Source: Pseudomonadota bacterium (lineage in GTDB: Bacteria > Pseudomonadota > Gammaproteobacteria > Burkholderiales > Burkholderiaceae_C). From it: 64,000 nt of DNA. Positions 1 to 64,000 of the stretch are shown piece by piece. Below the pieces are notes generated by a model. That model ran no database searches, was not told where the DNA came from, and saw only the letters and a program-made list of their open reading frames with translations. The DNA is taken from positions 80,276 through 144,275 of the forward strand of contig JAIUOW010000013.1 in assembly GCA_020161775.1 (NCBI GenBank). Reading direction: 5' to 3'. A program made the translations under genes and the position numbers. Each line of letters begins with the position of its first letter. Positions within the stretch are counted from its first letter, which is position 1.

Positions 1-77
1 AAGCCGCCGTTCAGGCCGGCAGCACCCTGGTGCGCGTGGGCACGGCGATTTTCGGCGGGCGGGCCCGCGCCGCCTGA
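1..77 (+). CDS. YggS-family PLP-binding protein, C-terminal end (partial)
   Basis: Only the last 24 codons are in the window, read in the frame that starts at base 3 and ends with TGA at 75-77. The tail LVRVGTAIFGGR matches the conserved C-terminal motif (VRxGTAIFG) of the YggS/PROSC family. These are single-domain pyridoxal-phosphate proteins that act in PLP homeostasis rather than as classical enzymes. The body of the gene lies upstream of the window, so length and cofactor lysine cannot be checked. Confidence 0.75.
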   Translation, partial: AAVQAGSTLVRVGTAIFGGRARAA

Positions 78-93
78 AAGGTCCTGCTCCTGC

Positions 94-651
94 CTATTTT
101 TTGGGCAGCGCCAGCGGCTTGATCGCGCCGCAGTCCGAGCCCAGCCATTTGCCGCTGGCGTCCATCGTGGCCGCCACGGGCTTGCCCTGGTGCGTGGTGT
201 TCATGGTCATCTTCATGTCGTAGGCGCTGTCGCCCTTGAAATTGACGCGACCCTCGCCGCTGGCCACCGGGTCGGTGCAGACAAATTTCATGTTCATGCC
301 GGCGGTGGACTGGTTGCTGACGGTGCTGGTGCAGTTGCCCTTCTCGTGCACCGGCAGCTGGTTGCGCTCGACCATCTCCTTGGTCAGGCATATTTTGCTC
401 AGCATGGCGCCGCCCGGCCCCGCGGCCATGCTGACGCCCTGTTTGGCCATCATGTCCTGCATCATCTTGCGCTGCTCGGGCGGCATCGCGGCCATCTGCT
501 GCTGCATCTGGGCCATGGCCTTGTCCATCTCGGGGTTGCCGCCCATCCTGCTGCTGATTTCCCACAGGCCGGGCTTGATGTTCTGCGCCGCGGCCAGGCC
601 ACAGGCCGTGACCAGCAACACACCCGCCAGGGTCGTTGAAATGCGTGTCAT
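94..651 (-). CDS. DUF3617 family exported protein, methionine-rich
   Basis: A 185-residue protein starting MTRISTTLAG. A hydrophobic signal peptide ends near the AAAQ site, so it is probably periplasmic. The segment NIKPGLWEISSRM followed by paired cysteines (ICLTKE, GNCTSTV, FVCTDP, SDCG) is typical of DUF3617, a family of unknown function common in Burkholderiales. The start at 651 has a GGAGG box a few bases upstream on the minus strand; the open frame runs further but without support. Residues about 45-85 are unusually rich in Met and Gln (MAQMQQQMAAM). No function is assigned. It ends 17 bases after the convergent YggS-type gene. Confidence 0.8.
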   Translation of the reverse strand: MTRISTTLAGVLLVTACGLAAAQNIKPGLWEISSRMGGNPEMDKAMAQMQQQMAAMPPEQRKMMQDMMAKQGVSMAAGPGGAMLSKICLTKEMVERNQLPVHEKGNCTSTVSNQSTAGMNMKFVCTDPVASGEGRVNFKGDSAYDMKMTMNTTHQGKPVAATMDASGKWLGSDCGAIKPLALPKK

Positions 652-701
652 GCGAGAGCCTCCTGAATCGTTGAATGGGGCATTGTGCTGCGGCGCACGC
701 G

Positions 702-1178
702 TTACAGCAGCTTGAGTTGTGTGGAATTTTTCACCTCTTCCATCACGGCGTAGGTGCGCGTCTCGCGCACGCCGGGCAGCTGCCACAGGACCGTGCCCGC
801 AAAATGCCGGTACGCCGCCATGTCGGCCATGCGGGTCTTGAGCAGGTAGTCAAAGCCGCCGGCCACCATGTGGCATTCCATGATCTCGTGGTGCACCTGC
901 ACGGCGGCCTTGAACGCGTCAAACACATTGGGCGTGGTGCGGTCCAGCAGCACCTCCACAAACACCATCATCCCGGCGCCCAGCTTCAGCGGGTTCAGCC
1001 GCGCCTCGTAGCCCAGGATGTAGCCGTCGCGCGCCAGGCGCTGCACCCGGGCCAGCACGGCGGTGGGCGACAGCGTGACCGCCTCGGCCAGCTTGAGGTT
1101 GGAGATGCGCCCATCCTGCTGCAGGACATTCAGGATTTTCAGGTCAATGCGGTCTATATCCGCCAGCAATTCCGTCAT
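702..1178 (-). CDS. Lrp/AsnC-family transcriptional regulator (probable proline catabolism regulator)
   Basis: A 158-residue protein starting MTELLADIDRIDL. The N-terminal winged helix-turn-helix (ILNVLQQDGRISNLKLAEAV, then SPTAVLARVQRL) is followed by a C-terminal RAM/AsnC ligand-binding domain (IMECHMVAGGFDYLL; GVRETRTYAVM). Lrp/AsnC proteins bind DNA as dimers or octamers and respond to amino acids. The gene is divergent from putA across about 64 bases. This is the arrangement of PutR/BkdR-type local regulators that activate proline dehydrogenase when proline is present, so that role is inferred from position. The open frame extends to 1277, but the start at 1178 fits the family length and leaves the intergenic control region free. 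Confidence 0.85.
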   Translation of the reverse strand: MTELLADIDRIDLKILNVLQQDGRISNLKLAEAVTLSPTAVLARVQRLARDGYILGYEARLNPLKLGAGMMVFVEVLLDRTTPNVFDAFKAAVQVHHEIMECHMVAGGFDYLLKTRMADMAAYRHFAGTVLWQLPGVRETRTYAVMEEVKNSTQLKLL

Positions 1179-1242
1179 AGCTAGTGAATTATTCAGTTTC
1201 AAGGCGCAATTTAGCGTGAAATTCACCACCAAACAATTCACC
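1179..1242. promoter_or_regulatory. Divergent Lrp-type regulator / putA control region
   Basis: The gap between the divergent regulator and putA is AT-rich compared with its surroundings. It holds several copies of an ATTCAC/GTGAAT element: GTGAATTATTC near 1185, GTGAAATTCACC near 1214, AATTCACC near 1235, and ATTCAC again just inside putA. GTGAA-ATTCAC is a near-palindrome. Repeated half-sites in such a spacer suit an Lrp-type regulator binding between the genes. No convincing -35/-10 pair was identified. Confidence 0.5.
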
Positions 1243-4200
1243 ATGGCGTCATTCACTACCCATCTGCCCTTCGCCATGAACCCGCTGCAACGCCTGCCTT
1301 TTCCCTACCGGCCCGAGGCCACCACCGTCGCTGACCGCCTGCAGTCGCTGGAAGGTGCGCTGGACTGGGCGGCTGCCGCCCACGCCGCGCGCCCCTGGGT
1401 GCAGGCGGTGCGCAGCAACCCGCCGCCGTTCTGGGCCATGGAAAGCCTGCTCAAGGAATACCCGATCTCCAGCGCCGAAGGACTGGCGCTGATGCGGCTG
1501 GCCGAAGCGTTGCTGCGGATACCGGATGTCGAGACGGCGATTGCGCTGACGGCGGACCAGCTCGGGCGGGCCGACTTTGACGGGGCAGCAGATTCGACCT
1601 TGGCCCGGCTGTCTTCGACAGCCATTGCGATGTCCAAGAAATTCTTGCCTGATGCCAACCATGAGCCGGGGCTGATGGCCAAGCTGGGCGCGCGCACGGT
1701 GGTGGCCGCCACGCTGCGCGCGGTCCAACTGCTTGGCCGCCAGTTCGTGCTGGGCCAGACGATCAGCGAGGCCATGGACGAGGCCGCCGCCACCCGCCGC
1801 CACACGCCCCACCTGCGCTTCAGCTACGACATGCTGGGCGAAGGCGCGCGCACCGACGCCGACGCACTGCGCTACCTGGCGAGCTACGGCAACGCCATCC
1901 AGTCCATCGCCGCGCGGGTCAACCCCGAGGGTGCCGTGGCACAGAACGACGGCATTTCCATCAAGCTCAGCGCGCTGCACCCGCGCTACGAAGACGCGCA
2001 GCGCGAACGCGTGCTGGCCGAGCTGGTGCCCCGCGTGTGGACGCTGTGTGACCAGGCCGCGCGCGCCAACATCAACCTGACCATCGACGCCGAGGAAGTG
2101 GACCGGCTGGAGCTGTCACTGGATGTGTTCGAAGCGCTTGCCGCCCAGGTGGCGCAGCATCACCCGCATTGGGCGGGCTTTGGCCTGGCGCTGCAGGCGT
2201 ACCAGACCCGCGCGCTGGAGCTGATCGCCCATGTGGCGCAGCTGGGCCGCAAATACGGTCTGCGCCTGATGTGCCGCTTGGTCAAGGGCGCTTACTGGGA
2301 CGCCGAGATCAAGCGCGCGCAGGAGCTGGGCCTGCCGCATTACCCGGTGTTCACCCACAAGCACCACACCGACGTGAGCTACCTGGCCTGTGCGCGCGCA
2401 CTGCTGGAAGCCAGCGATGTGATTTACCCGCAGTTCGCCACGCACAACGCAGCGACGATCGCCGCCATTTTGCAGATGGCAGCCCGCGCGGGAAGCGCTT
2501 TCGAATTGCAGCGCCTGCACGGCATGGGCGAAGGTATTTACCGGGAGGTACTGAAAAATCCGCTGGTCCATTGCCGTGTCTATGCCCCCGTGGGCCAGCA
2601 CCGCGACCTGCTGGCCTACCTGGTGCGCCGCCTGCTGGAAAACGGCGCAAATTCGTCCTTCGTGCACCAGCTGGCGGATGAGTCCGTGGGCATGGACGAG
2701 CTGCTGATTTCGCCGCTGCGCCTGGAGCCGGAGTCATCCCTGCCGCTGCCGCCGGATCTGTATGGCGCCACGCGCAAAAACAGCTTGGGCCTGGACCTGA
2801 CGGTGCAGGCCATGCGTGCGCCGCTGCTGGCGGCATACGCCAGCGTGACCGTGCCTGGCATGCCCGAAGCCACCATCCCACAGACAACGCAAGCAGTCAG
2901 CCGCGCCGTGGCCGCCTTCCCTGCCTGGTCACGCACACCGGTCGCGCAGCGCGCCACCATCCTGCGCCAGGCGGCAGACGCGCTGGAAGCCGACATGCCA
3001 CGCTTTTGCACGCTGCTGGTCAAGGAAGCCTTCAAGACCTGGGGCGATACGGTGGCCGAGGTGCGCGAGGCGGTGGACTTCCTGCGCTATTACGCCAACG
3101 AGGCCGAGCGGATCATGGCGCCGGTCGCATTGCCGGGACAGCACCAGGGCGTGACGCTGGGCATCACCGGCGAAAGCAACGAGCTGCGCCTGACCGCGCG
3201 CGGCGCCTGGGTGTGCATCAGCCCCTGGAATTTTCCGCTGGCGATCTTCATGGGCCAGGTGGCAGCCGCCCTGGCCACGGGCAACACCGTGCTGGCCAAG
3301 CCCGCCGAGCAGACGCCCGGCGTGGCGCAGGAGGCGGTGAAGCTGTTGCATGCCGCGGGCGTGCCAGGCAACGCACTGCAGCTGCTGCACGGGCCCGGTG
3401 AGACCGTGGGCGCCGCACTGGTCGCAGCGCCGAGTGTGGCAGGCGTGGTGTTCACCGGCTCCACCCAGGTGGCCAAGATCATCCAGCGAGCACTGGCGGC
3501 CAAGGACGGCGCCATCGTGCCGCTGATTGCCGAAACCGGTGGCATCAACGCCATGCTGGTAGACAGCACCGCCCTGCCCGAGCAGGTGGCCGACGCCGTG
3601 GTGCAAAGCGCGTTCCGCTCGGCGGGCCAGCGCTGCTCGGCACTGCGCCTGCTGTGCGTGCATGAAAGCATTGCCGACGGCGTGATCGAGATGATCCAGG
3701 GCGCGGCGAAAGAGCTGGTCACGGGCGACCCCGCGCAACTGGCCACCGACGTGGGGCCGGTGATTGACCGCGAGGCGTTTGACGGCATCAGCCGCCATCT
3801 GCAGCGACTGAATTCAGAGGCGCAAGCCTTGGTGGCCGCAACGCCCGTCATGCAAGGCAGCATGCACTTCATCGCGCCCCAGGCCTTCGAGATCAAGGCC
3901 ATTGCCGACATGAAGGCTGAAATCTTTGGCCCGGTGCTGCACATCGCGCGCTGGTCCGGCGACCCGCAGGCCGTCATCGACCAGATCAACGCGCTGGGCT
4001 ACGGCCTGACGCTGGGCATCCAGACGCGCATCGACAGCCGCGCGCAGGCGCTGGCGGCGCGCGCGCATGTGGGTAATGTGTACGTCAACCGCAACATGAT
4101 TGGCGCGGTGGTGGGCGTGCAGCCTTTCGGCGGCGAAGGTTTGTCCGGCACCGGCCCCAAGGCGGGTGGGCCGCATTACCTGTACCGGTTCTGCACGGAG

Positions 4201-4257
4201 CAGACCGTGACCGTCAACACCACCGCTGCGGGTGGCAACGTGGCGCTGCTGGCCTGA
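1243..4257 (+). CDS. putA: Bifunctional proline dehydrogenase / L-glutamate gamma-semialdehyde dehydrogenase
   Basis: A protein of about 1,004 residues that oxidises proline to glutamate in two steps: an FAD-dependent proline dehydrogenase passes electrons to quinone, then an NAD-dependent aldehyde dehydrogenase acts. The N-terminal half carries the PRODH barrel (RLVKGAYWDAEIKRAQ). The C-terminal half is an ALDH with ISPWNFPLAIF, FTGSTQVA, the AETGGINAM region and the catalytic cysteine in GQRCSAL (Cys798). It begins almost at once with the PRODH region, so it lacks the N-terminal ribbon-helix-helix DNA-binding domain of enterobacterial PutA. This is the short form, and control is presumably by the divergent Lrp-type gene. 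Start at 1243 (MASFTTH); MNPLQRL at 1276 is also possible. Confidence 0.95.
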   Translation: MASFTTHLPFAMNPLQRLPFPYRPEATTVADRLQSLEGALDWAAAAHAARPWVQAVRSNPPPFWAMESLLKEYPISSAEGLALMRLAEALLRIPDVETAIALTADQLGRADFDGAADSTLARLSSTAIAMSKKFLPDANHEPGLMAKLGARTVVAATLRAVQLLGRQFVLGQTISEAMDEAAATRRHTPHLRFSYDMLGEGARTDADALRYLASYGNAIQSIAARVNPEGAVAQNDGISIKLSALHPRYEDAQRERVLAELVPRVWTLCDQAARANINLTIDAEEVDRLELSLDVFEALAAQVAQHHPHWAGFGLALQAYQTRALELIAHVAQLGRKYGLRLMCRLVKGAYWDAEIKRAQELGLPHYPVFTHKHHTDVSYLACARALLEASDVIYPQFATHNAATIAAILQMAARAGSAFELQRLHGMGEGIYREVLKNPLVHCRVYAPVGQHRDLLAYLVRRLLENGANSSFVHQLADESVGMDELLISPLRLEPESSLPLPPDLYGATRKNSLGLDLTVQAMRAPLLAAYASVTVPGMPEATIPQTTQAVSRAVAAFPAWSRTPVAQRATILRQAADALEADMPRFCTLLVKEAFKTWGDTVAEVREAVDFLRYYANEAERIMAPVALPGQHQGVTLGITGESNELRLTARGAWVCISPWNFPLAIFMGQVAAALATGNTVLAKPAEQTPGVAQEAVKLLHAAGVPGNALQLLHGPGETVGAALVAAPSVAGVVFTGSTQVAKIIQRALAAKDGAIVPLIAETGGINAMLVDSTALPEQVADAVVQSAFRSAGQRCSALRLLCVHESIADGVIEMIQGAAKELVTGDPAQLATDVGPVIDREAFDGISRHLQRLNSEAQALVAATPVMQGSMHFIAPQAFEIKAIADMKAEIFGPVLHIARWSGDPQAVIDQINALGYGLTLGIQTRIDSRAQALAARAHVGNVYVNRNMIGAVVGVQPFGGEGLSGTGPKAGGPHYLYRFCTEQTVTVNTTAAGGNVALLA

Positions 4258-4278
4258 AGCAACCCGCCAGCCTGGCCT

Positions 4279-5292
4279 TCACACGGCAGGGGCCAGCGTG
4301 AAGACCGGGCGGCGCTCCCCCACCACGGCGCCGCGCACGCTGCGCAGCCCGGCCGCGCGCCAGGGCGCCAGCGCCTCGCGCTGGGCGTCGTCCAGCCAGC
4401 CCAGTTGGTCCAGCACTTCCACCGTGGTGGCATGCAGCGCGGCCATGTTGCCGTCGCTCACCTTGATGGCCAGCGCCTGCTGGCGGCTTTTGCTGCCCAC
4501 CACCTGCACGCCGTCGGCGCCGACCTTGGTCACCCAGTCGCCGCGGCCCGCGCGCATGAAGGCCTCGTCGTTGCGCCGCGTGCCGCTCACCAGCTCGGGA
4601 TGGGCCGTCATGGCATCAGCCAGCAGGGCAAAGCCGTCGCCAAACTCGGCGTCCTGCAGGCCGCTGGCCAGCCGCGCATAGCTGCGCGCCAGCGCCGACG
4701 GCGGCATGGCGTAGTTGGGCGCCGAGCAGCCGTCGATGCCCATGCGCAGATCTTCCTGCGCCAGGCCCGCCACGCGCGCCACGTCACGGCGTATCGCCTG
4801 TTGCAGCGGGTGGGCGGCGTCCAGGTAGCTGTCCAGCGGCAGCCCGTGCTGCACGCAGTACGCCAGGAAGCCCGCATGCTTGCCGCTGCAGTTGTGGTGC
4901 CGCTCATCCACCGCCGCAGGCGCCGGCCCCACGCCCAGCTCCACGAACATGGGGACATGGCAGCCGCACTGCAGCTGGTGGTAGTCCACACCCGTCTTGT
5001 CCAGCATGCCCTGCACCTGCTCCACATGCATGGGTTCGCCGCTATGGCTGGCGCACAGCAGCGCCAGCTGCGGCGGGCTGAAGCCAAACTGCGCAGGGCC
5101 ACCGCCACGCACGAACGGCAGCGCCTGCAGGGCCTTGAGGGTGGAGCGGGTGAACACGCGCAGCCGTGGGTCGCCCACGGCGGCCAGCAGCTTGCCGCGC
5201 GCATCGACCACGGCCACGGCGCCAAAGTGCAGGGATTCTGGCGTGCCGCCACGGGTGAGCTCGATCAGGGGTGCGAATGGCATGCGCGCCAT
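4279..5292 (-). CDS. Asparaginase (bacterial/plant-type asparaginase II family)
   Basis: A protein of about 337 residues matching the Asparaginase_II family (PF06089), which is distinct from E. coli AnsA/AnsB. Diagnostic stretches are PLIELTRGGTPESLHFG, the SxLKALQALPFV region, ALLCASHSGEP, NCSGKHAGFLAY, IDGCSAPNYAMP and the late motif TKVGADGV. Family members hydrolyse asparagine to aspartate and ammonia, probably in the cytosol; no signal peptide is seen. The start is taken as MARMPFAP at 5292, with MPFAP at 5283 equally possible. The open frame runs to 5361 but would overlap the divergent gene at 5343. It converges on putA with a 21-base gap. Confidence 0.85.
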   Translation of the reverse strand: MARMPFAPLIELTRGGTPESLHFGAVAVVDARGKLLAAVGDPRLRVFTRSTLKALQALPFVRGGGPAQFGFSPPQLALLCASHSGEPMHVEQVQGMLDKTGVDYHQLQCGCHVPMFVELGVGPAPAAVDERHHNCSGKHAGFLAYCVQHGLPLDSYLDAAHPLQQAIRRDVARVAGLAQEDLRMGIDGCSAPNYAMPPSALARSYARLASGLQDAEFGDGFALLADAMTAHPELVSGTRRNDEAFMRAGRGDWVTKVGADGVQVVGSKSRQQALAIKVSDGNMAALHATTVEVLDQLGWLDDAQREALAPWRAAGLRSVRGAVVGERRPVFTLAPAV

Positions 5293-5342
5293 TGTCGCGC
5301 CCATGACGGCGCGCATGACAGCACCCGCGCCACAATCGCCGC

Positions 5343-7166
5343 ATGCCTGAACTGCGCTCACCCCTGACGGCCCAGATTGTGGAATGGCGCGTGCGCCCCG
5401 GCGACACCGTGCACACCGGCGACCTGCTGCTGGTGCTGGAGGCCATGAAGATGGAGCACGAAGTACGCGCTGCAGTCAGCGGCGTGGTGCGCGAATTGTT
5501 TTACGCGGCAGGCGAGCCGGTGAATGAAGGCGATGTGCTGGCCACGACGGATGCCGCCAGCCCCCTGTCAGGAGCAGCCGCACCGGCAGCCGCCAGGCCG
5601 GCGGCGCCGGACGGCATCCGCCCCGACCTGCAGCGCGTGATGGACCGGCACGCATTCACACAGGACGCGGCCCGCCCCGATGCCGTGGCCAAACGCCATG
5701 CGCTGGGCCTGCGCACCGCGCGCGAAAACATCGCCGACCTGTGCGACCCAGGCTCCTTCAGCGAATACGGCGCGCTGGCCGTGGCCGCGCAGGCCACCCG
5801 CCGCAGCGCCGACGACCTGATGCGCAACACACCGGCCGACGGCATGGTCACCGGCATTGGCAGCATCAACGGCGCGCTGTTTGGCCCCGAACGCAGCCGC
5901 GCCGTGGTCATGGCCTATGACGCCACCGTGCTGGCCGGCACGCAGGGCATGCGCAACCACCAGAAGACCGACCGCCTGCTGGGCATTGCGCTGGCGCACA
6001 AGCTGCCGGTGGTGCTGCTGGCCGAAGGCGGCGGCGGGCGGCCGGGCGACACCGACATGCCCATCGTCGCAGGCCTGCATGTGGGCACGTTTGCCAGCTT
6101 TGCGCGGCTGAACGGCGAGGTGCCGGTGGTGGGCATTGCCGCCGGCCGCTGCTTTGCGGGCAACGCGGCGCTGCTGGGCTGCTGTGACGTGATCATCGCC
6201 ACGCGCGCGAGCAACATCGGCATGGGCGGCCCGGCCATGGTGGAAGGCGGTGGCCTGGGCGTGTTCAGGCCCGAGGACATCGGTCCGTCCGCGGTCCAGC
6301 ACGGCAACGGCGTGATCGACGTGCTGGTGGACAACGAAGCGCAAGCCGTCGCCGCCGCCAGGCAGTACCTGGGCTTTTTTCAGGGCCTGGTGGCGGAGTT
6401 CACCGCGCCCGACGCGCAGGCGCTGCGCGATGTGGTGCCAGAGAACCGCCTGCGCGTGTACGACACGCTCGCCGCCATCGCGGGCATCGTGGACGCAGGC
6501 TCGCTTCTGGCGCTGCGCACGGGCTTTGGTCTGGGCATCCACACGGCGCTCGCCCGCATCGAAGGCCGCCCCGTGGGTCTGCTGGCCAACAACCCGGCCC
6601 ACCTGGGCGGCGCCATTGACGCCGACGCCGCCGACAAGGCCGCGCGCTTCATGCAGCTATGCAACGCGCACGGCATTCCGCTGGTGAGCCTGGTGGACAC
6701 ACCAGGCTTCATGGTGGGCCCGGACGCTGAAAAGCAGGCCCAGGTACGCCATGTCAGCCGCATGTTCATCGCCGCGGCCCACCTGCGCGTGCCGTTTTTC
6801 AGCGTGGTGCTGCGCAAGGGTTATGGCCTGGGCGCCATGGCCATGTGCGCGGGCGGCTTTCATTCGCCCGCGTTCACCGTGGCCTGGCCCACGGGCGAAT
6901 TTGGCGCCATGGGGCTGGAAGGCGCGGTACGCCTGGGTTACCGCAAGGAGCTGGAAGCAGTGCCCGAAGGGCCTGAACGCCAGGCGCTGTACCAGCAGCT
7001 GGTAGCCGCTCAATACGAAGCTGGCCAGGCGCTCAACATGGCCGCCACGCTGGAGATAGATGCCGTGATCGACCCGGCCGACACGCGCGGCTGGCTTGCC
7101 CGCGGCCTGCAGGGCGCAAAAGCGAAAGCGCCGCCCGAAGGCGGCGCTTTCATTGACACCTGGTAG
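5343..7166 (+). CDS. Fused biotin carboxyl carrier - acyl-CoA carboxyltransferase
   Basis: A 607-residue fusion. Residues 1-70 form a biotinyl/lipoyl domain (PELRSPLTAQIVEW; LEAMKMEHEV, with Lys36 as the expected biotinylated residue). After a Pro/Ala-rich linker, residues from about 95 onward are a carboxyltransferase of the AccD/PccB/MCC-beta class (ARENIADLCDPGSFSEYGAL; ADGMVTGIGSING; GGGRPGDTD; LVDTPGFMVGP; GYGLGAMAMCAGG). The domain would transfer CO2 from carboxybiotin to an acyl-CoA; the substrate cannot be told from sequence. The usual order puts the biotinyl domain after biotin carboxylase, so fusion to the front of the transferase is atypical. No biotin carboxylase lies nearby, so one must be supplied from elsewhere. 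Confidence 0.85.
   Translation: MPELRSPLTAQIVEWRVRPGDTVHTGDLLLVLEAMKMEHEVRAAVSGVVRELFYAAGEPVNEGDVLATTDAASPLSGAAAPAAARPAAPDGIRPDLQRVMDRHAFTQDAARPDAVAKRHALGLRTARENIADLCDPGSFSEYGALAVAAQATRRSADDLMRNTPADGMVTGIGSINGALFGPERSRAVVMAYDATVLAGTQGMRNHQKTDRLLGIALAHKLPVVLLAEGGGGRPGDTDMPIVAGLHVGTFASFARLNGEVPVVGIAAGRCFAGNAALLGCCDVIIATRASNIGMGGPAMVEGGGLGVFRPEDIGPSAVQHGNGVIDVLVDNEAQAVAAARQYLGFFQGLVAEFTAPDAQALRDVVPENRLRVYDTLAAIAGIVDAGSLLALRTGFGLGIHTALARIEGRPVGLLANNPAHLGGAIDADAADKAARFMQLCNAHGIPLVSLVDTPGFMVGPDAEKQAQVRHVSRMFIAAAHLRVPFFSVVLRKGYGLGAMAMCAGGFHSPAFTVAWPTGEFGAMGLEGAVRLGYRKELEAVPEGPERQALYQQLVAAQYEAGQALNMAATLEIDAVIDPADTRGWLARGLQGAKAKAPPEGGAFIDTW
7125..7150. terminator. Perfect 11-bp hairpin, probable bidirectional terminator
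   Basis: AAAGCGCCGCC and GGCGGCGCTTT form a perfect 11-base stem closed by a CGAA loop. An A-run flanks one side and a T-run the other. It lies inside the last codons of the carboxyltransferase gene and between two convergent genes, so it could terminate both transcripts. Confidence 0.65.
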
Positions 7167-7169
7167 CCG

Positions 7170-9020
7170 TCAGCCCGCGAAGCCCGCGCCGAATGCCAGG
7201 GCCTTGTCCAGCTTGCCGGAATGGCCGTGGTGGTGCTGGACGGCGTGGTTCAGGATGCCCTGGATGGGCCGGTTGGACGCATCCAGCGCCTTGAACTCGA
7301 AACCAGCCGCCTGCAGGTAACCGCGCCCATACTGCTTGAGCTTGGTGAAGTACGCGTCCCCCGCGTCCCATGTCTTCTGCGAGATCATGGCCTCGGTGTC
7401 GTCGAACATGCGCATCAGCACCATCAGGCTGCCACAGATGCCGGTGTTGAAGGTCAGCATGGGGATCAGCGGGCTAGCGTCGCAGCCAAGTTTGTAGAAC
7501 TCCTTGAACTTCGGCAGGTTGTGGATGATGCCGCCGTAGCGCGGGTCCATCTGCGGATGCAACTGCATCTTGGACGTGTAGTTCAGCTCGTAGTACGGAT
7601 CCTTTTTCTTCATCATCAGCGTGTTGGCCTCGGCCAGGCTCTTTTCGTTGCCGAAGTGCTGGCGCGCGAGCTTGAGGAACTTGCTGATCTTGGACTGTTC
7701 CCAGATACGCCAGACGAACTTGATCAGCCATTCCACACCGGTGACCAGCGCCGACACAAGGTTGCCAGCCCCCGGCAGCAGGGCCGACAGCGCCAGTGAG
7801 GCCACGCCCTTGAGCACGCTCCACAGGCCGGCGAAGATGCCCTTGGTCATGTTGGCCTCGATCGCGTTGGCAGCCAGCTCCGGGTGGCCGGGGTTCAGCA
7901 CGATCTTGCGGCGCATGAAGTAAGTCTCCAGGCGTTCCTTGGCGGCCTTGATGGTCTTGCAGATGCCGCCGCCCAGGTCCATGGCGCCGCCGATGAAAGG
8001 CGCGGCGCTTTCCAGGCACTTGCCCACCACGAACTTGATCGCCTTGGAGATGAGCTGCGCGCTCACGTCCCAGGCCCACTCGCCGTCCACCAGCATCTTG
8101 TTCTTGATCCAGTGAAACAGATCGGTAACCGCGTTCATGAGCAGCACGCGCAGCGCATTGAACGCGTCGTACAGCGCCACCGCCGTCGTCGCCACGACCG
8201 TGCCCGCGAGGGTGTAGGGGTTCAGCATGAGCAGGGGGTCTTCCTTGATCATGTCGAACATGGCGAGCGTGGTGGGGAACACAGGGACCTCGCGCTTGAC
8301 CGGCGGCGGGGCGCGGTAAACCTCGAAGTCGGGCTGGCCGCTGGGCAGCATGACTGGCTTGCCGTTCTTCATGGCGGGCCGGGTCTTGAAATGCATGTCG
8401 GTGGGCATCTTGGTGCCCGTGGAGCCGCTGGCCATGGAGCCGATCGTGAACGGAACGCCCAGCGCGGTGGCAGCGTCGCCGCCCTTGATGTCCTTGATCT
8501 TGCCCAGGTTGAAGGTCTTGTCCACCAGCTTGTCGCTGTGCAGCTTGTCGTAATTGGTAGACACCCCGGAGCCGATGGCACCGCCCACCGCCGCCACGCC
8601 TTCCAGCGCGATCGACAGTTTGTTCATGTCGATGTCGATATTGCCGAACAGGTACAGCACGCCATAGCGGGAGTGCGGAATGTCGTGGGTCTTCAGCCGA
8701 TGGATGGCCCGCTGGTCCAGCGTGTCGTCGCGGGTCAGCACCGTAGGCACAGTGCGCGGCGTGGTGAATTCGTACAGCCAGGACAGAAGGCCGCCGCTGG
8801 TCTTGTCCCTCGAGACCTTGCTCCAGTAGCCACCCTTGGTCTTGAGATATTCCTTCAACGCCGCATAGAGGGCATCGCTGTTAGCCTCGGAACGCAGCGC
8901 GTAGTAGGCGTCGTACGCTGCGTCCACCTTGGTGATCGCCCCGTTGCGGCGCCCAATTTCGCTCGTGCGCGAACGGAATTCGTCCGGCGTCACCATGGTC
9001 AACGGACCTTTTTTACCCAT
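7170..9020 (-). CDS. Hypothetical protein, 616 residues, with two hydrophobic regions
   Basis: Not recognised. It starts MGKKGPLTMVTPDEF, with a GGAGG box just upstream on the minus strand; the open frame continues to 9266 without support. No signal peptide is seen. A hydrophobic stretch near residues 275-305 (TLAGTVVATTAVALYDAF) and a second near 440-475 (GVASLALSALLPGAG) could insert in or lie against a membrane. The middle holds Gly-rich loops (AVGGAIGSGVS; GSMASGSTGT) and the C-terminus is His-rich (HAVQHHHGHSG). Codon use looks like the neighbours, so it is probably a genuine resident gene. It is divergent from the aminotransferase. A toxin or secretion-related role is possible but unsupported. 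Confidence 0.65.
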   Translation of the reverse strand: MGKKGPLTMVTPDEFRSRTSEIGRRNGAITKVDAAYDAYYALRSEANSDALYAALKEYLKTKGGYWSKVSRDKTSGGLLSWLYEFTTPRTVPTVLTRDDTLDQRAIHRLKTHDIPHSRYGVLYLFGNIDIDMNKLSIALEGVAAVGGAIGSGVSTNYDKLHSDKLVDKTFNLGKIKDIKGGDAATALGVPFTIGSMASGSTGTKMPTDMHFKTRPAMKNGKPVMLPSGQPDFEVYRAPPPVKREVPVFPTTLAMFDMIKEDPLLMLNPYTLAGTVVATTAVALYDAFNALRVLLMNAVTDLFHWIKNKMLVDGEWAWDVSAQLISKAIKFVVGKCLESAAPFIGGAMDLGGGICKTIKAAKERLETYFMRRKIVLNPGHPELAANAIEANMTKGIFAGLWSVLKGVASLALSALLPGAGNLVSALVTGVEWLIKFVWRIWEQSKISKFLKLARQHFGNEKSLAEANTLMMKKKDPYYELNYTSKMQLHPQMDPRYGGIIHNLPKFKEFYKLGCDASPLIPMLTFNTGICGSLMVLMRMFDDTEAMISQKTWDAGDAYFTKLKQYGRGYLQAAGFEFKALDASNRPIQGILNHAVQHHHGHSGKLDKALAFGAGFAG

Positions 9021-9185
9021 GCCGGCCTCCTGCAATTCAACAGGGCATTCTTGTCGTCCGGCGCGTTTTGTGTCAATTTGCAACAAAAGTGTTAGCCGCA
9101 CGATGGCGGGGTCTCGTGAGCGGTGCGGTGGCCGCGTGCTAAGCTTTTTCGCCTTCGTTCCCCCGCCGTCCTTGAGGAGACATCC

Positions 9186-10346
9186 ATGCCCGGCCTGCTG
9201 CCCCACGTCGATCCCGACGGCCTGCTCGAATTTTCGGTGGTCTACACCGACCGCGCCCTCAACCACATGTCACGCAGCTTCCAGGGCGTGATGAAGGACA
9301 TCTCGGGCATCCTCAAGGAGGTCTACCACGCGAAATCCGCCGTGCTGGTGCCCGGCAGCGGCACCTTTGGCATGGAGTCCGTAGCGCGCCAGTTTGCAGG
9401 CGGCAAGCACGTGATGGTGATCCGCAATGGCTGGTTCAGCTACCGATGGACGCAGATTTTCGACATGGGCGCCATCCCCGCGTCGCACACCGTGCTCAAG
9501 GCCCGCCAGACCGGGCCCGGCGCGCAGGCGCCCTGGGCCCCGGCGCCCATTGCTGAAGTGCAGGCCGCCATCCGCGCGGAAAAGCCCGCCGTTGTCTTTG
9601 CCCCGCATGTGGAAACCGCCGCCGGCATGATCCTGCCCGACGACTACCTGCGCGCCGTGGCCGATGCCGTGCATGAGGTCGGCGGCCTGTTTGTGCTGGA
9701 CTGCATCGCCTCCGGCGCCATGTGGGTGGACATGCAGGCCACCGGCGTGGACGTGCTGGTGTCGGCTCCGCAAAAAGGCTGGAGCAGCTCGCCGTGCTGC
9801 GCCATGGTGATGCTGAGCGAACGCGCCCGCACCGCCATTGACGGCACCACCAGCACCAGCTTTGCCTGCGACCTGAAGAAATGGCTGCAGATCATGGAAA
9901 CGTACGAAGGCGGCGGCCACGCGTACCACGCCACCATGCCCACCGATGCGCTGACGCGCCTGCGCGAGGTGATGGTGGAAACGCGCGCCTACGGCTTTGA
10001 CAAGGTGCGCAACGAACAGATCGACCTGGGCCGCAAGGTGCGCGCCCTGTTCGAAGGCCGCGGCATCTTGAGCGTGGCGGCCGAGGGCTTCAAGGCCCCG
10101 GGCGTGGTGGTGAGCTACACGACAGACCCTGAGATCCAGTCCAGCAAAAAATTCCTGGCCGAAGGCCTTCAGACGGCTGCGGGTGTGCCGCTGCAATGCG
10201 ACGAAGGCGCGGACTTCAAGACCTTCCGCGTCGGCCTGTTCGGCCTGGAAAAATGGCACAACGTGGACCGCACCGTGGCCCAGCTGGCCGCGGCGCTGGA
10301 CCGCATCGGGCTGGGTGAGCGCAAGACGGAAGCTGTTGCCGCCTAG
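9186..10346 (+). CDS. Class V aminotransferase (alanine-glyoxylate / serine-glyoxylate type)
   Basis: A 386-residue PLP enzyme of fold type I, class V. Visible features are the N-terminal substrate loop, LVPGSGTFGMESVARQF, APHVETAAGMILPDDY, the cofactor aspartate in LFVLDCIASGAMWVD, and the Schiff-base lysine in SAPQKGWSSSP (Lys197). Family members transfer amino groups from alanine, serine or aspartate to glyoxylate or a similar acceptor; the exact donor is not determined by sequence alone. Start at 9186 has a TTGAGGAGA ribosome-binding site nine bases upstream. It overlaps the convergent transporter gene by four bases at the stop codons. Confidence 0.85.
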   Translation: MPGLLPHVDPDGLLEFSVVYTDRALNHMSRSFQGVMKDISGILKEVYHAKSAVLVPGSGTFGMESVARQFAGGKHVMVIRNGWFSYRWTQIFDMGAIPASHTVLKARQTGPGAQAPWAPAPIAEVQAAIRAEKPAVVFAPHVETAAGMILPDDYLRAVADAVHEVGGLFVLDCIASGAMWVDMQATGVDVLVSAPQKGWSSSPCCAMVMLSERARTAIDGTTSTSFACDLKKWLQIMETYEGGGHAYHATMPTDALTRLREVMVETRAYGFDKVRNEQIDLGRKVRALFEGRGILSVAAEGFKAPGVVVSYTTDPEIQSSKKFLAEGLQTAAGVPLQCDEGADFKTFRVGLFGLEKWHNVDRTVAQLAAALDRIGLGERKTEAVAA

Positions 10347-11308
10347 TGCATCAAAGCCACGGCGGCCGAGAACGTCAAGAACGCCGCCGCCGTTGTCAGC
10401 AGGATGATGCGGGCAATTCGGCCGGTGTCGGCCCCAAAGCGCTCAGCCAGCAGCGACACGTTGCTGGCACTGGGTAGCGCGGCCACCAGCACCATCACGG
10501 TCAGGGCAAAGCGGTCCAGCGGCAGACCCAGCGCAATGGCTGCGCTGCCCGCGCCCCAGACCAGCAGCGGATGGGCCACCAGCTTGGCCACCACCACTGG
10601 CAGGTAATCACGCACCGGCATGGGCCCATGGGCTTCGCGCGCCGCCACGATCTGTGAGCGCGCCAGCACGGCGCCGATGGTGAACAGCGCCACCGGCGAC
10701 GCAGCATCGGCCAGCAAGCCGATGGTCTGCATCACCGGCTTGATCGGCTCGATCTGCAGCCACGAAGCCAGCGCACCGGCCAGGATGGCCCAAGGCATGG
10801 GATTGGCGGCCACGCCCTTGAGGGCACTTTTCGCGGCCTTGGCGGCGCCATGCTCATCAGCGCCGTCCAGGCGCGACAGCGCAATGCACAGCGACGTGGT
10901 GATCACCAGGTCCAGCAGGATGGTGAGGATGGCCGGGCCCGCCGCGCCCGCGCCCAGCAGCGCCACCAGCAACGGCACGCCCATGAAGCCCGTGTTGGGA
11001 AAGGCCGCCACCAGCGCACCAAACGACGCATCGTTCCAGCGCACGCGCTCGTTCAGGCTGAACCGCACCGTGGCCGCCACCATGAGCAGCGCGCACGGCA
11101 GGTACACAGCAACCGCGGCCGGGTCCAGCAGCTGCGCCACCGGCGTGCTCATGCCAAAGCGAAACAGCATGCACGGCAGCGCGAAATACAGCACAAACGC
11201 GTTCAGCCCCGGAATCGCCTCCAGCGGCAGCATGCCGCGGCGCGCAGCCACGTAGCCGCACAGCACGAGCGCAAAGAACGGAAAGGTGATGAGCAGGATG
11301 GCGAGCAC
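10343..11308 (-). CDS. AEC (auxin efflux carrier) family transporter
   Basis: A 321-residue integral membrane protein with about ten hydrophobic segments in two halves (for example LAILLITFPFFALVLCGYVA, VAVYLPCALLMVAATV, FALTVMVLVAALPSASN). N-terminal LNAFVLYFALPCMLF and C-terminal LPSASNVSLLAERFG are characteristic of the AEC/MleP/MdcF group, secondary carriers for malate, malonate or other organic acids. Substrate is unknown. It is convergent with the aminotransferase and divergent from rep across about 120 bases. Confidence 0.85.
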   Translation of the reverse strand: MLAILLITFPFFALVLCGYVAARRGMLPLEAIPGLNAFVLYFALPCMLFRFGMSTPVAQLLDPAAVAVYLPCALLMVAATVRFSLNERVRWNDASFGALVAAFPNTGFMGVPLLVALLGAGAAGPAILTILLDLVITTSLCIALSRLDGADEHGAAKAAKSALKGVAANPMPWAILAGALASWLQIEPIKPVMQTIGLLADAASPVALFTIGAVLARSQIVAAREAHGPMPVRDYLPVVVAKLVAHPLLVWGAGSAAIALGLPLDRFALTVMVLVAALPSASNVSLLAERFGADTGRIARIILLTTAAAFLTFSAAVALMH

Positions 11309-11429
11309 GGGCGATATTGTCCCAGCAAGCGCGGGGGCGGGGTTTCAGCAGGCTGACTGCCTGCGACAGGACCCCGGCCCGGTATGATTCGCCGCTCTCC
11401 CGTCTGCAGTACCTTCCCCCCGATTTCTC

Positions 11430-13541
11430 ATGTCCGCCGGCCTCAACCTCGCCCAACAGGAAGCTGTGAACTACATGCACGGGCCTTGCCTGGTGCTGGC
11501 GGGGGCAGGTTCCGGCAAGACGCGGGTCATCACGCACAAGATTGCGCGCCTGATCAGCGCGGGGCTGGCGCCGCAGCAGATTGCGGCCATTACCTTCACC
11601 AACAAGGCCGCCGCCGAAATGCGTGAGCGCGCCAAAAGCCTAATCGGCCGCGACGCCAAAAAGGTGGTGATCTGCACCTTTCACGCCTTGGGCGTGCGCA
11701 TGATGCGTGAAGACGGCTCGGTGCTGGGCCTGAAGCCGCAGTTCAGCATCCTGGACAGCGACGACGTGACCAGCATCCTGAAAGACGCGGGCGGCACGAC
11801 CGACGCGGCCACGGCCCGCCAGTGGCAGTGGACCATCAGCCTGTGGAAGAACATGGGCTTGAACGCCACCCAAGCCGAGGCCCAGGCCAGGGACGACAAC
11901 GAGCGCGTCACGGCCCGCATCATGGGCCGCTATGAGGAGCGCCTGGCCGCCTACCAGAGCGTGGACTTTGACGACCTGATCGGCCTGCCGCTGAAGCTGC
12001 TGAGGGACCACCCGCAGGTGCGCGAAAAATGGCAGGCCCAGCTGGGCCATGTGCTGGTGGATGAATACCAGGACACCAATGCCACGCAGTACGAGGTGCT
12101 CAAGCTGCTGGTGGGCGAGCGCGGGCGGTTCACCGCCGTGGGTGATGACGACCAGAGCATCTACGGCTGGCGCGGCGCCACGCTGGACAACCTGAAGAAG
12201 CTGCCGATCGACTTCCCCCAGCTCAAGGTCATCAAGCTGGAGCAGAACTACCGCAGCACCAGCGCCATCCTGCGCGCGGCCAACAATGTGATCGGCCCCA
12301 ACCCCAAGCTGTTTCCCAAGACGCTGTTTTCCGAGCTGGGCGAGGGCGAGCCGGTGCGTGTGGTGGACGCCGACAACGAGGAGCACGAGGCCGAGCGCGC
12401 CGTCGCGCGCATCCAGTCGATCCGTGCAGGTAATGCCGCCACCGCAAGCGGTGGGGCATCTGCCCTGGCGTGGCGCAGCTTTGCCGTGCTGTACCGCGCC
12501 AACCACCAGGCCCGGGTGCTGGAGCAGGCCCTGCGCAAGGCCGCGATTCCCTACAAGGTCTCGGGCGGCCAGAGCTTCTTTGACCGCGCCGAGATCAAGG
12601 ACCTGTGCGCCTGGTTCCGCCTGTGGGTCAACAACGATGACGACCCGGCCTTCCTGCGCGCCGTCACCACGCCCAAGCGCGGCATTGGCCACACCACGCT
12701 GCAGAACCTGGGCACCTTCGCCAGCAAGTACAAGGTGAGCCTGTTCGAGGCGCTGTTCTCGCCGTCGCTGGGCTCTGTGCTGCCAGCCAAGGCCGTGGGC
12801 AGCCTGCACGAGTTTGGCCGATATGTGAACGACCTGGAGTTTCGCGCGCGCCAGACCACGGGCGCCGAAGATGCCCGTGCGTTCATGATGGACTGGCTCA
12901 AGGAGATCGGCTACGAAAAGCATCTGTACGACGGCGAGGACAGCGAGAAGCTGGCCGCCGCGCGCTGGACCAACGTGCTGGATTTCTGTGACTGGATGAG
13001 CCAGCGTTGCGGCGGCACCATTGACGACACGGCCGGCGTGACTTTGGAGTCCGAAAAGAAAAACCTGCTGGAGGTCGCGCAGACGATTGCCCTGCTGTCC
13101 ACCATCAGCGAGCGCGAGCAGGACCAGGACGTGGTGACACTGTCCACCCTGCACGCAGCCAAGGGGCTGGAGTGGCCGCATGTGATGCTGGTGGGCGTGA
13201 CCGAAGGCATGCTGCCGTTCAAGCTGGGGGATGAGGAAAACCCCACCGGCCGCGCCGACGGCCCCATGAGCGAAGGCATCCTGCAGCGCCTGCAGGAAGA
13301 GCGCCGCCTGATGTACGTGGGCATCACCCGCGCGCAGCGCAGCCTGGCGGTCAGCTGGACCAAGCGGCGCAAGAAGGGGCGCGAGATGGTGGCCGCACAG
13401 CCCAGCCGCTTCATTGCCGAGATGGCGCTGGACAAAACCACGGTCAAGGAAGACCCGCGCGAGAAGCTCAAGGCCTTGCGTGCGGAGTTCGCCAAAAAGG
13501 CCCTGGACACCGCTGCGGCCGCGGCGGCCAGCGCGCCATGA
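11430..13541 (+). CDS. rep: ATP-dependent DNA helicase Rep (UvrD/Rep superfamily 1)
   Basis: A 703-residue SF1A helicase that unwinds DNA 3'-5' and helps restart stalled forks. Motifs in order are NLAQQEAV (Q motif), the Walker A AGAGSGKT (residues 24-31), FTNKAAAEM (Ia), DEYQDTN (II), GDDDQSIYGWRGA (III), LEQNYRSTSAIL (IV), STLHAAKGLEWPHV (V) and EERRLMYVGITRA (VI). Length and the ending of motif III fit Rep better than UvrD. Its stop overlaps the next start by four bases (ATGA), so the small downstream protein is probably translated with it. Confidence 0.9.
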   Translation: MSAGLNLAQQEAVNYMHGPCLVLAGAGSGKTRVITHKIARLISAGLAPQQIAAITFTNKAAAEMRERAKSLIGRDAKKVVICTFHALGVRMMREDGSVLGLKPQFSILDSDDVTSILKDAGGTTDAATARQWQWTISLWKNMGLNATQAEAQARDDNERVTARIMGRYEERLAAYQSVDFDDLIGLPLKLLRDHPQVREKWQAQLGHVLVDEYQDTNATQYEVLKLLVGERGRFTAVGDDDQSIYGWRGATLDNLKKLPIDFPQLKVIKLEQNYRSTSAILRAANNVIGPNPKLFPKTLFSELGEGEPVRVVDADNEEHEAERAVARIQSIRAGNAATASGGASALAWRSFAVLYRANHQARVLEQALRKAAIPYKVSGGQSFFDRAEIKDLCAWFRLWVNNDDDPAFLRAVTTPKRGIGHTTLQNLGTFASKYKVSLFEALFSPSLGSVLPAKAVGSLHEFGRYVNDLEFRARQTTGAEDARAFMMDWLKEIGYEKHLYDGEDSEKLAAARWTNVLDFCDWMSQRCGGTIDDTAGVTLESEKKNLLEVAQTIALLSTISEREQDQDVVTLSTLHAAKGLEWPHVMLVGVTEGMLPFKLGDEENPTGRADGPMSEGILQRLQEERRLMYVGITRAQRSLAVSWTKRRKKGREMVAAQPSRFIAEMALDKTTVKEDPREKLKALRAEFAKKALDTAAAAAASAP

Positions 13542-13966
13542 TGGCCACATTCAAGGCCCATGCCCTGGCGGCCGTGCTGGCGGCTGGCGCCTGCAGCGGC
13601 GCTATGGCCTGCCCCGCCGCCAGCGAGCTGACGCCCGCCCATCTGTGGGGCCTGTGGCGCGTGAGCTTCGAAGGCGGGGGCAGCCCGCCCACCAGCGCCA
13701 CCGTGCTGTTTGAAAAGCACCCCGAGCGCACCGAAAGCGTGCGCGGCGCCATCAACCGCGACAGCGCGCAGTCGCTGCTGGCGGGCGACGTGGACGAAGG
13801 CGTGCTGGCGCTGGATGAATCAGACGACGGCCTACAAATCAGCGCCACCTGGTCTGGTAACGTCGCCGATACATCTTGCGGCAAGGAATTCACCGGCATA
13901 TGGCGACGCTCCAAAGACAACACAGAACGCAGCTTCGTGCTGCGCAAGCTGCCGGGCTGGCAGTAG
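13538..13966 (+). CDS. Small exported hypothetical protein
   Basis: A 142-residue protein, not recognised. It starts MMATFKAHALAAVLAAGACS and has a plausible signal peptide with a cleavage or lipobox-like region around residues 18-26 (LAAGACSGAMAC). The rest is a small domain with a conserved-looking LWGLWRVSFEG core and two cysteines, suggesting a periplasmic beta-rich fold. It starts within the rep stop codon and its 3' end overlaps pldA by 67 bases. The three genes therefore look like one transcript. Confidence 0.65.
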   Translation: MMATFKAHALAAVLAAGACSGAMACPAASELTPAHLWGLWRVSFEGGGSPPTSATVLFEKHPERTESVRGAINRDSAQSLLAGDVDEGVLALDESDDGLQISATWSGNVADTSCGKEFTGIWRRSKDNTERSFVLRKLPGWQ

Positions 13967-15108
13967 CCGCGCTGGCCAGTGCCTGGCCAGCGCAGGCCCA
14001 GACCGTGCCGCCCGCGCGGGGCGAGGCCGGCTGGCAGGCCTGCATGGCCACCGCTGACAGCGGCGCGCGCCTGGCCTGTTTTGACCAATGGGCCAAGCAG
14101 CAGCCCCAGCCGGGAGCCACGGGCACCACGGGCGCAGCGGCGGGCACAAATGCCGCGTCCGCAGCCAACAACCCCGCCACCGACACGCCGGTGCAGCCCC
14201 TGATCCCGGCCACGCGGGTGATCTCCATCACCTCGGAAAAGGGTTGCCATGACCCGCAGTACTCCAACCTGTCGCGCTTCTGGGAGCTGGAGGCGGGCAG
14301 CGACTGCGGCACCTTCGGCATCCGCGGCTACCGGCCCATCAGCGTGTCGCTGATCTCGGCCACCAGCGTGAACACGCTGCCCACCTCGGGCAACCCTGCC
14401 AACAACGCACTGGCCGCCACGGCCTACCGCAAGACCGAAACCCGCATCCAGCTGTCGGTGCGCACCAAGCTGGCCCAGGGCATCCTGACGGGCGGCCACC
14501 CCACGCTGAAAGACTCGCTGTGGTTCGGCTACACGCAGCAGTCTTACTGGCAGCTGTTCAACGGCGGCATCTCGCGGCCGTTTCGCAGCACCGACCATGA
14601 GCCCGAAGCGGTGTACGTGTACCCCAGCGACTTTTCGCTGCCCGGCGGCTGGCGCATGCGCTACAGCGGCCTGGGCGTGGTGCATCAGTCCAACGGCCAG
14701 GCGCTGCCCCTGTCGCGCAGCTGGAACCGCGTGTACCTGATGGCCGGCGCCGAAAAAGACAACACCGCGCGCATCCAGGCCCGCATCTGGAAGCGCATGC
14801 CTGAAAGCAGCAACAGCGACGACAACCCCGGCATCAGCGACTACATCGGGCGCGCCGAGCTGTCGGGCTATTGGGACGTGGACAAGCGCAACACCGTGGG
14901 TGCCACGCTGCGCCACTCGCTGCGCTCGGCCGGCAACGGCTCGGCGCGGCTGGAATGGCTGCGCACACTGGGTTCCGGCGCTGCCAACGGCCCCGTCAAT
15001 GACCTGCGGCTGCATCTGCAGCTGTTCAGCGGCTATGGCGACAGCCTGCTGGACTACAACCGCCGCCGCACGGTGCTCAGTGTGGGCCTGAGCCTGGTGG
15101 ACTGGTAG
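13900..15108 (+). CDS. pldA: Outer-membrane phospholipase A (OMPLA)
   Basis: A protein of about 402 residues with a signal peptide (GLAVAALASAWPAQAQ) and an N-terminal extension (WQACMATADSGARLACFDQW) before the beta-barrel. The barrel shows the OMPLA signatures GYTQQSYWQL, FRSTDHEPE and the catalytic HQSNG (His262, Ser264), then LSRSWNRVYL. Family members hydrolyse phospholipids in the outer leaflet when membrane asymmetry is lost and act as calcium-dependent dimers. The ATG at 13900 has AAGGAA upstream and lies inside the preceding gene in another frame. The 3' end overlaps convergent mrpG by 32 bases. Confidence 0.88.
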   Translation: MATLQRQHRTQLRAAQAAGLAVAALASAWPAQAQTVPPARGEAGWQACMATADSGARLACFDQWAKQQPQPGATGTTGAAAGTNAASAANNPATDTPVQPLIPATRVISITSEKGCHDPQYSNLSRFWELEAGSDCGTFGIRGYRPISVSLISATSVNTLPTSGNPANNALAATAYRKTETRIQLSVRTKLAQGILTGGHPTLKDSLWFGYTQQSYWQLFNGGISRPFRSTDHEPEAVYVYPSDFSLPGGWRMRYSGLGVVHQSNGQALPLSRSWNRVYLMAGAEKDNTARIQARIWKRMPESSNSDDNPGISDYIGRAELSGYWDVDKRNTVGATLRHSLRSAGNGSARLEWLRTLGSGAANGPVNDLRLHLQLFSGYGDSLLDYNRRRTVLSVGLSLVDW

Positions 15109-15433
15109 AGCGCGCCGCCTGGCCCGGCCGGCGCGTGCGAAAGAGCTCGGTGCGCGCCAGCAGGATGGTCGTCACCGGCACGGTGAGCGACAGGAAGATG
15201 ATGATGAGCCAGGCATGCAATGAAAGTTTGTCGTCCTGCGCCGAGAAGTACAGGATGGACGCCAGCGTCACGCACCATGACGACAGGCTGAATGCCAGCG
15301 CCGGCGGGTGCATGCGCTGAAAGAAGCTTTTGAAGCGCACCAGCCCCACGGCGGCCAGCAGCGTGAAAACGCCGCTCATTGCCAGCAGCAGTGCCACCGG
15401 CACCTCGATCCAAAGGGATACGGCTTCGTTCAT
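15077..15433 (-). CDS. mrpG: Mrp cation/proton antiporter subunit G
   Basis: A 118-residue protein with three hydrophobic helices: VPVALLLAMSGVFTLLAAVG, ALAFSLSSWCVTLASI and HAWLIIIFLSLTVPVTTILL. The segment GLVRFKSFFQRMHPPA is typical of MrpG/MnhG/PhaG. It is the last gene of the operon, 10 bases after mrpF. The subunit is part of the large heteromeric antiporter that exchanges Na+ or K+ for protons. Confidence 0.85.
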   Translation of the reverse strand: MNEAVSLWIEVPVALLLAMSGVFTLLAAVGLVRFKSFFQRMHPPALAFSLSSWCVTLASILYFSAQDDKLSLHAWLIIIFLSLTVPVTTILLARTELFRTRRPGQAARSTSPPGSGPH

Positions 15434-15443
15434 GTGTGCACCT

Positions 15444-15722
15444 TCATTCGATCACCTCGCCGCGCAGCAGGAACTTGGCCATCGACGCGCTGCTGACGAA
15501 CCCGAAGATGGCAATCAGCAAGGCCGCCTCGAAGTAGGCGGAATTGCGGTAGCGGATGGCCAGCACCAGCAGCAGCAGCATGCCCACGGTCCAGATCAGG
15601 TCCATGGCCAGCACGCGGTCCTGGGCGGAAGGCCCGCGCACCATGCGAACCAGCGCCAGCGCCATGGCCAGCACGTAGCACGCCAGCGTGAACACGATGG
15701 CGGCAAACAGCAGGTCGCTCAT
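15444..15722 (-). CDS. mrpF: Mrp cation/proton antiporter subunit F
   Basis: A 92-residue, three-helix protein. LVRMVRGPSAQDRVLAMD is the MrpF/MnhF signature and lies between the first and second helices. Its start overlaps the mrpE stop by four bases, so translation is coupled. Neighbours and size are as expected for the operon. Confidence 0.87.
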   Translation of the reverse strand: MSDLLFAAIVFTLACYVLAMALALVRMVRGPSAQDRVLAMDLIWTVGMLLLLVLAIRYRNSAYFEAALLIAIFGFVSSASMAKFLLRGEVIE

Positions 15723-16225
15723 TCGAATATCTCCATCAGCGGCTTTTCATAGCGGGTCTTGATCAAGGTGACCTCGGCCTGCGCCGCCTGTTCATCGGGC
15801 AGGTCGAACAGGTGCACCAGCAGCGTGCTGCGGTCCAGCGCGAGCTCGCTCCAGATGGTGCCGGGGATCACGCACATGATGGCGGCCAGCACAGCCAGGC
15901 CATGGGGGTCGCGCAGGTCCAGCGGCACGGTGACAAAGCCGCCGCGCGGCGGCGTGCGGGCCATCGTGCCGCGCGCCACGCGCCAGTTCCAGACGATGAC
16001 GTCGGCCCCCACCTGCCAGAACAGCCTGAACGCCGTCCATGGCTTGCGAAAGCGCACCGGCGTGGGCCGCAGCGGCTGCGTGAGCAGCGGCACGCCCACG
16101 CCCAAGGCCAGGGCCAGCAGCCATTGCCCCAGGCCGTAGTCGCGGTTGAGCACCATCCACAGCGCGGCCAGGGCCAGCGACAGGAGGGGTTCGGGAAAGA
16201 GCTTGCGCAGCATGGTGGGCCTCAT
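15719..16225 (-). CDS. mrpE: Mrp cation/proton antiporter subunit E
   Basis: A 168-residue protein with N-terminal hydrophobic helices (LLSLALAALWMVLNRDY; WLLALALGVGVPLLT), followed by a cytoplasmic domain containing VPLDLRDPHGLAVLAAIMC and IPGTIWSEL, both typical of MrpE/MnhE/PhaE. Its start overlaps mrpD by four bases and its stop overlaps mrpF by four. Confidence 0.87.
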   Translation of the reverse strand: MRPTMLRKLFPEPLLSLALAALWMVLNRDYGLGQWLLALALGVGVPLLTQPLRPTPVRFRKPWTAFRLFWQVGADVIVWNWRVARGTMARTPPRGGFVTVPLDLRDPHGLAVLAAIMCVIPGTIWSELALDRSTLLVHLFDLPDEQAAQAEVTLIKTRYEKPLMEIFE

Positions 16226-17898
16226 CGGGTGGCGCCGCCCGCGCCCGGCGGCAGGGGCAGGCCCAGGCGCTCGGCATTGGTTGCGGTGGGCAGCGGGCGC
16301 GCGTCCAGCACGGCCTGCACGTACCCCCCGGGGGCGTACAGGTCAGCAGCTGTGGCGCGGGTGTAGCGCATCACCGGCTCCGCATACACCGTGTAGGCAC
16401 AGCACAGCACCACCAGAAGCGCCACGGGCAGGAACTCGGCCACGCGCAGCACCGGTGCGCCCCGGTCTACCGGTGCCCAGAAGAACCGGATCCCCACGCG
16501 CGACAGCGCCACCAGGGCAAACAACCCCGACAGCACCACCAGCGCCAGCAGGGTCCAGGCCACGGCGCCCGCACCCTGCACCAGCGCCGACAGCATGAAC
16601 ACCTTGCCGACGAAGCCCGACAGCGGCGGCAGCCCCGCCACCAGCAAGGTGCAGGCAATGAACGCCAGGCCCAGCTGGGCGGTGGCAGCCGGGATGGGCC
16701 GGCCAATGAGCGCCTCCTCCTGGTCGTCCAGGTTGGTGTCTTCGTCCAGTTCCTGGTCGGCCAGCGCAAAAGGCAGGTGGTCTTCTTCGTCCTCGGGCGC
16801 GCGCCGCGACTGCGCGTCGCTCTGGCGCGAACGGTCCATCAGCTCGGCGATGAGAAAGAACGCCGCCACCGCGAACGTGGAGGCCGGCAGGTAGTACAGC
16901 GCCCCCGCGGTCACCTCGGGGCGCGCCAGCCCCACCATGGCCAGCAGCGTGCCGGACGACACAATGACCGCGAACCCCGCCAGGCGGGCCGGCCGTTGCG
17001 ACACCAGCATGCCCAGAGCGCCGAACGCCAGCGTGGCCGCGCCGCCCCACAACAGCCACGCGCCGCCAAAGCCGGCGGAGTCGCCGGCCTGCGGCGAAAA
17101 CCACAGCGTGGACAGGCGCAGCAGCACATAGACACCCACCTTGGTCAGCAGGGCAAACACCGCACCCGACGGTGCACTGGCGCCGGCGTAGGCCGGCACC
17201 AGCCAGAAGTTCAGCGGCCACATGGCCGCCTTGGCCAGGAAGGCCACCGCCAGCACCGCGCAGGCTGCATGCAGCAAGGGGCGGTCGCCAGCCGGGATGA
17301 GCGGGATTTTGGCCGCCAGGTCAGCAAAATTGAGCGTGCCCGTCACGCCGTAAATCATGGACGCGCCCACCAGGAAAAGCGAAGATGCCACGAGGTTGAT
17401 GGTGACGTAGTGCAGCCCCGCCTTCACGCGCGACGGGCCCGAGCCATGCAACAGCAGGCCATACGACGCCGCCAGCATGACTTCGAAAAACACGAACAGG
17501 TTGAACAGGTCGCCGGTCAGGAAGGCGCCGTTGATGCCCATCACCTGGACCTGGAACAGCACATGGAAATGCGCGCCCGCCTTGTCCCACCGTGCCAGCG
17601 AAAACACCAGCGCGGCCAGGGCCACCACCGCCGCCACGACCAGCATCAGCGCCGACAGCCGGTCCAGCACCAGCACGATGCCAAAGGGAGCCTCCCAGTT
17701 GGAAGGCAGGTAAATGCCATAGGCGTTGGCGCCGCCACCCAGGGCCTGCGCCAGCAGCAGCACCGCCACGCCAAGGTTGGCCAGCAGCGCCAGCCCGCCC
17801 AGCGCCGCCTGGCTGCGGTGCTTGCGGTCACCCACCAGCAGCAACAGGCAGGCGGTGACCAGCGGCAACAGGATGGGCGCGATCAGCAGGTGGTTCAT
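16222..17898 (-). CDS. mrpD: Mrp cation/proton antiporter subunit D (complex I ND-like)
   Basis: A 558-residue protein with about 14 membrane helices, homologous to proton-pumping ND subunits of complex I. It shows LFNLFVFFEVMLAASYGLLL with the conserved glutamate, AMWPLNFWLVPAYAGA, PSGAVFALLTKVGVYVLLR with a conserved lysine, and LAGLPPLSGFVGK. A loop rich in Asp/Glu (PEDEEDHLPF; DEDTNLDDQEEA, about residues 370-400) is longer than usual. It overlaps mrpC and mrpE by four bases each. Confidence 0.9.
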   Translation of the reverse strand: MNHLLIAPILLPLVTACLLLLVGDRKHRSQAALGGLALLANLGVAVLLLAQALGGGANAYGIYLPSNWEAPFGIVLVLDRLSALMLVVAAVVALAALVFSLARWDKAGAHFHVLFQVQVMGINGAFLTGDLFNLFVFFEVMLAASYGLLLHGSGPSRVKAGLHYVTINLVASSLFLVGASMIYGVTGTLNFADLAAKIPLIPAGDRPLLHAACAVLAVAFLAKAAMWPLNFWLVPAYAGASAPSGAVFALLTKVGVYVLLRLSTLWFSPQAGDSAGFGGAWLLWGGAATLAFGALGMLVSQRPARLAGFAVIVSSGTLLAMVGLARPEVTAGALYYLPASTFAVAAFFLIAELMDRSRQSDAQSRRAPEDEEDHLPFALADQELDEDTNLDDQEEALIGRPIPAATAQLGLAFIACTLLVAGLPPLSGFVGKVFMLSALVQGAGAVAWTLLALVVLSGLFALVALSRVGIRFFWAPVDRGAPVLRVAEFLPVALLVVLCCAYTVYAEPVMRYTRATAADLYAPGGYVQAVLDARPLPTATNAERLGLPLPPGAGGATR

Positions 17899-18239
17899 TC
17901 GTCATCCCCCTGGCCGTCCACATGGTCGTTGCCGAAAAAGCCCCGCTGCGCCAGCAGCACCACCAGGAACAGCGCCGTCATTGCAAAGCCGATGACGATG
18001 GCGGTGAGCACCAGCGCCTGCGGCATGGGGTCGGCGTTGTACGCCAGCGTGACGGGCTGGCCCGGCACCAGCACGGGCTCCAGGTCCACCGCCAGGCGGC
18101 CCATGCTGAAGATGAACAGGTTGACGCCATAGCTCAGCAGCGACAGGCCCATGATGACCTGGTAGGTACGGGGACGCAGCATCAGCCAGACACCGCAGGT
18201 GGTCAGGGCGCCAATGGCCAGGGCCAGCACGATTTCCAT
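17895..18239 (-). CDS. mrpC: Mrp cation/proton antiporter subunit C (NuoK-like)
   Basis: A 114-residue, three-helix protein homologous to NuoK. IMGLSLLSYGVNLFIF and DPMPQALVLTAIVIGFAMTA are characteristic. Its start overlaps the end of the mrpA-type gene by a single base and its stop overlaps mrpD by four. Confidence 0.9.
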   Translation of the reverse strand: MEIVLALAIGALTTCGVWLMLRPRTYQVIMGLSLLSYGVNLFIFSMGRLAVDLEPVLVPGQPVTLAYNADPMPQALVLTAIVIGFAMTALFLVVLLAQRGFFGNDHVDGQGDDE

Positions 18240-21190
18240 CAGGTGGCTCCTTCCTGTGCAGCGGGTGGGCGCACCGGCTGGCGCCGCCCCCGCACCGCCT
18301 GGTGGCCCAGCGCGGTCAGGATCAGCAGCGTGGCGCCCACCACGAGCGTGAACACGCCAATGTCATAAAACAGGGCGCTGGCCACATGCACCTCGCCCAC
18401 CCAGGGCAGCGTGACATGGGCCACATGGGTGGTGAGAAACGGGTAGCCAAAGAAAAACGCGCCCGCGCCGGTGCCCGTGGCCGTGAGCAGCCCGGTGGCG
18501 ATCCAGCGCGGTGGCGCCAGGTTCATGTGGGCCTCGACCCACTGCGTGCCCGACACGATGTATTGAACGATGAACGCGGTGGACAGCACCAGCCCGGCCA
18601 CGAAGCCACCGCCAGGCAGGTTGTGCCCGCGCATGAACAGGTACACCGCGATCACCGCCGCCACCGGCAACAGCAGGCGAACCAGCACCGCGGGCACCAG
18701 CAGGTAGCCCCGTGCGATGTCGGTGCCAGCCTGCGCGGACACGAGGTCAGCGTCAAACCCCGGCGGCCCGGCCTCCTGCTCCCGCTGCTGGGGTGGCAGC
18801 CCCATGCTTTCACGGGCCGGCCGGAAGCGGCGCAGCAGCGCATAGACCGTAAGCGCCACCACGCCCAGGACGGTGATTTCACCCAGCGTGTCAAAGCCGC
18901 GGAAGTCCACGAGCATCACGTTGACCACATTGGTGCCGCCGCCTTCGGGCACCGCGCGTTCCAGGAAAAACGGCGAGATGCTCTGTGGGAAATTGCGGGT
19001 CATCACCGCATAGGACAGCACCGCCATGCCGGCGCCGGCCGCCAGCGCCACCAGCAGGTCGCGCGAGCGCCGGGCGCGTGCTGCCAGCAAAGCCCGGGGC
19101 GTGCGCCGGTGGTCCGGCTTTTCGATGCGCTTGGGCAGCCAGCGCAGGCCCAGCACAAACAGCACGGTGGTCACCGCCTCCACTGACAGCTGGGTCAGCG
19201 CCAGGTCAGGCGCCGAAAACCAGGCAAACGTGATGACGGTGGTCAGGCCCGCGACGCTCATCAGCGCCAGCGCGGTCAGGCGGTGGTACTTGGCCTGCCA
19301 GGCGGTGCCGATGGCCGCCCCGATGCCCACGGTCCACAGCAGCGCGAACATGGGCGAGAACGTGAGCGTGGGCCGCTCGCCCATCCACTGCACGGGCGCG
19401 CCCAGGGTCAGCCACAGCGGCGTCAGCGCGGCTGCCAGCGTGACCAGCATCAGCATCAGCACCTGGGGCTGCAGCCGCTGCGTGCCCAGCACGCGCAGCA
19501 GCGTGCGGCTGGCGGCCGTCAGTTGCGCCAGCACCCGGCGAAAGGCGGTGTTGCCGCTGAAGCGCCCCAGCAGCGGCGGGCGGACGAATTGCCCCACCGC
19601 CATGGGCCGGCGCAACAGCAGATAGATGGCCACGCCCAGCGCCATGGCCACCAGGCTCATCTGCAGCGGCACGTTGAAGCCGTGCCACACGGCCAGGTCG
19701 AAGGCCGGCAACGTGCCGCCCACCACCGGCGTGGCCGCGACGCCCAGGACCTGCCCCACCGACCATTGCGGCAGCGTGCCCACCAGCAGGCAGACCAGCA
19801 CCAGCAGCTCGATGGGCACGCGCATCCAGTGCGGCGGCTCGTGCGGCTGGCGCGGCAAGGCAGCGCAGGTGTCGGGGCCAAAGAACACGTCCACCGTAAA
19901 GCGCAATGAATACGCCACGCTGAACGCACCGGCGACCACGGCCACCACGGGCAACAGGTGCTCGAACCAGGGCGCGGCGGTGACGAACACCGCCTCGGAG
20001 AAGAACATCTCCTTGGAGATGAAGCCGTTGAGCAGCGGCACGCCCGCCATGGCCGCGCCCGCCACCATGGTGAGCGTGGCGGTGATCGGCATGTAGCGCC
20101 ACAGGCCCGACAGGCGCTGGATGTCGCGCGTGCCGGTTTCATGGTCAACGATGCCCACCGCCATGAACAGGGACGCCTTGAAGGTAGCGTGATTGAGGAT
20201 GTGGAACACCGCCGCCACCGCCGCCAGCGGGCTATTCAGGCCCAGCAGCGTGGTGATCAGGCCCAGGTGCGAGATGGTCGAATAGGCCAGAACGCCCTTC
20301 AGGTCGTTCTGGAAAATGGCCGAGAAGCCGCCGATCAGCAGCGTGGCCAACCCGGTCAGCGTGACGATCCAGAACCATTCGTCCGTGCCGGCCAGCACCG
20401 GCCACAACCGCGCCAGCAGGAACACGCCGGCCTTCACCATCGTGGCCGAATGCAGGTAGGCCGACACCGGGGTGGGCGCCGCCATGGCGTGCGGCAACCA
20501 GAAATGAAACGGAAACTGCGCGCTCTTGGTGAACGCGCCCAGCAGCACCAGCACCAGCGCCACCGGGTACAACGCATGGGCTCGCACGCGCTCGCCGGCG
20601 GCAAGCACCGCCTCCAGGTCAGTGCTGCCCACGATATGGCCCAGCACCAGCACACCCGCCAGCAGGCACAGCCCGCCCGCGCCGGTGACGGTCAGCGCCA
20701 TGCGCGCGCCGCGCCGCGCGTCGCGCCGGTGGTGCCAGTAGCCAATCAGCAGGAAGGAAAACAGGCTGGTCAACTCCCAGAACAGCACGATCTGGATCAG
20801 GTTGCCTGACAGCACCACGCCGCTCATGGAGCCCATGAAGGCCAGCAGGAACGAGAAAAAGCGCGGTACCGGGTCGGCTGGCGACATGTAATAGCGCGCA
20901 TACAGCACCACCAGGCTGCCGATGCCCAGCACCAGCATCGAGAACATCCACGCAAACCCGTCCATGCGCAACGTGAAGTCCAGGCCCAGCGAAGGGATCC
21001 AGTCAAATCGCTGGTAAACCACGCTACCGGCGGCCATCTCGGGAAAATACAGCGCGGCCTGCACCGCGCACACCAGCGCCACCAGGCCGGCGACGGTCGA
21101 TTCAGTGTTGCGCGCGTTGGCCGGCAGGACGGCGGCAACCAGGCTGCCAATGAACGGCAGGGCAACAAGGAGGACGAGGGGCGCTTGCAT
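18239..21190 (-). CDS. mrpA: Mrp antiporter subunit A with fused subunit B domain
   Basis: A protein of about 983 residues. The N-terminal two-thirds is an NuoL/ND5-like membrane subunit (FWELTSLFSFLLIGYW; HSATMVKAGVFLLARLWP; STISHLGLI; LNHATFKASLFM). It is followed by the MrpA C-terminal domain (LTQLSVEAVTTVLFVLGLRW) and then an MrpB-type domain (NLPGGGFVAGLVLSTAFIVQ). The A and B subunits are one chain, and with C-G this is the six-gene 'group 2' Mrp layout known in Proteobacteria. The start MQAPLVLLV at 21190 lies only eight bases past the xth stop and no clear ribosome-binding site is seen, which suggests reinitiation after xth. Confidence 0.9.
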   Translation of the reverse strand: MQAPLVLLVALPFIGSLVAAVLPANARNTESTVAGLVALVCAVQAALYFPEMAAGSVVYQRFDWIPSLGLDFTLRMDGFAWMFSMLVLGIGSLVVLYARYYMSPADPVPRFFSFLLAFMGSMSGVVLSGNLIQIVLFWELTSLFSFLLIGYWHHRRDARRGARMALTVTGAGGLCLLAGVLVLGHIVGSTDLEAVLAAGERVRAHALYPVALVLVLLGAFTKSAQFPFHFWLPHAMAAPTPVSAYLHSATMVKAGVFLLARLWPVLAGTDEWFWIVTLTGLATLLIGGFSAIFQNDLKGVLAYSTISHLGLITTLLGLNSPLAAVAAVFHILNHATFKASLFMAVGIVDHETGTRDIQRLSGLWRYMPITATLTMVAGAAMAGVPLLNGFISKEMFFSEAVFVTAAPWFEHLLPVVAVVAGAFSVAYSLRFTVDVFFGPDTCAALPRQPHEPPHWMRVPIELLVLVCLLVGTLPQWSVGQVLGVAATPVVGGTLPAFDLAVWHGFNVPLQMSLVAMALGVAIYLLLRRPMAVGQFVRPPLLGRFSGNTAFRRVLAQLTAASRTLLRVLGTQRLQPQVLMLMLVTLAAALTPLWLTLGAPVQWMGERPTLTFSPMFALLWTVGIGAAIGTAWQAKYHRLTALALMSVAGLTTVITFAWFSAPDLALTQLSVEAVTTVLFVLGLRWLPKRIEKPDHRRTPRALLAARARRSRDLLVALAAGAGMAVLSYAVMTRNFPQSISPFFLERAVPEGGGTNVVNVMLVDFRGFDTLGEITVLGVVALTVYALLRRFRPARESMGLPPQQREQEAGPPGFDADLVSAQAGTDIARGYLLVPAVLVRLLLPVAAVIAVYLFMRGHNLPGGGFVAGLVLSTAFIVQYIVSGTQWVEAHMNLAPPRWIATGLLTATGTGAGAFFFGYPFLTTHVAHVTLPWVGEVHVASALFYDIGVFTLVVGATLLILTALGHQAVRGRRQPVRPPAAQEGAT

Positions 21191-21198
21191 GAATGACG

Positions 21199-22002
21199 TT
21201 AAAGCTTGAAGTCGTAATCCACAGTGATCGGCGCGTGGTCCGAGAATTTCTCGGCCTTGTAGATGGCTTCGGCGCGCGCCAGCATCGCCAGCGCCGGCGT
21301 AGCCAGGTGGTAGTCCAGCCGCCACCCGACATTGTTCAGGTAGGCCTGGCCCCGATTGCTCCACCAAGTGTAGGCGGTGTCAGTGGCTGTGGGCTGCAGC
21401 TGGCGGTACACATCGACCAGGCCGGTGTGGGTCAGCAGGTTCGTCATCCAGGCGCGCTCTTCGGGCAGGAAGCCGCTGTTCTTCTGGTTGCTGCGCCAGT
21501 TCTTCAGGTCAATGTTCTGGTGCGCGATGTTCACGTCGCCGCACAGGATGAACTCGCGCTGCAGCTTCAGCGCCGCCAGGTGCGGCTCAAACCCGGCCAG
21601 AAAGCGGAACTTGGCCTGCTGGCGCTCCTCGCCCGAAGAACCGCTGGGGAAGTACGCGCTGATGAGCGACAGCTTGCGCTTCGGCGTGTCAAAACGCAGC
21701 TCCACATAGCGGCCCTCGGCGTCAAATTCGCTGGAGCCGTAGCCCACGACCACGTCGCTCGGCTCATGGCGCGTGTACACGGCCACGCCGGAATAGCCCT
21801 TCTTCTGCGCAAAGTGAAAGTGGCCCTTGAGCCCCGCCAGCGCCTCGAACCGGCCGCTCACATCCGCCGCCTGGGCCTTGACTTCCTGCACGCAAATACA
21901 ATCCGGTGCGGTCTTGGCAATCCAGGCTTCAACGCCCTTGGTGGCGGCGGAACGGATGCCGTTGAGATTGAGGCTGGTTAACTTGAACAAGGAATTCCCC
22001 AT
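21199..22002 (-). CDS. xth: Exodeoxyribonuclease III / AP endonuclease
   Basis: A protein of about 267 residues of the exonuclease III family, which nicks abasic sites and removes 3' blocks in base-excision repair. Visible motifs are SLNLNGIRSA, CICVQEVKAQ (metal-binding Glu), ISAYFPSGS, LCGDVNIAH (GDxN) and the C-terminal SDHAPITVDYDF (catalytic Asp-His). The ATG start at 22002 shares bases with the divergent pyrE start codon. An alternative TTG at 21990, eight bases after GGGGA, would give LFKLTSLNL as the N-terminus and relieve the overlap. Confidence 0.9.
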   Translation of the reverse strand: MGNSLFKLTSLNLNGIRSAATKGVEAWIAKTAPDCICVQEVKAQAADVSGRFEALAGLKGHFHFAQKKGYSGVAVYTRHEPSDVVVGYGSSEFDAEGRYVELRFDTPKRKLSLISAYFPSGSSGEERQQAKFRFLAGFEPHLAALKLQREFILCGDVNIAHQNIDLKNWRSNQKNSGFLPEERAWMTNLLTHTGLVDVYRQLQPTATDTAYTWWSNRGQAYLNNVGWRLDYHLATPALAMLARAEAIYKAEKFSDHAPITVDYDFKL

Positions 22003-22708
22003 GGTGGTGGATGCGGATGCACAGGCTGACGGTACAACGGATGAAAGCCGGCTGGCGCAGGATTTCGTGCAGTTTGCGGTGGATTCCGGTGTGCTGCGCT
22101 TTGGTGAATTCAAGACCAAGGCTGGCCGGCTTTCACCGTATTTTTTCAATGCCGGGCTGTTTGACGATGGCGCCAAGCTCGGCCGGCTGGCTCAATTTTA
22201 TGCACAGCGCATCCTCGCGTCGGGCATTGAGTTCGACATGCTGTTCGGCCCCGCGTACAAGGGCATCCCGCTGGGCGCGGCCGTGGCCGTGGAGCTGGCG
22301 CGCCGGGGCCGCAACGTGCCCTTTGCCTACAACCGCAAGGAAGCCAAGGACCATGGCGAAGGCGGTACGCTCGTGGGCGCGCCACTGAAGGGCCGCGTGC
22401 TGATCGTGGACGACGTGATGTCCGCCGGCACGGCCGCGCGCGAATCCATTGCCATCATCCAGGCCGCGGGCGCCACGCCGCACGCGGTGGCCATTGCGCT
22501 GGACCGCCAGGAAAAAGCCACAGAGAACGGCCGCGATGTGGACCACAGCGCGGTGCAGTACGTGCGCAACCAGCTGGGGCTGCAGGTGTGTGCCATTGCG
22601 CGGCTGGCTGATTTGCTGACGTACCTGCAAGGTCAAGCCGGTAGCGGCCTGTCGCAGCACCATGCGGCCGTGCTGGCTTACCGGCAACGATATGGCGTGG
22701 ACGACTGA
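22001..22708 (+). CDS. pyrE: Orotate phosphoribosyltransferase
   Basis: A protein of about 235 residues that makes orotidine 5'-phosphate from orotate and PRPP, the fifth step of pyrimidine synthesis. It has FKTKAGRLSPYFFNAG, the substrate loop FAYNRKEAKDHGEGG and the PRPP-binding motif VLIVDDVMSAGTA. The start MVVDADAQAD gives about 20 extra N-terminal residues compared with the E. coli enzyme. It is divergent from xth, with which its start codon overlaps, and convergent with gatB. Confidence 0.93.
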   Translation: MVVDADAQADGTTDESRLAQDFVQFAVDSGVLRFGEFKTKAGRLSPYFFNAGLFDDGAKLGRLAQFYAQRILASGIEFDMLFGPAYKGIPLGAAVAVELARRGRNVPFAYNRKEAKDHGEGGTLVGAPLKGRVLIVDDVMSAGTAARESIAIIQAAGATPHAVAIALDRQEKATENGRDVDHSAVQYVRNQLGLQVCAIARLADLLTYLQGQAGSGLSQHHAAVLAYRQRYGVDD

Positions 22709-22732
22709 CGCCTTCCACCCTTTTCACATCCG

Positions 22733-24181
22733 TCAGCCCTGAAGCTTTTTGCGCAGCAGATCATTGACCTGCTGCGGGTTGCCTTTGCCCTTGGTTGCCT
22801 TCATCGCCTGACCGACCAATGCGTTGAAGGCCTTGTCCTTGCCGGCGCGGAACTGCGCGACGTTGTCGGGGTTGGCGGCAATGATGTCGTCGATGATCTT
22901 TTCCAGCGCGCCGGTGTCGTTCATCTGCTTGAGGCCCTTGGCCTCAATCACCGCGTCCACATCGCTACCCTCACGCGACCACAGCGCGTCGAACACCTGG
23001 CGCGCGGCGCTGTTGGACACGGTGTTGTCGGCAATGCGCCCAATCAGAGCAGCGAGTTGTGCCGGGCTGACTGGCGCGGCGTCGATGCCAATATCCTGCG
23101 CATTCAGGCGACGGGACACCTCGCCCATCACCCAGTTGCTGGCCAGCTTGGGCTGGCCGCAGGCCTGGGCCGCCGCCTCGAAATAAGCGGCCATGGACTT
23201 GCTCTGCGTGAGCGTGGTGGCGTCGTATTCGGGCAGGCCGTAATCGGCCACGAAGCGCGCCGCCATCACGCGCGGCAGCTCAGCCATCTGGCCGCGCACC
23301 CGCTCCACCCATTCAGGTGCCACCACCAGCGGCGGCAGGTCGGGGTCGGGGAAATAGCGGTAATCGGCCGCATCTTCCTTGGTCCGCATGGCGCGCGTCT
23401 CGCCGGTGTCGGGGTCGAACAGCACCGTGGCCTGCTGGATCGCGTGGCCGTCCTCGATCTGCTCGATCTGCCAGCGGATTTCGTAGTCGATCGCCTGCTG
23501 CATGAACTTGAAACTGTTCAGGTTCTTGATCTCGCGGCGCGTGCCCAAGGGCTGGCCCGGCTTGCGCACCGACACGTTGGCGTCGCAGCGGAAGCTGCCC
23601 TCCTGCATGTTGCCGTCGCAAATGCCGATCCAGGTCACGATCTTGTGCAGCTCTTTCGCGTAGGCCACGGCCTCTTCGCTGCCGCGCATGTCGGGCTCGG
23701 TCACGATTTCCAGCAGCGGCGTGCCGGCGCGGTTCAGGTCGATGCCGCTTTGTCCGATGAAATCCTCATGCAGCGACTTGCCCGCGTCTTCTTCCAGGTG
23801 CGCGCGCACCAGACGCACGCTTTTCTTTTCTTCGCCGAGGAAGAACTCGACACTGCCGCCCTGCACCACCGGGATTTCAAACTGGCTGATCTGGTAGCCC
23901 TTGGGCAGATCGGGGTAGAAGTAGTTCTTGCGCGCAAAGATGCTGCGCGGCGCGATGGTCGCATTCACGGCCAGGCCGAATTCAATCGCGCGCTCCACCG
24001 CGCCCCTGTTCATGACCGGCAGCGTGCCGGGCAGCGCCAGGTCCACCGCGCAGGCCTGCGTGTTGGGCTCGGCGCCAAAGGCCGTGGCAGCGCGGCTGAA
24101 AATCTTGCTTTGCGTGGACAGCTGGGCGTGCGTCTCGAAGCCGATGACGACTTCATAGCCCTGGATCAGTTTGCTCGTCAT
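22733..24181 (-). CDS. gatB: Asp-tRNA(Asn)/Glu-tRNA(Gln) amidotransferase subunit B
   Basis: A 482-residue protein that phosphorylates Glu- or Asp-mischarged tRNA and completes the transamidation. It shows [18 protein letters not shown], the LPGTLPVMN region, [19 protein letters not shown] and [13 protein letters not shown]. The C-terminal YqeY-like tail domain includes [17 protein letters not shown]. The start [10 protein letters not shown] at 24181 is two bases before the end of gatA, so translation is probably coupled. Confidence 0.95.
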
Positions 24182-24182
24182 G

Positions 24183-25649
24183 TCAGAAACCCGCGGGTGC
24201 GCGAAGGTGGAAGTCTGTGACCTGCTGCAGCTTGTGGGCTGCATTGAGCAGCTTCGCTTCAGCAAAGTAATTGCCAATCAGCTGCAGCCCGACAGGCATG
24301 CCGCCTTCGCCAAAGCCGGCCGGCACGCTCATGCCCGGCAGGCCGGCCAGCGAACCCGGCAGCGTGAAGATGTCGGCCAGGTAGTCGGCCAGCGGGTCGT
24401 TGCCGTGCTCGCCCAGCTTCCATGCCACCGTGGGTGCCACGGGGCCAGCAATCACGTCACACTGCTTGAAGGCTTGCTGGAAATCGTCGGCGATCATGCG
24501 GCGGATCTTCTGCGCCTGCAGGTAGTAAGCGTCGTAGTAGCCGTGGCTCAGCACATAGGTGCCGATCATGATGCGGCGCTTGACTTCGTCGCCGAAGGCC
24601 TCGGCGCGCGTCTTCTTGTACATGTCCAGCAGATCGGTGTATTTATCCGCGCGGTGCCCGAACTTCACGCCGTCAAAGCGGCTCAAGTTGGAGCTGGCTT
24701 CTGCCGGCGCAATGATGTAGTACACGGGGATGGACAACTGCGTGCGCGGCAGCGAAATCGGCACCAGCTTCGCGCCCAGCTTTTCGTACTGTTTCAAGGC
24801 GCCATCCACCGCGGCGCGCACGTCCGCCGACAGGCCTTCGCCGAAAAACTCCTGGGGGATGCCAATGCGCAGGCCTTCAATGCCGTCGTTGAGCGAGCGC
24901 GTGAAATCTTCCGCCGGCACATCGAGCGAGGTGGAGTCGCGGTCGGCATCCGGCCCGCACATGGCCGACAGCAGCAGGGCGCAGTCTTCAGCGGTGCGCG
25001 CCATCGGGCCGGCCTGGTCCAGGCTGGAGGCGAAGGCGATCATGCCGTAGCGCGATGCGCGGCCATAGGTCGGCTTGATGCCGGTGATGCCGCAAAAGCC
25101 CGCAGGCTGGCGGATGGAGCCACCGGTGTCCGTGCCGGTGACCGCCGGGGCCAGGCGCGCGGCCACGGCCGCAGCACTGCCGCCGGAGGAGCCACCGGGA
25201 ATGCGTGAGGTGTCCCACGGGTTGCGCGCGGGCTTGAATGCGGAGTTTTCGTTGGCCGAGCCCATGGCGAATTCATCGCAGTTGAGTTTGCCCAGCGTCA
25301 CCGCGCCTGCTTGCGACAGCTTGTCCACCACGGTCGCGTTGAAGGGGGAACGATAGCCGGCCAGCATCTTCGAGCCAGCCGTGCTCACAAAATCCTTCGT
25401 GACGAAGATGTCCTTGTGCGCGATGGGCACGCCCAGCAGCGGCGCTGTGTCGCCCGCGGCGATGCGCGCATCGGCAGCCTGGGCCTGGGCCAGCGTCACG
25501 TCTTCGCGCACATCGAGATACGCACCCAGGGATTCGTGCTGCTTGCCGCGCGCGAGGAAATGCTGCGCGGCCTCGACGGCGGACACTTGCTTGTTCCGCA
25601 GCTTCGCAGCCAGTTCGGCCACGGTCAGTTCATGCAGCGCGCCGCTCAT
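24183..25649 (-). CDS. gatA: Asp-tRNA(Asn)/Glu-tRNA(Gln) amidotransferase subunit A
   Basis: A 488-residue amidase-signature protein that releases ammonia from glutamine for the GatCAB complex. The Ser-cisSer-Lys triad is visible in [10 protein letters not shown] (Lys) and [15 protein letters not shown]...[11 protein letters not shown] (the two Ser). [16 protein letters not shown] and the glycine-rich segment are intact. The start overlaps the gatC stop by four bases. Confidence 0.95.
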
Positions 25650-25945
25650 TCGATCACCTTCGGCACCAGGAACAAACCACGCTCCACCGCCGGTGCGCTT
25701 TGCTGGTTGGCCTCGCGCTGGTTGGGCTCGCTCACCACGTCGTCACGCAGTCGAAGGGCCACATCCTGGATGGCCGCGACGGGGTGGGAAAGCGGCTCGA
25801 TGCCCGCGGTATCCACAGCACGCATCTGCTCGACCACGTCGAAGAAGCCATTCAATTGAGTGAGCATGCGCTCGCTTTCTTCGCTGCTCAATTCCAGCCG
25901 CGCCAGATTGGCAATCCGGCCGATGTCTTGGGGGGTCAAAGCCAT
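25646..25945 (-). CDS. gatC: Asp-tRNA(Asn)/Glu-tRNA(Gln) amidotransferase subunit C
   Basis: A 99-residue protein that wraps around GatA and GatB to stabilise the complex. [18 protein letters not shown] and the [10 protein letters not shown]-terminus match the family. It is the first gene of gatCAB and is divergent from mreB across about 200 bases. Confidence 0.92.
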
Positions 25946-27192
<1,247 letters not shown>

Positions 27193-27208
27193 CCCACCCG
27201 GAGCAGCG

Positions 27209-28132
27209 ATGCCACTTGGTACGCTGGACAGGTCCCCACCCCCCTTCTTCAAGCAGGGCCCGTCAGCGCTTTCCAGGCTGATGGTGTTCAGCGCGCTCGC
27301 GCTGTTCCTGATGGTGGCAGATCTGCGCTTTCGCATCACACAACCGCTACGCGCGGCCGTGGCGACGGTGCTGTACCCCGTGCAGTGGCTGGCCATGCGT
27401 CCGGTGCTGCTGGTGCGCCATGGCGGCGACTATTTCCAGGACCTGCAGGCAGCGCAGTCCAGCGAGGCGGCGGCGCGCCAGCGCCTGGCCATGCAGGCGC
27501 AGCGCGCCGGCCAGGTGGAACAGCTGGCGCAGGAAAACAACCGCCTGCGCAAGCTGCTTGCCCTGCGCGACAGGATCAGCGCGCCCAGCCAGGCCGCCGA
27601 GGTGCTCTATGACGCGGCCGACCCCTACACCCGCAAGATCATCATCGACAAGGGCCTGGCCCAGGGCATCGAGGCGGGCTCCCCGGTGATCGACGAGGCC
27701 GGCGTGCTGGGCCAGGTCACGCGCGTGCATCCGCTGATCAGCGAGGTCACGCTGGTGATCGACAGCGACCAGGCTATTCCCGTGCTGAATGCACGCACCG
27801 GCGCGCGCAGCGTGGCCTTTGGCGACCCCACGCATGGCGGTGAGCTGGAGCTGCGCTTCATGGCCGGCAATGCCGACGTGCAGGCCGGCGACCTGCTCAC
27901 CACCAGCGGGGTGGACGGCATCTATCCCGCCGGGCTGCCGGTGGCGCGGGTGGACCGCGTGGAGCGGCGGGCCGATTCCGCCTTTGCGCGCATCTACTGC
28001 GTGCCGCAAGCGCTGGTCACTGGCGCCAGGCATGTGATGGTTCTGAAACCGGTGTCTGTCCAGATCCCGCCGCGGCCCGCGCCTGAAGACACGCCGCATG
28101 CTGCAGCCGCCAGAAAGGGGGCCCGCAAGTGA
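27209..28132 (+). CDS. mreC: Rod-shape-determining protein MreC
   Basis: A 307-residue protein with a short cytoplasmic tail, one membrane helix (LMVFSALALFLMVADL), a coiled coil rich in Gln/Ala/Arg (about residues 75-115) and a periplasmic beta domain (KIIIDKGLAQGIEAGSPVID; GEVTLVIDSDQAIPV; GDLLTTSGVDGIYPAGLPV). MreC binds PBP2 and activates it. The gene lies 16 bases after mreB. Confidence 0.93.
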   Translation: MPLGTLDRSPPPFFKQGPSALSRLMVFSALALFLMVADLRFRITQPLRAAVATVLYPVQWLAMRPVLLVRHGGDYFQDLQAAQSSEAAARQRLAMQAQRAGQVEQLAQENNRLRKLLALRDRISAPSQAAEVLYDAADPYTRKIIIDKGLAQGIEAGSPVIDEAGVLGQVTRVHPLISEVTLVIDSDQAIPVLNARTGARSVAFGDPTHGGELELRFMAGNADVQAGDLLTTSGVDGIYPAGLPVARVDRVERRADSAFARIYCVPQALVTGARHVMVLKPVSVQIPPRPAPEDTPHAAAARKGARK

Positions 28133-28647
28133 TCATGCGCCCCGGGCAGCAGCTGCTGCTGCCGGCCAACCCGTTGTTCATCTGGGGCAGCCTGGCCGTG
28201 GCGCTGCTGCTGAACATGCTGCCGCTGGGCCGAACGCCCTGGCTGCCGGATTTCCTGATCCTGGTGCTGGTGTTCTGGAGCGTGCACCAGCCACTGCGCG
28301 TGGGTATCGGCGCCGCGTTTTTCTTTGGCCTGTGCATGGACGTGCACCAGACCGCCCTGCTGGGCCAGCATGCGCTGGCCTACACGGCCCTGAGCTTTTT
28401 TGCCATCACCATCCACCGCCGCCTGCTGTGGTTCAGCGTGCCGTCGCAGGCGGTGCAGGTGCTGCCGCTGTTCGTGGCGGCGCACGCCATCGAGCTGGCG
28501 ATCCGCATGGTCAGCGGAGGCGCCTTCCCGGGCTGGACGGTGATCCTCGCGCCGCTGATCGAGTCCGCGCTGTGGCCCGTCGTGAGCATCATGCTGCTGG
28601 CCCCCCAGCGCCGCGCCCCTGACCCCGACGAGAATCGTCCGCTATGA
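28129..28647 (+). CDS. mreD: Rod-shape-determining protein MreD
   Basis: A 172-residue membrane protein with about five or six helices (for example PLFIWGSLAVALLLNMLP; FLILVLVFWSVHQPL). IGAAFFFGLCMDVHQTALLG is the conserved MreD motif. A GTG start at 28129 sits seven bases after GGGGG and overlaps the mreC stop; ATG at 28135 is the alternative. MreD works with MreC in the elongasome. Confidence 0.9.
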   Translation: MIMRPGQQLLLPANPLFIWGSLAVALLLNMLPLGRTPWLPDFLILVLVFWSVHQPLRVGIGAAFFFGLCMDVHQTALLGQHALAYTALSFFAITIHRRLLWFSVPSQAVQVLPLFVAAHAIELAIRMVSGGAFPGWTVILAPLIESALWPVVSIMLLAPQRRAPDPDENRPL

Positions 28648-30638
28648 CCGAGCTGCGCAACGTCGAAGCCGACCTGTCGCGCTTTCGGGTGCGCATCCTG
28701 GTGGCCAGCATCGTGGTGGTGCTGGCGTTCCTGCTGCTCGCGTCGCGCCTGGTGTACCTGCAGGTGGTGCGCCACGACGACCTGGACGAGCAGGCCGAGG
28801 CCAACCGCACGGCCATCGTGCCCATCATTCCCAACCGCGGGCTGATCCTGGACCGCAACGGCGTGATCCTGGCCACGAACTATTCGGCCTACACGCTGGA
28901 GATCACGCCCTCGCGGCTGTCCATGCCGCTTGAAAAAACCATCGATGAACTGGCCCAGGTCATCGACATCCAGTTGCGCGACCGCCGGCGGTTTCGCAAG
29001 CTGCTGGACGAATCGCGCAGCTTTGAATCCCTGCCCATCCGCACCCGCCTGACGGACGAAGAGGTGGCACGGTTTGCGGCGCAGCGCTTTCGCTTCCCCG
29101 GCGTGGAGATCAAGGCAAGGCTGTTTCGCAACTACCCCTGGGGCGACCTGGCCAGCCATGTGGTGGGCTACATCGGCCGCATCAACCAGAGCGAGAAGAA
29201 GGCCATGGAAGACTGGTCCGACGAGGACCAGGGCAACTACCGCGGCACCGAATACATCGGCAAGCTGGGCGTGGAGCAGAGCTTTGAAAAGCAGCTGCAC
29301 GGCATCACCGGCGTGGAGCAGGTGGAAACGTCCGCTGGCGGGCGGGCGGTGCGCAAGCTGGCCAGCATCCCGGCCACGCCGGGCAATACCGTCATGCTGT
29401 CCATCGACATCAAGCTGCAAAAGCTGGTGGAAGACATGTTTGGCGAACGCCGCGGCGCGCTCGTGGCGATCGACCCCAAGACCGGTGAAGTGCTGTCGTT
29501 CGTGAGCAAGCCCACATTCGACCCGAACCTGTTCGTGGACGGCATCGACGCCGAGAGCTGGCAGATGCTCAACGAGTCCATCGACAAGCCGCTGCTGAAC
29601 CGCGCGCTGCGCGGCACCTACCCGCCGGGCTCCACCTACAAGCCGTTCATGGCCATGGCCGCGCTGCAGACGGGCAAGCGGTCCGCCACCACCATCATCA
29701 ACGACGCGGGCTCCTGGAACTTCGGCGGTCATGTGTTCCGCAGCCACGGCGACCATGGCCTGGGCCCGGTGGACATGCACACGAGCATCGTCAAGTCCAG
29801 CAACGTGTATTACTACTCGCTGGCCAACGAGCTGGGCGTGGATGCCATGCATGACTTCATGAAGCCGCTGGGCTTTGGCCAGATCACCGGCATTGATGTG
29901 CAGGGCGAGGTACGCGGCGTGCTGCCCAGCCAGGAATGGAAGCGCAACTATTACAAGCGCCCCGAGCAGAAGAAGTGGTATGCGGGCGAAACCATCTCGC
30001 TGGGCATCGGCCAGGGCTACAACGCCTTCACCATGCTGCAGCTCGCGCAGGCCACGGCGGTGCTGGCCAACAACGGCATCAAGCACAAGCCACGTCTGGT
30101 CATTGCCACGCAGGACTCCGTGTCACGCACCCGCATCCCGGTGCCGGCCGCACCGCCCGTCGATCTGGGCTACAAGCCTGAAAACGTAGCCGTGGTGCGC
30201 AAGGCGCTGGTGGGCGTGACGCAGGAGGGCACCTCGGCGCGCGTGTTCGCTGGGGCGGGCTACCTGTCGGGTGGCAAGACCGGCACGGCCCAGGCCGTGA
30301 CCATTGGCCAGAAAGACAAATACAACGCCACCAAGCTCGAAGAGCACCAGCGCGACCATGCCCTGTACATGGCATTCGCGCCGGCGGACGACCCGAAGAT
30401 CGCGCTGGCCGTGATCGTGGAGAACGCCGGCTTTGGCGCCGCGCACGCCGCGCCGATTGCGCGGCGCGTGTTTGACTACTGGCTGCTGAGCCAATACCCC
30501 AGCGACGAAGACATGGCCGCCGTGCGCAAGGGTCAGGCGGCGGCGCCGATCGGCAAGCCGCGCAACGCAGCCGAGGTGGGTTGGCCACCAGCACCCACGG
30601 CTGCTGCGCCCGCAGCATCGTCACCGGTGGCGCCCTGA
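28644..30638 (+). CDS. mrdA: Penicillin-binding protein 2 (peptidoglycan DD-transpeptidase)
   Basis: A 664-residue class B PBP that cross-links peptidoglycan during elongation. It has one N-terminal membrane helix (ILVASIVVVLAFLLLASRL), a dimerisation/pedestal domain (NRGLILDRNGVILATNYSA) and the transpeptidase domain with SxxK (PPGSTYKPF), SxN (KSSNVYYY) and KTG (GGKTGTAQAV). The start overlaps the mreD stop (ATGA). The partner glycosyltransferase gene rodA does not follow, which is often the case elsewhere. A Pro/Ala-rich tail of about 40 residues ends the protein. Confidence 0.95.
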   Translation: MTELRNVEADLSRFRVRILVASIVVVLAFLLLASRLVYLQVVRHDDLDEQAEANRTAIVPIIPNRGLILDRNGVILATNYSAYTLEITPSRLSMPLEKTIDELAQVIDIQLRDRRRFRKLLDESRSFESLPIRTRLTDEEVARFAAQRFRFPGVEIKARLFRNYPWGDLASHVVGYIGRINQSEKKAMEDWSDEDQGNYRGTEYIGKLGVEQSFEKQLHGITGVEQVETSAGGRAVRKLASIPATPGNTVMLSIDIKLQKLVEDMFGERRGALVAIDPKTGEVLSFVSKPTFDPNLFVDGIDAESWQMLNESIDKPLLNRALRGTYPPGSTYKPFMAMAALQTGKRSATTIINDAGSWNFGGHVFRSHGDHGLGPVDMHTSIVKSSNVYYYSLANELGVDAMHDFMKPLGFGQITGIDVQGEVRGVLPSQEWKRNYYKRPEQKKWYAGETISLGIGQGYNAFTMLQLAQATAVLANNGIKHKPRLVIATQDSVSRTRIPVPAAPPVDLGYKPENVAVVRKALVGVTQEGTSARVFAGAGYLSGGKTGTAQAVTIGQKDKYNATKLEEHQRDHALYMAFAPADDPKIALAVIVENAGFGAAHAAPIARRVFDYWLLSQYPSDEDMAAVRKGQAAAPIGKPRNAAEVGWPPAPTAAAPAASSPVAP

Positions 30639-30654
30639 ACGCCAGCGACGCCTC

Positions 30655-31671
30655 TCAAGCGCCAGTGACGCCTGGCGCCCCGGCGCCTGCTTGCGCCAGC
30701 CAGGTCCCCACGGCCTCCGGCATCGCCAGCACGTGCCCGGGCAGACGCCCCTGCGGGAATCCGACGTGCCCGCCCTGCGCTGGTTGCCACAGCGTCACAT
30801 GGGCGCCAACCTCATGTGCCGCGGGCAGGCTTTGCGCGGGCACAAACGGGTCGTTCAAGGCGTTGACCACCAGCGCCGGCACGCGGATGCGGTGCAGGTG
30901 GGGCTTGGCCGAGGCGCGCGCCCAATAGTCGTCGGTGTCGCGAAAACCGTGCAGCGGCGCGGTGAAGATGTTGTCGAACTCGTAGAGATCGCGCGCGCGC
31001 AGCAGCCGGTCGCGGTCGAACAGGCCGGGGTGCTGCTGCAGCTTCTGCAGCGCCTTGGGCACCATGGTGCGCAGGAACATGCGGGTGTAGACCAGCCGGT
31101 TGAAGCCCTGGCCGATCGCGCGGCCGCCGGCCGCCAGGTCGATCGGCGAGCAGACCGACGCCACGGCACACGCAACACCCCGGGCCGCGTCGCCCATTTC
31201 GCCGGCCCAGCGCATCAGGGCGTTGCCACCCAGAGACACGCCCACCGCCAGCACAGGGCCCGACCGCGCTGCCGCCAGACGCTGCAGCACCCAGCCGATT
31301 TCTTCAAAGTCGCCGGAATGGTAGGCACGCGGGCCCAAGTTGAGCTCACCGCTGCAGCCACGGAAATGCGGGACGGCATAAGCCCAACCGCGCGCGCGAG
31401 CAAAGTCGGCAAAGGCTTCGGCGTAATGGCTGCGCGACGAACCTTCCAGCCCATGGAACAGCACCAGCAGCGGCTGGGTGGACGAAGGGGCAGGCGCCAC
31501 TAGGAAGTCAACATCAATGAAGTCGCCGTCCGGTGTGTCCCACCGCTCGCGCCGGTAGACCGGTGGCGGGCCCGACACGCGGCGCGCATAGAGCGCCGGC
31601 CAGATCGTCTGCAGGTTGCCGCCGGGCAGCCACCAGGGGGCGGTGTAGTTCAAGGAAGCACCTGCTGTCAA
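30655..31671 (-). CDS. YheT-family alpha/beta hydrolase
   Basis: A 338-residue alpha/beta hydrolase of the YheT/ABHD1-3 family. The N-terminal APWWLPGGNLQTIWPAL is diagnostic. The fold shows LVLFHGLEGSSRSHYAE (oxyanion loop), PHFRGCSGELN, the nucleophile in AVGVSLGGNALMRW (Ser) and a late LWQPAQGGHVGFP (His). Members are esterases or lipases with unclear natural substrates. It is the last gene of a three-gene minus-strand operon and is convergent with mrdA. Confidence 0.87.
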   Translation of the reverse strand: MTAGASLNYTAPWWLPGGNLQTIWPALYARRVSGPPPVYRRERWDTPDGDFIDVDFLVAPAPSSTQPLLVLFHGLEGSSRSHYAEAFADFARARGWAYAVPHFRGCSGELNLGPRAYHSGDFEEIGWVLQRLAAARSGPVLAVGVSLGGNALMRWAGEMGDAARGVACAVASVCSPIDLAAGGRAIGQGFNRLVYTRMFLRTMVPKALQKLQQHPGLFDRDRLLRARDLYEFDNIFTAPLHGFRDTDDYWARASAKPHLHRIRVPALVVNALNDPFVPAQSLPAAHEVGAHVTLWQPAQGGHVGFPQGRLPGHVLAMPEAVGTWLAQAGAGAPGVTGA

Positions 31672-32117
31672 TGAAGCACCTGTGGTGCATCGCCCACTTC
31701 CTGCAGCTCGCTGGGCGCGCCGGGGCTGGCGTGGTGCACCACCAGGCGCCAGCCCTGCGCGGTCTTGTGATAGACGTTGGTGGCAATAACCCAGGCCTGT
31801 TGCGGGCCATCGGGCGTCATGACGTCGATACGCTCCAGCACGTTGTGCACGGCGCTCGCCAGCGATTCGACCTTGCGCACGCGCTGCGGCACCGCGCTGA
31901 TCGGCCCGTTGGAAAACATGGCATCGAACGTTGCGCGTATCGCCAGCGCCCCGACCACGCGCGGGCCGCCCGGGTGTACGCAGACGATTTCATCCTCGTC
32001 CGCCCAGCAGGCCATGAGCTTTTCAATGTCGCCCGTCTGCAGCGCCTCATAAAGCGCGGCCTCGATGTCATCGGCGGTGCCGCCGATGGCGGCGGCCTGG
32101 TGTCGGGTTTTGGGCAT
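31668..32117 (-). CDS. SnoaL/DUF4440-like (NTF2 fold) protein
   Basis: A 149-residue protein starting MPKTRHQAAA. ALYEALQTGDIEKLMACWADEDEIVCVHPGG and VIATNVYHKTAQGWRLVVHHASP are typical of the SnoaL/DUF4440 branch of the NTF2 superfamily, whose members bind or transform small molecules. No specific function can be given. It overlaps the YheT-type gene by four bases, so the two are translationally coupled. Confidence 0.75.
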   Translation of the reverse strand: MPKTRHQAAAIGGTADDIEAALYEALQTGDIEKLMACWADEDEIVCVHPGGPRVVGALAIRATFDAMFSNGPISAVPQRVRKVESLASAVHNVLERIDVMTPDGPQQAWVIATNVYHKTAQGWRLVVHHASPGAPSELQEVGDAPQVLH

Positions 32118-32133
32118 GGTCCGGCCAGCTCTG

Positions 32134-32913
32134 CTATTGCGTGGGGGGTGCGTGATTTTGCATCGGCGCGCCGCCCAGCCAGTGGGCCACCGTGGTGCGC
32201 AGGTCTTTTTGCGCGGCCTGCCAGACCAGCTCGGGTGCGGCCACGTGGATGCCGCGCGGCGCCAGCTGCAGCGCAACGTCCAGGAATTCAGCCACCTTGA
32301 CGGCACGCACCGGCTGCTCGCTGCTGGGCACCATGTACTGGAAAACCGACAGCATCCAGCGTGCAATGCGTTGCGGCAGGCTCAGCCCGCCGGGCGCGCC
32401 CGGCCGTTGCGCCGAGCGCACAAAGATCACCCGCTCAAAACCGAGCGCCGCCACCGCCTGCTCGTCCAGCCCGGCCAGACCGCGCTTGAGCGCCTCGGGC
32501 AGGCGGCCCTGGGCATGCGGCAACACCACCGCCAGCGTGGTCGCGCCGCAGCGGCGCATCCATGCGGCCACCGGCGCCAGATCGACGGGCTGGGGCGTCC
32601 ACAGCGCCCGTTCGCGGTCATGGAACAGGCGCGGCGGGTCGAACATGATCACGCCCGCCTGCGCCGCCGCCAGCGGCCAATGGTCGGGCGTGGCGTCGCC
32701 GGTCTGCACCATGGTCACGCCGCGCATCCCGTCGGTGAACGGCTCGCGCGCCAGCACCAGCGTGCGCGCAAAGCGCTGCGCGCCGGCCAGACGGCGCAAC
32801 ACCTCGTTGCCCAGCGTGCCCGTGGCGCCGGCCACCAGCAGCGCGGAACCCTCCGGCACGGCGGGTATGGGGCGGCTGGCTGCCTGAAGGGCTTGAAGCG
32901 GGGTGACTGGCAT
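32134..32913 (-). CDS. NAD(P)-binding Rossmann-fold protein
   Basis: A protein of about 259 residues. An N-terminal Rossmann motif (LLVAGATGTLGNEVLRRL) marks it as an atypical short-chain dehydrogenase/epimerase-like protein (NmrA/NAD(P)H-binding class). The catalytic YxxxK is not evident, so it may bind rather than oxidise. Start MPVTPLQALQ at 32913; the frame continues upstream into the lemA promoter region. It is first in the operon with the SnoaL-like and YheT-type genes and divergent from lemA. Confidence 0.65.
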   Translation of the reverse strand: MPVTPLQALQAASRPIPAVPEGSALLVAGATGTLGNEVLRRLAGAQRFARTLVLAREPFTDGMRGVTMVQTGDATPDHWPLAAAQAGVIMFDPPRLFHDRERALWTPQPVDLAPVAAWMRRCGATTLAVVLPHAQGRLPEALKRGLAGLDEQAVAALGFERVIFVRSAQRPGAPGGLSLPQRIARWMLSVFQYMVPSSEQPVRAVKVAEFLDVALQLAPRGIHVAAPELVWQAAQKDLRTTVAHWLGGAPMQNHAPPTQ

Positions 32914-32959
32914 CCCATCTATGCTACCTTTACAGTCCCCGCCCTTTGAGGAACGCTCC

Positions 32960-33556
32960 ATGAAACGCTGGCTCCTGATCCTGACCTCCACCCTGGCGCT
33001 GCTGGGCCTGACAGGCTGCGGCTACAACGACTTCCAGCGCCTGGACGAACAGACCAAGGCTGCATGGAGCGAGGTGCTCAACCAGTACCAGCGCCGCGCA
33101 GACCTGATTCCCAACATCGTCAACACCGTCAAGGGCGAGGCCAACTTCGAGCAGGAAACCCTGACCAAGGTGATCGAGGCACGGGCCAAGGCCACCGCCA
33201 TCCAGGTCACGCCCGAGACGCTGAACAATCCCGAAGCGTTCAACAAGTTCCAGCAGGCCCAGGGTGAGCTGGGCAGCGCGCTGAGCCGCCTGATGGTGAC
33301 GGTGGAACGCTACCCCGACCTGAAGGCGAACAAGGGCTTCAGCGACCTGCGCGTGCAGCTGGAAGGCACCGAAAACCGCATCACCGTGGCACGCAACCGC
33401 TACATCCAGGCCGTGCAGGAATACAACGTGCTGGCCCGCAGCTTCCCCAGCAACCTGACGGCCATGGTGTTCAGCTACAGCCCCAAGCCCAGCTTCACCG
33501 TGCAGAACGAAGCGCAGATTGCCACGCCACCGCAGGTGGACTTCAACAAGAAATAA
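32960..33556 (+). CDS. lemA: LemA family lipoprotein
   Basis: A 198-residue protein with a lipoprotein signal peptide (lipobox LTGC near residue 21) followed by a long helical domain. YNDFQRLDEQTKAAWSEVLN, YQRRADLIPNIVNTVKG and the FPSNLTAMVF tail are LemA hallmarks. It is most likely anchored to a membrane facing the periplasm. Its role is not well defined. It is nine bases from the next gene and forms a lemA-TPM-TPM operon that is widespread. Confidence 0.9.
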   Translation: MKRWLLILTSTLALLGLTGCGYNDFQRLDEQTKAAWSEVLNQYQRRADLIPNIVNTVKGEANFEQETLTKVIEARAKATAIQVTPETLNNPEAFNKFQQAQGELGSALSRLMVTVERYPDLKANKGFSDLRVQLEGTENRITVARNRYIQAVQEYNVLARSFPSNLTAMVFSYSPKPSFTVQNEAQIATPPQVDFNKK

Positions 33557-33565
33557 GGCATCGCC

Positions 33566-34495
33566 ATGCCGCTGATGCGTGCACTGCGGGCCGGCACCGC
33601 CACTGTGCTGCTGGCGCTGGCCGCGCTGCTGGCACCTGCATGGGCACAAGGCCTCCAGCCGGTGCCTGCGCTGACGGCGCATGTGCTGGACACCACCGGC
33701 ACGCTGGACACCACCCAGCTGCAGATGCTGGACGCCAAGCTGGATGCGTTTGAAAAGTCCAGCGGATCGCAGGTTGTGGTCCTGATGGTGCCCACGACCC
33801 AGCCCGAGGACATTGCCAGCTATGCCAACCGCGTGGGCAACACCTGGAAGATCGGGCGCAAGGACGTGGGCGACGGCCTGCTGCTGGTGGTGGCCAGGAA
33901 TGACCGCAAGGTCCGTATCGAAGTGGCCAAGACACTGGAAGGCGCCATTCCCGACCTGGCCGCCAGGCAGGTGATCGACGAGGCCATCACGCCCGCCTTC
34001 CGCCAGGGCGATTTCGCGCGCGGGCTCGACGCCGGCACCGACCGCCTCATCGCGCTGATCCGGGGCGAGGCCCTGCCTGCGCCGGCGGCGCCGCCGCGGG
34101 GGGCGTTGGGTGATAGGGGCTTCGACTGGGAAGACCTGGCGATCTTCATGTTCATGGCCGTGATGGTGGGCGCTCCGCTGGCGCGCGCGGTGTTCGGGCG
34201 CAAGCTGGGGGCCCTGCTGGTGGGCGCGGGCACGGGCGCGGTGGCGCTGTTCATCACCGCCAGCCTGCTGGTCGCGGCGGTGGCGGCGCTGGTGGCCATG
34301 CTGGTGGGGCTGTTTTCCAGCGGCAAGCCCGGCATGCTGTCGCGCGGGCGCTCCGGCGGCGGGCTTGGCGGCTGGGCCGGCGGCGGCTCCGGTGGCTGGA
34401 GCAGCGGCTCCGGCGGCGGCTTCAGCTCCGGCGGCGGCTTCAGCTCCGGCGGGGGTGGCGACTTTGGAGGCGGCGGCGCCTCGGGGGACTGGTGA
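33566..34495 (+). CDS. TPM-domain membrane protein (YgcG family)
   Basis: A 309-residue protein. A signal peptide (LLALAALLAPAWAQG) precedes a TPM_phosphatase domain (LTAHVLDTTGTLD; VVVLMVPTTQPEDIASYANRV; DGLLLVVARNDRKVRIEV; LEGAIPDL). Then come membrane segments (MFMAVMVGAPLARAVFG; LFITASLLVAAVAALVAML) and a Gly/Ser-rich tail with repeated FSSGG units. Family members support photosystem repair in plants; their bacterial role is unknown. The low-complexity tail corresponds to GC-rich repeats in the DNA at about 34,350-34,490. Confidence 0.82.
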   Translation: MPLMRALRAGTATVLLALAALLAPAWAQGLQPVPALTAHVLDTTGTLDTTQLQMLDAKLDAFEKSSGSQVVVLMVPTTQPEDIASYANRVGNTWKIGRKDVGDGLLLVVARNDRKVRIEVAKTLEGAIPDLAARQVIDEAITPAFRQGDFARGLDAGTDRLIALIRGEALPAPAAPPRGALGDRGFDWEDLAIFMFMAVMVGAPLARAVFGRKLGALLVGAGTGAVALFITASLLVAAVAALVAMLVGLFSSGKPGMLSRGRSGGGLGGWAGGGSGGWSSGSGGGFSSGGGFSSGGGGDFGGGGASGDW

Positions 34496-35007
34496 TGCTG
34501 CTGCAACGACTCAAGCGCCTGTGGCGTCACGCCTGGACGGACGAAGCCGACGTGCGCCGCGCGGTGCCGCCCGCGTTGCTGCAGCGGCTCATGCAACGCG
34601 TGGGCGCCAGCGAGCGGCGGCACAGCGGCGAAATCCGCATCCACATCGAGGCCAGCCTGCCCTGGAGCTACCTGTGGCGCGACGCCTCGGCGCGCGACCG
34701 CGCAGTGGCCCTTTTCGGCAAACTGCGCGTCTGGGATACCGAGCACAACAACGGCGTGCTGATCTACCTGCTGTTGGCCGAGCACGCGATTGAAATCGTG
34801 GCCGACCGGGGCCTCAGCCATCGCGTGCCCACGCAGGACTGGCAAGCCATGGTGGACCGCATGGGCACGGCCTTTCGCGACGGCCGGTTCGAAGACGGCT
34901 TGACCCAGGCGCTGGCCGAAGTCTCCGCCGTGCTGGTCCAGCACTTCCCTCTGGCCGAGGGCCAGGTCAACCCCAACGAACTGCCGGACGAGCCGTCCCT
35001 GGGTTAG
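34495..35007 (+). CDS. TPM-domain protein (second, without membrane segments)
   Basis: A protein of about 170 residues. GEIRIHIEASLPWSYLW, VWDTEHNNGVLIYLLLAEHAIEIVADRG and the following helical part match the TPM domain, here without signal peptide or membrane helix. The ATG shares one base with the stop of the preceding TPM gene, indicating coupling. It is the last gene before the convergent atp operon. Confidence 0.8.
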   Translation: MLLQRLKRLWRHAWTDEADVRRAVPPALLQRLMQRVGASERRHSGEIRIHIEASLPWSYLWRDASARDRAVALFGKLRVWDTEHNNGVLIYLLLAEHAIEIVADRGLSHRVPTQDWQAMVDRMGTAFRDGRFEDGLTQALAEVSAVLVQHFPLAEGQVNPNELPDEPSLG

Positions 35008-35061
35008 GCGGTGCCGTAAACACCATCCGGCGCGCGCACCATGCCCCAACCGTGCAGGTAC

Positions 35062-35091
35062 AAAAAAGCCCCGGTCTTTCGAGCGGGGCTT
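35062..35091 (-). terminator. Rho-independent terminator of the atp operon
   Basis: On the minus strand AGCCCCG and CGGGGCT form a GC stem around a loop of about nine bases, followed by TTTTTT. It lies about 30 bases past the atpC stop, the right place to end the atp transcript. Confidence 0.8.
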
Positions 35092-35119
35092 CGGCTTCAG
35101 GCTGGTTGCGAGAACCGGC

Positions 35120-35536
35120 TTATTTCTTCTGGCGGTATTTGCGCAGCGCGGCAATCTGCGCGGCCATCACAGCCAGCTCGGACTGTGCGCGGGCGATGTC
35201 AAGTTCGCCCTTGGCGTTCTTGAGCGCCTCCTCGGCAGCGGCCTTGGCGGCGTTGGCCTTTTCGTCGTCCAGGTCCTTGCCGCGGATGGCAGTGTCGGAC
35301 AGGACCGTGACGCAATTGGGTTGCACTTCCAGAATGCCGCCGGCGACGAAGACGAATTCCTCGCTGCCGTCAGCCATCTCGATGCGCACCGAGCCGGGCC
35401 GGATCCGCGTGATCAGCGGCGTGTGGCGCGGATAGATGCCCAGTTCGCCAGCCTCGCCGGGCAGGGCCACGAACTTGGCCTCGCCCGAGAAGATGGCCTC
35501 TTCGGCACTGACCACATCAACGTGGATGGTGTTCAT
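35120..35536 (-). CDS. atpC: F-type ATP synthase subunit epsilon
   Basis: A 138-residue protein of the F1 central stalk. It has the beta-sandwich motifs [35 protein letters not shown] and [14 protein letters not shown], then the regulatory helical hairpin rich in Ala/Lys/Glu. Last gene of the operon. Confidence 0.95.
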
Positions 35537-35559
35537 GTCGATTCCGTTCCTAGGGCCGA

Positions 35560-37925
<2,366 letters not shown>

Positions 37926-37946
37926 GAGTGGCTCCTGCTGGTGGAA

Positions 37947-39500
37947 TTAAGCGAACGACTTCTTGAACGCGGCGATGGCGGCGGTCAATTCGGCTTCGGC
38001 ATCCTTGTCCATGGCACGGTCGTTTTCCAGCTTGGACAGCAGCGTGGCGTGCTTGTCCTTGAGGTAAGCGTGCATGCCATGTTCAAACGGGAGGACCTTC
38101 TTCACGTCCACATCGTCCATGAAGCCCTTGTTCACCGCGAACAGCGAGGCGGCCATCAGGGCGATGGACAGCGGGCTGTACTGGGCCTGCTTGAGCAGCT
38201 CGGTCACGCGGGCACCGCGGTCGAGCTGCTTGCGGGTGGCTTCGTCCAGGTCGGAGGCGAACTGCGCGAAAGCAGCCAGCTCACGGTACTGGGCCAGGTC
38301 GGTACGGATACCGCCGGACAGCGACTTGATCAGCTTGGTCTGGGCAGCACCACCGACGCGCGACACCGAGATACCGGCGTTGATGGCGGGGCGGATACCG
38401 GCGTTGAACAGGCTGGTTTCCAGGAAGATCTGGCCGTCGGTGATCGAGATCACGTTGGTCGGCACGAAGGCGGACACGTCGCCGGCCTGCGTTTCAATGA
38501 TCGGCAGCGCGGTCAGCGAGCCGGTCTTGCCCTTGACTTCACCCTTGGTGAAGGCTTCCACATAGTCGGCGTTCACACGGGCGGCACGCTCCAGCAGGCG
38601 GCTGTGGAGATAGAACACGTCGCCGGGGTAGGCTTCGCGGCCCGGCGGGCGGCGCAGCAGCAGCGAAACCTGGCGGTAGGCCACGGCCTGCTTGGACAGG
38701 TCGTCATAAACGATCAGCGCGTCCTGACCGCGGTCGCGGAAGTACTCGCCCATGGTGCAGCCCGAGTAGGCCGACACGTACTGCATGGCAGCCGATTCGG
38801 AAGCGGAAGCCGCCACCACGATGGTGTATTCCATCGCGCCGGCCTGCTCCAGCGCGCGCACGACGTTCTTGATCGACGAAGCCTTCTGGCCGATCGCGAC
38901 GTACACGCAGGTCATGTTCTGACCCTTCTGGTTGATGATGGCGTCGATGGCCACGGCCGTCTTGCCGGTCTGGCGGTCGCCAATGATCAGCTCGCGCTGG
39001 CCACGGCCCACGGGCACCATGGAGTCAATCGACTTCAGGCCGGTCTGCACCGGCTGGTCCACCGATTTACGCGCGATCACGCCGGGGGCAACCTTTTCGA
39101 TCACGTCCGTCATCTTGGCGTTGATCGGGCCCTTGCCGTCGATCGGCTGGCCCAGCGCGTTGACCACGCGGCCAATCAGCTCGGGGCCGACCGGCACTTC
39201 CAGAATGCGGCCCGTGCACTTGACGGTATCGCCTTCGGAGATGTGCTCGTATTCGCCCAGAATCACCGAGCCCACCGAGTCACGCTCGAGGTTCAGCGCC
39301 AGGCCATAGGTGGGGGTGCCGTCGGCGGTGGCCGGGAATTCCAGCATTTCGCCCTGCATCACATCGGACAGGCCATGGATACGCACGATGCCGTCGGTCA
39401 CGGACACCACGGTGCCCTGGTTGCGAATGTCGGCGCTGGCGGACAGCCCTTCAATGCGGCTCTTGATCAGTTCAGAAATTTCTGCGGGATTGAGTTGCAT
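37947..39500 (-). CDS. atpA: F-type ATP synthase subunit alpha
   Basis: A 517-residue non-catalytic F1 subunit. Visible are [12 protein letters not shown], the Walker [52 protein letters not shown] and the arginine-finger region [14 protein letters not shown] very long plus-strand open frame opposite this and its neighbours is an antisense shadow. Confidence 0.97.
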
Positions 39501-39536
39501 GACTCTTTCCTTCTTTCTTTAGTTAGCTGGTCCGCG

Positions 39537-40067
39537 TCAAGCGGTCAGCGCCGTTTTCATTTGTTCCAGACGGGCCTTGACCGAAGTGTCGAGCACCTCG
39601 TCGCCCACCACCACGCGAATACCGCCGATCAGCCCGGCGTCCAGCTCGACGCGGACATTGAGCTTGCGGCCAAACCGCTTTTCCAGCACGGCCGACAGGC
39701 TGGCCAGTGCCGCTGCATCCACCGGGAACGCGCTATAGACCACCGCATCGGACGACCCGGCCTGCGCGTTCTTCAGCGCGCGAAACTGGGCCGCGATTTC
39801 GGGCAAGGCCTCCAGGCGGCCGTTTTCGATCACGGTGCGCAGGAAGTTCTTGGCGGTCTCGGGCAGCGCCGTCTTGGCCACGCCCGCGATCACGTCAAAC
39901 ACCTGCTGGTCGGTGACCTTGGGGTTGCTGGCGAACTGCTGCAGCTGCTCGTTGCCGGCAACAGCCGCGAGCGGCTCCAGCCAGGCAGCTGCGGCGCCCA
40001 GGTCAGCCTTGGCCGACTGGTACAGGGCCTCGGCGTAGGGGCGTGCGATGGTGGCGATTTCGGCCAT
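39537..40067 (-). CDS. atpH: F-type ATP synthase subunit delta
   Basis: A 176-residue peripheral-stalk protein. [34 protein letters not shown] and the C-terminal [23 protein letters not shown] are the family signature. It lies nine bases after atpF. Confidence 0.93.
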
Positions 40068-40076
40068 GGTGTCCTC

Positions 40077-40547
40077 TTACAGCTCGGTCTTGAGGCGGTT
40101 CAGCAGATCAGCGTGGACGCCAGCATTGACTTCCTTGCGCAGGATCTGCTCGGCGCCCTTGACGGCCAGCGCGGCCACCTGCTCGCGCAGGGCTTCGCGG
40201 GCCTTCACGGTCTGCTGCTCGGCTTCCACACGGGCAGCGGCAACGATCTTGTTGCCCTCTTCCGTGGCGCGTGCCTTGGCTTCCTCGACGATGGTCTGGG
40301 CGCGGCGCTCGGCATCCGCCAGGCGGGCAGCCGTCTCATTGCGCGATTTGGCCAGTTCTTCTTCCACCCGCGCGTTGGCGGCGGACAGTTCAGATTTGGC
40401 CTTGTCGGCGGCAGCGAGGCCTTCGGCGATCTTCTTCGCGCGCTCGTCCAGCGCCGTGGCGATGGGAGGCCACACGAATTTCATCGTGAACCCGACCAGG
40501 ATCAGGAACACGATCATCTGGATGATCAGGGTACCGGTGATGCTCAT
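40077..40547 (-). CDS. atpF: F-type ATP synthase subunit b
   Basis: A 156-residue peripheral-stalk protein: one N-terminal membrane helix ([19 protein letters not shown]), then a long Ala/Glu/Lys/Arg-rich coiled coil ([20 protein letters not shown] and onward) ending in the delta-binding region. It is separated from atpE by 84 bases containing a GC-rich repeat. Confidence 0.94.
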
Positions 40548-40553
40548 TTAATT

Positions 40554-40622
40554 CCCCCGCCCCCGTTGCGGCTGCGCCGATCCCCCCGCAAGGGGGCAAC
40601 GCCAGCAGCCCGGCAAGGCTTC
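40554..40622. repeat. GC-rich palindromic intergenic element between atpE and atpF
   Basis: The spacer contains nested inverted repeats: an inner CCCCC-GCAA-GGGGG hairpin (about 40583-40596) and outer CGTTGC / GCAACG arms (40564-40569 and 40596-40601), followed by GCCAGCAGCCCGGCAAGGC. It resembles the dispersed palindromes common between genes in Comamonadaceae genomes. In this position it could stabilise or attenuate the transcript so that atpE is made in excess of atpF. Confidence 0.55.
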
Positions 40623-40631
40623 ATGGATGAT

Positions 40632-40916
<285 letters not shown>

Positions 40917-40956
40917 TTAACGAGAAAAGAAAAGGGAAAGCGCGAAAACAACCGGA

Positions 40957-41805
40957 TCAATGCGCGTCATGGGCCTGCCCGATGTACACCAGGGTCAGCA
41001 TCATGAACACAAAGGCCTGCAGCGTGATGATCAGGATGTGGAAGATCGCCCACGCCGTGCCGGCAATGATGTGGCCGATCGCCAGGCCGATGCCCGTGGC
41101 CGACAGCGACCAGGCACCGCCCATCAGGGCGATCAGCATGAAGATCAGTTCGCCGGCATACATGTTGCCGAACAGCCGCATGCCGTGCGACACGGTCTTG
41201 GCGACGAACTCGATGATCTGCATGAGGAAGTTGAACGGCCACAGCAGCGGGTGCGCACCGAACGGGGCCGTGAACAGCTCGTGGATCCAGCCGCCAGCGC
41301 CCTTGATCTTGATGTTGTAGAAAATACAGACGATCAGCACGCCGACCGACAGACCCATGGTGACGGACAGGTCGGCCGTGGGCACCACGCGCATGTAGTC
41401 CTTCATGCCCAGGGCCGGGCCGGCACTGTGCCAGATGGCAGGCAGCAGATCCACCGGCAACAGGTCCATGGCATTCATCAGGAAAATCCAGACGAACACC
41501 ACCAGCGCCAGCGGGGCCACCAGCTTGCGGCTGTTGGCGTTGTGCACGATGCCCTTGGCCTGGGAATCGACCATTTCGACCAGGATCTCAACGGCGGCCT
41601 GGAAACGGCCTGGTACGCCCGAGGTGGCCTTGCGCGCGGCCAGCCACAGCAGCCAGCAGCCCAGCACACCCAGCACGATGGAATAGAAAAGGGAATCGAG
41701 GTTGAAAACGGAAAAGTCGGCGACGCCCTGAGGGGTCTTGTTCTGCAGGTGCTGCAGGTGGTGGACGATGTACTCGCCTGCGGTCGGTCCGGTTCCAGTA
41801 GCCAT
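40957..41805 (-). CDS. atpB: F-type ATP synthase subunit a
   Basis: A 282-residue membrane subunit forming the proton half-channels. It shows [27 protein letters not shown], and the essential arginine helix in [17 protein letters not shown]. The C-terminal [18 protein letters not shown] is typical. It is 61 bases upstream of atpE. Confidence 0.95.
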
Positions 41806-41809
41806 CTGA

Positions 41810-42304
41810 TTACTCGTCTGTTTGTTTCGCCACGTGTTTCGTACGCTTGGGCGCGAAAGCCATCGCCACCCAATACACCTTCATCGTGAGCACCAGGCCC
41901 ACCAGCAATGCCGGCCAGCTCAGGGCACTCACCAGCCTTGGCGCGGCGATCAGCATCGCCACCGACAAGGCCAACTTGACCATTTCCCACAGGAAGAACC
42001 CGACCACCGCGGTCCCCGGGTTCAGCGAGGCAAAACGCCCGGTGAGCCCCCGCGCGAACAGCGCCGCGGGCAGTATGACTGCCAGAGCGCCGTATGCGGC
42101 CGACCAACCTGCTTCTTGCCTCCCGGTGATGCCCCATGTGGCCAAAGCCACCGCGAAGCCCACAACGACCTGCCCCGCCACCACCCACCAGGGGGAAACT
42201 GATGGATTCTGTTCGCGCAACTGGCGCGCCTCTTCGGCGGTCAGCGGCTTGAACGATTCGGGTTCATCTGCATCTGTTTCAGGGTACGGAGCGATTGTTT
42301 TCAT
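41810..42304 (-). CDS. atpI: ATP synthase-associated protein AtpI
   Basis: A 164-residue protein with a polar N-terminus and four membrane helices ([75 protein letters not shown]). Size, position four bases before atpB and the [13 protein letters not shown] helix fit AtpI, an assembly helper for the c-ring and Mg2+ supply. First gene of the operon. Confidence 0.83.
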
Positions 42305-42352
42305 TTTGAATGACGCCCCCGGTTGCAGCCCTGAAATTCAGCAAAGCCATTG

Positions 42353-42358
42353 ATTATA
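42353..42358 (-). promoter_or_regulatory. Candidate -10 box of the atp operon promoter
   Basis: On the minus strand a perfect TATAAT sits about 49 bases upstream of the atpI start, in a locally AT-rich patch of an otherwise GC-rich spacer. The -35 region at 16-18 bases is not close to consensus. It is the best promoter candidate for the operon. Confidence 0.5.
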
Positions 42359-42486
42359 AGTAAAAGCCCGCAGCGCTCCGCCATTTCGAGTCGGCTTGTC
42401 GGATAAGGGGCGCACGCAAAGGTGTTTTGCGTGGAAGTCACAATCGCCGGACAATCACCTCGCGGCCTGCGCGCCGTTGCCCACCC

Positions 42487-42933
42487 ATGTACTCCCTGCT
42501 CAAGTTCTTCCACCTGGCCGCAGCCATTTTCTGGATCGGCGGCATGGCCTTCATCATGCTGGCGCTGCGCCCGCCGGTTCACGCCAGCCTGGAGGCACCG
42601 GTGCGCCTGCCGCTGATGGCCGCGGTGCTGGGGCGGTTCTTTGTGGTGGTGTGGGCAAGCATTGTGGCGCTGCTGGCGACCGGCTTTGCGATGATGGCCG
42701 CCGTTGGCATGAAGGCGGCGCCCGTGGGCTGGCACCTGATGCTGGGCATCGGCCTGGTGATGGTGGCCATTTTTGCGCACATCTATTTCGCGCCGTTTCG
42801 CCGGCTCAAGCTGGCCGTGGCTGACGCCAACTGGCCCGAAGCCGCGCGGCGCATCGGCCAGGTAGTGGTGCTGGCCAAGATCAACCTGGGGCTCGGCTGG
42901 ATCGCCATCGCGGCCGTGTTGCTGCTGCGGTGA
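42487..42933 (+). CDS. CopD-like membrane protein
   Basis: A 148-residue protein with four hydrophobic helices. LLKFFHLAAAIFWIGGMAFIM with its helix-borne histidine and the later HIYFAPFRRLKLAV are typical of the CopD/YphA/heme-binding-like small membrane family. The function, perhaps copper or heme-related, is uncertain. Start ATG at 42487; an upstream TTG extension to 42427 is unlikely. It is divergent from atpI. Confidence 0.7.
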   Translation: MYSLLKFFHLAAAIFWIGGMAFIMLALRPPVHASLEAPVRLPLMAAVLGRFFVVVWASIVALLATGFAMMAAVGMKAAPVGWHLMLGIGLVMVAIFAHIYFAPFRRLKLAVADANWPEAARRIGQVVVLAKINLGLGWIAIAAVLLLR

Positions 42934-42946
42934 ACGGGGCCCTCCT

Positions 42947-43507
42947 GTGACGCGGATGCAGCGCCTGGCCCGCCGGCTTCGCATCACCGTGCCTGCCCGC
43001 GAGGAGCTGGCCGCCCACCCGATGCTGCGCCGCATCGCGCGCCGTGTACTGGCCCCGGCCCTGTGGCGCACGCACCATGAAGCCGTGGCCCGCGGCGTGG
43101 CGATCGGGCTGTTCTGGGCGTTTTTCCTGCCTTGCCCGCAGATCATCGTGTCCGCCGCCCATTGCGTCTGGTGGCGCGCCAACATTCCGATTGCGACGGG
43201 CCTGACGCTGATCACGAATCCCCTGACGACCGGCTTCTGGCTGTGGGCCGCCTACCTGGTGGGCAGCCGCCTGATCGACGCGCCACCACCGGTCCAGGCA
43301 GCCCCTGACGCACCCATCTGGCAAATGCTGCTGGCCCTGGGCTGGCCCGCCTTGCTGGGCATGAGTGTCTTTTCCATCGTGGGTGCGGTGGGTGGCTACT
43401 TTGGCGTCAAGCTGGGCTGGCGCGCGCGTATTGCCTGGAAGCGGCGTGGGCGGCGCCGGCCCGCCACGCACGGTGACGCACAGGCTGGGGGACAATCCGG
43501 GGCATGA
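42947..43507 (+). CDS. DUF2062 membrane protein
   Basis: A 186-residue protein with an Arg-rich N-terminus, then helices including AVARGVAIGLFWAFFLPCPQ and IATGLTLITNPLTTGFWLWAAYL, the core of DUF2062. The function is unknown. GTG at 42947 follows a CCTCCT stretch with no clear ribosome-binding site; ATG at 42956 is the alternative. It ends in an ATGA overlap with the aminotransferase gene. Confidence 0.78.
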   Translation: MTRMQRLARRLRITVPAREELAAHPMLRRIARRVLAPALWRTHHEAVARGVAIGLFWAFFLPCPQIIVSAAHCVWWRANIPIATGLTLITNPLTTGFWLWAAYLVGSRLIDAPPPVQAAPDAPIWQMLLALGWPALLGMSVFSIVGAVGGYFGVKLGWRARIAWKRRGRRRPATHGDAQAGGQSGA

Positions 43508-44394
43508 GCAACACCCTTCCCGATCTGCCGTGCTACCTGAACGGCGAATTCACCACCCTGCCCCACGCCAAGGTCAGCGTCATGGACCGCGGCTTCATTT
43601 TTGGCGATGGTGTGTATGAAGTCGTGCCCGTGTACAGCGGCCGGCCCTTCCGTTTTGCCGAGCACATGGCGCGCCTGGACCGCAGCCTGGGCGAGCTGCG
43701 CATGACCAACCCGATGCCGCACGCGCAATGGCGCGCCCTGGTGGACCGGTTGATTGCCGACTACGCACGCTCGGTGGGCCGCGTGGGCGCCGAAACCGAC
43801 CAGCTGGTATACATCCAGGTCACGCGCGGCGTAGCCATGCGCGACCACGTCATGCCCGCGGACATTGCACCCACGGTGTTTGCCATGAGCAACGCCATGA
43901 AAGCCCCGAGCGCCGCCGAGCGCGAACAGGGCGTGGCCTGCGTGACCGCAGACGATTTCCGCTGGGAAAAGGCCCACATCAAGGCAGTGAGCCTGCTGGG
44001 TGCGGTGTTTGCGCGCCAGATCAGCGCCGACGTAGGTGCCACCGAGACCGTGATGTTCCGCGATGGCTACCTGAGCGAGGGCGCGGCCTGCAACATCTGG
44101 GTGGTGAAGGACGGCACCGTGATGGGCCCGCCGCGTGACCACCTGGTGCTGGAGGGCATCCGCTACGGGCTGATCGAGTCGCTGTGCCGCGATGCGGGCA
44201 TCCCGTTCGAACTGCGCCGGATTTCGCGCGACGAGGTACTGGCCGCCGACGAGCTGCTGCTGTCGTCGGCCACCAAGGAGGTGTTGGCCATCACGCGGCT
44301 GGACGGCCGCCCGGTTGGAAATGGCGTGCCTGGCCCCATCTGCCAGAAGCTGCATGCTGGCTACCAGCGTGCCAAGCAGGAAAGCACCTCATGA
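43504..44394 (+). CDS. D-amino-acid aminotransferase (class IV PLP enzyme)
   Basis: A 296-residue class IV aminotransferase. YLNGEFTTLPHAKVSVMDRGFIFGDGVYEV, RFAEHMARLDRSL, the Schiff-base lysine in KAHIKAVSLLGAV (Lys160) and GYLSEGAACNIWVV identify it. Resemblance to D-alanine aminotransferase is greater than to branched-chain enzymes, partly from the RGFIFGDGVYE motif. The placement just before ybeD-lipB-lipA is common in betaproteobacteria. Confidence 0.85.
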   Translation: MSNTLPDLPCYLNGEFTTLPHAKVSVMDRGFIFGDGVYEVVPVYSGRPFRFAEHMARLDRSLGELRMTNPMPHAQWRALVDRLIADYARSVGRVGAETDQLVYIQVTRGVAMRDHVMPADIAPTVFAMSNAMKAPSAAEREQGVACVTADDFRWEKAHIKAVSLLGAVFARQISADVGATETVMFRDGYLSEGAACNIWVVKDGTVMGPPRDHLVLEGIRYGLIESLCRDAGIPFELRRISRDEVLAADELLLSSATKEVLAITRLDGRPVGNGVPGPICQKLHAGYQRAKQESTS

Positions 44395-44690
44395 CACAAC
44401 CCGCCCCCCCCGCCACGCCAGTTGATGCCCGGCGTGATTCGCTGATCGACTACCCGTCGAAGTTTCCCGTCAAGGTGATGGGCGCCAAGGCCGACGGCTT
44501 TGTGTACGCCATGACCACCATTGCGCGCGAGTTCGACCCCGCATTTGACGCCGCCTGCATCGAGCTGCGCGACAGCAAGGCCGGCAACTACCTGGGCATC
44601 ACGCTGACCATCACCGCCACCAGCCGCGAGCAGCTGGACGCGCTGTACCGGACCTTGTCCACGCACCCCATGGTCAAGGTGGTGCTGTAG
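44391..44690 (+). CDS. ybeD: YbeD-family (DUF493) protein
   Basis: A 99-residue protein. [20 protein letters not shown] and the [20 protein letters not shown] pattern, ending HPMVKVVL, match YbeD, a small ACT-like domain protein usually next to lipB and thought to be regulatory. It overlaps the upstream stop by four bases and is 10 bases before lipB. Confidence 0.88.
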
Positions 44691-44700
44691 GCGCGCCGCC

Positions 44701-45369
44701 GTGGAACTGACCATCCTGGGCCGGGCCGACTACCTGCCCACCGTCGAGGCGATGCAGGCCTTCACCCTGAATCGCGACGCGCAGACTCCCGACGCGCTCT
44801 GGCTGTGCGAGCATCCGCCCGTCTTCACCCAGGGCCTGGCCGGCAAGGCCGACCATGTGCTGGATCCCGGTGACATCCCCGTTGTGCAGGCCACGCGGGG
44901 AGGCCAGGTGACGTACCACGGGCCGGGCCAGGTGGTGGCCTATCCGCTGGTGGACCTCAAGCGTGCGGGCTACTACGTCAAGGAATATGTCTACCGCATC
45001 GAGGAGGCCGTGATCCGCACGCTGGCCCGTTACGGCGTGACCGGCCACCGCGTGGCAGGCGCACCCGGGATCTACGTGCGGCTGGACGACCCTTTTTCAC
45101 ACCTGGCACTGACCGGGCCGGCCCAGCCGGGCGAGCCTTTCAAGGGCCTGGGCAAGATCGCCGCCCTGGGCATCAAGGTCACGCGCCACTGCACCTGGCA
45201 CGGCGTGGCGCTGAATGTGACCATGGACCTGCAACCCTATTCACGGATCAACCCCTGCGGTTACGCGGGGCTTGAAACCGTGGATCTTTCTACAATCGGT
45301 ATCTCTACCACCTGGGACGAAGCCGCCGGCGTGCTGGGCCAACAGCTCGGCAACCTGCTGGCACCGTGA
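44701..45369 (+). CDS. lipB: Octanoyltransferase
   Basis: A 222-residue enzyme that moves octanoyl from acyl carrier protein to lipoyl domains. [18 protein letters not shown], the lysine motif [20 protein letters not shown] and the acyl-accepting cysteine in INPCGYAGL are all present. GTG start at 44701. lipA follows after six bases. Confidence 0.93.
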
Positions 45370-45375
45370 ACGCTT

Positions 45376-46362
45376 ATGAGCAGCTCTGAAGTCGTGCGCG
45401 AAGCGCAAAGCACCGAGAACTACAACGCCTCGGCCAAGCAGAAGGCAGGCGCCAAGCTGTCGCGCATTCCCGTCAAGGTGGAACAGGCCGAGGTGCTGAA
45501 AAAGCCCGAATGGATCCGCGTCAAGGCAGGCAGCCCCACCACGCGCTTTTACGAGATCAAGCAGATCCTGCGCGAGAGCAACCTGCACACGGTGTGCGAA
45601 GAGGCGTCGTGCCCCAACATCGGCGAATGCTTCGGCAAGGGCACGGCCACCTTCATGATCATGGGCGACAAGTGCACGCGCCGCTGCCCGTTTTGCGACG
45701 TGGGCCATGGCCGCCCCGATCCGCTGGACGTGAACGAGCCGGTCAACCTGGCCCGCACGATTGCAAAGCTGAAGCTCAAGTACGTGGTGATCACCAGCGT
45801 GGACCGCGACGACCTGCGTGACGGCGGTGCCGGCCATTTCGTGGAGTGCATCCGCCAGACGCGCGAACTGTCTCCGCTCACCCAGATCGAGGTGCTGGTA
45901 CCGGACTTTCGCGGCCGCGACGACCGGGCGCTGGAGATCCTGAAGGCGGCACCACCGGACGTGATGAACCACAACCTGGAAACCATCCCGCGCCTTTACA
46001 AGGAAGCGCGCCCCGGATCGGATTACCAGTTCAGCCTGAACCTGCTGAAAAAATTCAAGGCGCTGCATCCGGGCGTGCCGACCAAGAGCGGCCTGATGGT
46101 CGGCCTGGGCGAGACCGACGAGGAAATCCTTGACGTCATGCGCGACATGCGCGCGCACGACATTGACATGCTGACGATCGGCCAGTACCTGGCGCCCACG
46201 CTGAGCCACCTGCCGGTGCGCCGTTACGTACACCCGGACACCTTCAAGATGTTCGAGGCCGAAGCCTACAAGATGGGCTTCACGCATGCGGCCGTCGGTG
46301 CCATGGTGCGCTCCAGCTACCACGCCGACCAGCAAGCCCATGACGTGCTGAACTGTCAATAA
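45376..46362 (+). CDS. lipA: Lipoyl synthase (radical SAM), C-terminus altered by a mobile-element end
   Basis: A 328-residue radical SAM enzyme that inserts two sulfurs into octanoyl groups. The auxiliary cluster cysteines are in [13 protein letters not shown] and the radical SAM cluster in [28 protein letters not shown] and [11 protein letters not shown] near the end are conserved. The last two codons (Cys-Gln) and the stop come from the TGTCAATAA of the repeat that begins at 46354, so the native tail may have been replaced. All catalytic residues lie well upstream, so activity should be intact; the serine in the conserved RSSYHA is kept. Confidence 0.94.
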
Positions 46363-46550
46363 TCCATAGTTAATGAGATAAATCCGCAGTTAACGAGACA
46401 AATCCACAGTTAGATGGGTCACGAAAGTCAAAAAACTCAATTAAAACAATGATTTACTGAGGATTTAATCAAATTCAGCGTTGAAATTGAACTGGAGCAA
46501 GTGCCGTTGCGTCTGAGATCAACGGGTCTTCGAATTGCTAATTAGTGAGT
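46354..46550. repeat. Flanking repeat copy 1: transposon-end-like sequence with three 20-base units
   Basis: The repeat begins TGTCAAT, then carries three tandem 20-base units starting at 46361, 46381 and 46401 (consensus AATCCRYAGTTAAYGAGAYA, where the third is more diverged). AT-rich sequence follows (ACTCAATTAAAACAAT near 46438) to GATCAACGGGTCTTCG. A second, degenerate copy lies at 56502 in the same orientation. TGT termini with several ~20-base sites are typical of the ends bound by Tn7 TnsB, Tn5053 TniA or Mu transposases. No such transposase gene is in the window. The end lies exactly at the junction between core and accessory DNA. Confidence 0.7.
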
Positions 46551-46612
46551 GCAGGGCTCACAAGAGTTAGTAGAAAAAGTTGTTGAAGGTAGCCAGAAAC
46601 TTCTGCGGCGGC

Positions 46613-48109
46613 CTATTCAGCCGAGGTTTCGTCAAACGCGTCCGCCAGCCGCCCGCGCGACGCGCGCCGTGCCTGCAGCAACAGCGCAGTCGACCCCCAG
46701 CTTTGAAACGGCGAGCCCAGGAAGGAATCGAACAGGATGGCGGAGGTAGCCGGGTCGCGATTTCGTAGAACCGCGGCTTCCAGCAATTGCGCCAGGTCGA
46801 TCTGCCCCTTCTTGACCGCCGTGGACAGCTTCTCGAAGTCGATGATCGATATCGTGAAAATGTTTTCGAGCGGCAGGTTGCGGCGCGCATCGTCGTCGGG
46901 TGGATCGATTCTCCCGGGAGAATAGAGGCGCGCGAGTTGGGCTCCGCTTCCCAGGGCCAGCTCCCGGCTGGTGACGATCAGCAGGTAGTCCTGCGTGGCG
47001 GCTGCGCATTGCGGCAGCGGGCTGCTGTCACTGCGTATCGCCTTGCCGACCGCCCAGCCCTGCTTGATCGCGTCCCGCACACGCTTGGTCTTCAGGAAGG
47101 CCTGCGTCTCGTTGTCGGTGAGCAGCACGTCATCGCCGAACACGGACATCTTCGCTTCGATCAGGACATTGCAGCGTCCGCACGGGATGATGGCCTCCAC
47201 CTTGGGAGCGCTGCCGCCGGCGATGGCCTCGTATTGCGTTTCCGTGACGCACTGCGTCGATATGGCCTGTGCGAGTTCACACACGTAGTCCTCGAACAAC
47301 CTGCTGAACGGCTCTGTGTAGGTGCTGCCCAGGCGCGCGAGGCGCCAGTGGACGATCTCTTCGAGGCCTCGAGCTACCACCATCCGCTGCCACGGCACGA
47401 AGTCGCCGTTGCGCGACCTGAAAAGCGGGTAGCGTTTCAGGTGAGGGAACTCGTACAACTCCTGCCGCAGCGGGAGCGGCTCTTTCGCATGATCTGCCTG
47501 AAGGGCCCGCCGCAGGGCAGGCAGGTCGAGCGCCACCAGGTGCAGGAAGACGTCGATGCTGGCGCCGTAAACAGCGCGAAGCGGGTCGAAGAAATTGCGC
47601 GGAATGATTTGCCGGTTGTCGACCATCGCCGCGAACAGACTGAATGCCAGGTCCATGAAGTGTTCCGGCGACAAACCCAGCTCCTGGACGAATTGACGCC
47701 GCGAAGGGTGATTCGCGTTCTGCCTGGCCACCAGCGCCGGCAAGCGCAGGAATCCCCACCCTTCCGGACGCTGGAAGTCGAATTGCGGGAAGTGCCACCG
47801 CATCATCAGGTGCACCGGGGGCTTCTTGGCCGCGTAGTCTTTGCCCACCAGCTCCTGTACCCCGCCGCGCAGCCGCGCGAACTCTTCGTCGGTCACCCGG
47901 CGGCCGATGCGGATGCGCGTGTGCACGTCCTGCAGGGCCCATTTCACCAGCAGCAGGATGTTCCACGGCAAGATGTGCAGCGCCTCAACCTTGTCGGGAT
48001 ACTCCTTCCACAACAGGCGCAGCGCGGCGTCGACGATTGACGTGGCGCTATAGCGCCGCATCTCCTGGCGAAGTTGTTGGCGCAGCTGGGAAATCGCGAG
48101 TTCGCTCAC
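46613..48109 (-). CDS. Putative PD-(D/E)XK-like nuclease associated with the Wadjet operon
   Basis: A 498-residue protein not assigned to a named family. The N-terminal half is helical and contains KPPVHLMMRWHFPQFDF. Residues about 265-320 (EPFSRLFEDYVCELA ... KVEAIIPCGRCNVLIEAKMS) look like a PD-(D/E)XK core: a helix with Glu273, then Glu305 in a beta strand, then Glu318-x-Lys320. This is the layout of restriction-like and Card1/Can-type nucleases, though an acidic residue at the first position is Glu rather than Asp. It lies 57 bases after jetD on the same strand with no sign of its own terminator or promoter, so it may be a sixth gene of the jet transcript. It could instead be an independent single-gene defence system. 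Confidence 0.7.
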   Translation of the reverse strand: MSELAISQLRQQLRQEMRRYSATSIVDAALRLLWKEYPDKVEALHILPWNILLLVKWALQDVHTRIRIGRRVTDEEFARLRGGVQELVGKDYAAKKPPVHLMMRWHFPQFDFQRPEGWGFLRLPALVARQNANHPSRRQFVQELGLSPEHFMDLAFSLFAAMVDNRQIIPRNFFDPLRAVYGASIDVFLHLVALDLPALRRALQADHAKEPLPLRQELYEFPHLKRYPLFRSRNGDFVPWQRMVVARGLEEIVHWRLARLGSTYTEPFSRLFEDYVCELAQAISTQCVTETQYEAIAGGSAPKVEAIIPCGRCNVLIEAKMSVFGDDVLLTDNETQAFLKTKRVRDAIKQGWAVGKAIRSDSSPLPQCAAATQDYLLIVTSRELALGSGAQLARLYSPGRIDPPDDDARRNLPLENIFTISIIDFEKLSTAVKKGQIDLAQLLEAAVLRNRDPATSAILFDSFLGSPFQSWGSTALLLQARRASRGRLADAFDETSAE

Positions 48110-48165
48110 GCGGCAATGCTAAGGCAGTCAATCCATCCACCCGCCGCGAAACTGCCCTATGCAGG

Positions 48166-49320
48166 CTACAGACCTTCCTGCTCGGTCGTGAACGGATGGT
48201 GTTCGATGGCTGCAGCGATCTCCGTCCAGCAGGCCGCCATGGCGTAGTCACGCATGCGGCGCACGGTCTTGGGCGATGCGGGAAGCCGGCGCGATTCCGG
48301 GATCGAGGCCGGGTCCATGCGCCACGGCAACAACCTTCTTCCGTGCTGTTCGACCAACTTGGCGATGTGGGCAGCGATCCTGAATCCTCCTTCATCGTAG
48401 TCGCCCCAGTGGTAAACCGGCACGTCCTGATCGATCGATGCCAGCAAGCGCCCGAGCGCCGCACACCATGCCGGCGACGGCATGCCCGCGGAGAAGATGC
48501 GCAACTGCGGATCGTTGCAGTGCCTGCGCGCCGCTTCACGGAAATTGGTCTGGTTCTCGATGCTCAAGACCATCTCGGGCCGGGATTCCAGGCTCAACAC
48601 GGCGTCGGCCGCATAGCCCACGTACGGCGCATCCAGCAATCCTGTCACCCGTGTGCGGCGCATCGCAAGGTTGCCGGCGAATACCATCGGCTGGTCTTCA
48701 CGGAAGAGACCGAGCTCGCGCCAGACCTGTTGCTCTTCGCGCGGCGGCGACTCCACGTCGCCCACGAGAAGGACATCGAGCGGTCCGGAGAGCTTCTCAA
48801 TCCGTTTGCTGTCGTTGAATATCTCGGCGCTCACATTACGGATGGCCTCGTCACTCGTCTGCGTTCGAGATCGGCAGTGGTCGACGACTCGAACTGCGTC
48901 CAGCCACTTTCCGGTGTCCGTCACCGACGTGCCGCGCACCTTTCGAAGGAGCCGCCACTGCTCGAGAACCGTGGTGAGCACGGGGTGGCTCACCGTCTGG
49001 CCGGCGAGTTGTTCACGCGCTACCTGCAGCGTGGTTCCGGTAGTCGTCCTGCCCAGAAATGCAGCCAACGCCTCCAAGCGACCCAAGGCCACTCGGGTTA
49101 CCGTGCCGTTGCGCGTGTCCCAGGTCAGGACGACCGCGCCGTCGATCTCGGCCGCCCGCATGGTGGTGTCGAAGCTTTCCTTGGCCTGCAGCGAACGCAG
49201 CTCGGCGTACGCACGCAAGTCCCGGGTTGTGAGCGCGGGCGCCCGGACTCGCACGCCCGCGTCGGACTTTTCTCCGGCGACGAACAGCGTTTCCAGGCAT
49301 TGGCGCGCCAGGGCATCCAT
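48166..49320 (-). CDS. jetD: Wadjet nuclease subunit JetD
   Basis: A 384-residue protein matching JetD, the DUF3322 plus DUF2220 Toprim-type nuclease that cuts circular DNA once the Jet loop-extruding complex stalls. The N-terminal arm and wing domain is residues 1-200. The Toprim core shows VLSIENQTNF (Glu255) and VYHWGDYDEGGFRIA (Asp307-x-Asp309), the expected metal ligands. It starts two bases after the jetC stop. Nothing is truncated. Confidence 0.88.
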   Translation of the reverse strand: MDALARQCLETLFVAGEKSDAGVRVRAPALTTRDLRAYAELRSLQAKESFDTTMRAAEIDGAVVLTWDTRNGTVTRVALGRLEALAAFLGRTTTGTTLQVAREQLAGQTVSHPVLTTVLEQWRLLRKVRGTSVTDTGKWLDAVRVVDHCRSRTQTSDEAIRNVSAEIFNDSKRIEKLSGPLDVLLVGDVESPPREEQQVWRELGLFREDQPMVFAGNLAMRRTRVTGLLDAPYVGYAADAVLSLESRPEMVLSIENQTNFREAARRHCNDPQLRIFSAGMPSPAWCAALGRLLASIDQDVPVYHWGDYDEGGFRIAAHIAKLVEQHGRRLLPWRMDPASIPESRRLPASPKTVRRMRDYAMAACWTEIAAAIEHHPFTTEQEGL

Positions 49321-49322
49321 GC

Positions 49323-52300
49323 TCAGACGTTCCCGGCATCCGGATCGCCCGCACCCTCAGGATCGGCCGGCGGCTGGCGCTTGCGCAGCTCGTCGTCGAT
49401 CAATTTGGGGTTGAATTCCGGAAGGTCCATCCTGAACATCTGGCGAGTCTGCTCGCTGACATCGTGCGGCTCGAGATAGACCACGTTGCGATCGGCGTCC
49501 TTCAGGATGTCGCAGTAGCCGTGCAGGAACGCGGTGAGCGTCCCCAAATTCTCGCCCGGAGACGCCATCACCACCTGCAGGCCCAGCTCCTCGAGATACC
49601 GCATGGCCGCGATGATGTTGCTCATGTCCATCTTGTTAAAGGCTTCGTCCAGCAGGATGAGCCGAATGCCGTCCCGGTGCCCTCGCTCGAGCCGGTAGGT
49701 CGAAGCCAGAGCCGCGCCGGCAATCACGTACAGCGGCGCGCGATGCTCGCCGCCGGAGCCCGAGCCCAGCCGCTTGCTCAGATGGCCCGCAGCCTTCCGC
49801 TCACCCGTCACGGGATCTTCGCGCAGGATCTGGATGTCAAAGTCGAAGAACTCGCGGTAGTCGTCGAGAGGTGACTTGGCGCTGGCATTTCCGACGGCGA
49901 TCTTCTCGTCAAGCAGTTCCTTGAACTGCTGGGGCAGCTCGCCCGCGTCGCCCAGCAGGTCCTGGCCGGCTCCGAATTCGGCCACGTCCTCGATGAACTT
50001 GAGCAAGCTCTCGTGGGCGGGACGTTTGGTCTTCTTGAACTGGTAGCGCTCGCGATTGGTGAACATCGGGCTCTTGAGCAGCACCTCGTTCAGGTTGTCG
50101 AGGGTCGCGTCCAGCCATTTCAGGTTGCCGTGCAGCACCAGCGCCACGTCGTTGCGGAAGGTGGCCTGGGAAAGGCGATACGCCTCGTCCATCTGCTCGA
50201 CATAGCCCTGGAGCGTGGTGTCGTTGAGGTACTTGAGCCGGTCGGCGACCCAAGACCTTGCTTTGCGCCAGTCCTGAAGCACTTCAGGGAATATCGGGTC
50301 TTGATGCGCGGTGAGGTACTGCCCCAGTTTTCCGCTGCCCGCCGTTGCGTTGTTCGTGACGCGGATGCGGCAGTTCCTTGCGGCGCCCTCGCAGGCCGCG
50401 AGGAGTTGAGACTCGTCGTCTGGGAACTCCTCCAACAGCTTGTCCCAGCGCTTGGCCACCAGCGTGCGGTCGTAGCCTTCCGCGGATCGCGCCTCATGAG
50501 CCGCAGCGGTTGCAGCGTCAGCAGCCGCCTTAGCCTGATCTAACGCGGTGATGGCTCCCTCGAGCGTCGTCTGCGCTGATCCCTTGCTGGCCGCCAGGCG
50601 CACCAACTCACCCACCAGGCGCTCCGCCTCCTCGGCCCATTTCTTCTCTTGCTTGACGAGGTCGAGGTAGTCCTTGCTGGCGGTTTCCCCCAGCTTGCCT
50701 TCCGCCATGGCGGCAGCGTGAAGCGTGGTGTCACGCTCGTCGCAGATCCGGGCAAATCGCTTGAGGATTGCCTCCTCGCCCGAGAACAGCTGCATCTGGT
50801 CAAACAGCGTCTTGGCCCTGTCGCTGCGCGTCTTGGCCTGGGCGATGGCTGTGCGCAGCTTCGAAGCTTCTTCACGCAGCGCGCCCACATGCTCGGGACT
50901 GCCTGCTCCGATCTTGAATTGCGCCGGCCGAACCAGGCTCTTGCGGTCGATCTCCCCGCCGGTGTTGAGCATTCCGTCCGCGGTCAACGCGTGACGTGCT
51001 CTCAGGCACTCGTCATTGGTGGTGGCACGCATGGCGTCGCCGAACTTCGAGCGCAGGTAGTTCACCGCGGCAAGGTCGTCGCCCTGGATCAGCTCTGCCA
51101 CCGAACCTGCTATTGGCGACTTCTTGCCTTCGAAGCGGCTGGCCATCACAAACTTGGCGCCGAAGACCGCGCGGCCGCCGTCCAGACCCCGATACACCTG
51201 AAACGCGTCGCGCTCCGCTTTGTCGCCGCGCACCAGCAGCGCCTGGACGTTGGATGCCAGGTAACCCTCGATGACAGGTTGCCACTGTGGGTCGGTGATC
51301 TGAACCAGATCGCACACGGGCTGAGGGTCGAGGCCCGCATCCCGCAGTTCCTTCAGCAGTCGGGCGGCCGGCCCCTCCAGGGCCGCTCGACCCGTGGCGC
51401 CGCGCTGCAAGTTCTCTTCGATCGTGGCAGCCTGCCGAGTCAGTTCCTCCAGTGCATTCTCTATCTGGCGGCGTGCGTTGAAGAGCGTTGAGGCGGCATG
51501 TCCGACCGCCAGCACTGCGGGTCGAACACTCGAGCGGACCTGTTGCAGATCGCTGACGCCGTTCTCGGTCACCAGGATGTCCAGACCCGGCAGGCAGTTG
51601 GCCAGCGCCGTCTTCTCGCCTGGTATGAACTCGGACTGTGAGGCATCGGTCACGATGCGGCGCAGTGCCGAAGCGGTTTGGACCAATTCCCGCGCCTTCG
51701 CCTGAGCGGAGTTCCGCTGCTGCGAGGCTTCGGCTTCCAGTCCAGCGCTTTCCTGATGCGCTTGGTGCTTTTCCTTGAGCTGGCGGAAGTGATCGGACTT
51801 TTCCTGCGCTTCGCTCCGTGCACTGTCAGCCTTCTGATGGGCCAGGTTGGCTTGTTCGGAGGAGATCAGTGCGTCGTCTCTCCTACCCGTGGCGTCGTCG
51901 AAGCGCCGGGTTGCCTGACTTTGCTTCACGTCTTCGGCCATCGACCGCCAAGTCACCTGGGCGCAATGCTCCTGGTCTGCCTTGTCGAAATCGGCCCCAA
52001 TAAGCTGCAGGCTTTCGATCTTCGCTCGCACGCCGGCCACCATCTGCGACATAAGCTTGAACGAGTCCGTGACCTCTCGAAACTTCTTGATGTTGGTCTG
52101 GCGCGGCTCCAGCACCTGATTTCGCACAATCTGGTCGACCGACTTATCGAAGCGCATGCGCAATGCGAAGCGGAACGAGCGCACGAAGGTCTCGTACTGC
52201 GGGATGCCGCCCTTGCCGCGAAGCGCGAAAAGCGCGGCCCGGATGTAGTGCTCCGAATCCTGATGCAGCGGGTCTTCCCCGAGCGTCTTGGCGCGCTCCA

Positions 52301-52784
52301 GCAAGTGGTGCCGGAAGGTTTCCCAGGCACGGGGGTGCCGCTGTCCGTTGACCAGTTCGAGGTGATCGCCCATCGACAGCTCGGTTCCGCGAAGTACATA
52401 GCGGCCGCGCACCTCGAAGCGTTCCTTGTCGTGTGCGGCGTTGATGCACACGCCCATCGTGAGCAATTCGGAAGTGACTGAGTCCTTCCATATCAGCGTG
52501 ATGTAGCTGGTCGCGCTGTCGCGCACGCGCTCCGTCTCGCTGTCGCCGTACTGGCCGAGGCAATACGTGCGGATGGATCGCGTGTTCGCCATGTTTTCGT
52601 CGGCCTGCGCGTTGAACGCGATGAGGCGCTCGTTGCCGCCGCACATGGCGATCTGCACCGCGTCCAGCAGCGACGACTTCCCGCTGCCGTTCGGACCGAA
52701 GACACCCCAGATCTCGTCGAGCTTGATCTCGATCTCCTCGAAGAGGAAGAACTGAACGAGCTTGACGCTGATGAGTTGTTTCAT
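49323..52784 (-). CDS. jetC: Wadjet SMC-like ATPase JetC
   Basis: A 1,153-residue SMC/MukB-like protein. The Walker A is FGPNGSGKSS (residues 29-38), with the Q-loop region soon after. Long coiled coils surround a hinge-like middle domain (about residues 480-640; VIEGYLASNVQALLV, AVFGAKFVMASRFEG). The ABC signature LGSGSGGEHRAP begins near residue 1006, and the Walker B IRLILLDEAFNKMD has Asp1046-Glu1047. In Wadjet, JetABC extrude DNA loops and recognise small circles such as plasmids. The start overlaps the jetB stop by four bases. Confidence 0.92.
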   Translation of the reverse strand: MKQLISVKLVQFFLFEEIEIKLDEIWGVFGPNGSGKSSLLDAVQIAMCGGNERLIAFNAQADENMANTRSIRTYCLGQYGDSETERVRDSATSYITLIWKDSVTSELLTMGVCINAAHDKERFEVRGRYVLRGTELSMGDHLELVNGQRHPRAWETFRHHLLERAKTLGEDPLHQDSEHYIRAALFALRGKGGIPQYETFVRSFRFALRMRFDKSVDQIVRNQVLEPRQTNIKKFREVTDSFKLMSQMVAGVRAKIESLQLIGADFDKADQEHCAQVTWRSMAEDVKQSQATRRFDDATGRRDDALISSEQANLAHQKADSARSEAQEKSDHFRQLKEKHQAHQESAGLEAEASQQRNSAQAKARELVQTASALRRIVTDASQSEFIPGEKTALANCLPGLDILVTENGVSDLQQVRSSVRPAVLAVGHAASTLFNARRQIENALEELTRQAATIEENLQRGATGRAALEGPAARLLKELRDAGLDPQPVCDLVQITDPQWQPVIEGYLASNVQALLVRGDKAERDAFQVYRGLDGGRAVFGAKFVMASRFEGKKSPIAGSVAELIQGDDLAAVNYLRSKFGDAMRATTNDECLRARHALTADGMLNTGGEIDRKSLVRPAQFKIGAGSPEHVGALREEASKLRTAIAQAKTRSDRAKTLFDQMQLFSGEEAILKRFARICDERDTTLHAAAMAEGKLGETASKDYLDLVKQEKKWAEEAERLVGELVRLAASKGSAQTTLEGAITALDQAKAAADAATAAAHEARSAEGYDRTLVAKRWDKLLEEFPDDESQLLAACEGAARNCRIRVTNNATAGSGKLGQYLTAHQDPIFPEVLQDWRKARSWVADRLKYLNDTTLQGYVEQMDEAYRLSQATFRNDVALVLHGNLKWLDATLDNLNEVLLKSPMFTNRERYQFKKTKRPAHESLLKFIEDVAEFGAGQDLLGDAGELPQQFKELLDEKIAVGNASAKSPLDDYREFFDFDIQILREDPVTGERKAAGHLSKRLGSGSGGEHRAPLYVIAGAALASTYRLERGHRDGIRLILLDEAFNKMDMSNIIAAMRYLEELGLQVVMASPGENLGTLTAFLHGYCDILKDADRNVVYLEPHDVSEQTRQMFRMDLPEFNPKLIDDELRKRQPPADPEGAGDPDAGNV

Positions 52785-53446
52785 ACGACGTTCTCCCCGG
52801 AATCGTTCGTCTCCGTCCCTTCCTCCGCCTCACCTGTCGGTGGAGCCGCTTCGGCGAATTGGGCAAGGCGAAGGAGCGCCGTCTCGCTCAGCACGTCAAC
52901 GATCCCGGGACGGATCGCCACGACAAAAGGCTGATCGCGTTCTTCCTGGTCCTGGGGTTCGTAGTTCTCGTCGGCCATCGTTCGCGCAATGCCCCAGCGC
53001 TTCATCGTCCGCATCAGGTCCTCCAGCTTTCCGCCGAGGGACATCTGCCGATTGGTGCTGACGCGATGCTTTTCCCCCAACTCGACCAGATCGCAGATCA
53101 CTTCGCCGTCATCATTCAGCCGGCCCGCTCGAGCCGACTCGTAGTAGATGTTCAACAGCACCAACGCCATCAATGTCTGCTCGGTCGTCGCCTGCGACGA
53201 TTTGGCATGCCGGGGGATGCCACAGGCGAAACGCAGCCGCCGGTTGACAACGACTTTCACGCCGAGGGGCGCCAGCACGTGGGAGAAATCCCGCTCGTAC
53301 TGCTCCACCAGCGAGTACGACGTTCGACTCTTGATATCGGCCGCATACAGGACCTGCTCGCTCACGAGGCGGTAGGCCGTCGCCTCGAGCAGGTCCGCAG
53401 TGACGATGGACTTTGTCTTCTCTTCGATGGCATCCCAGTGACTCAT
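52781..53446 (-). CDS. jetB: Wadjet subunit JetB (DUF4194, MukE-like)
   Basis: A 221-residue protein of the DUF4194/JetB family, a winged-helix (KITE-like) partner of the SMC and kleisin subunits. Features are AYRLVSEQVLYAADIKSRTSY, VVNRRLRFACGIPRH and LMALVLLNIYYESARAG, then a Glu-rich tail (ETNDSGENVV). It overlaps jetA and jetC by four bases each, so the genes are translationally coupled. Confidence 0.88.
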   Translation of the reverse strand: MSHWDAIEEKTKSIVTADLLEATAYRLVSEQVLYAADIKSRTSYSLVEQYERDFSHVLAPLGVKVVVNRRLRFACGIPRHAKSSQATTEQTLMALVLLNIYYESARAGRLNDDGEVICDLVELGEKHRVSTNRQMSLGGKLEDLMRTMKRWGIARTMADENYEPQDQEERDQPFVVAIRPGIVDVLSETALLRLAQFAEAAPPTGEAEEGTETNDSGENVV

Positions 53447-54900
53447 AGCGCCCCTCCTTGTTGCTTTTTGCGTGTGCGCACGACGAAGGGCGGGTGAGAA
53501 ACCCAGTCGCCTTCGCGCTCCCCTTCTGTCTTTTCGACGGTATAGCCTCTTGCGAGCGTCATGGCATCGAGCTTCAGATTGCGGCTCTCCGACGACATGG
53601 CCAAACCGACTGCGCTCAACGCCTGGATTGCGCGCACGTCGCCTATGCCCTGGACCTCCAACCGTTCGCTGACCACCTCGTCGGCGCCGCGGAGGTTGGT
53701 CAGCACGTACGCCGTCAACTTCGGAGGGGTCATCGCCCGTGCATCCCGTGCGCGCAGCATGAGGCGCGCACGCGCTTGCTCTTCGGCGGACACAACGACC
53801 GTTCGCAAGGCCGCCGGCGGGGGTCGCGGAATCACCCTCTTCGGCTCCGCGAGCCGGTCGGTGCTGAGCAATTCGCCAGGCGCGAACGGTGCGGCCTCGG
53901 CCGCGCCAGCAAGCACCCCGGTGATGGCGTGCTTGATTAAGTGGTCAAGCGGCCGAAGTGCGCGCAGCCGGAAGTCGAGAAACACCAGCGCTTGCTTGTT
54001 CGCACGACGCACCTCTTCGTCCAGGCGGTCAAGGTATTCGTCGATCCGCCGCAAGTCGATGAGGCGCTGGATGTCGCGCTCGAACAGCAGCTCCGCACGG
54101 CGCATGTCGCCATTGGTGCGCTTGGCGCTGTACCAGGCGACCAGACGCTCACGCAGCTCGATCGAGGTGTGAATGTGCTCAACCGTCTGGATGATCTCCT
54201 GCTTGCGGGATATCGGGTGCTCCCGCGTTCGCAATTCACCGTAGTCGCCAATGAACACCCGCTGGATGAACCGGTCGAAATAGGTTCGCACATAGGTCGC
54301 CGTGGAGATCGTCGGATCCATTGACAGCATCAGTTCGCGCACGCTGTTGCCGGTGTTGCGCACGTGCTCCAGCAGGCTGCGGGTTTGACTTGCAGCTTCT
54401 TGGAGGGTGTCGCCTTCCGCGTTTTCGCGCACGATCAGTCGCAAGTTGGCTTCGATGGATCGGACTTTGCCGGCGACGAACACAGGGCCGGTCTGGGCGA
54501 ATTCCACGAGCAGGCCCATGAAGTGCGCGACGACCGGTGGCATCGTAACCATTTGCTTGACCCCGCGCAGTTCGACGCGCAGCCATCCGGCTTCCTTCAA
54601 CTGGTGAAAGTCTTCGTTTGCGCGAATCACCAATGGCGTCAGCGGCGGCTCTTCATTGGCAGCCGCGGCTCTCGCGTCCAGCGCTGCCAGTTCGTCTTCG
54701 ATGTCCCGAGCGATCTCTCTCCAGTGAAAGCCGTGGCTGGGCGGAAACGGCGCGTCGGGACCGAAACGCCGCTCGTACAGCGCGCACAGCAATTGCCAGT
54801 GCTGCTGCCGATTGGGCGCCGCCAAGGGAGCGAACAGGCGGCTTGGGATACGCCCGAACAAGCCTCTGTCGGCGGTGGTCACTAGCTCGGGAATAGCCAT
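53443..54900 (-). CDS. jetA: Wadjet kleisin-like subunit JetA (divergent)
   Basis: A 485-residue protein starting MAIPELVTTADRGLFGR. N-terminal FGRIPSRLFAPLAAPNRQQH and the helical middle (NLRLIVRENAEGDTLQEAA; MRRAELLFERDIQRLIDLRR) fit the JetA/MukF-like kleisin role. It does not look like the DUF3375 form used by some Wadjet types, so it belongs to another JetA branch and the subtype is left open. The family call rests largely on its position first in a jetA-B-C-D order. It overlaps the upstream WYL gene by 19 bases. Confidence 0.75.
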   Translation of the reverse strand: MAIPELVTTADRGLFGRIPSRLFAPLAAPNRQQHWQLLCALYERRFGPDAPFPPSHGFHWREIARDIEDELAALDARAAAANEEPPLTPLVIRANEDFHQLKEAGWLRVELRGVKQMVTMPPVVAHFMGLLVEFAQTGPVFVAGKVRSIEANLRLIVRENAEGDTLQEAASQTRSLLEHVRNTGNSVRELMLSMDPTISTATYVRTYFDRFIQRVFIGDYGELRTREHPISRKQEIIQTVEHIHTSIELRERLVAWYSAKRTNGDMRRAELLFERDIQRLIDLRRIDEYLDRLDEEVRRANKQALVFLDFRLRALRPLDHLIKHAITGVLAGAAEAAPFAPGELLSTDRLAEPKRVIPRPPPAALRTVVVSAEEQARARLMLRARDARAMTPPKLTAYVLTNLRGADEVVSERLEVQGIGDVRAIQALSAVGLAMSSESRNLKLDAMTLARGYTVEKTEGEREGDWVSHPPFVVRTRKKQQGGAL

Positions 54901-55730
54901 GGGCGCAGCTCCTTGGAGTTGGCGACCGCGATCTGGTAGTCGGGCGGTCGTTGGCGAAGCGGGTCGGTCGCCGCGCGAAGATCCTGGATCAGGTAGGCGA
55001 CCAATGCCGCTCGGCACGTCTGGCGGCGTGCAGAGGTGCCGCCGAAGTTCTCGAACCGAACTACTTCTTCCTGCATGGGTGTCAGCCGCGGATGGGGCAC
55101 CAGGAAGACTTCGACGTGCGTAGACCAAGCTACGTCGTCCTCGACGCTATGCGTCGCAACGTCGGTGGTCGATTGAATCCCAACGATCCGGCCGAGCGCA
55201 AAGTCGCGGAAGCCCTCGTTCTGCTTGCAATAGCCTCGGACGTGCCAACGGCGCCCGGCGCGCACCAGATTGTGCGGCTCGATCGTTCGTTGATGAGGCT
55301 CGGGATGCTTCATCGATCGATACATCACGTCCACCGCCGTCGATTCGCGGATTGCGCGCCGCAGTGTCGCGAATGCTAGCGGGGCGGGTACGTTGAAGTC
55401 GGGGAAGACATGCATTCCCTCTTCGCCCTTCGCGTGGAGCGACGGGATCCGGGTGAGTGCAAGGTATGAAGCGAAGGTTTCCTCCGCGCGCGCCTCTTCC
55501 TGTCGTACGAGCGTACGGAAGAAGACAGCCGTTGCGATATGCCGGCGGCCAACGGAATCCCAAGCCATCCAGTCCGGACAGAGGTCCCGCAGCTCCTTGA
55601 TCCATTCACTGGCTCGGACCGGACTGAGGTTGAATAGCTCCATGACCCGAGCGCGGCCCAGTTCGCCTTCCCACGTCAGTACGTTCAGGAGCGGGCGCAG
55701 CCGGCTGGGGATTTCACGTTCACGGAACAT
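54882..55730 (-). CDS. WYL-domain transcriptional regulator of the jet operon
   Basis: A 282-residue regulator. The N-terminal winged helix (REIPSRLRPLLNVLTWEGEL ... ALFNLSPVRASEWI-type segment) is followed by the WYL domain (VDVMYRSMKHPEP; RTIEPHNLVRAGRRWHVRGY; EGFRDFALGRIVG) and the C-terminal WCX extension. WYL proteins frequently control phage-defence operons, sensing nucleic acid or nucleotides. It is upstream of jetA, overlaps it by 19 bases and has operator-like half-sites across its start. Autoregulation of the whole operon is the natural inference. Confidence 0.87.
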   Translation of the reverse strand: MFREREIPSRLRPLLNVLTWEGELGRARVMELFNLSPVRASEWIKELRDLCPDWMAWDSVGRRHIATAVFFRTLVRQEEARAEETFASYLALTRIPSLHAKGEEGMHVFPDFNVPAPLAFATLRRAIRESTAVDVMYRSMKHPEPHQRTIEPHNLVRAGRRWHVRGYCKQNEGFRDFALGRIVGIQSTTDVATHSVEDDVAWSTHVEVFLVPHPRLTPMQEEVVRFENFGGTSARRQTCRAALVAYLIQDLRAATDPLRQRPPDYQIAVANSKELRPWLFPS

Positions 55731-55773
55731 ACGAAAAATCGTATCATACGAATATCCGTACTGTCCAGTTCAA
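55730..55773. promoter_or_regulatory. Operator-like half-sites and promoter at the jet operon / DUF2026 divergence
   Basis: Alternating half-sites TACGA (55730-55734), TCGTA (55739-55743), TACGA (55747-55751) and CCGTA (55756-55760) recur every 8-9 bases and form three overlapping inverted repeats. The first overlaps the start codon of the WYL gene. On the minus strand TATGAT (55743-55748) could be a -10 and TTGAAC (55768-55773) a -35, 19 bases apart; the transcript would then start only a few bases before the WYL start codon. Binding of a repressor here would block it. Confidence 0.6.
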
Positions 55774-55818
55774 GCTTTGGACTGTGACGCAGGGCCCCAA
55801 TCTAGATGGAGGAATGAA

Positions 55819-56451
55819 GTGGCGCGACGTCTCTTGCTCCCATTACCCGACTATCAGCGTATCTACCAGGTGATGTACAGCGTTTTGGAGGCGTCGGAAA
55901 TCGCCATCACGCACCGCTCCTGCATTTACTTTGCCGCCGTTGGAACGTTGATCCTCCGGGACCACTACGAAATGCCTGCCACCATCAGTGCCGGATGCAT
56001 GGCGCTGATGGTGGACGAGCCAAGTGCGAACGTGGTGGTCTACGGACGTAAGCAAGACGGAGCGTTTACCAGCGACAACAAAGCGTTCCACGCGTGGTGC
56101 CAGTGCGATGGCTGGCTAATCGATTTCATGGCGCCCATCATGGGTGTTGCCTTGCGCGAAGACGGCGTGGCGTGGGACGTCCCTCAGCGCATGCTGCAGA
56201 AGCGTCTAGAAAATCGCAAGGAGCATTTGGGCCAAATTCAGCACTTGGGGGATTTCTACGCGTCGCATGACCCTGCACTCACGGAGTCGCTGCTGGATGG
56301 CCAGTCCGTCCAGTTCGAGGATTTGGCCAACGTTTGCCTGCAGTGGTTTCGTAGACCCCCTAAGCCGCTCAGAGAGATGATGATGGGCGACACGCACGCG
56401 ACGCCCAAGAGACTCATTGCCCGCGCGCCCGCAATTGAAGGAGTCTGGTGA
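55819..56451 (+). CDS. DUF2026 protein with Cys/His/Asp arrangement
   Basis: A 210-residue protein with a GTG start at 55819, well placed after GGAGGAATGAA. LLLPLPDYQRIYQVMYSVLE, CIYFAAVGTLILRDHY and FHAWCQCDGWLIDFMAP match DUF2026, of unknown function. Cys35, His91 and Asp102 are spaced as in the transglutaminase/NlpC-like cysteine hydrolase folds, so a hydrolase activity is plausible but unproven. It is divergent from the WYL-jet operon and shares its control region. Its stop overlaps the start of a truncated gene. Confidence 0.78.
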   Translation: MARRLLLPLPDYQRIYQVMYSVLEASEIAITHRSCIYFAAVGTLILRDHYEMPATISAGCMALMVDEPSANVVVYGRKQDGAFTSDNKAFHAWCQCDGWLIDFMAPIMGVALREDGVAWDVPQRMLQKRLENRKEHLGQIQHLGDFYASHDPALTESLLDGQSVQFEDLANVCLQWFRRPPKPLREMMMGDTHATPKRLIARAPAIEGVW

Positions 56452-56510
56452 AACGCAGCAACCGCACGACCATCGGAGTTGAACTTGATGCCATCGCCCA
56501 GTGTCAATAG
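56448..56510 (+). pseudogene. 5' stump of a gene cut off by the second flanking repeat
   Basis: A GTG at 56448, overlapping the DUF2026 stop (GTGA) and five bases after GAAGGAG, opens a frame of 18 codons (MKRSNRTTIGVELDAIAQ) that runs into the repeat. The repeat then adds Cys-Gln and TAG. A good ribosome-binding site and coupled start say this was a real second gene of the DUF2026 operon, truncated by the element. The lost product is unknown. Confidence 0.6.
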
Positions 56511-56690
56511 TCCATAGTTAATGAGCCAAATCCGCAGTTGGATAGATCACAAAGTTCAGAAAACTCAATTAAAACAATAGGTTACTAGGGATTTGGTCAA
56601 ATTCGTCGTTGAAATTCGCTGCCTACCCGGCGCCGGGGCAAGTGCCGTGCGTCTAAGATCAATGGGTCTTCGGGTTGTTGAGTGCTGAGA
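56502..56690. repeat. Flanking repeat copy 2: degenerate transposon-end-like sequence
   Basis: This is a direct, same-orientation copy of the 46354 repeat. It begins TGTCAAT and has 20-base units at 56509 and 56529, one fewer than copy 1. It shares ACTCAATTAAAACAAT and GATCAATGGGTCTTCGG with small substitutions and indels, and carries a short GC-rich insertion (CCCGGCGCCGGGGC near 56626). The divergence means the two ends did not arise by a recent duplication of one site. Confidence 0.68.
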
Positions 56691-56722
56691 CCAGAGGGTG
56701 GCACTAGCGGGCCACCAATCGC

Positions 56723-57685
56723 TCAGTCGTTTTTGGGCGCTGGCCTTGCCTCAACTAAATGGATGTTCTTTGACAGCGACTGGCCGGAAAACTTCCGCTT
56801 GATCGCATACTTGAGCCATCGCAACGCAGACCAAAAAAGTCGCCGGACGTCAAGCAGCGGCGGATCGAAGGGTACGATTTCCGCAAATGCCAGTTCCAGC
56901 AGCGACCACTGCTTCCGTTCGTGATCGGTAAGTTTGATGGACTCGGCCCGTAGGCGCAGTTCCAAAACACCTCGGATCGGGACGTGAAACGCGATATCTG
57001 CGCCTTCGTAGCTCGTGCAATGCACTGCACATACCTTCCCCAGATGATCAAATAACGGTCCACCACTGTTGGCGCCATAGATGGGAACATCAGTTTGAAC
57101 ACAAGGAAATGGCAGCATGACCGTATCCCTCAGCGTCTCGAATATTTCAGAAACGAATCCGAAACTTTGGCGCGCAGCAAATTGGAGCGAGGTGTCCACG
57201 TCCATTTCCCTGATGGTCAGTTCGCTGCGAAAGCGGGCGGTAGTAGTACCTGGCCATTTCTCGGAATCAAATTCCTGATTGCCGTCGAGCACCGCAAAGC
57301 TGAAGACGGGATCACCGGATTTGACCTCGTCCAGCGTCATGGTCAGAGGTATCGTGGATCGATCATGATCCGGCGCGGCTACGCACGTCTCGCTGAGGGC
57401 CAGATCAAACTGGGGATGCTTGTCCGTTTTCACAAAAGTGCGGGCGACAAAACTGCGATCTGAAAAAGTTTGGATGGCAAAGATCGGTCCGCGGTCTACA
57501 CCGTCGGGTCCGATGTTCTCGGCAACTACATGCCATGCCGTCACCAAGTGACCAAACTCGCTCACCCAGAAACCAGTACCGATCAAGTGCGCATCCCGAG
57601 TAACAGGATCGACCCTAAAAACGGGAGCTATTCCTTCGAGAAGCTCGGGGCGAAGTCTTTGCCCAGGATGGAGGTCATCACTCAT
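56723..57685 (-). CDS. Trypsin-like serine protease
   Basis: A protein of about 320 residues. GTGFWVSEFGHLVTAWHVV gives the catalytic His52, HPQFDLALSE the Asp94 and IYGANSGGPLFD the Ser207, numbered from MSDDLHPGQ. This is a chymotrypsin-fold protease without signal peptide, so probably cytosolic. The C-terminal ~90 residues form an unassigned Lys/Arg-rich tail. An alternative start MAGQSFDAQ at 57721 adds 12 residues; neither start has a strong ribosome-binding site. Cytosolic trypsin-like proteases are found in defence islands, but no partner gene is recognised here. Confidence 0.7.
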   Translation of the reverse strand: MSDDLHPGQRLRPELLEGIAPVFRVDPVTRDAHLIGTGFWVSEFGHLVTAWHVVAENIGPDGVDRGPIFAIQTFSDRSFVARTFVKTDKHPQFDLALSETCVAAPDHDRSTIPLTMTLDEVKSGDPVFSFAVLDGNQEFDSEKWPGTTTARFRSELTIREMDVDTSLQFAARQSFGFVSEIFETLRDTVMLPFPCVQTDVPIYGANSGGPLFDHLGKVCAVHCTSYEGADIAFHVPIRGVLELRLRAESIKLTDHERKQWSLLELAFAEIVPFDPPLLDVRRLFWSALRWLKYAIKRKFSGQSLSKNIHLVEARPAPKND

Positions 57686-57796
57686 GGTCGCATTTTGTGC
57701 GTCGAACGACTGGCCGGCCATAGAGCGTCATGGCTCGATGCCGAAAGACAGATAACCCCCATGCGTAGTGCACTACACACACTTTCACGACATTGA

Positions 57797-58027
57797 ATGC
57801 GCCGTCCTAAGGAGCCAACCACAGTTAGTAGTCGCGGCTGGTCATCATCCCATACTCGGTCGAATGCTGTCGACGAAAAAATTGCTGAAGCGCAAGAACC
57901 GTGCATCGACTCTCATGCAGAGCCGACCCTCGCAGAGATGCTCGCAGCATTCGATCCCAATAGGCATGGCGGCGAAGTGATGGTCGTGAGTGCGGCGGGC
58001 AACGAAGCGTTTGCTGTCGTGATGTGA
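57797..58027 (+). pseudogene. MazE/AbrB-type antitoxin remnant
   Basis: A 76-residue frame whose second half, EPTLAEMLAAFDPNRHGGEVM, resembles the C-terminal toxin-binding tail of MazE-family antitoxins (the pattern LxELLAxFDPxxHGGEVM). The first half lacks the AbrB DNA-binding motif, and no MazF-like toxin frame follows. It may be a decayed toxin-antitoxin locus. The start codon is not certain. Confidence 0.4.
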
Positions 58028-58085
58028 TCTGCTGCCGCGCCCTCCGGACGAGTGGCTTCCGCCCTGTTTCTACAATTGCCGCAAC

Positions 58086-58289
58086 ATGGGCCATAGGTGT
58101 ACAACGTTTGCCCCTAAAAAGCCCGAGGACACCAAGGAGAGCAGCTTGAAGCCCGCATTGCATCCTGATCGCACAGGCCGAGGCGCGGCAAGCGCGCTTC
58201 CTCACCTCGCCTTTCAAGAACTCTCGCCAGGCCAGTCCAGGATCAACTTAAAAGAGCTCGACACCGAGGGCTGGGCAAGGAGCGATTGA
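58086..58289 (+). CDS. Small hypothetical protein
   Basis: A 67-residue frame, not recognised. It ends in TGA that overlaps the next ATG by one base, which hints at coupling with the following gene. The frame can be read further upstream without an obvious start. The rest of the 57,722-58,288 gap holds only the antitoxin remnant; otherwise I see no gene in it. Confidence 0.3.
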   Translation: MGHRCTTFAPKKPEDTKESSLKPALHPDRTGRGAASALPHLAFQELSPGQSRINLKELDTEGWARSD

Positions 58290-58723
58290 TGACTGCCATT
58301 CCGACAATGACACCGCGCATGAAACACGCTTTGTCCGTATTGGCCGAGCGAGGCGACAGAGCGTTGTATCGCTTGCATAGCGGCCTGTGGTTTCGTGAAT
58401 CAGATGCCGAGCCTGGCAGTCACCGCTGGGAACGGTTTAGAAACGATGAACGGCCATACTACGGCGGCTACCTATGGAATGTTCCGGGAAAACGTGTAGG
58501 AACCATGCAGGTTATCTGGCTTCCCGATGAATCCACAATGGTTCTCGCACAGACAATACAGGCTTTAGCCCGCCGAGGGATACTGCGTTTGGTTGGCCCG
58601 ACAAAGAAGGAGTTTGATGGCTACGTCGGCAAAACACGCGCGGTGCTCACGGCTACTGGGATGAATGCACGGGACGCAACGCCGCCTCCCGCAAGACAGC
58701 CGTTGCGCTTGGTCAAAGGGTAG
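58289..58723 (+). CDS. Hypothetical protein, 144 residues
   Basis: Not recognised. ATG at 58289 follows AAGGAG by six bases. The protein starts MTAIPTMTPRMKHALSVLAE and has a possible winged-helix-like N-terminus, then an aromatic patch (ERPYYGGYLWNVPG) and a helical stretch (MVLAQTIQALARRGILRL). It converges on the shortened SIR2-like gene. Confidence 0.55.
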   Translation: MTAIPTMTPRMKHALSVLAERGDRALYRLHSGLWFRESDAEPGSHRWERFRNDERPYYGGYLWNVPGKRVGTMQVIWLPDESTMVLAQTIQALARRGILRLVGPTKKEFDGYVGKTRAVLTATGMNARDATPPPARQPLRLVKG

Positions 58724-58739
58724 CTGTAAAGGTGCAGGT

Positions 58740-59204
58740 TCAATACCAATTCAGCCGGGCCGCAGAGTCTTCCAAGGAGTCCAAGGTCTTTTGCGCCAAT
58801 GCAGAGGTGGCACCCACCAAGCCAGTGATAACGTAACCCATCTTCACCAAGTCTGCGACCGCCCTATGGGCGCGAGTTGGAAGCTTGATGCCTTCTTCTC
58901 GCTCCTCCTCGTTGGGCTCCCAGTACGCTCGAAGCAGTTGCTGCCGCTCAGTCGGCGTCTTAGCCACGGCATCCAAAAGTTCCGCGTAGTCAGGCTCGCG
59001 CCCTGTGTGCGTTTCGTACCAAGCAGCGGGATCAGGCTCACATTCCAACTTGGCCAGCGCGGCGACCTTTCGTACCAGCTCCAAGGTGATCTCCCAGCCG
59101 GTGGGGATTTGAGCCGCTCTCGACACCCCCGAGCCGAGCATGACCGCAAACACGCCTTTGTTGGCGTGAATTGAAAAGGCAAGCGAAGTAATAGGATCGA
59201 TCAT
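58740..59204 (-). pseudogene. Shortened SIR2-like (NAD-binding) defence gene
   Basis: A 154-residue protein whose first ~120 residues match the N-terminal part of SIR2-domain defence proteins: MLGSGVSRAAQIPTGWEI is the NAD-binding start of the fold and is followed by YAELLDAVAKTPTERQQLL. After VADLVKMGYV the usual VTTNFDRLLE segment with the catalytic asparagine is absent. An unrelated-looking tail (GLVGATSALAQKTLDSLED) follows directly. An internal in-frame deletion or a fusion is likely, so NAD hydrolysis is probably lost. Confidence 0.62.
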
Positions 59205-59335
59205 TGACGTAGCCTAAGCAGAAGGAGAAGATTCTCCACGCCAGCAACGCCGCCACACAGACGGTTCGCGAGCAAGAAGCCTGATTCCGGGACTTGGGAT
59301 TGCAACTCAATCAAGAATGATACGGACGAAGCAAC

Positions 59336-61099
59336 ATGGCAATAATTGATCATCTGGCGGAGTTCCCTCTACCGCAGCACTTGCTACCGGCAAAACTGCG
59401 TGAACTATTAAGCCCAATCGGAACCGCTCCAGAGGAGCGGGTCGAGGTCGCCTGCGAATTCGAGATTGACCACCACGGTCCAAGCTACGAGGCCGCACAC
59501 ATGCTAATGGCAGTAGTACCGGACTATGTCGATAGCCCTCTTCCAATTCTGGATGAGGCGAGTGACGGAGTCGTCTCATACTCCGTTCCTGTGCTTGGTG
59601 GGAAAGGAGATTCTGTTCACTTCACGCCATCTGTTTCTGGGTATGACTATGTCGTTGCCTCGTGGGGCGATGGCTCCTACTACACCTTCCATCTTGCGGA
59701 GAAGGTGTGGATGACGCTGGGATTAACTCCGCGCTGTATTGGCAATGATCAGCAGCGCCTTGTCTACGATGATCTGGGCTTGCCTGAATTCAACGTTGCC
59801 GAAGGCGAGATTTCGTTCGAGTATCACTATCACGCATCGCGCAGCATCTCTTGGCGCATGTCCAATTCGCATCTGCGAAAGTACCTATGGATGCGGGGAG
59901 CCCGTGGCGTTCGCGCGTTCTTTTACGAAGCACGAATCAGCGACTCTGCAGAAGTTCGCATGCTTATGAAAGGGGACGAGCACATAAGCCTGCGCCCAGA
60001 TGGCGACTGGTGCGAGGTCGATATCCGCGAGCATCTTGGCGGACTCTTGCTTCAAGTGTGGGCAACCGTAGATGCCGTGAGTTGCAGCTTGTCTCCCGAG
60101 CAGACGGCGGAAAATCTACTTTGGCCCGGCTTTGATGGAGAAATGACTCACCGACGGGCAGATGCACTTACGGATATCTCTTGGGTTTATCTCGACGATC
60201 TATTTCTGGAGAAGTACGAGCAGAGCGGCTTCTACGACACGACGCCGATTCTTGCACATGGCAGATGGCTGTGCAGCCCATCGTACCGAGGTCAGTGGAG
60301 TTTTACAGAATGCGAGCGTGTAGGCAGAAACCTGGTGCGCGTGCCTATGCGAGAACTATACAAACCGAAGCCAGATCAAGAAATCCTCCATGCGCACCGA
60401 CATGCGACAGATCCGCAGGTGATTCAGCGGTCAAATATGGGTGAAGAGCATATCCCTGCGAAAGTGCAGAGGATGTTGGACCAGATGCTGGCTTTTGGAG
60501 ACCATTTATCTGTCCTCGCAAGAGGGTATGGAATCGATAGGCAGCCAGCCGAGATCGTGACTTTTGATCGCGGTGAGTTGGGCCGCAATGGCTGGCGAGC
60601 TTACCCTCAACTACAGCGCCTCGCCCAAGTGGCACCACTTCAAATGAGCGAGCAAGCGATGCTTGTTCGTTGCAAGAGCCTCCACGAACTGTGGCAAGTT
60701 ATTCCCAATGGACTTCTGCGAAGACTACTACAGGTGGCGGGTTGTCCGCAGCCTGAAATTCGAGACCTTGGAAGCCTGAAGCTACTGCAAGGGTTGCACA
60801 ATATTGTGGCGCGTCTCGACGCCTCCCAAGAAGATGCTGCGTCATTCGCAAGTACACAGGAGCCGCACGGGTGGAAAGAGAGAAATTCAAGTTTGGCCGC
60901 GCTTTTTGTGCTGAACGACTTGCGTATTGCAGATGCGCATGACACTTTTTCGAATGCCGTTCCACGGCTCCAAGATTTAGGATTCGACACAGCCACACTC
61001 CGACAGGGTCATGGACGAGCACTGGACTTCGTATTCGACTCGACGATAGACTCGTTCTCTAAGATTAATGGAGCACTTGGAAGCTTGATCGCTCGCTAG
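59336..61099 (+). CDS. Hypothetical protein, 587 residues, with C-terminal HEPN-like motif
   Basis: Not recognised overall. Start ATG at 59336. The N-terminal ~330 residues are rich in acidic and aromatic residues without membrane segments and may be beta-rich. The C-terminal region contains LNDLRIADAHDTF, an R-x4-H motif (Arg530, His535) in the context typical of ApeA-like HEPN domains. It is followed by a HEPN-like gene on the same strand. Base composition is AT-richer than the core genes, suggesting transfer. Confidence 0.6.
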   Translation: MAIIDHLAEFPLPQHLLPAKLRELLSPIGTAPEERVEVACEFEIDHHGPSYEAAHMLMAVVPDYVDSPLPILDEASDGVVSYSVPVLGGKGDSVHFTPSVSGYDYVVASWGDGSYYTFHLAEKVWMTLGLTPRCIGNDQQRLVYDDLGLPEFNVAEGEISFEYHYHASRSISWRMSNSHLRKYLWMRGARGVRAFFYEARISDSAEVRMLMKGDEHISLRPDGDWCEVDIREHLGGLLLQVWATVDAVSCSLSPEQTAENLLWPGFDGEMTHRRADALTDISWVYLDDLFLEKYEQSGFYDTTPILAHGRWLCSPSYRGQWSFTECERVGRNLVRVPMRELYKPKPDQEILHAHRHATDPQVIQRSNMGEEHIPAKVQRMLDQMLAFGDHLSVLARGYGIDRQPAEIVTFDRGELGRNGWRAYPQLQRLAQVAPLQMSEQAMLVRCKSLHELWQVIPNGLLRRLLQVAGCPQPEIRDLGSLKLLQGLHNIVARLDASQEDAASFASTQEPHGWKERNSSLAALFVLNDLRIADAHDTFSNAVPRLQDLGFDTATLRQGHGRALDFVFDSTIDSFSKINGALGSLIAR

Positions 61100-61219
61100 A
61101 AATTTGATGGGCGCTCAACGGGCGTCAACCGAACTCCTTTTCCAAGGCCCCGCATGTGTACCTCGTCCAGGATACGCATTCGCCGAATCAGCAATTTGTT
61201 CAAGTAGATTGGATTGACC

Positions 61220-61789
61220 ATGCCTGCCAACGATCGGAACTCAGCCCTTGTAATGGTCGGAGAGACCTTGCTTGTTCTACAGCGCTTTGAGCAACTCCTC
61301 ATCGTTTTTCTTCTTAGCGCAGTATCTGCTAGAGATGCCGATGCCAAGCTTGAAGCTGCGCTCCTGCGCGACAAGTCAACATTGGGAACACTGGTCAGGC
61401 TTCTCAGTGAGCGCGTTGAGCTTCCGAGCGGTTTTGCAGCAACCTTCGAGGGACTTCTTGAGAAGAGAAACGTATTTGTCCACAAGCTCTTTATGGCTCC
61501 CTGGTTCGATCTTCAATCAGAACAGGGACGTCAGAAGCTGGACGCGTTCCTGCGGGAAATTCGAGCAGAACTGAAGATTGCCCTTCATGTATTGATTACC
61601 GCAGCCCGGGTCACCCCGCCTGGCCAGAATTCTGCCGAAGGGGAATCACGGATGGCAACGATTCTGGCGCGGATCACCGCCACCGTGAACCCGTACTTTG
61701 GCGCTTTGACCCCGGATGAGTATGTCGAGAAGGTAGTGCACAACGCACTCACGCAGTACGCGGTACAACCGAGGAAGGCTCTTGACTAA
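61220..61789 (+). CDS. Hypothetical HEPN-like protein
   Basis: A protein of about 189 residues, all helical by composition. Start MPANDRNSAL at 61220; a TTG six bases earlier is possible. LLEKRNVFVHKLF gives a canonical R-N-x3-H (Arg83, His88) of HEPN ribonucleases. The spacing from the 587-residue gene is 120 bases and contains no clear terminator. The C-terminal 50 residues (NPYFGALTPDEYVEKVV) are outside the HEPN part. Confidence 0.6.
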   Translation: MPANDRNSALVMVGETLLVLQRFEQLLIVFLLSAVSARDADAKLEAALLRDKSTLGTLVRLLSERVELPSGFAATFEGLLEKRNVFVHKLFMAPWFDLQSEQGRQKLDAFLREIRAELKIALHVLITAARVTPPGQNSAEGESRMATILARITATVNPYFGALTPDEYVEKVVHNALTQYAVQPRKALD

Positions 61790-61793
61790 CAAA

Positions 61794-61931
61794 ATGGAGA
61801 TACTGTTCAAAGATGGCGTTGCTGATGCTCCGCGCCCGCAACCCGACAAGCAGGCTCCACGCCAAGTGGAGCGACCGCGCGACCAATTGGCCCCCTGCGC
61901 TGTGGAGTTGCAAGCGAAGTTCGACTTCTAG
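61794..61931 (+). other. Intergenic region with a 45-codon frame of uncertain status
   Basis: The 303 bases between the HEPN-like gene and the next gene (61790-62092) hold a 45-codon frame starting four bases after the HEPN-like stop (MEILFKDGVADAPRPQ) without a clear ribosome-binding site. Coding-like but broken frames follow (61932-62092), including a stretch reading IPTTVRNFRIVENGVF. It looks like a decayed gene rather than a control region. Confidence 0.35.
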
Positions 61932-62092
61932 ACAGAAATGGGCGAGCACTAGACTTTCCGAATACCGTCGCGTCCAGATACGGCGGCTTCTTTGGACCTA
62001 CCCGGCGCAATACCGACTACGGTGCGAAACTTCCGCATAGTCGAGAATGGCGTCTTCAAAGCCTCCACCGCCAACTTTGATAGGAAAGCCGA

Positions 62093-62815
62093 ATGAGTTC
62101 TGGCGTCCTGAAAGATCATGCCCGCAAGGGCAAGGTACTTGTCCCACCGTTCGTGCATCGTTTAGGTCCGATGCGCGACGTATCGTGGTCGAAGCAGATG
62201 ATCCCTGAACTATGTTGGATTGCCTTGGTTCATGCCAAGTGCGGGGATCGACGCGCAGTGGAACTGATCACCGCATTGACTCGTTCGGTGCGAACTATCT
62301 TGGATGCGCCCGAAAGCGTGCTTGCCGCTTGTTCCAGCTACACCCAAGTTCAAGGTGCGCATGCCGGCGAACTGCGCGCAAAGTTGCTCGCTGAGAACTG
62401 CCTTGATGAACTGCAAGCGGCCCTCGTACCGCTGGTCAGCAACTATGAAGGATGCGCGATGACGTGCCTCTACGCGTCCGTCCCCGGCTCCGCGCACCTT
62501 GGCGCAGTTCGCGAGGTGCTTGAGCAGTTATATGAGCGAGACAGCCGGTTTTCAACGATGGTTCAGGCGACTGCAGTGTGGTTGATGTTCGATGCCGGAA
62601 TATTGAAAGTGGCCGAAGGGCTGGCTCTGGCAAGCTTTCCCAAAATCGAGGACTATCCAAACACTGAATTGTCCCGACAGATCGGCGGGAGTATCCGCGC
62701 GACCTTGAACATGGCTTTCGGCAAAGAATCGCCGTTGTACGTGCCATTGGACTGGGCGAATCGTTTCTGGAACCTTGGCATGACCATGCAGCCGTGCGAG
62801 GTGCGCAATGTCTGA
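62093..62815 (+). CDS. Hypothetical protein paired with a DUF5677-like gene
   Basis: A 240-residue protein, not recognised. ATG at 62093 has TAGGAAAG upstream. It is largely helical with several Cys residues (ELCWIALVHAKCGD; LAACSSYTQ; GCAMTCLYAS). No enzymatic motif or membrane segment is seen. It overlaps the downstream gene by eight bases, so the two are translated together and probably work together. Confidence 0.6.
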   Translation: MSSGVLKDHARKGKVLVPPFVHRLGPMRDVSWSKQMIPELCWIALVHAKCGDRRAVELITALTRSVRTILDAPESVLAACSSYTQVQGAHAGELRAKLLAENCLDELQAALVPLVSNYEGCAMTCLYASVPGSAHLGAVREVLEQLYERDSRFSTMVQATAVWLMFDAGILKVAEGLALASFPKIEDYPNTELSRQIGGSIRATLNMAFGKESPLYVPLDWANRFWNLGMTMQPCEVRNV

Positions 62816-63626
62816 GAAACGACAGCTCGAAGAGGTTCTGGACGGAGCCGTCCAGACTTTCATCGCGAACGCGCAGCGCGAACTGCACACGCGTTGGGAT
62901 ACATGGCCCCGCACCTTCGAGCGAAACCACGTCTTTGAGGTACTTGGCGCACTTCTAGCTCGTCAAGTCACATTGGCATGCCAAGTAGCGGCGTCGCCTC
63001 AGATGTGGGAGCCACATTCCGGCCCCATCTTTATGCGAGCTATGGCAGACGTGCACATCACAGTTGCATGGATTCTGTTGGCGCCGGATGATCGTGCGCA
63101 GAAGTTTATTCATCACGGATTGGGCCAAGCCAAGTTGGAGGTCGAGCATCGGCGGGCCGAGCTGGCGGACGGGCGTACGCCAAAGCCAGGCGAGGCCGAA
63201 CTCCTCAAGGCGCGAGAGCGCTGGATCGACGGACAGCGATTGATGTTCCTGACAAGCGTCAATCTGGGAGCTTGGTCCGGGATCAACACGCGTCAGATGG
63301 CAGAGGAAGCGGGATGCCTGGACTTCTATAACTACGTCTATGTGCCATTCAGCGGCTGTGCCCACTCGATGTGGCACCACGTCGGCGTTTTCAATCTTCA
63401 GCGGTGCAGTAACCCTCTTCATGGCCTGCATTCTGTTCCCGTGCTGCCGGATTTCGAGACCGTGGGCGGTGACCCGCATACCTTGTACCTGGCCGGGAAG
63501 TATCTGGACAAGACCTGCAGGGCAATTGACGGCGTGTTCTCGGGCCCGGCAGAGCCGGTGAACGCTTTCGACAATCTATGTTACGCATTGGACGACGTGT
63601 ACCGGCTTGCTCAGGAGCTGCGCTGA
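62808..63626 (+). CDS. DUF5677-like protein
   Basis: A 272-residue helical protein resembling DUF5677: a long N-terminal helix (LEEVLDGAVQTFIANAQREL), GPIFMRAMADVHITVAWILL with the conserved Arg/Asp helix, and a His-rich patch later (SGCAHSMWHHVGVFNL). The function of the family is unknown, though members occur in defence islands. It overlaps the upstream gene by eight bases. The family call is moderate. Confidence 0.55.
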   Translation: MSEKRQLEEVLDGAVQTFIANAQRELHTRWDTWPRTFERNHVFEVLGALLARQVTLACQVAASPQMWEPHSGPIFMRAMADVHITVAWILLAPDDRAQKFIHHGLGQAKLEVEHRRAELADGRTPKPGEAELLKARERWIDGQRLMFLTSVNLGAWSGINTRQMAEEAGCLDFYNYVYVPFSGCAHSMWHHVGVFNLQRCSNPLHGLHSVPVLPDFETVGGDPHTLYLAGKYLDKTCRAIDGVFSGPAEPVNAFDNLCYALDDVYRLAQELR

Positions 63627-63756
63627 GAAAGGGGGCCCGGCGTTGCTTAGATCGATGGCATCGACCTATTGCAGATGCCGCTCGCCCGACGCCTAGATTT
63701 CCGGCCGTAGGGGCTGGGGTCTAGCGCTCGGGTTGAGCGCCTTGGGGCATTTGCGG

Positions 63757-63876
63757 TCAGAACTTCAGCAACCGGTCCTTGACCTCATCGATGTCCCCCG
63801 AATAAGGGAGGTCGCACAGATGGGGCAGCAGGTCAAAGTTGCCGTTGTTTTCGCGACGTGCATTTTTTTCTTCAAT
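63757..63876 (-). pseudogene. 3' fragment of a gene interrupted by an IS3-family element
   Basis: On the minus strand, immediately outside the IS end, an in-frame stretch reads ENNGNFDLLPHLCDLP, then YSGDIDEVKDRLLKF and stops at 63757-63759. It looks coding and is cut exactly at the IS inverted repeat; the rest would lie beyond the window on the other side of the element. The product is not recognised. Confidence 0.5.
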
Positions 63877-64000
63877 TGAACCGCCCCGAGTTTCATGGAG
63901 GCCCGTTGGTTTAAGTCAGGCCGCCACCGTGGAGGGCTGACTGGCGAGTTGCCGGTAGTAGTTTGCCTCAGCTTCTGCCGGCGGGATATACCCAATGGGT
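63877..64000 (-). mobile_element. IS3-family insertion sequence, right end with transposase C-terminus (partial)
   Basis: The terminal inverted repeat TGAACCGCCCCGAGTTTCAT (starting at 63877 on the plus strand) closely resembles the IS3-family IS407/IS51-type ends. Inside it, the minus strand encodes the last 27 codons of the DDE transposase OrfB (PIGYIPPAEAEANYYRQLA, stop at 63916-63918), whose C-terminal motif is typical of that family. The rest of the element runs off the window. Confidence 0.82.

Follow-up and report, generated by a model that had tools for sequence, protein, structure and literature searches.

Two left ends of Tn7-like elements in one orientation in an apparently decayed Wadjet-carrying island at the 3′ end of lipA

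Known Tn7-like systems

It has been reported that Tn7-like elements insert at a variety of attachment sites, and those named among the main texts of PMC10293859, PMC8649781, PMC11406308 and PMC10702557 include glmS, yhiN, comM, parE, tRNA genes, guaC, yciA, ffs and rsmJ. A word search of these four main texts for lipA gave no match, and no description of lipA as a Tn7-like attachment site was found in the literature searched, supplements aside in both cases. According to the main text of PMC10293859, the Tn6022/AbaR group targets comM and combines a TniQ of 369 aa with TnsF and with remote TnsE genes that lie on the left side, while the text of PMC11406308 gives plasmid resolution sites as the target of Tn5053. 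Defence-carrying Tn7-like transposons were described by Benler et al. in 2021; in the main text of that study (PMC8649781), Wadjet is among the cargo, with 34 cases counted by JetD, and arrays of ~20-bp repeats mark both transposon ends.

The repeats, lipA and the cargo

The window, which is the whole 64,000-nucleotide stretch analysed here, contains two imperfect direct repeats on the forward strand, copy 1 at 46354 to about 46550 and copy 2 at 56502 to about 56690. Their identity is 80% in an ungapped core of 106 nt and 75% when a longer alignment with gaps is taken, and in both copies the similarity begins exactly at TGTCAAT. Copy 1 has a 27-nt tip and three 20-base units resembling TnsB sites (at 46361, 46381 and 46401), while copy 2 has two (at 56509 and 56529), all spaced exactly 20 bases apart; the final unit of each copy is degenerate, matching the consensus of the first-pass annotation at 14/20 and 15/20 positions, respectively. 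Alignment and unit positions thus bear out that annotation's description of the repeats, their TGTCAAT start and their three and two exact-period units. With up to three mismatches, the 20-base unit occurs only four times in the whole 4.36-Mb genome, three times in the two copies and once, inverted, at 403–422 of another contig (C30); the reversed pattern, used as a control in the same genome, gave 0 matches. For an independent test, a weight matrix was derived from units on the tnsA side alone (those of C30 and of four relatives). Units of the copies score 14.3, 18.6 and 14.0 on it, compared with a maximum of 11.0 and a 99% point of 7.1 in a null of 3000 random 220-bp windows from seven loci; the window's own units did enter the matrix of a separate left-end scan. 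Copy 1 can also be aligned with the left ends of elements in relatives. Copies 1 and 2 are left (tnsA-distal) ends, in the same orientation, of Tn7-like elements of one subtype, and not the two ends of one element.

Copy 1 lies at the end of lipA (lipoyl synthase; 45376–46362, forward strand), which was assigned by Radical_SAM and LIAS_N and whose C-terminus was compared with that of relatives. The last two codons and the stop of this lipA come from the transposon tip, and the tip lies 36 bp from the Tyr codon of the SSYHAD motif. Since this is also where the elements of relatives lie at lipA, the genes that follow are island cargo. They begin with a reverse-strand gene at 46613–48109, which had been called nuclease-like from the letters alone; the gene is indeed present and now matches the GapS1 antiphage family (NCBIfam NF047931, E 4e-104, above cut-off), with no PADLOC or Pfam match, and a literature search for GAPS1 papers found none. 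Then follow, also on the reverse strand, jetD (48166–49320, PADLOC JetD1), jetC (49323–52784, JetC1), jetB (52781–53446, JetB1), jetA (53443–55128, JetA1 and Pfam JetA; the frame is taken from the first start and the PADLOC match begins at residue 86) and a gene for a Pfam WYL-domain regulator (54882–55730). On the forward strand is a DUF2026 gene recognised by Pfam (55393–56451, frame from the first start, domain at residues 150–352). The genes listed earlier for this block are confirmed, and the system is Wadjet type I. The DUF2026 stop is overlapped by the start of a short forward frame (56448–56510) that copy 2 cuts after 18 codons and that may be a truncated gene; no homologue of it was found, and it was not seen after the DUF2026 relative in L050. 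Beyond copy 2, a second, AT-richer cargo stretch (56723–63626) encodes a trypsin-like peptidase, unknown genes and DUF5677, with a GC content of 0.554 compared with 0.622 in the Wadjet block and 0.662 in the window left of copy 1.

lipA-homing elements in related genomes

A TnsA fragment encoded on C30 matches 16 of 399 family genomes, its own included. Among the 15 others, the lipA end bears a TGT tip and units in all seven with 54–78% TnsA identity (G238, G099, G189, G168, G728, G058 and G744) versus one of the eight with 35–43%. In G744 the best lipA-end unit scores 9.2, below the null maximum, and in G157 the lipA tip is present with only a distant TnsA. The seven close relatives each have tnsA, tnsB, a TniB-type tnsC and tniQ together (tblastn/blastp), and Pfam supports these genes in the three that were checked (G099, G189 and G238). 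Both TnsA domains, N- and C-terminal, exceed the cut-offs in G189 and G238, while the C-terminal match falls below it in G099. Some copies are broken: tnsB is in pieces in G189 and split in G099, and tnsA is split in G728.

In all seven relatives, the left end lies in the last lipA codons or just past the stop, 38–44 bp from the same conserved Tyr codon. Across nine lipA insertions (the window's own, the seven relatives and G157), the distances are 36, 44, 38, 38, 40, 41, 38, 38 and 38 bp, and eight of the nine fall inside the last codons. Matched left and right arrays in inverted orientation occur in G238, G099 and G189, and G168, G728 and G058 each have a right tip that carries a unit; two right tips (G189 and G058) start with TGA instead of TGT, and no right end was found in G744. 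Target duplications of 5 bp accompany six of the seven elements, that of G744 not being found; the test was a 7-mer search in about 1.7 kb, for which a chance match is expected in about one in ten regions, and G099 gave one extra such match besides the tip. Elements with such ends, Tn7-type genes and 5-base duplications, proposed earlier as a check on a Tn7-like origin, therefore exist in related genomes, and the empty lipA site also sought appears as an uninterrupted lipA–ptsI junction in L022, which belongs to another genus.

On the left side, a protein of 525–588 aa is conserved in all six elements read there (all but G168). It has no Pfam family in any of the six, no NCBIfam family in the three of six scanned and no match to R721 TnsE, and it matches an Acinetobacter plasmid protein of 602 aa (hhalign, probability 92 and E 6e-7). 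When it was searched class-wide in 369 genomes, two matched (a partial match at E 4e-17 and another at 1e-3); G000, in which 3 of the 17 initial candidates were scored, gave no match. In a PADLOC scan of ten cargo proteins from four relatives, the one clear match was to type IIG restriction-modification, in G099, and two further matches were partial; this does not show the relatives' cargo to be mainly defence.

The left tips also carry stop codons: in eight of ten, every one of the three frames is closed within 47 nt, compared with one of six right tips (that of G058 left out). Shuffled tips gave means of 3.4 and 1.5 (P 0.003 and 0.81, respectively), which are not strict values because the tips are related to one another. 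In eight of nine insertions, the first in-frame lipA stop lies inside the element.

The lipA survey covered 27 scored of 28 relatives (L047 unscored) and the 15 TnsA-bearing genomes, with G014 in both sets; two relatives with a single unit of 10.3 and 9.6, below the null maximum and above its 99% point, were counted as negative. A DNA search with the whole repeat returned only the genome's own copies in 299 family genomes, which counts for little because five of the seven relatives were in that sample and their diverged ends were missed; it had no matches in plasmids and E. coli genomes. The genus is represented in the comparison set by this genome alone. Three matches to the two-unit pattern in genome contigs (L009–L011) were set aside as chance by their context, and single tip-pattern matches in viral contigs (L008) and, with up to two mismatches, in 369 class genomes (L007, the sole match beyond the own copies) were also judged to be chance.

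State of the island in this genome

The C30 end is inverted, has units matching those of copies 1 and 2 and a similar tip, and adjoins a truncated tnsA, whose product is an N-terminal TnsA fragment (Pfam E 0.01, below cut-off; 74% identity to G238 TnsA over 92 aa). EamA–ptsI follow this end, while lipA lies on the window's contig (C13). In G010, lipA and ptsI are convergent neighbours, and ptsI adjoins the right ends of G189 and G168. By this synteny, C13 and C30 appear to lie on the two sides of a single island; the contig ends have no overlap, and the join is by synteny only. The window ends where its contig ends, and the island runs on beyond it, so the Wadjet block is part of a longer island whose outer right boundary lies on another contig. 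Directly next to the C30 end is a truncated AraC-type gene, of which no counterpart was seen downstream of lipA in those loci of relatives that were tested.

The 5-base flanks of copy 1 and copy 2 are TGAAC and CCCAG, neither of which matches CCGCG at the C30 end, so that none of the left/right pairs here can be assigned with certainty to a single insertion. Ahead of copy 2 no right end was seen; the best unit score in 55901–56510 is 7.6. Copy 2 is a second insertion, by a close relative of the first element. As for transposase genes of the island's own, only the truncated TnsA fragment on C30 was found, with the C13–C30 gap unseen, and the assembly yielded no tnsB that fits; the island is therefore classed as decayed and not as an intact transposon, a view also suggested by the mismatched flanks, and its own transposase has probably been lost. 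The island would be immobile, which, like the order of events in this genome, is inferred. The Mu-transpos_C loci on C5, C6 and C25 were rejected as parent elements, having no matching unit in the surrounding 18–19 kb, and C25 also because the sequence outside its tnsA differs.

Alternative explanations

Copies 1 and 2 are very probably the left ends of two insertions of one Tn7-like subtype homing to the 3′ end of lipA, in a decayed island running from C13 to C30. What the sequence itself shows are the ends, where they lie at lipA, the C30 end, and relatives that have TnsABC/TniQ along with target duplications. The first-pass annotation had seen the Wadjet block as bounded by the repeat pair, and the two copies do flank exactly this block, as would be expected if they delimited a composite or non-autonomous unit moving as a piece. 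However, a Tn7-like transposon cannot have two direct copies of the same end as its borders: ends are inverted in the six relatives where both were found, and here the inverted right end is on C30. The copies are moreover about 80% identical with different unit numbers and so are not a recent duplication, and their 5-base flanks differ; such a unit is very unlikely. Of the options raised earlier, a decayed element fits, and so do separate insertions of two elements of one kind. The second insertion may be due either to tandem homing at lipA, after which the right end of the first element was lost, or to untargeted entry of another element of the subtype into the cargo of the first. The untargeted route is a variant compatible with the preferred reading, and its chances fall just short of even. 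The frame cut at 18 codons and the missing right end before copy 2 favour it, and some such elements are reported with TnsE for a second route (main text of PMC10293859), but copy 2 is oriented as copy 1, as expected from tandem homing, and the other flank of its element was not found.

That copy 1 directly follows lipA might suggest ordinary intergenic or regulatory sequence, or an RNA gene. Yet there is no Rfam match in 40000–64000, the folding of copy 1 is not unusual (z -1.0), the 27 scored relatives have no comparable units at their lipA ends, and copy 2 is not near lipA; the probability of this reading is negligible, and intergenic sequence without a transposase link, the outcome named earlier as refuting, is excluded by the TnsA-linked ends. 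IS21 and Tn5053 ends likewise have TGT tips and repeated sites, and TnsC of the relatives is of TniB type, but the relatives have TnsA with N- and C-terminal domain matches, TniQ and a fixed chromosomal gene target, making ends of either type highly improbable. A RIT-type reading was dropped once TnsA appeared. The view of the repeats as Tn7-type element ends is thus supported by relatives whose elements combine such ends with TnsA, TnsB, TniB and TniQ genes.

Comparison with known systems and proposed mechanism

Like Tn7, which has TnsABCDE and targets glmS, the lipA elements have TnsA, a Mu-type TnsB, an AAA TnsC and a TniQ-domain protein, ends with several ~20-bp sites, a 5-bp duplication, and a near-fixed distance to the 3′ end of a conserved chromosomal gene (the features of Tn7 are partly from the main texts of PMC11406308 and PMC8649781 and partly general background). 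Unlike Tn7, they target lipA, present the tnsA-distal end to the target gene, insert inside its last codons in eight of nine cases, have a TniB-type TnsC, and have no TnsE recognised by Pfam; their TniQ is 336–378 aa in six relatives (a 310-aa frame in G728), compared with 508 aa for R721 TnsD. The short TniQ and the large extra gene on the left side recall Tn6022/AbaR, but the target gene is lipA and is kept, and there is no comM insertion. No TnsF candidate common to the elements was found beside tniQ among frames of at least 80 aa in the 5 kb beyond this gene of six elements; the comparison was of frames among elements, with G728 left out and TnsF itself not used as query, and gave two weak pairwise matches (E 0.001–0.03), none common to more than two elements. 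With Tn5053 they share a TniB-type AAA protein, TniQ and repeated sites in the ends, and differ in having TnsA and a chromosomal gene target. Wadjet cargo and ~20-bp repeat arrays are also as in the main text of Benler et al. (PMC8649781). It is tentatively suggested, at somewhat less than even weight, that the lipA elements form a separate Tn7-like lineage with lipA as attachment site, a short TniQ without a TnsF-type partner, and a left end shaped to stop any frame and so to be harmless to lipA.

In the fuller relatives, the right end holds tnsA–tnsB–tnsC(TniB)–tniQ, with transcription running inward. If the mechanism is like that of Tn7, TnsB would bind the ~20-base units at both ends, TniQ would be the protein that marks the conserved lipA coding sequence, and TnsC would join the TnsB-bound ends to the marked gene. 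TnsA and TnsB would then insert the element about 38 bp from the SSYHAD codons and duplicate 5 bp. The lipA-side tip provides a stop codon, so that the change to LipA is confined to a few residues at its end. The island in this genome starts at lipA on C13, takes in the Wadjet/GapS1 block and copy 2, continues beyond the window and probably reaches the inverted C30 end by the truncated tnsA.

Significance

The 3′ end of lipA is an added candidate for a natural attachment site of Tn7-like elements, with several insertions placed at base-pair resolution. Together with a short TniQ that has no obvious partner, these make it testable what in TniQ reads DNA. The lipA end is also a place to look for island cargo, including anti-phage genes, in this bacterial family.

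Element Ends in the Window and in the Source Genome

Both repeats lie where the first-pass annotation had placed them, with copy 1 starting at 46354 and copy 2 at 56502, and both begin with TGTCAAT and carry the exact-period 20-base units that it described. They have in common a sharp left edge at TGTCAAT, a core of 106 nt that is 80% identical, and one more shared block towards the right. When the whole source genome was searched for the unit, allowing up to three mismatches, matches were found only in copies 1 and 2 and, inverted, at positions 403–422 of another contig, C30; a reversed-pattern control over the same genome gave zero matches. The inverted unit pair near the start of C30 is accompanied by a 27-nt tip, TGTGAAGATTCCATAGTGGGGGAGACA, similar to that of copy 1, and inward from this tip lies a reading frame for a truncated TnsA, which is 74% identical to full TnsA over 92 residues and by itself gives a Pfam match below threshold only. 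This layout of tip, units and then truncated TnsA is that of a Tn7-type right end. The 5-base flanks of the three ends are TGAAC (copy 1), CCCAG (copy 2) and CCGCG (C30), none of which match one another.

lipA as the Attachment Site in Related Genomes

With the TnsA fragment as query, 16 of 399 family genomes gave a match, the source genome included; among the 15 others, seven close relatives (G238, G099, G168, G189, G728, G058 and G744) showed 54–78% identity and eight distant ones 35–43%. Unit-like sequences lie just outside tnsA in G238, G099, G168, G189 and G728, and a clustered-unit scan also located the opposite end in G238, G099 and G189, where the units repeat at an exact 20-base spacing. 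Each of these left ends falls in the 3' end of lipA. lipA was then searched for and found in all 15 TnsA-bearing genomes, and a TGT tip with units is present at its end in 7/7 close relatives and 1/8 distant ones (G157). If eight tips were distributed randomly over 15 genomes, all seven close relatives would carry one with a probability of 0.0012. The weakest lipA end is that of G744, whose best unit scores 9.2 against a null maximum of 11.0, with the tip at the usual place. No comparable end was found at lipA in 27 scored relatives. In G157, the lipA tip (L104, contig C82) is possibly a remnant or belongs to a diverged sub-lineage; the sole TnsA match of this genome is distant (41%) and on another contig.

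The position of the tip varies little: measured from the Tyr codon of SSYHAD, a conserved motif near the LipA C-terminus, it stands at 36 bp in the window and, for the eight other insertions, at 44, 38, 38, 40, 41, 38, 38 and 38 bp. Copy 1, from 46354, begins inside the gene: its first nine bases are also the last of the lipA reading frame and make up the two final codons and the stop. The in-frame stop of lipA is supplied by the element end in 8/9 lipA insertions, and in G168 the tip lies just past the natural stop. Stops in all three frames occur within 47 nt in 8/10 left tips versus 1/6 right tips; because the tips are kin of one another, the shuffle P of 0.003 for the left tips is too favourable.

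Five-base duplications match across both sides in six of the seven close relatives, including G168 and G728, where the two ends are on different contigs, and G058, whose right end lies 1.4 kb away from tnsA; in G744, a duplication was looked for and not found. Elements combining such an end with a TnsB-type gene and 5-base duplications, which the first-pass annotation had proposed to seek, thus exist in relatives, and the comparison of the lipA 3' region that it suggested showed an insert-free junction in G010, where lipA and ptsI converge on each other across about 70 bp.

The Island in the Source Genome and Its Cargo

On C30, the right end is followed by the 3' part of an AraC-type gene and then by EamA and ptsI. 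In G189 and G168, ptsI is next to the right end, and in G001 EamA lies ~600 bp downstream of lipA, with another reading frame in between; because of this gene order, C13, the contig of the window, and C30 are probably two sides of one island. There is no overlap between the ends of C13 and C30. The window end is the contig end, and its last bases, when translated, resemble the C-terminus of what we take to be an IS3-type transposase, which would explain the contig break.

Between the copies, the genes listed earlier (WYL, jetABCD, a nuclease-like gene and DUF2026) are present. PADLOC recognizes a complete type I Wadjet system (JetA1, B1, C1 and D1), with the WYL and DUF2026 genes on the far side of jetA; the "nuclease-like" gene is a GapS1-family antiphage gene (46613–48109, minus strand; NCBIfam), which adjoins copy 1. 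Wadjet and GapS1 are thus side by side in the island. PMC8649781 reports Wadjet among the cargo that Tn7-like elements carry. GC content is 0.662 to the left of copy 1, drops to 0.622 across the Wadjet block and reaches 0.554 beyond copy 2, where a second, AT-richer cargo stretch (56723–63626) with a trypsin-like peptidase, several family-less genes and DUF5677 is possibly another defence-type block. In relatives, the lipA element of G238 spans 43 kb (C1, about 29150–72220; L076–L078) with cargo including a 3171-aa reading frame, and that of G099 carries a type IIG restriction-modification gene (L079:9667–12714; PADLOC). Because ten cargo proteins of relatives gave one clear PADLOC match, a defence role for the lineage as a whole is not claimed.

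The source assembly yielded no Mu-type transposase gene that has fitting units close by, and no homologue of the 525–588 aa left-side protein described below. Two further loci carry Mu-transpos_C transposase genes: that on C25 (L017) has a full TnsA ~33% identical to that of G238, adjacent TnsB, TnsC and TniQ matches, and a different end sequence, and that on C5 (L016) gave no TnsA match. As the simplest account, we infer across the unseen stretch between C13 and C30 that the island did not come from one clean insertion event: two elements of the same subtype would have arrived, and deletions would have removed parts of it, most of the transposase genes among them.

Transposition Machinery and Target Selection

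The anatomy of the lipA lineage is Tn7-like. The right end holds tnsA, tnsB, a TniB-type tnsC and tniQ, with TniQ of 336–378 aa in six relatives and a 310-aa frame in G728. A protein of 525–588 aa is kept on the left (lipA) side in all six elements whose left side was read (L088:3050–4813, L080:18177–19943, L077:1991–3649, L109:1526–3214, L105:1619–3349 and L106:1023–2600), 40–55% identical to the first sequence in the alignment. It has no Pfam family in 6/6 scanned, no NCBIfam family in 3/6 scanned, and no match to R721 TnsE. An unnamed 602-aa protein encoded by the Acinetobacter seifertii plasmid NZ_CP059551 (L115:8557–10365) does give a match. This plasmid homologue directly follows genes annotated as nucleotidyltransferase, ThiF, Mov34/MPN/PAD-1 and SAVED domain, a set that is presumably CBASS-like.

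The short TniQ and the left-side gene resemble Tn6022, whereas the TnsF and comM features of that group are absent from the lipA lineage. Remote TnsE genes have been reported near the left end of Tn6022-like elements (PMC10293859). In the literature searched, lipA was not found as a Tn7-like attachment site among the matches listed, and a word search of the main texts of PMC10293859, PMC8649781, PMC11406308 and PMC10702557 did not find it; since supplements and closed papers were outside the search, this is not proof of novelty. The left-side protein is a candidate TnsE-like target selector and may plausibly have such a role. Because no gene next to tniQ is common to the elements as a candidate TnsF, lipA may be read by the short TniQ alone, or together with the left-side protein.
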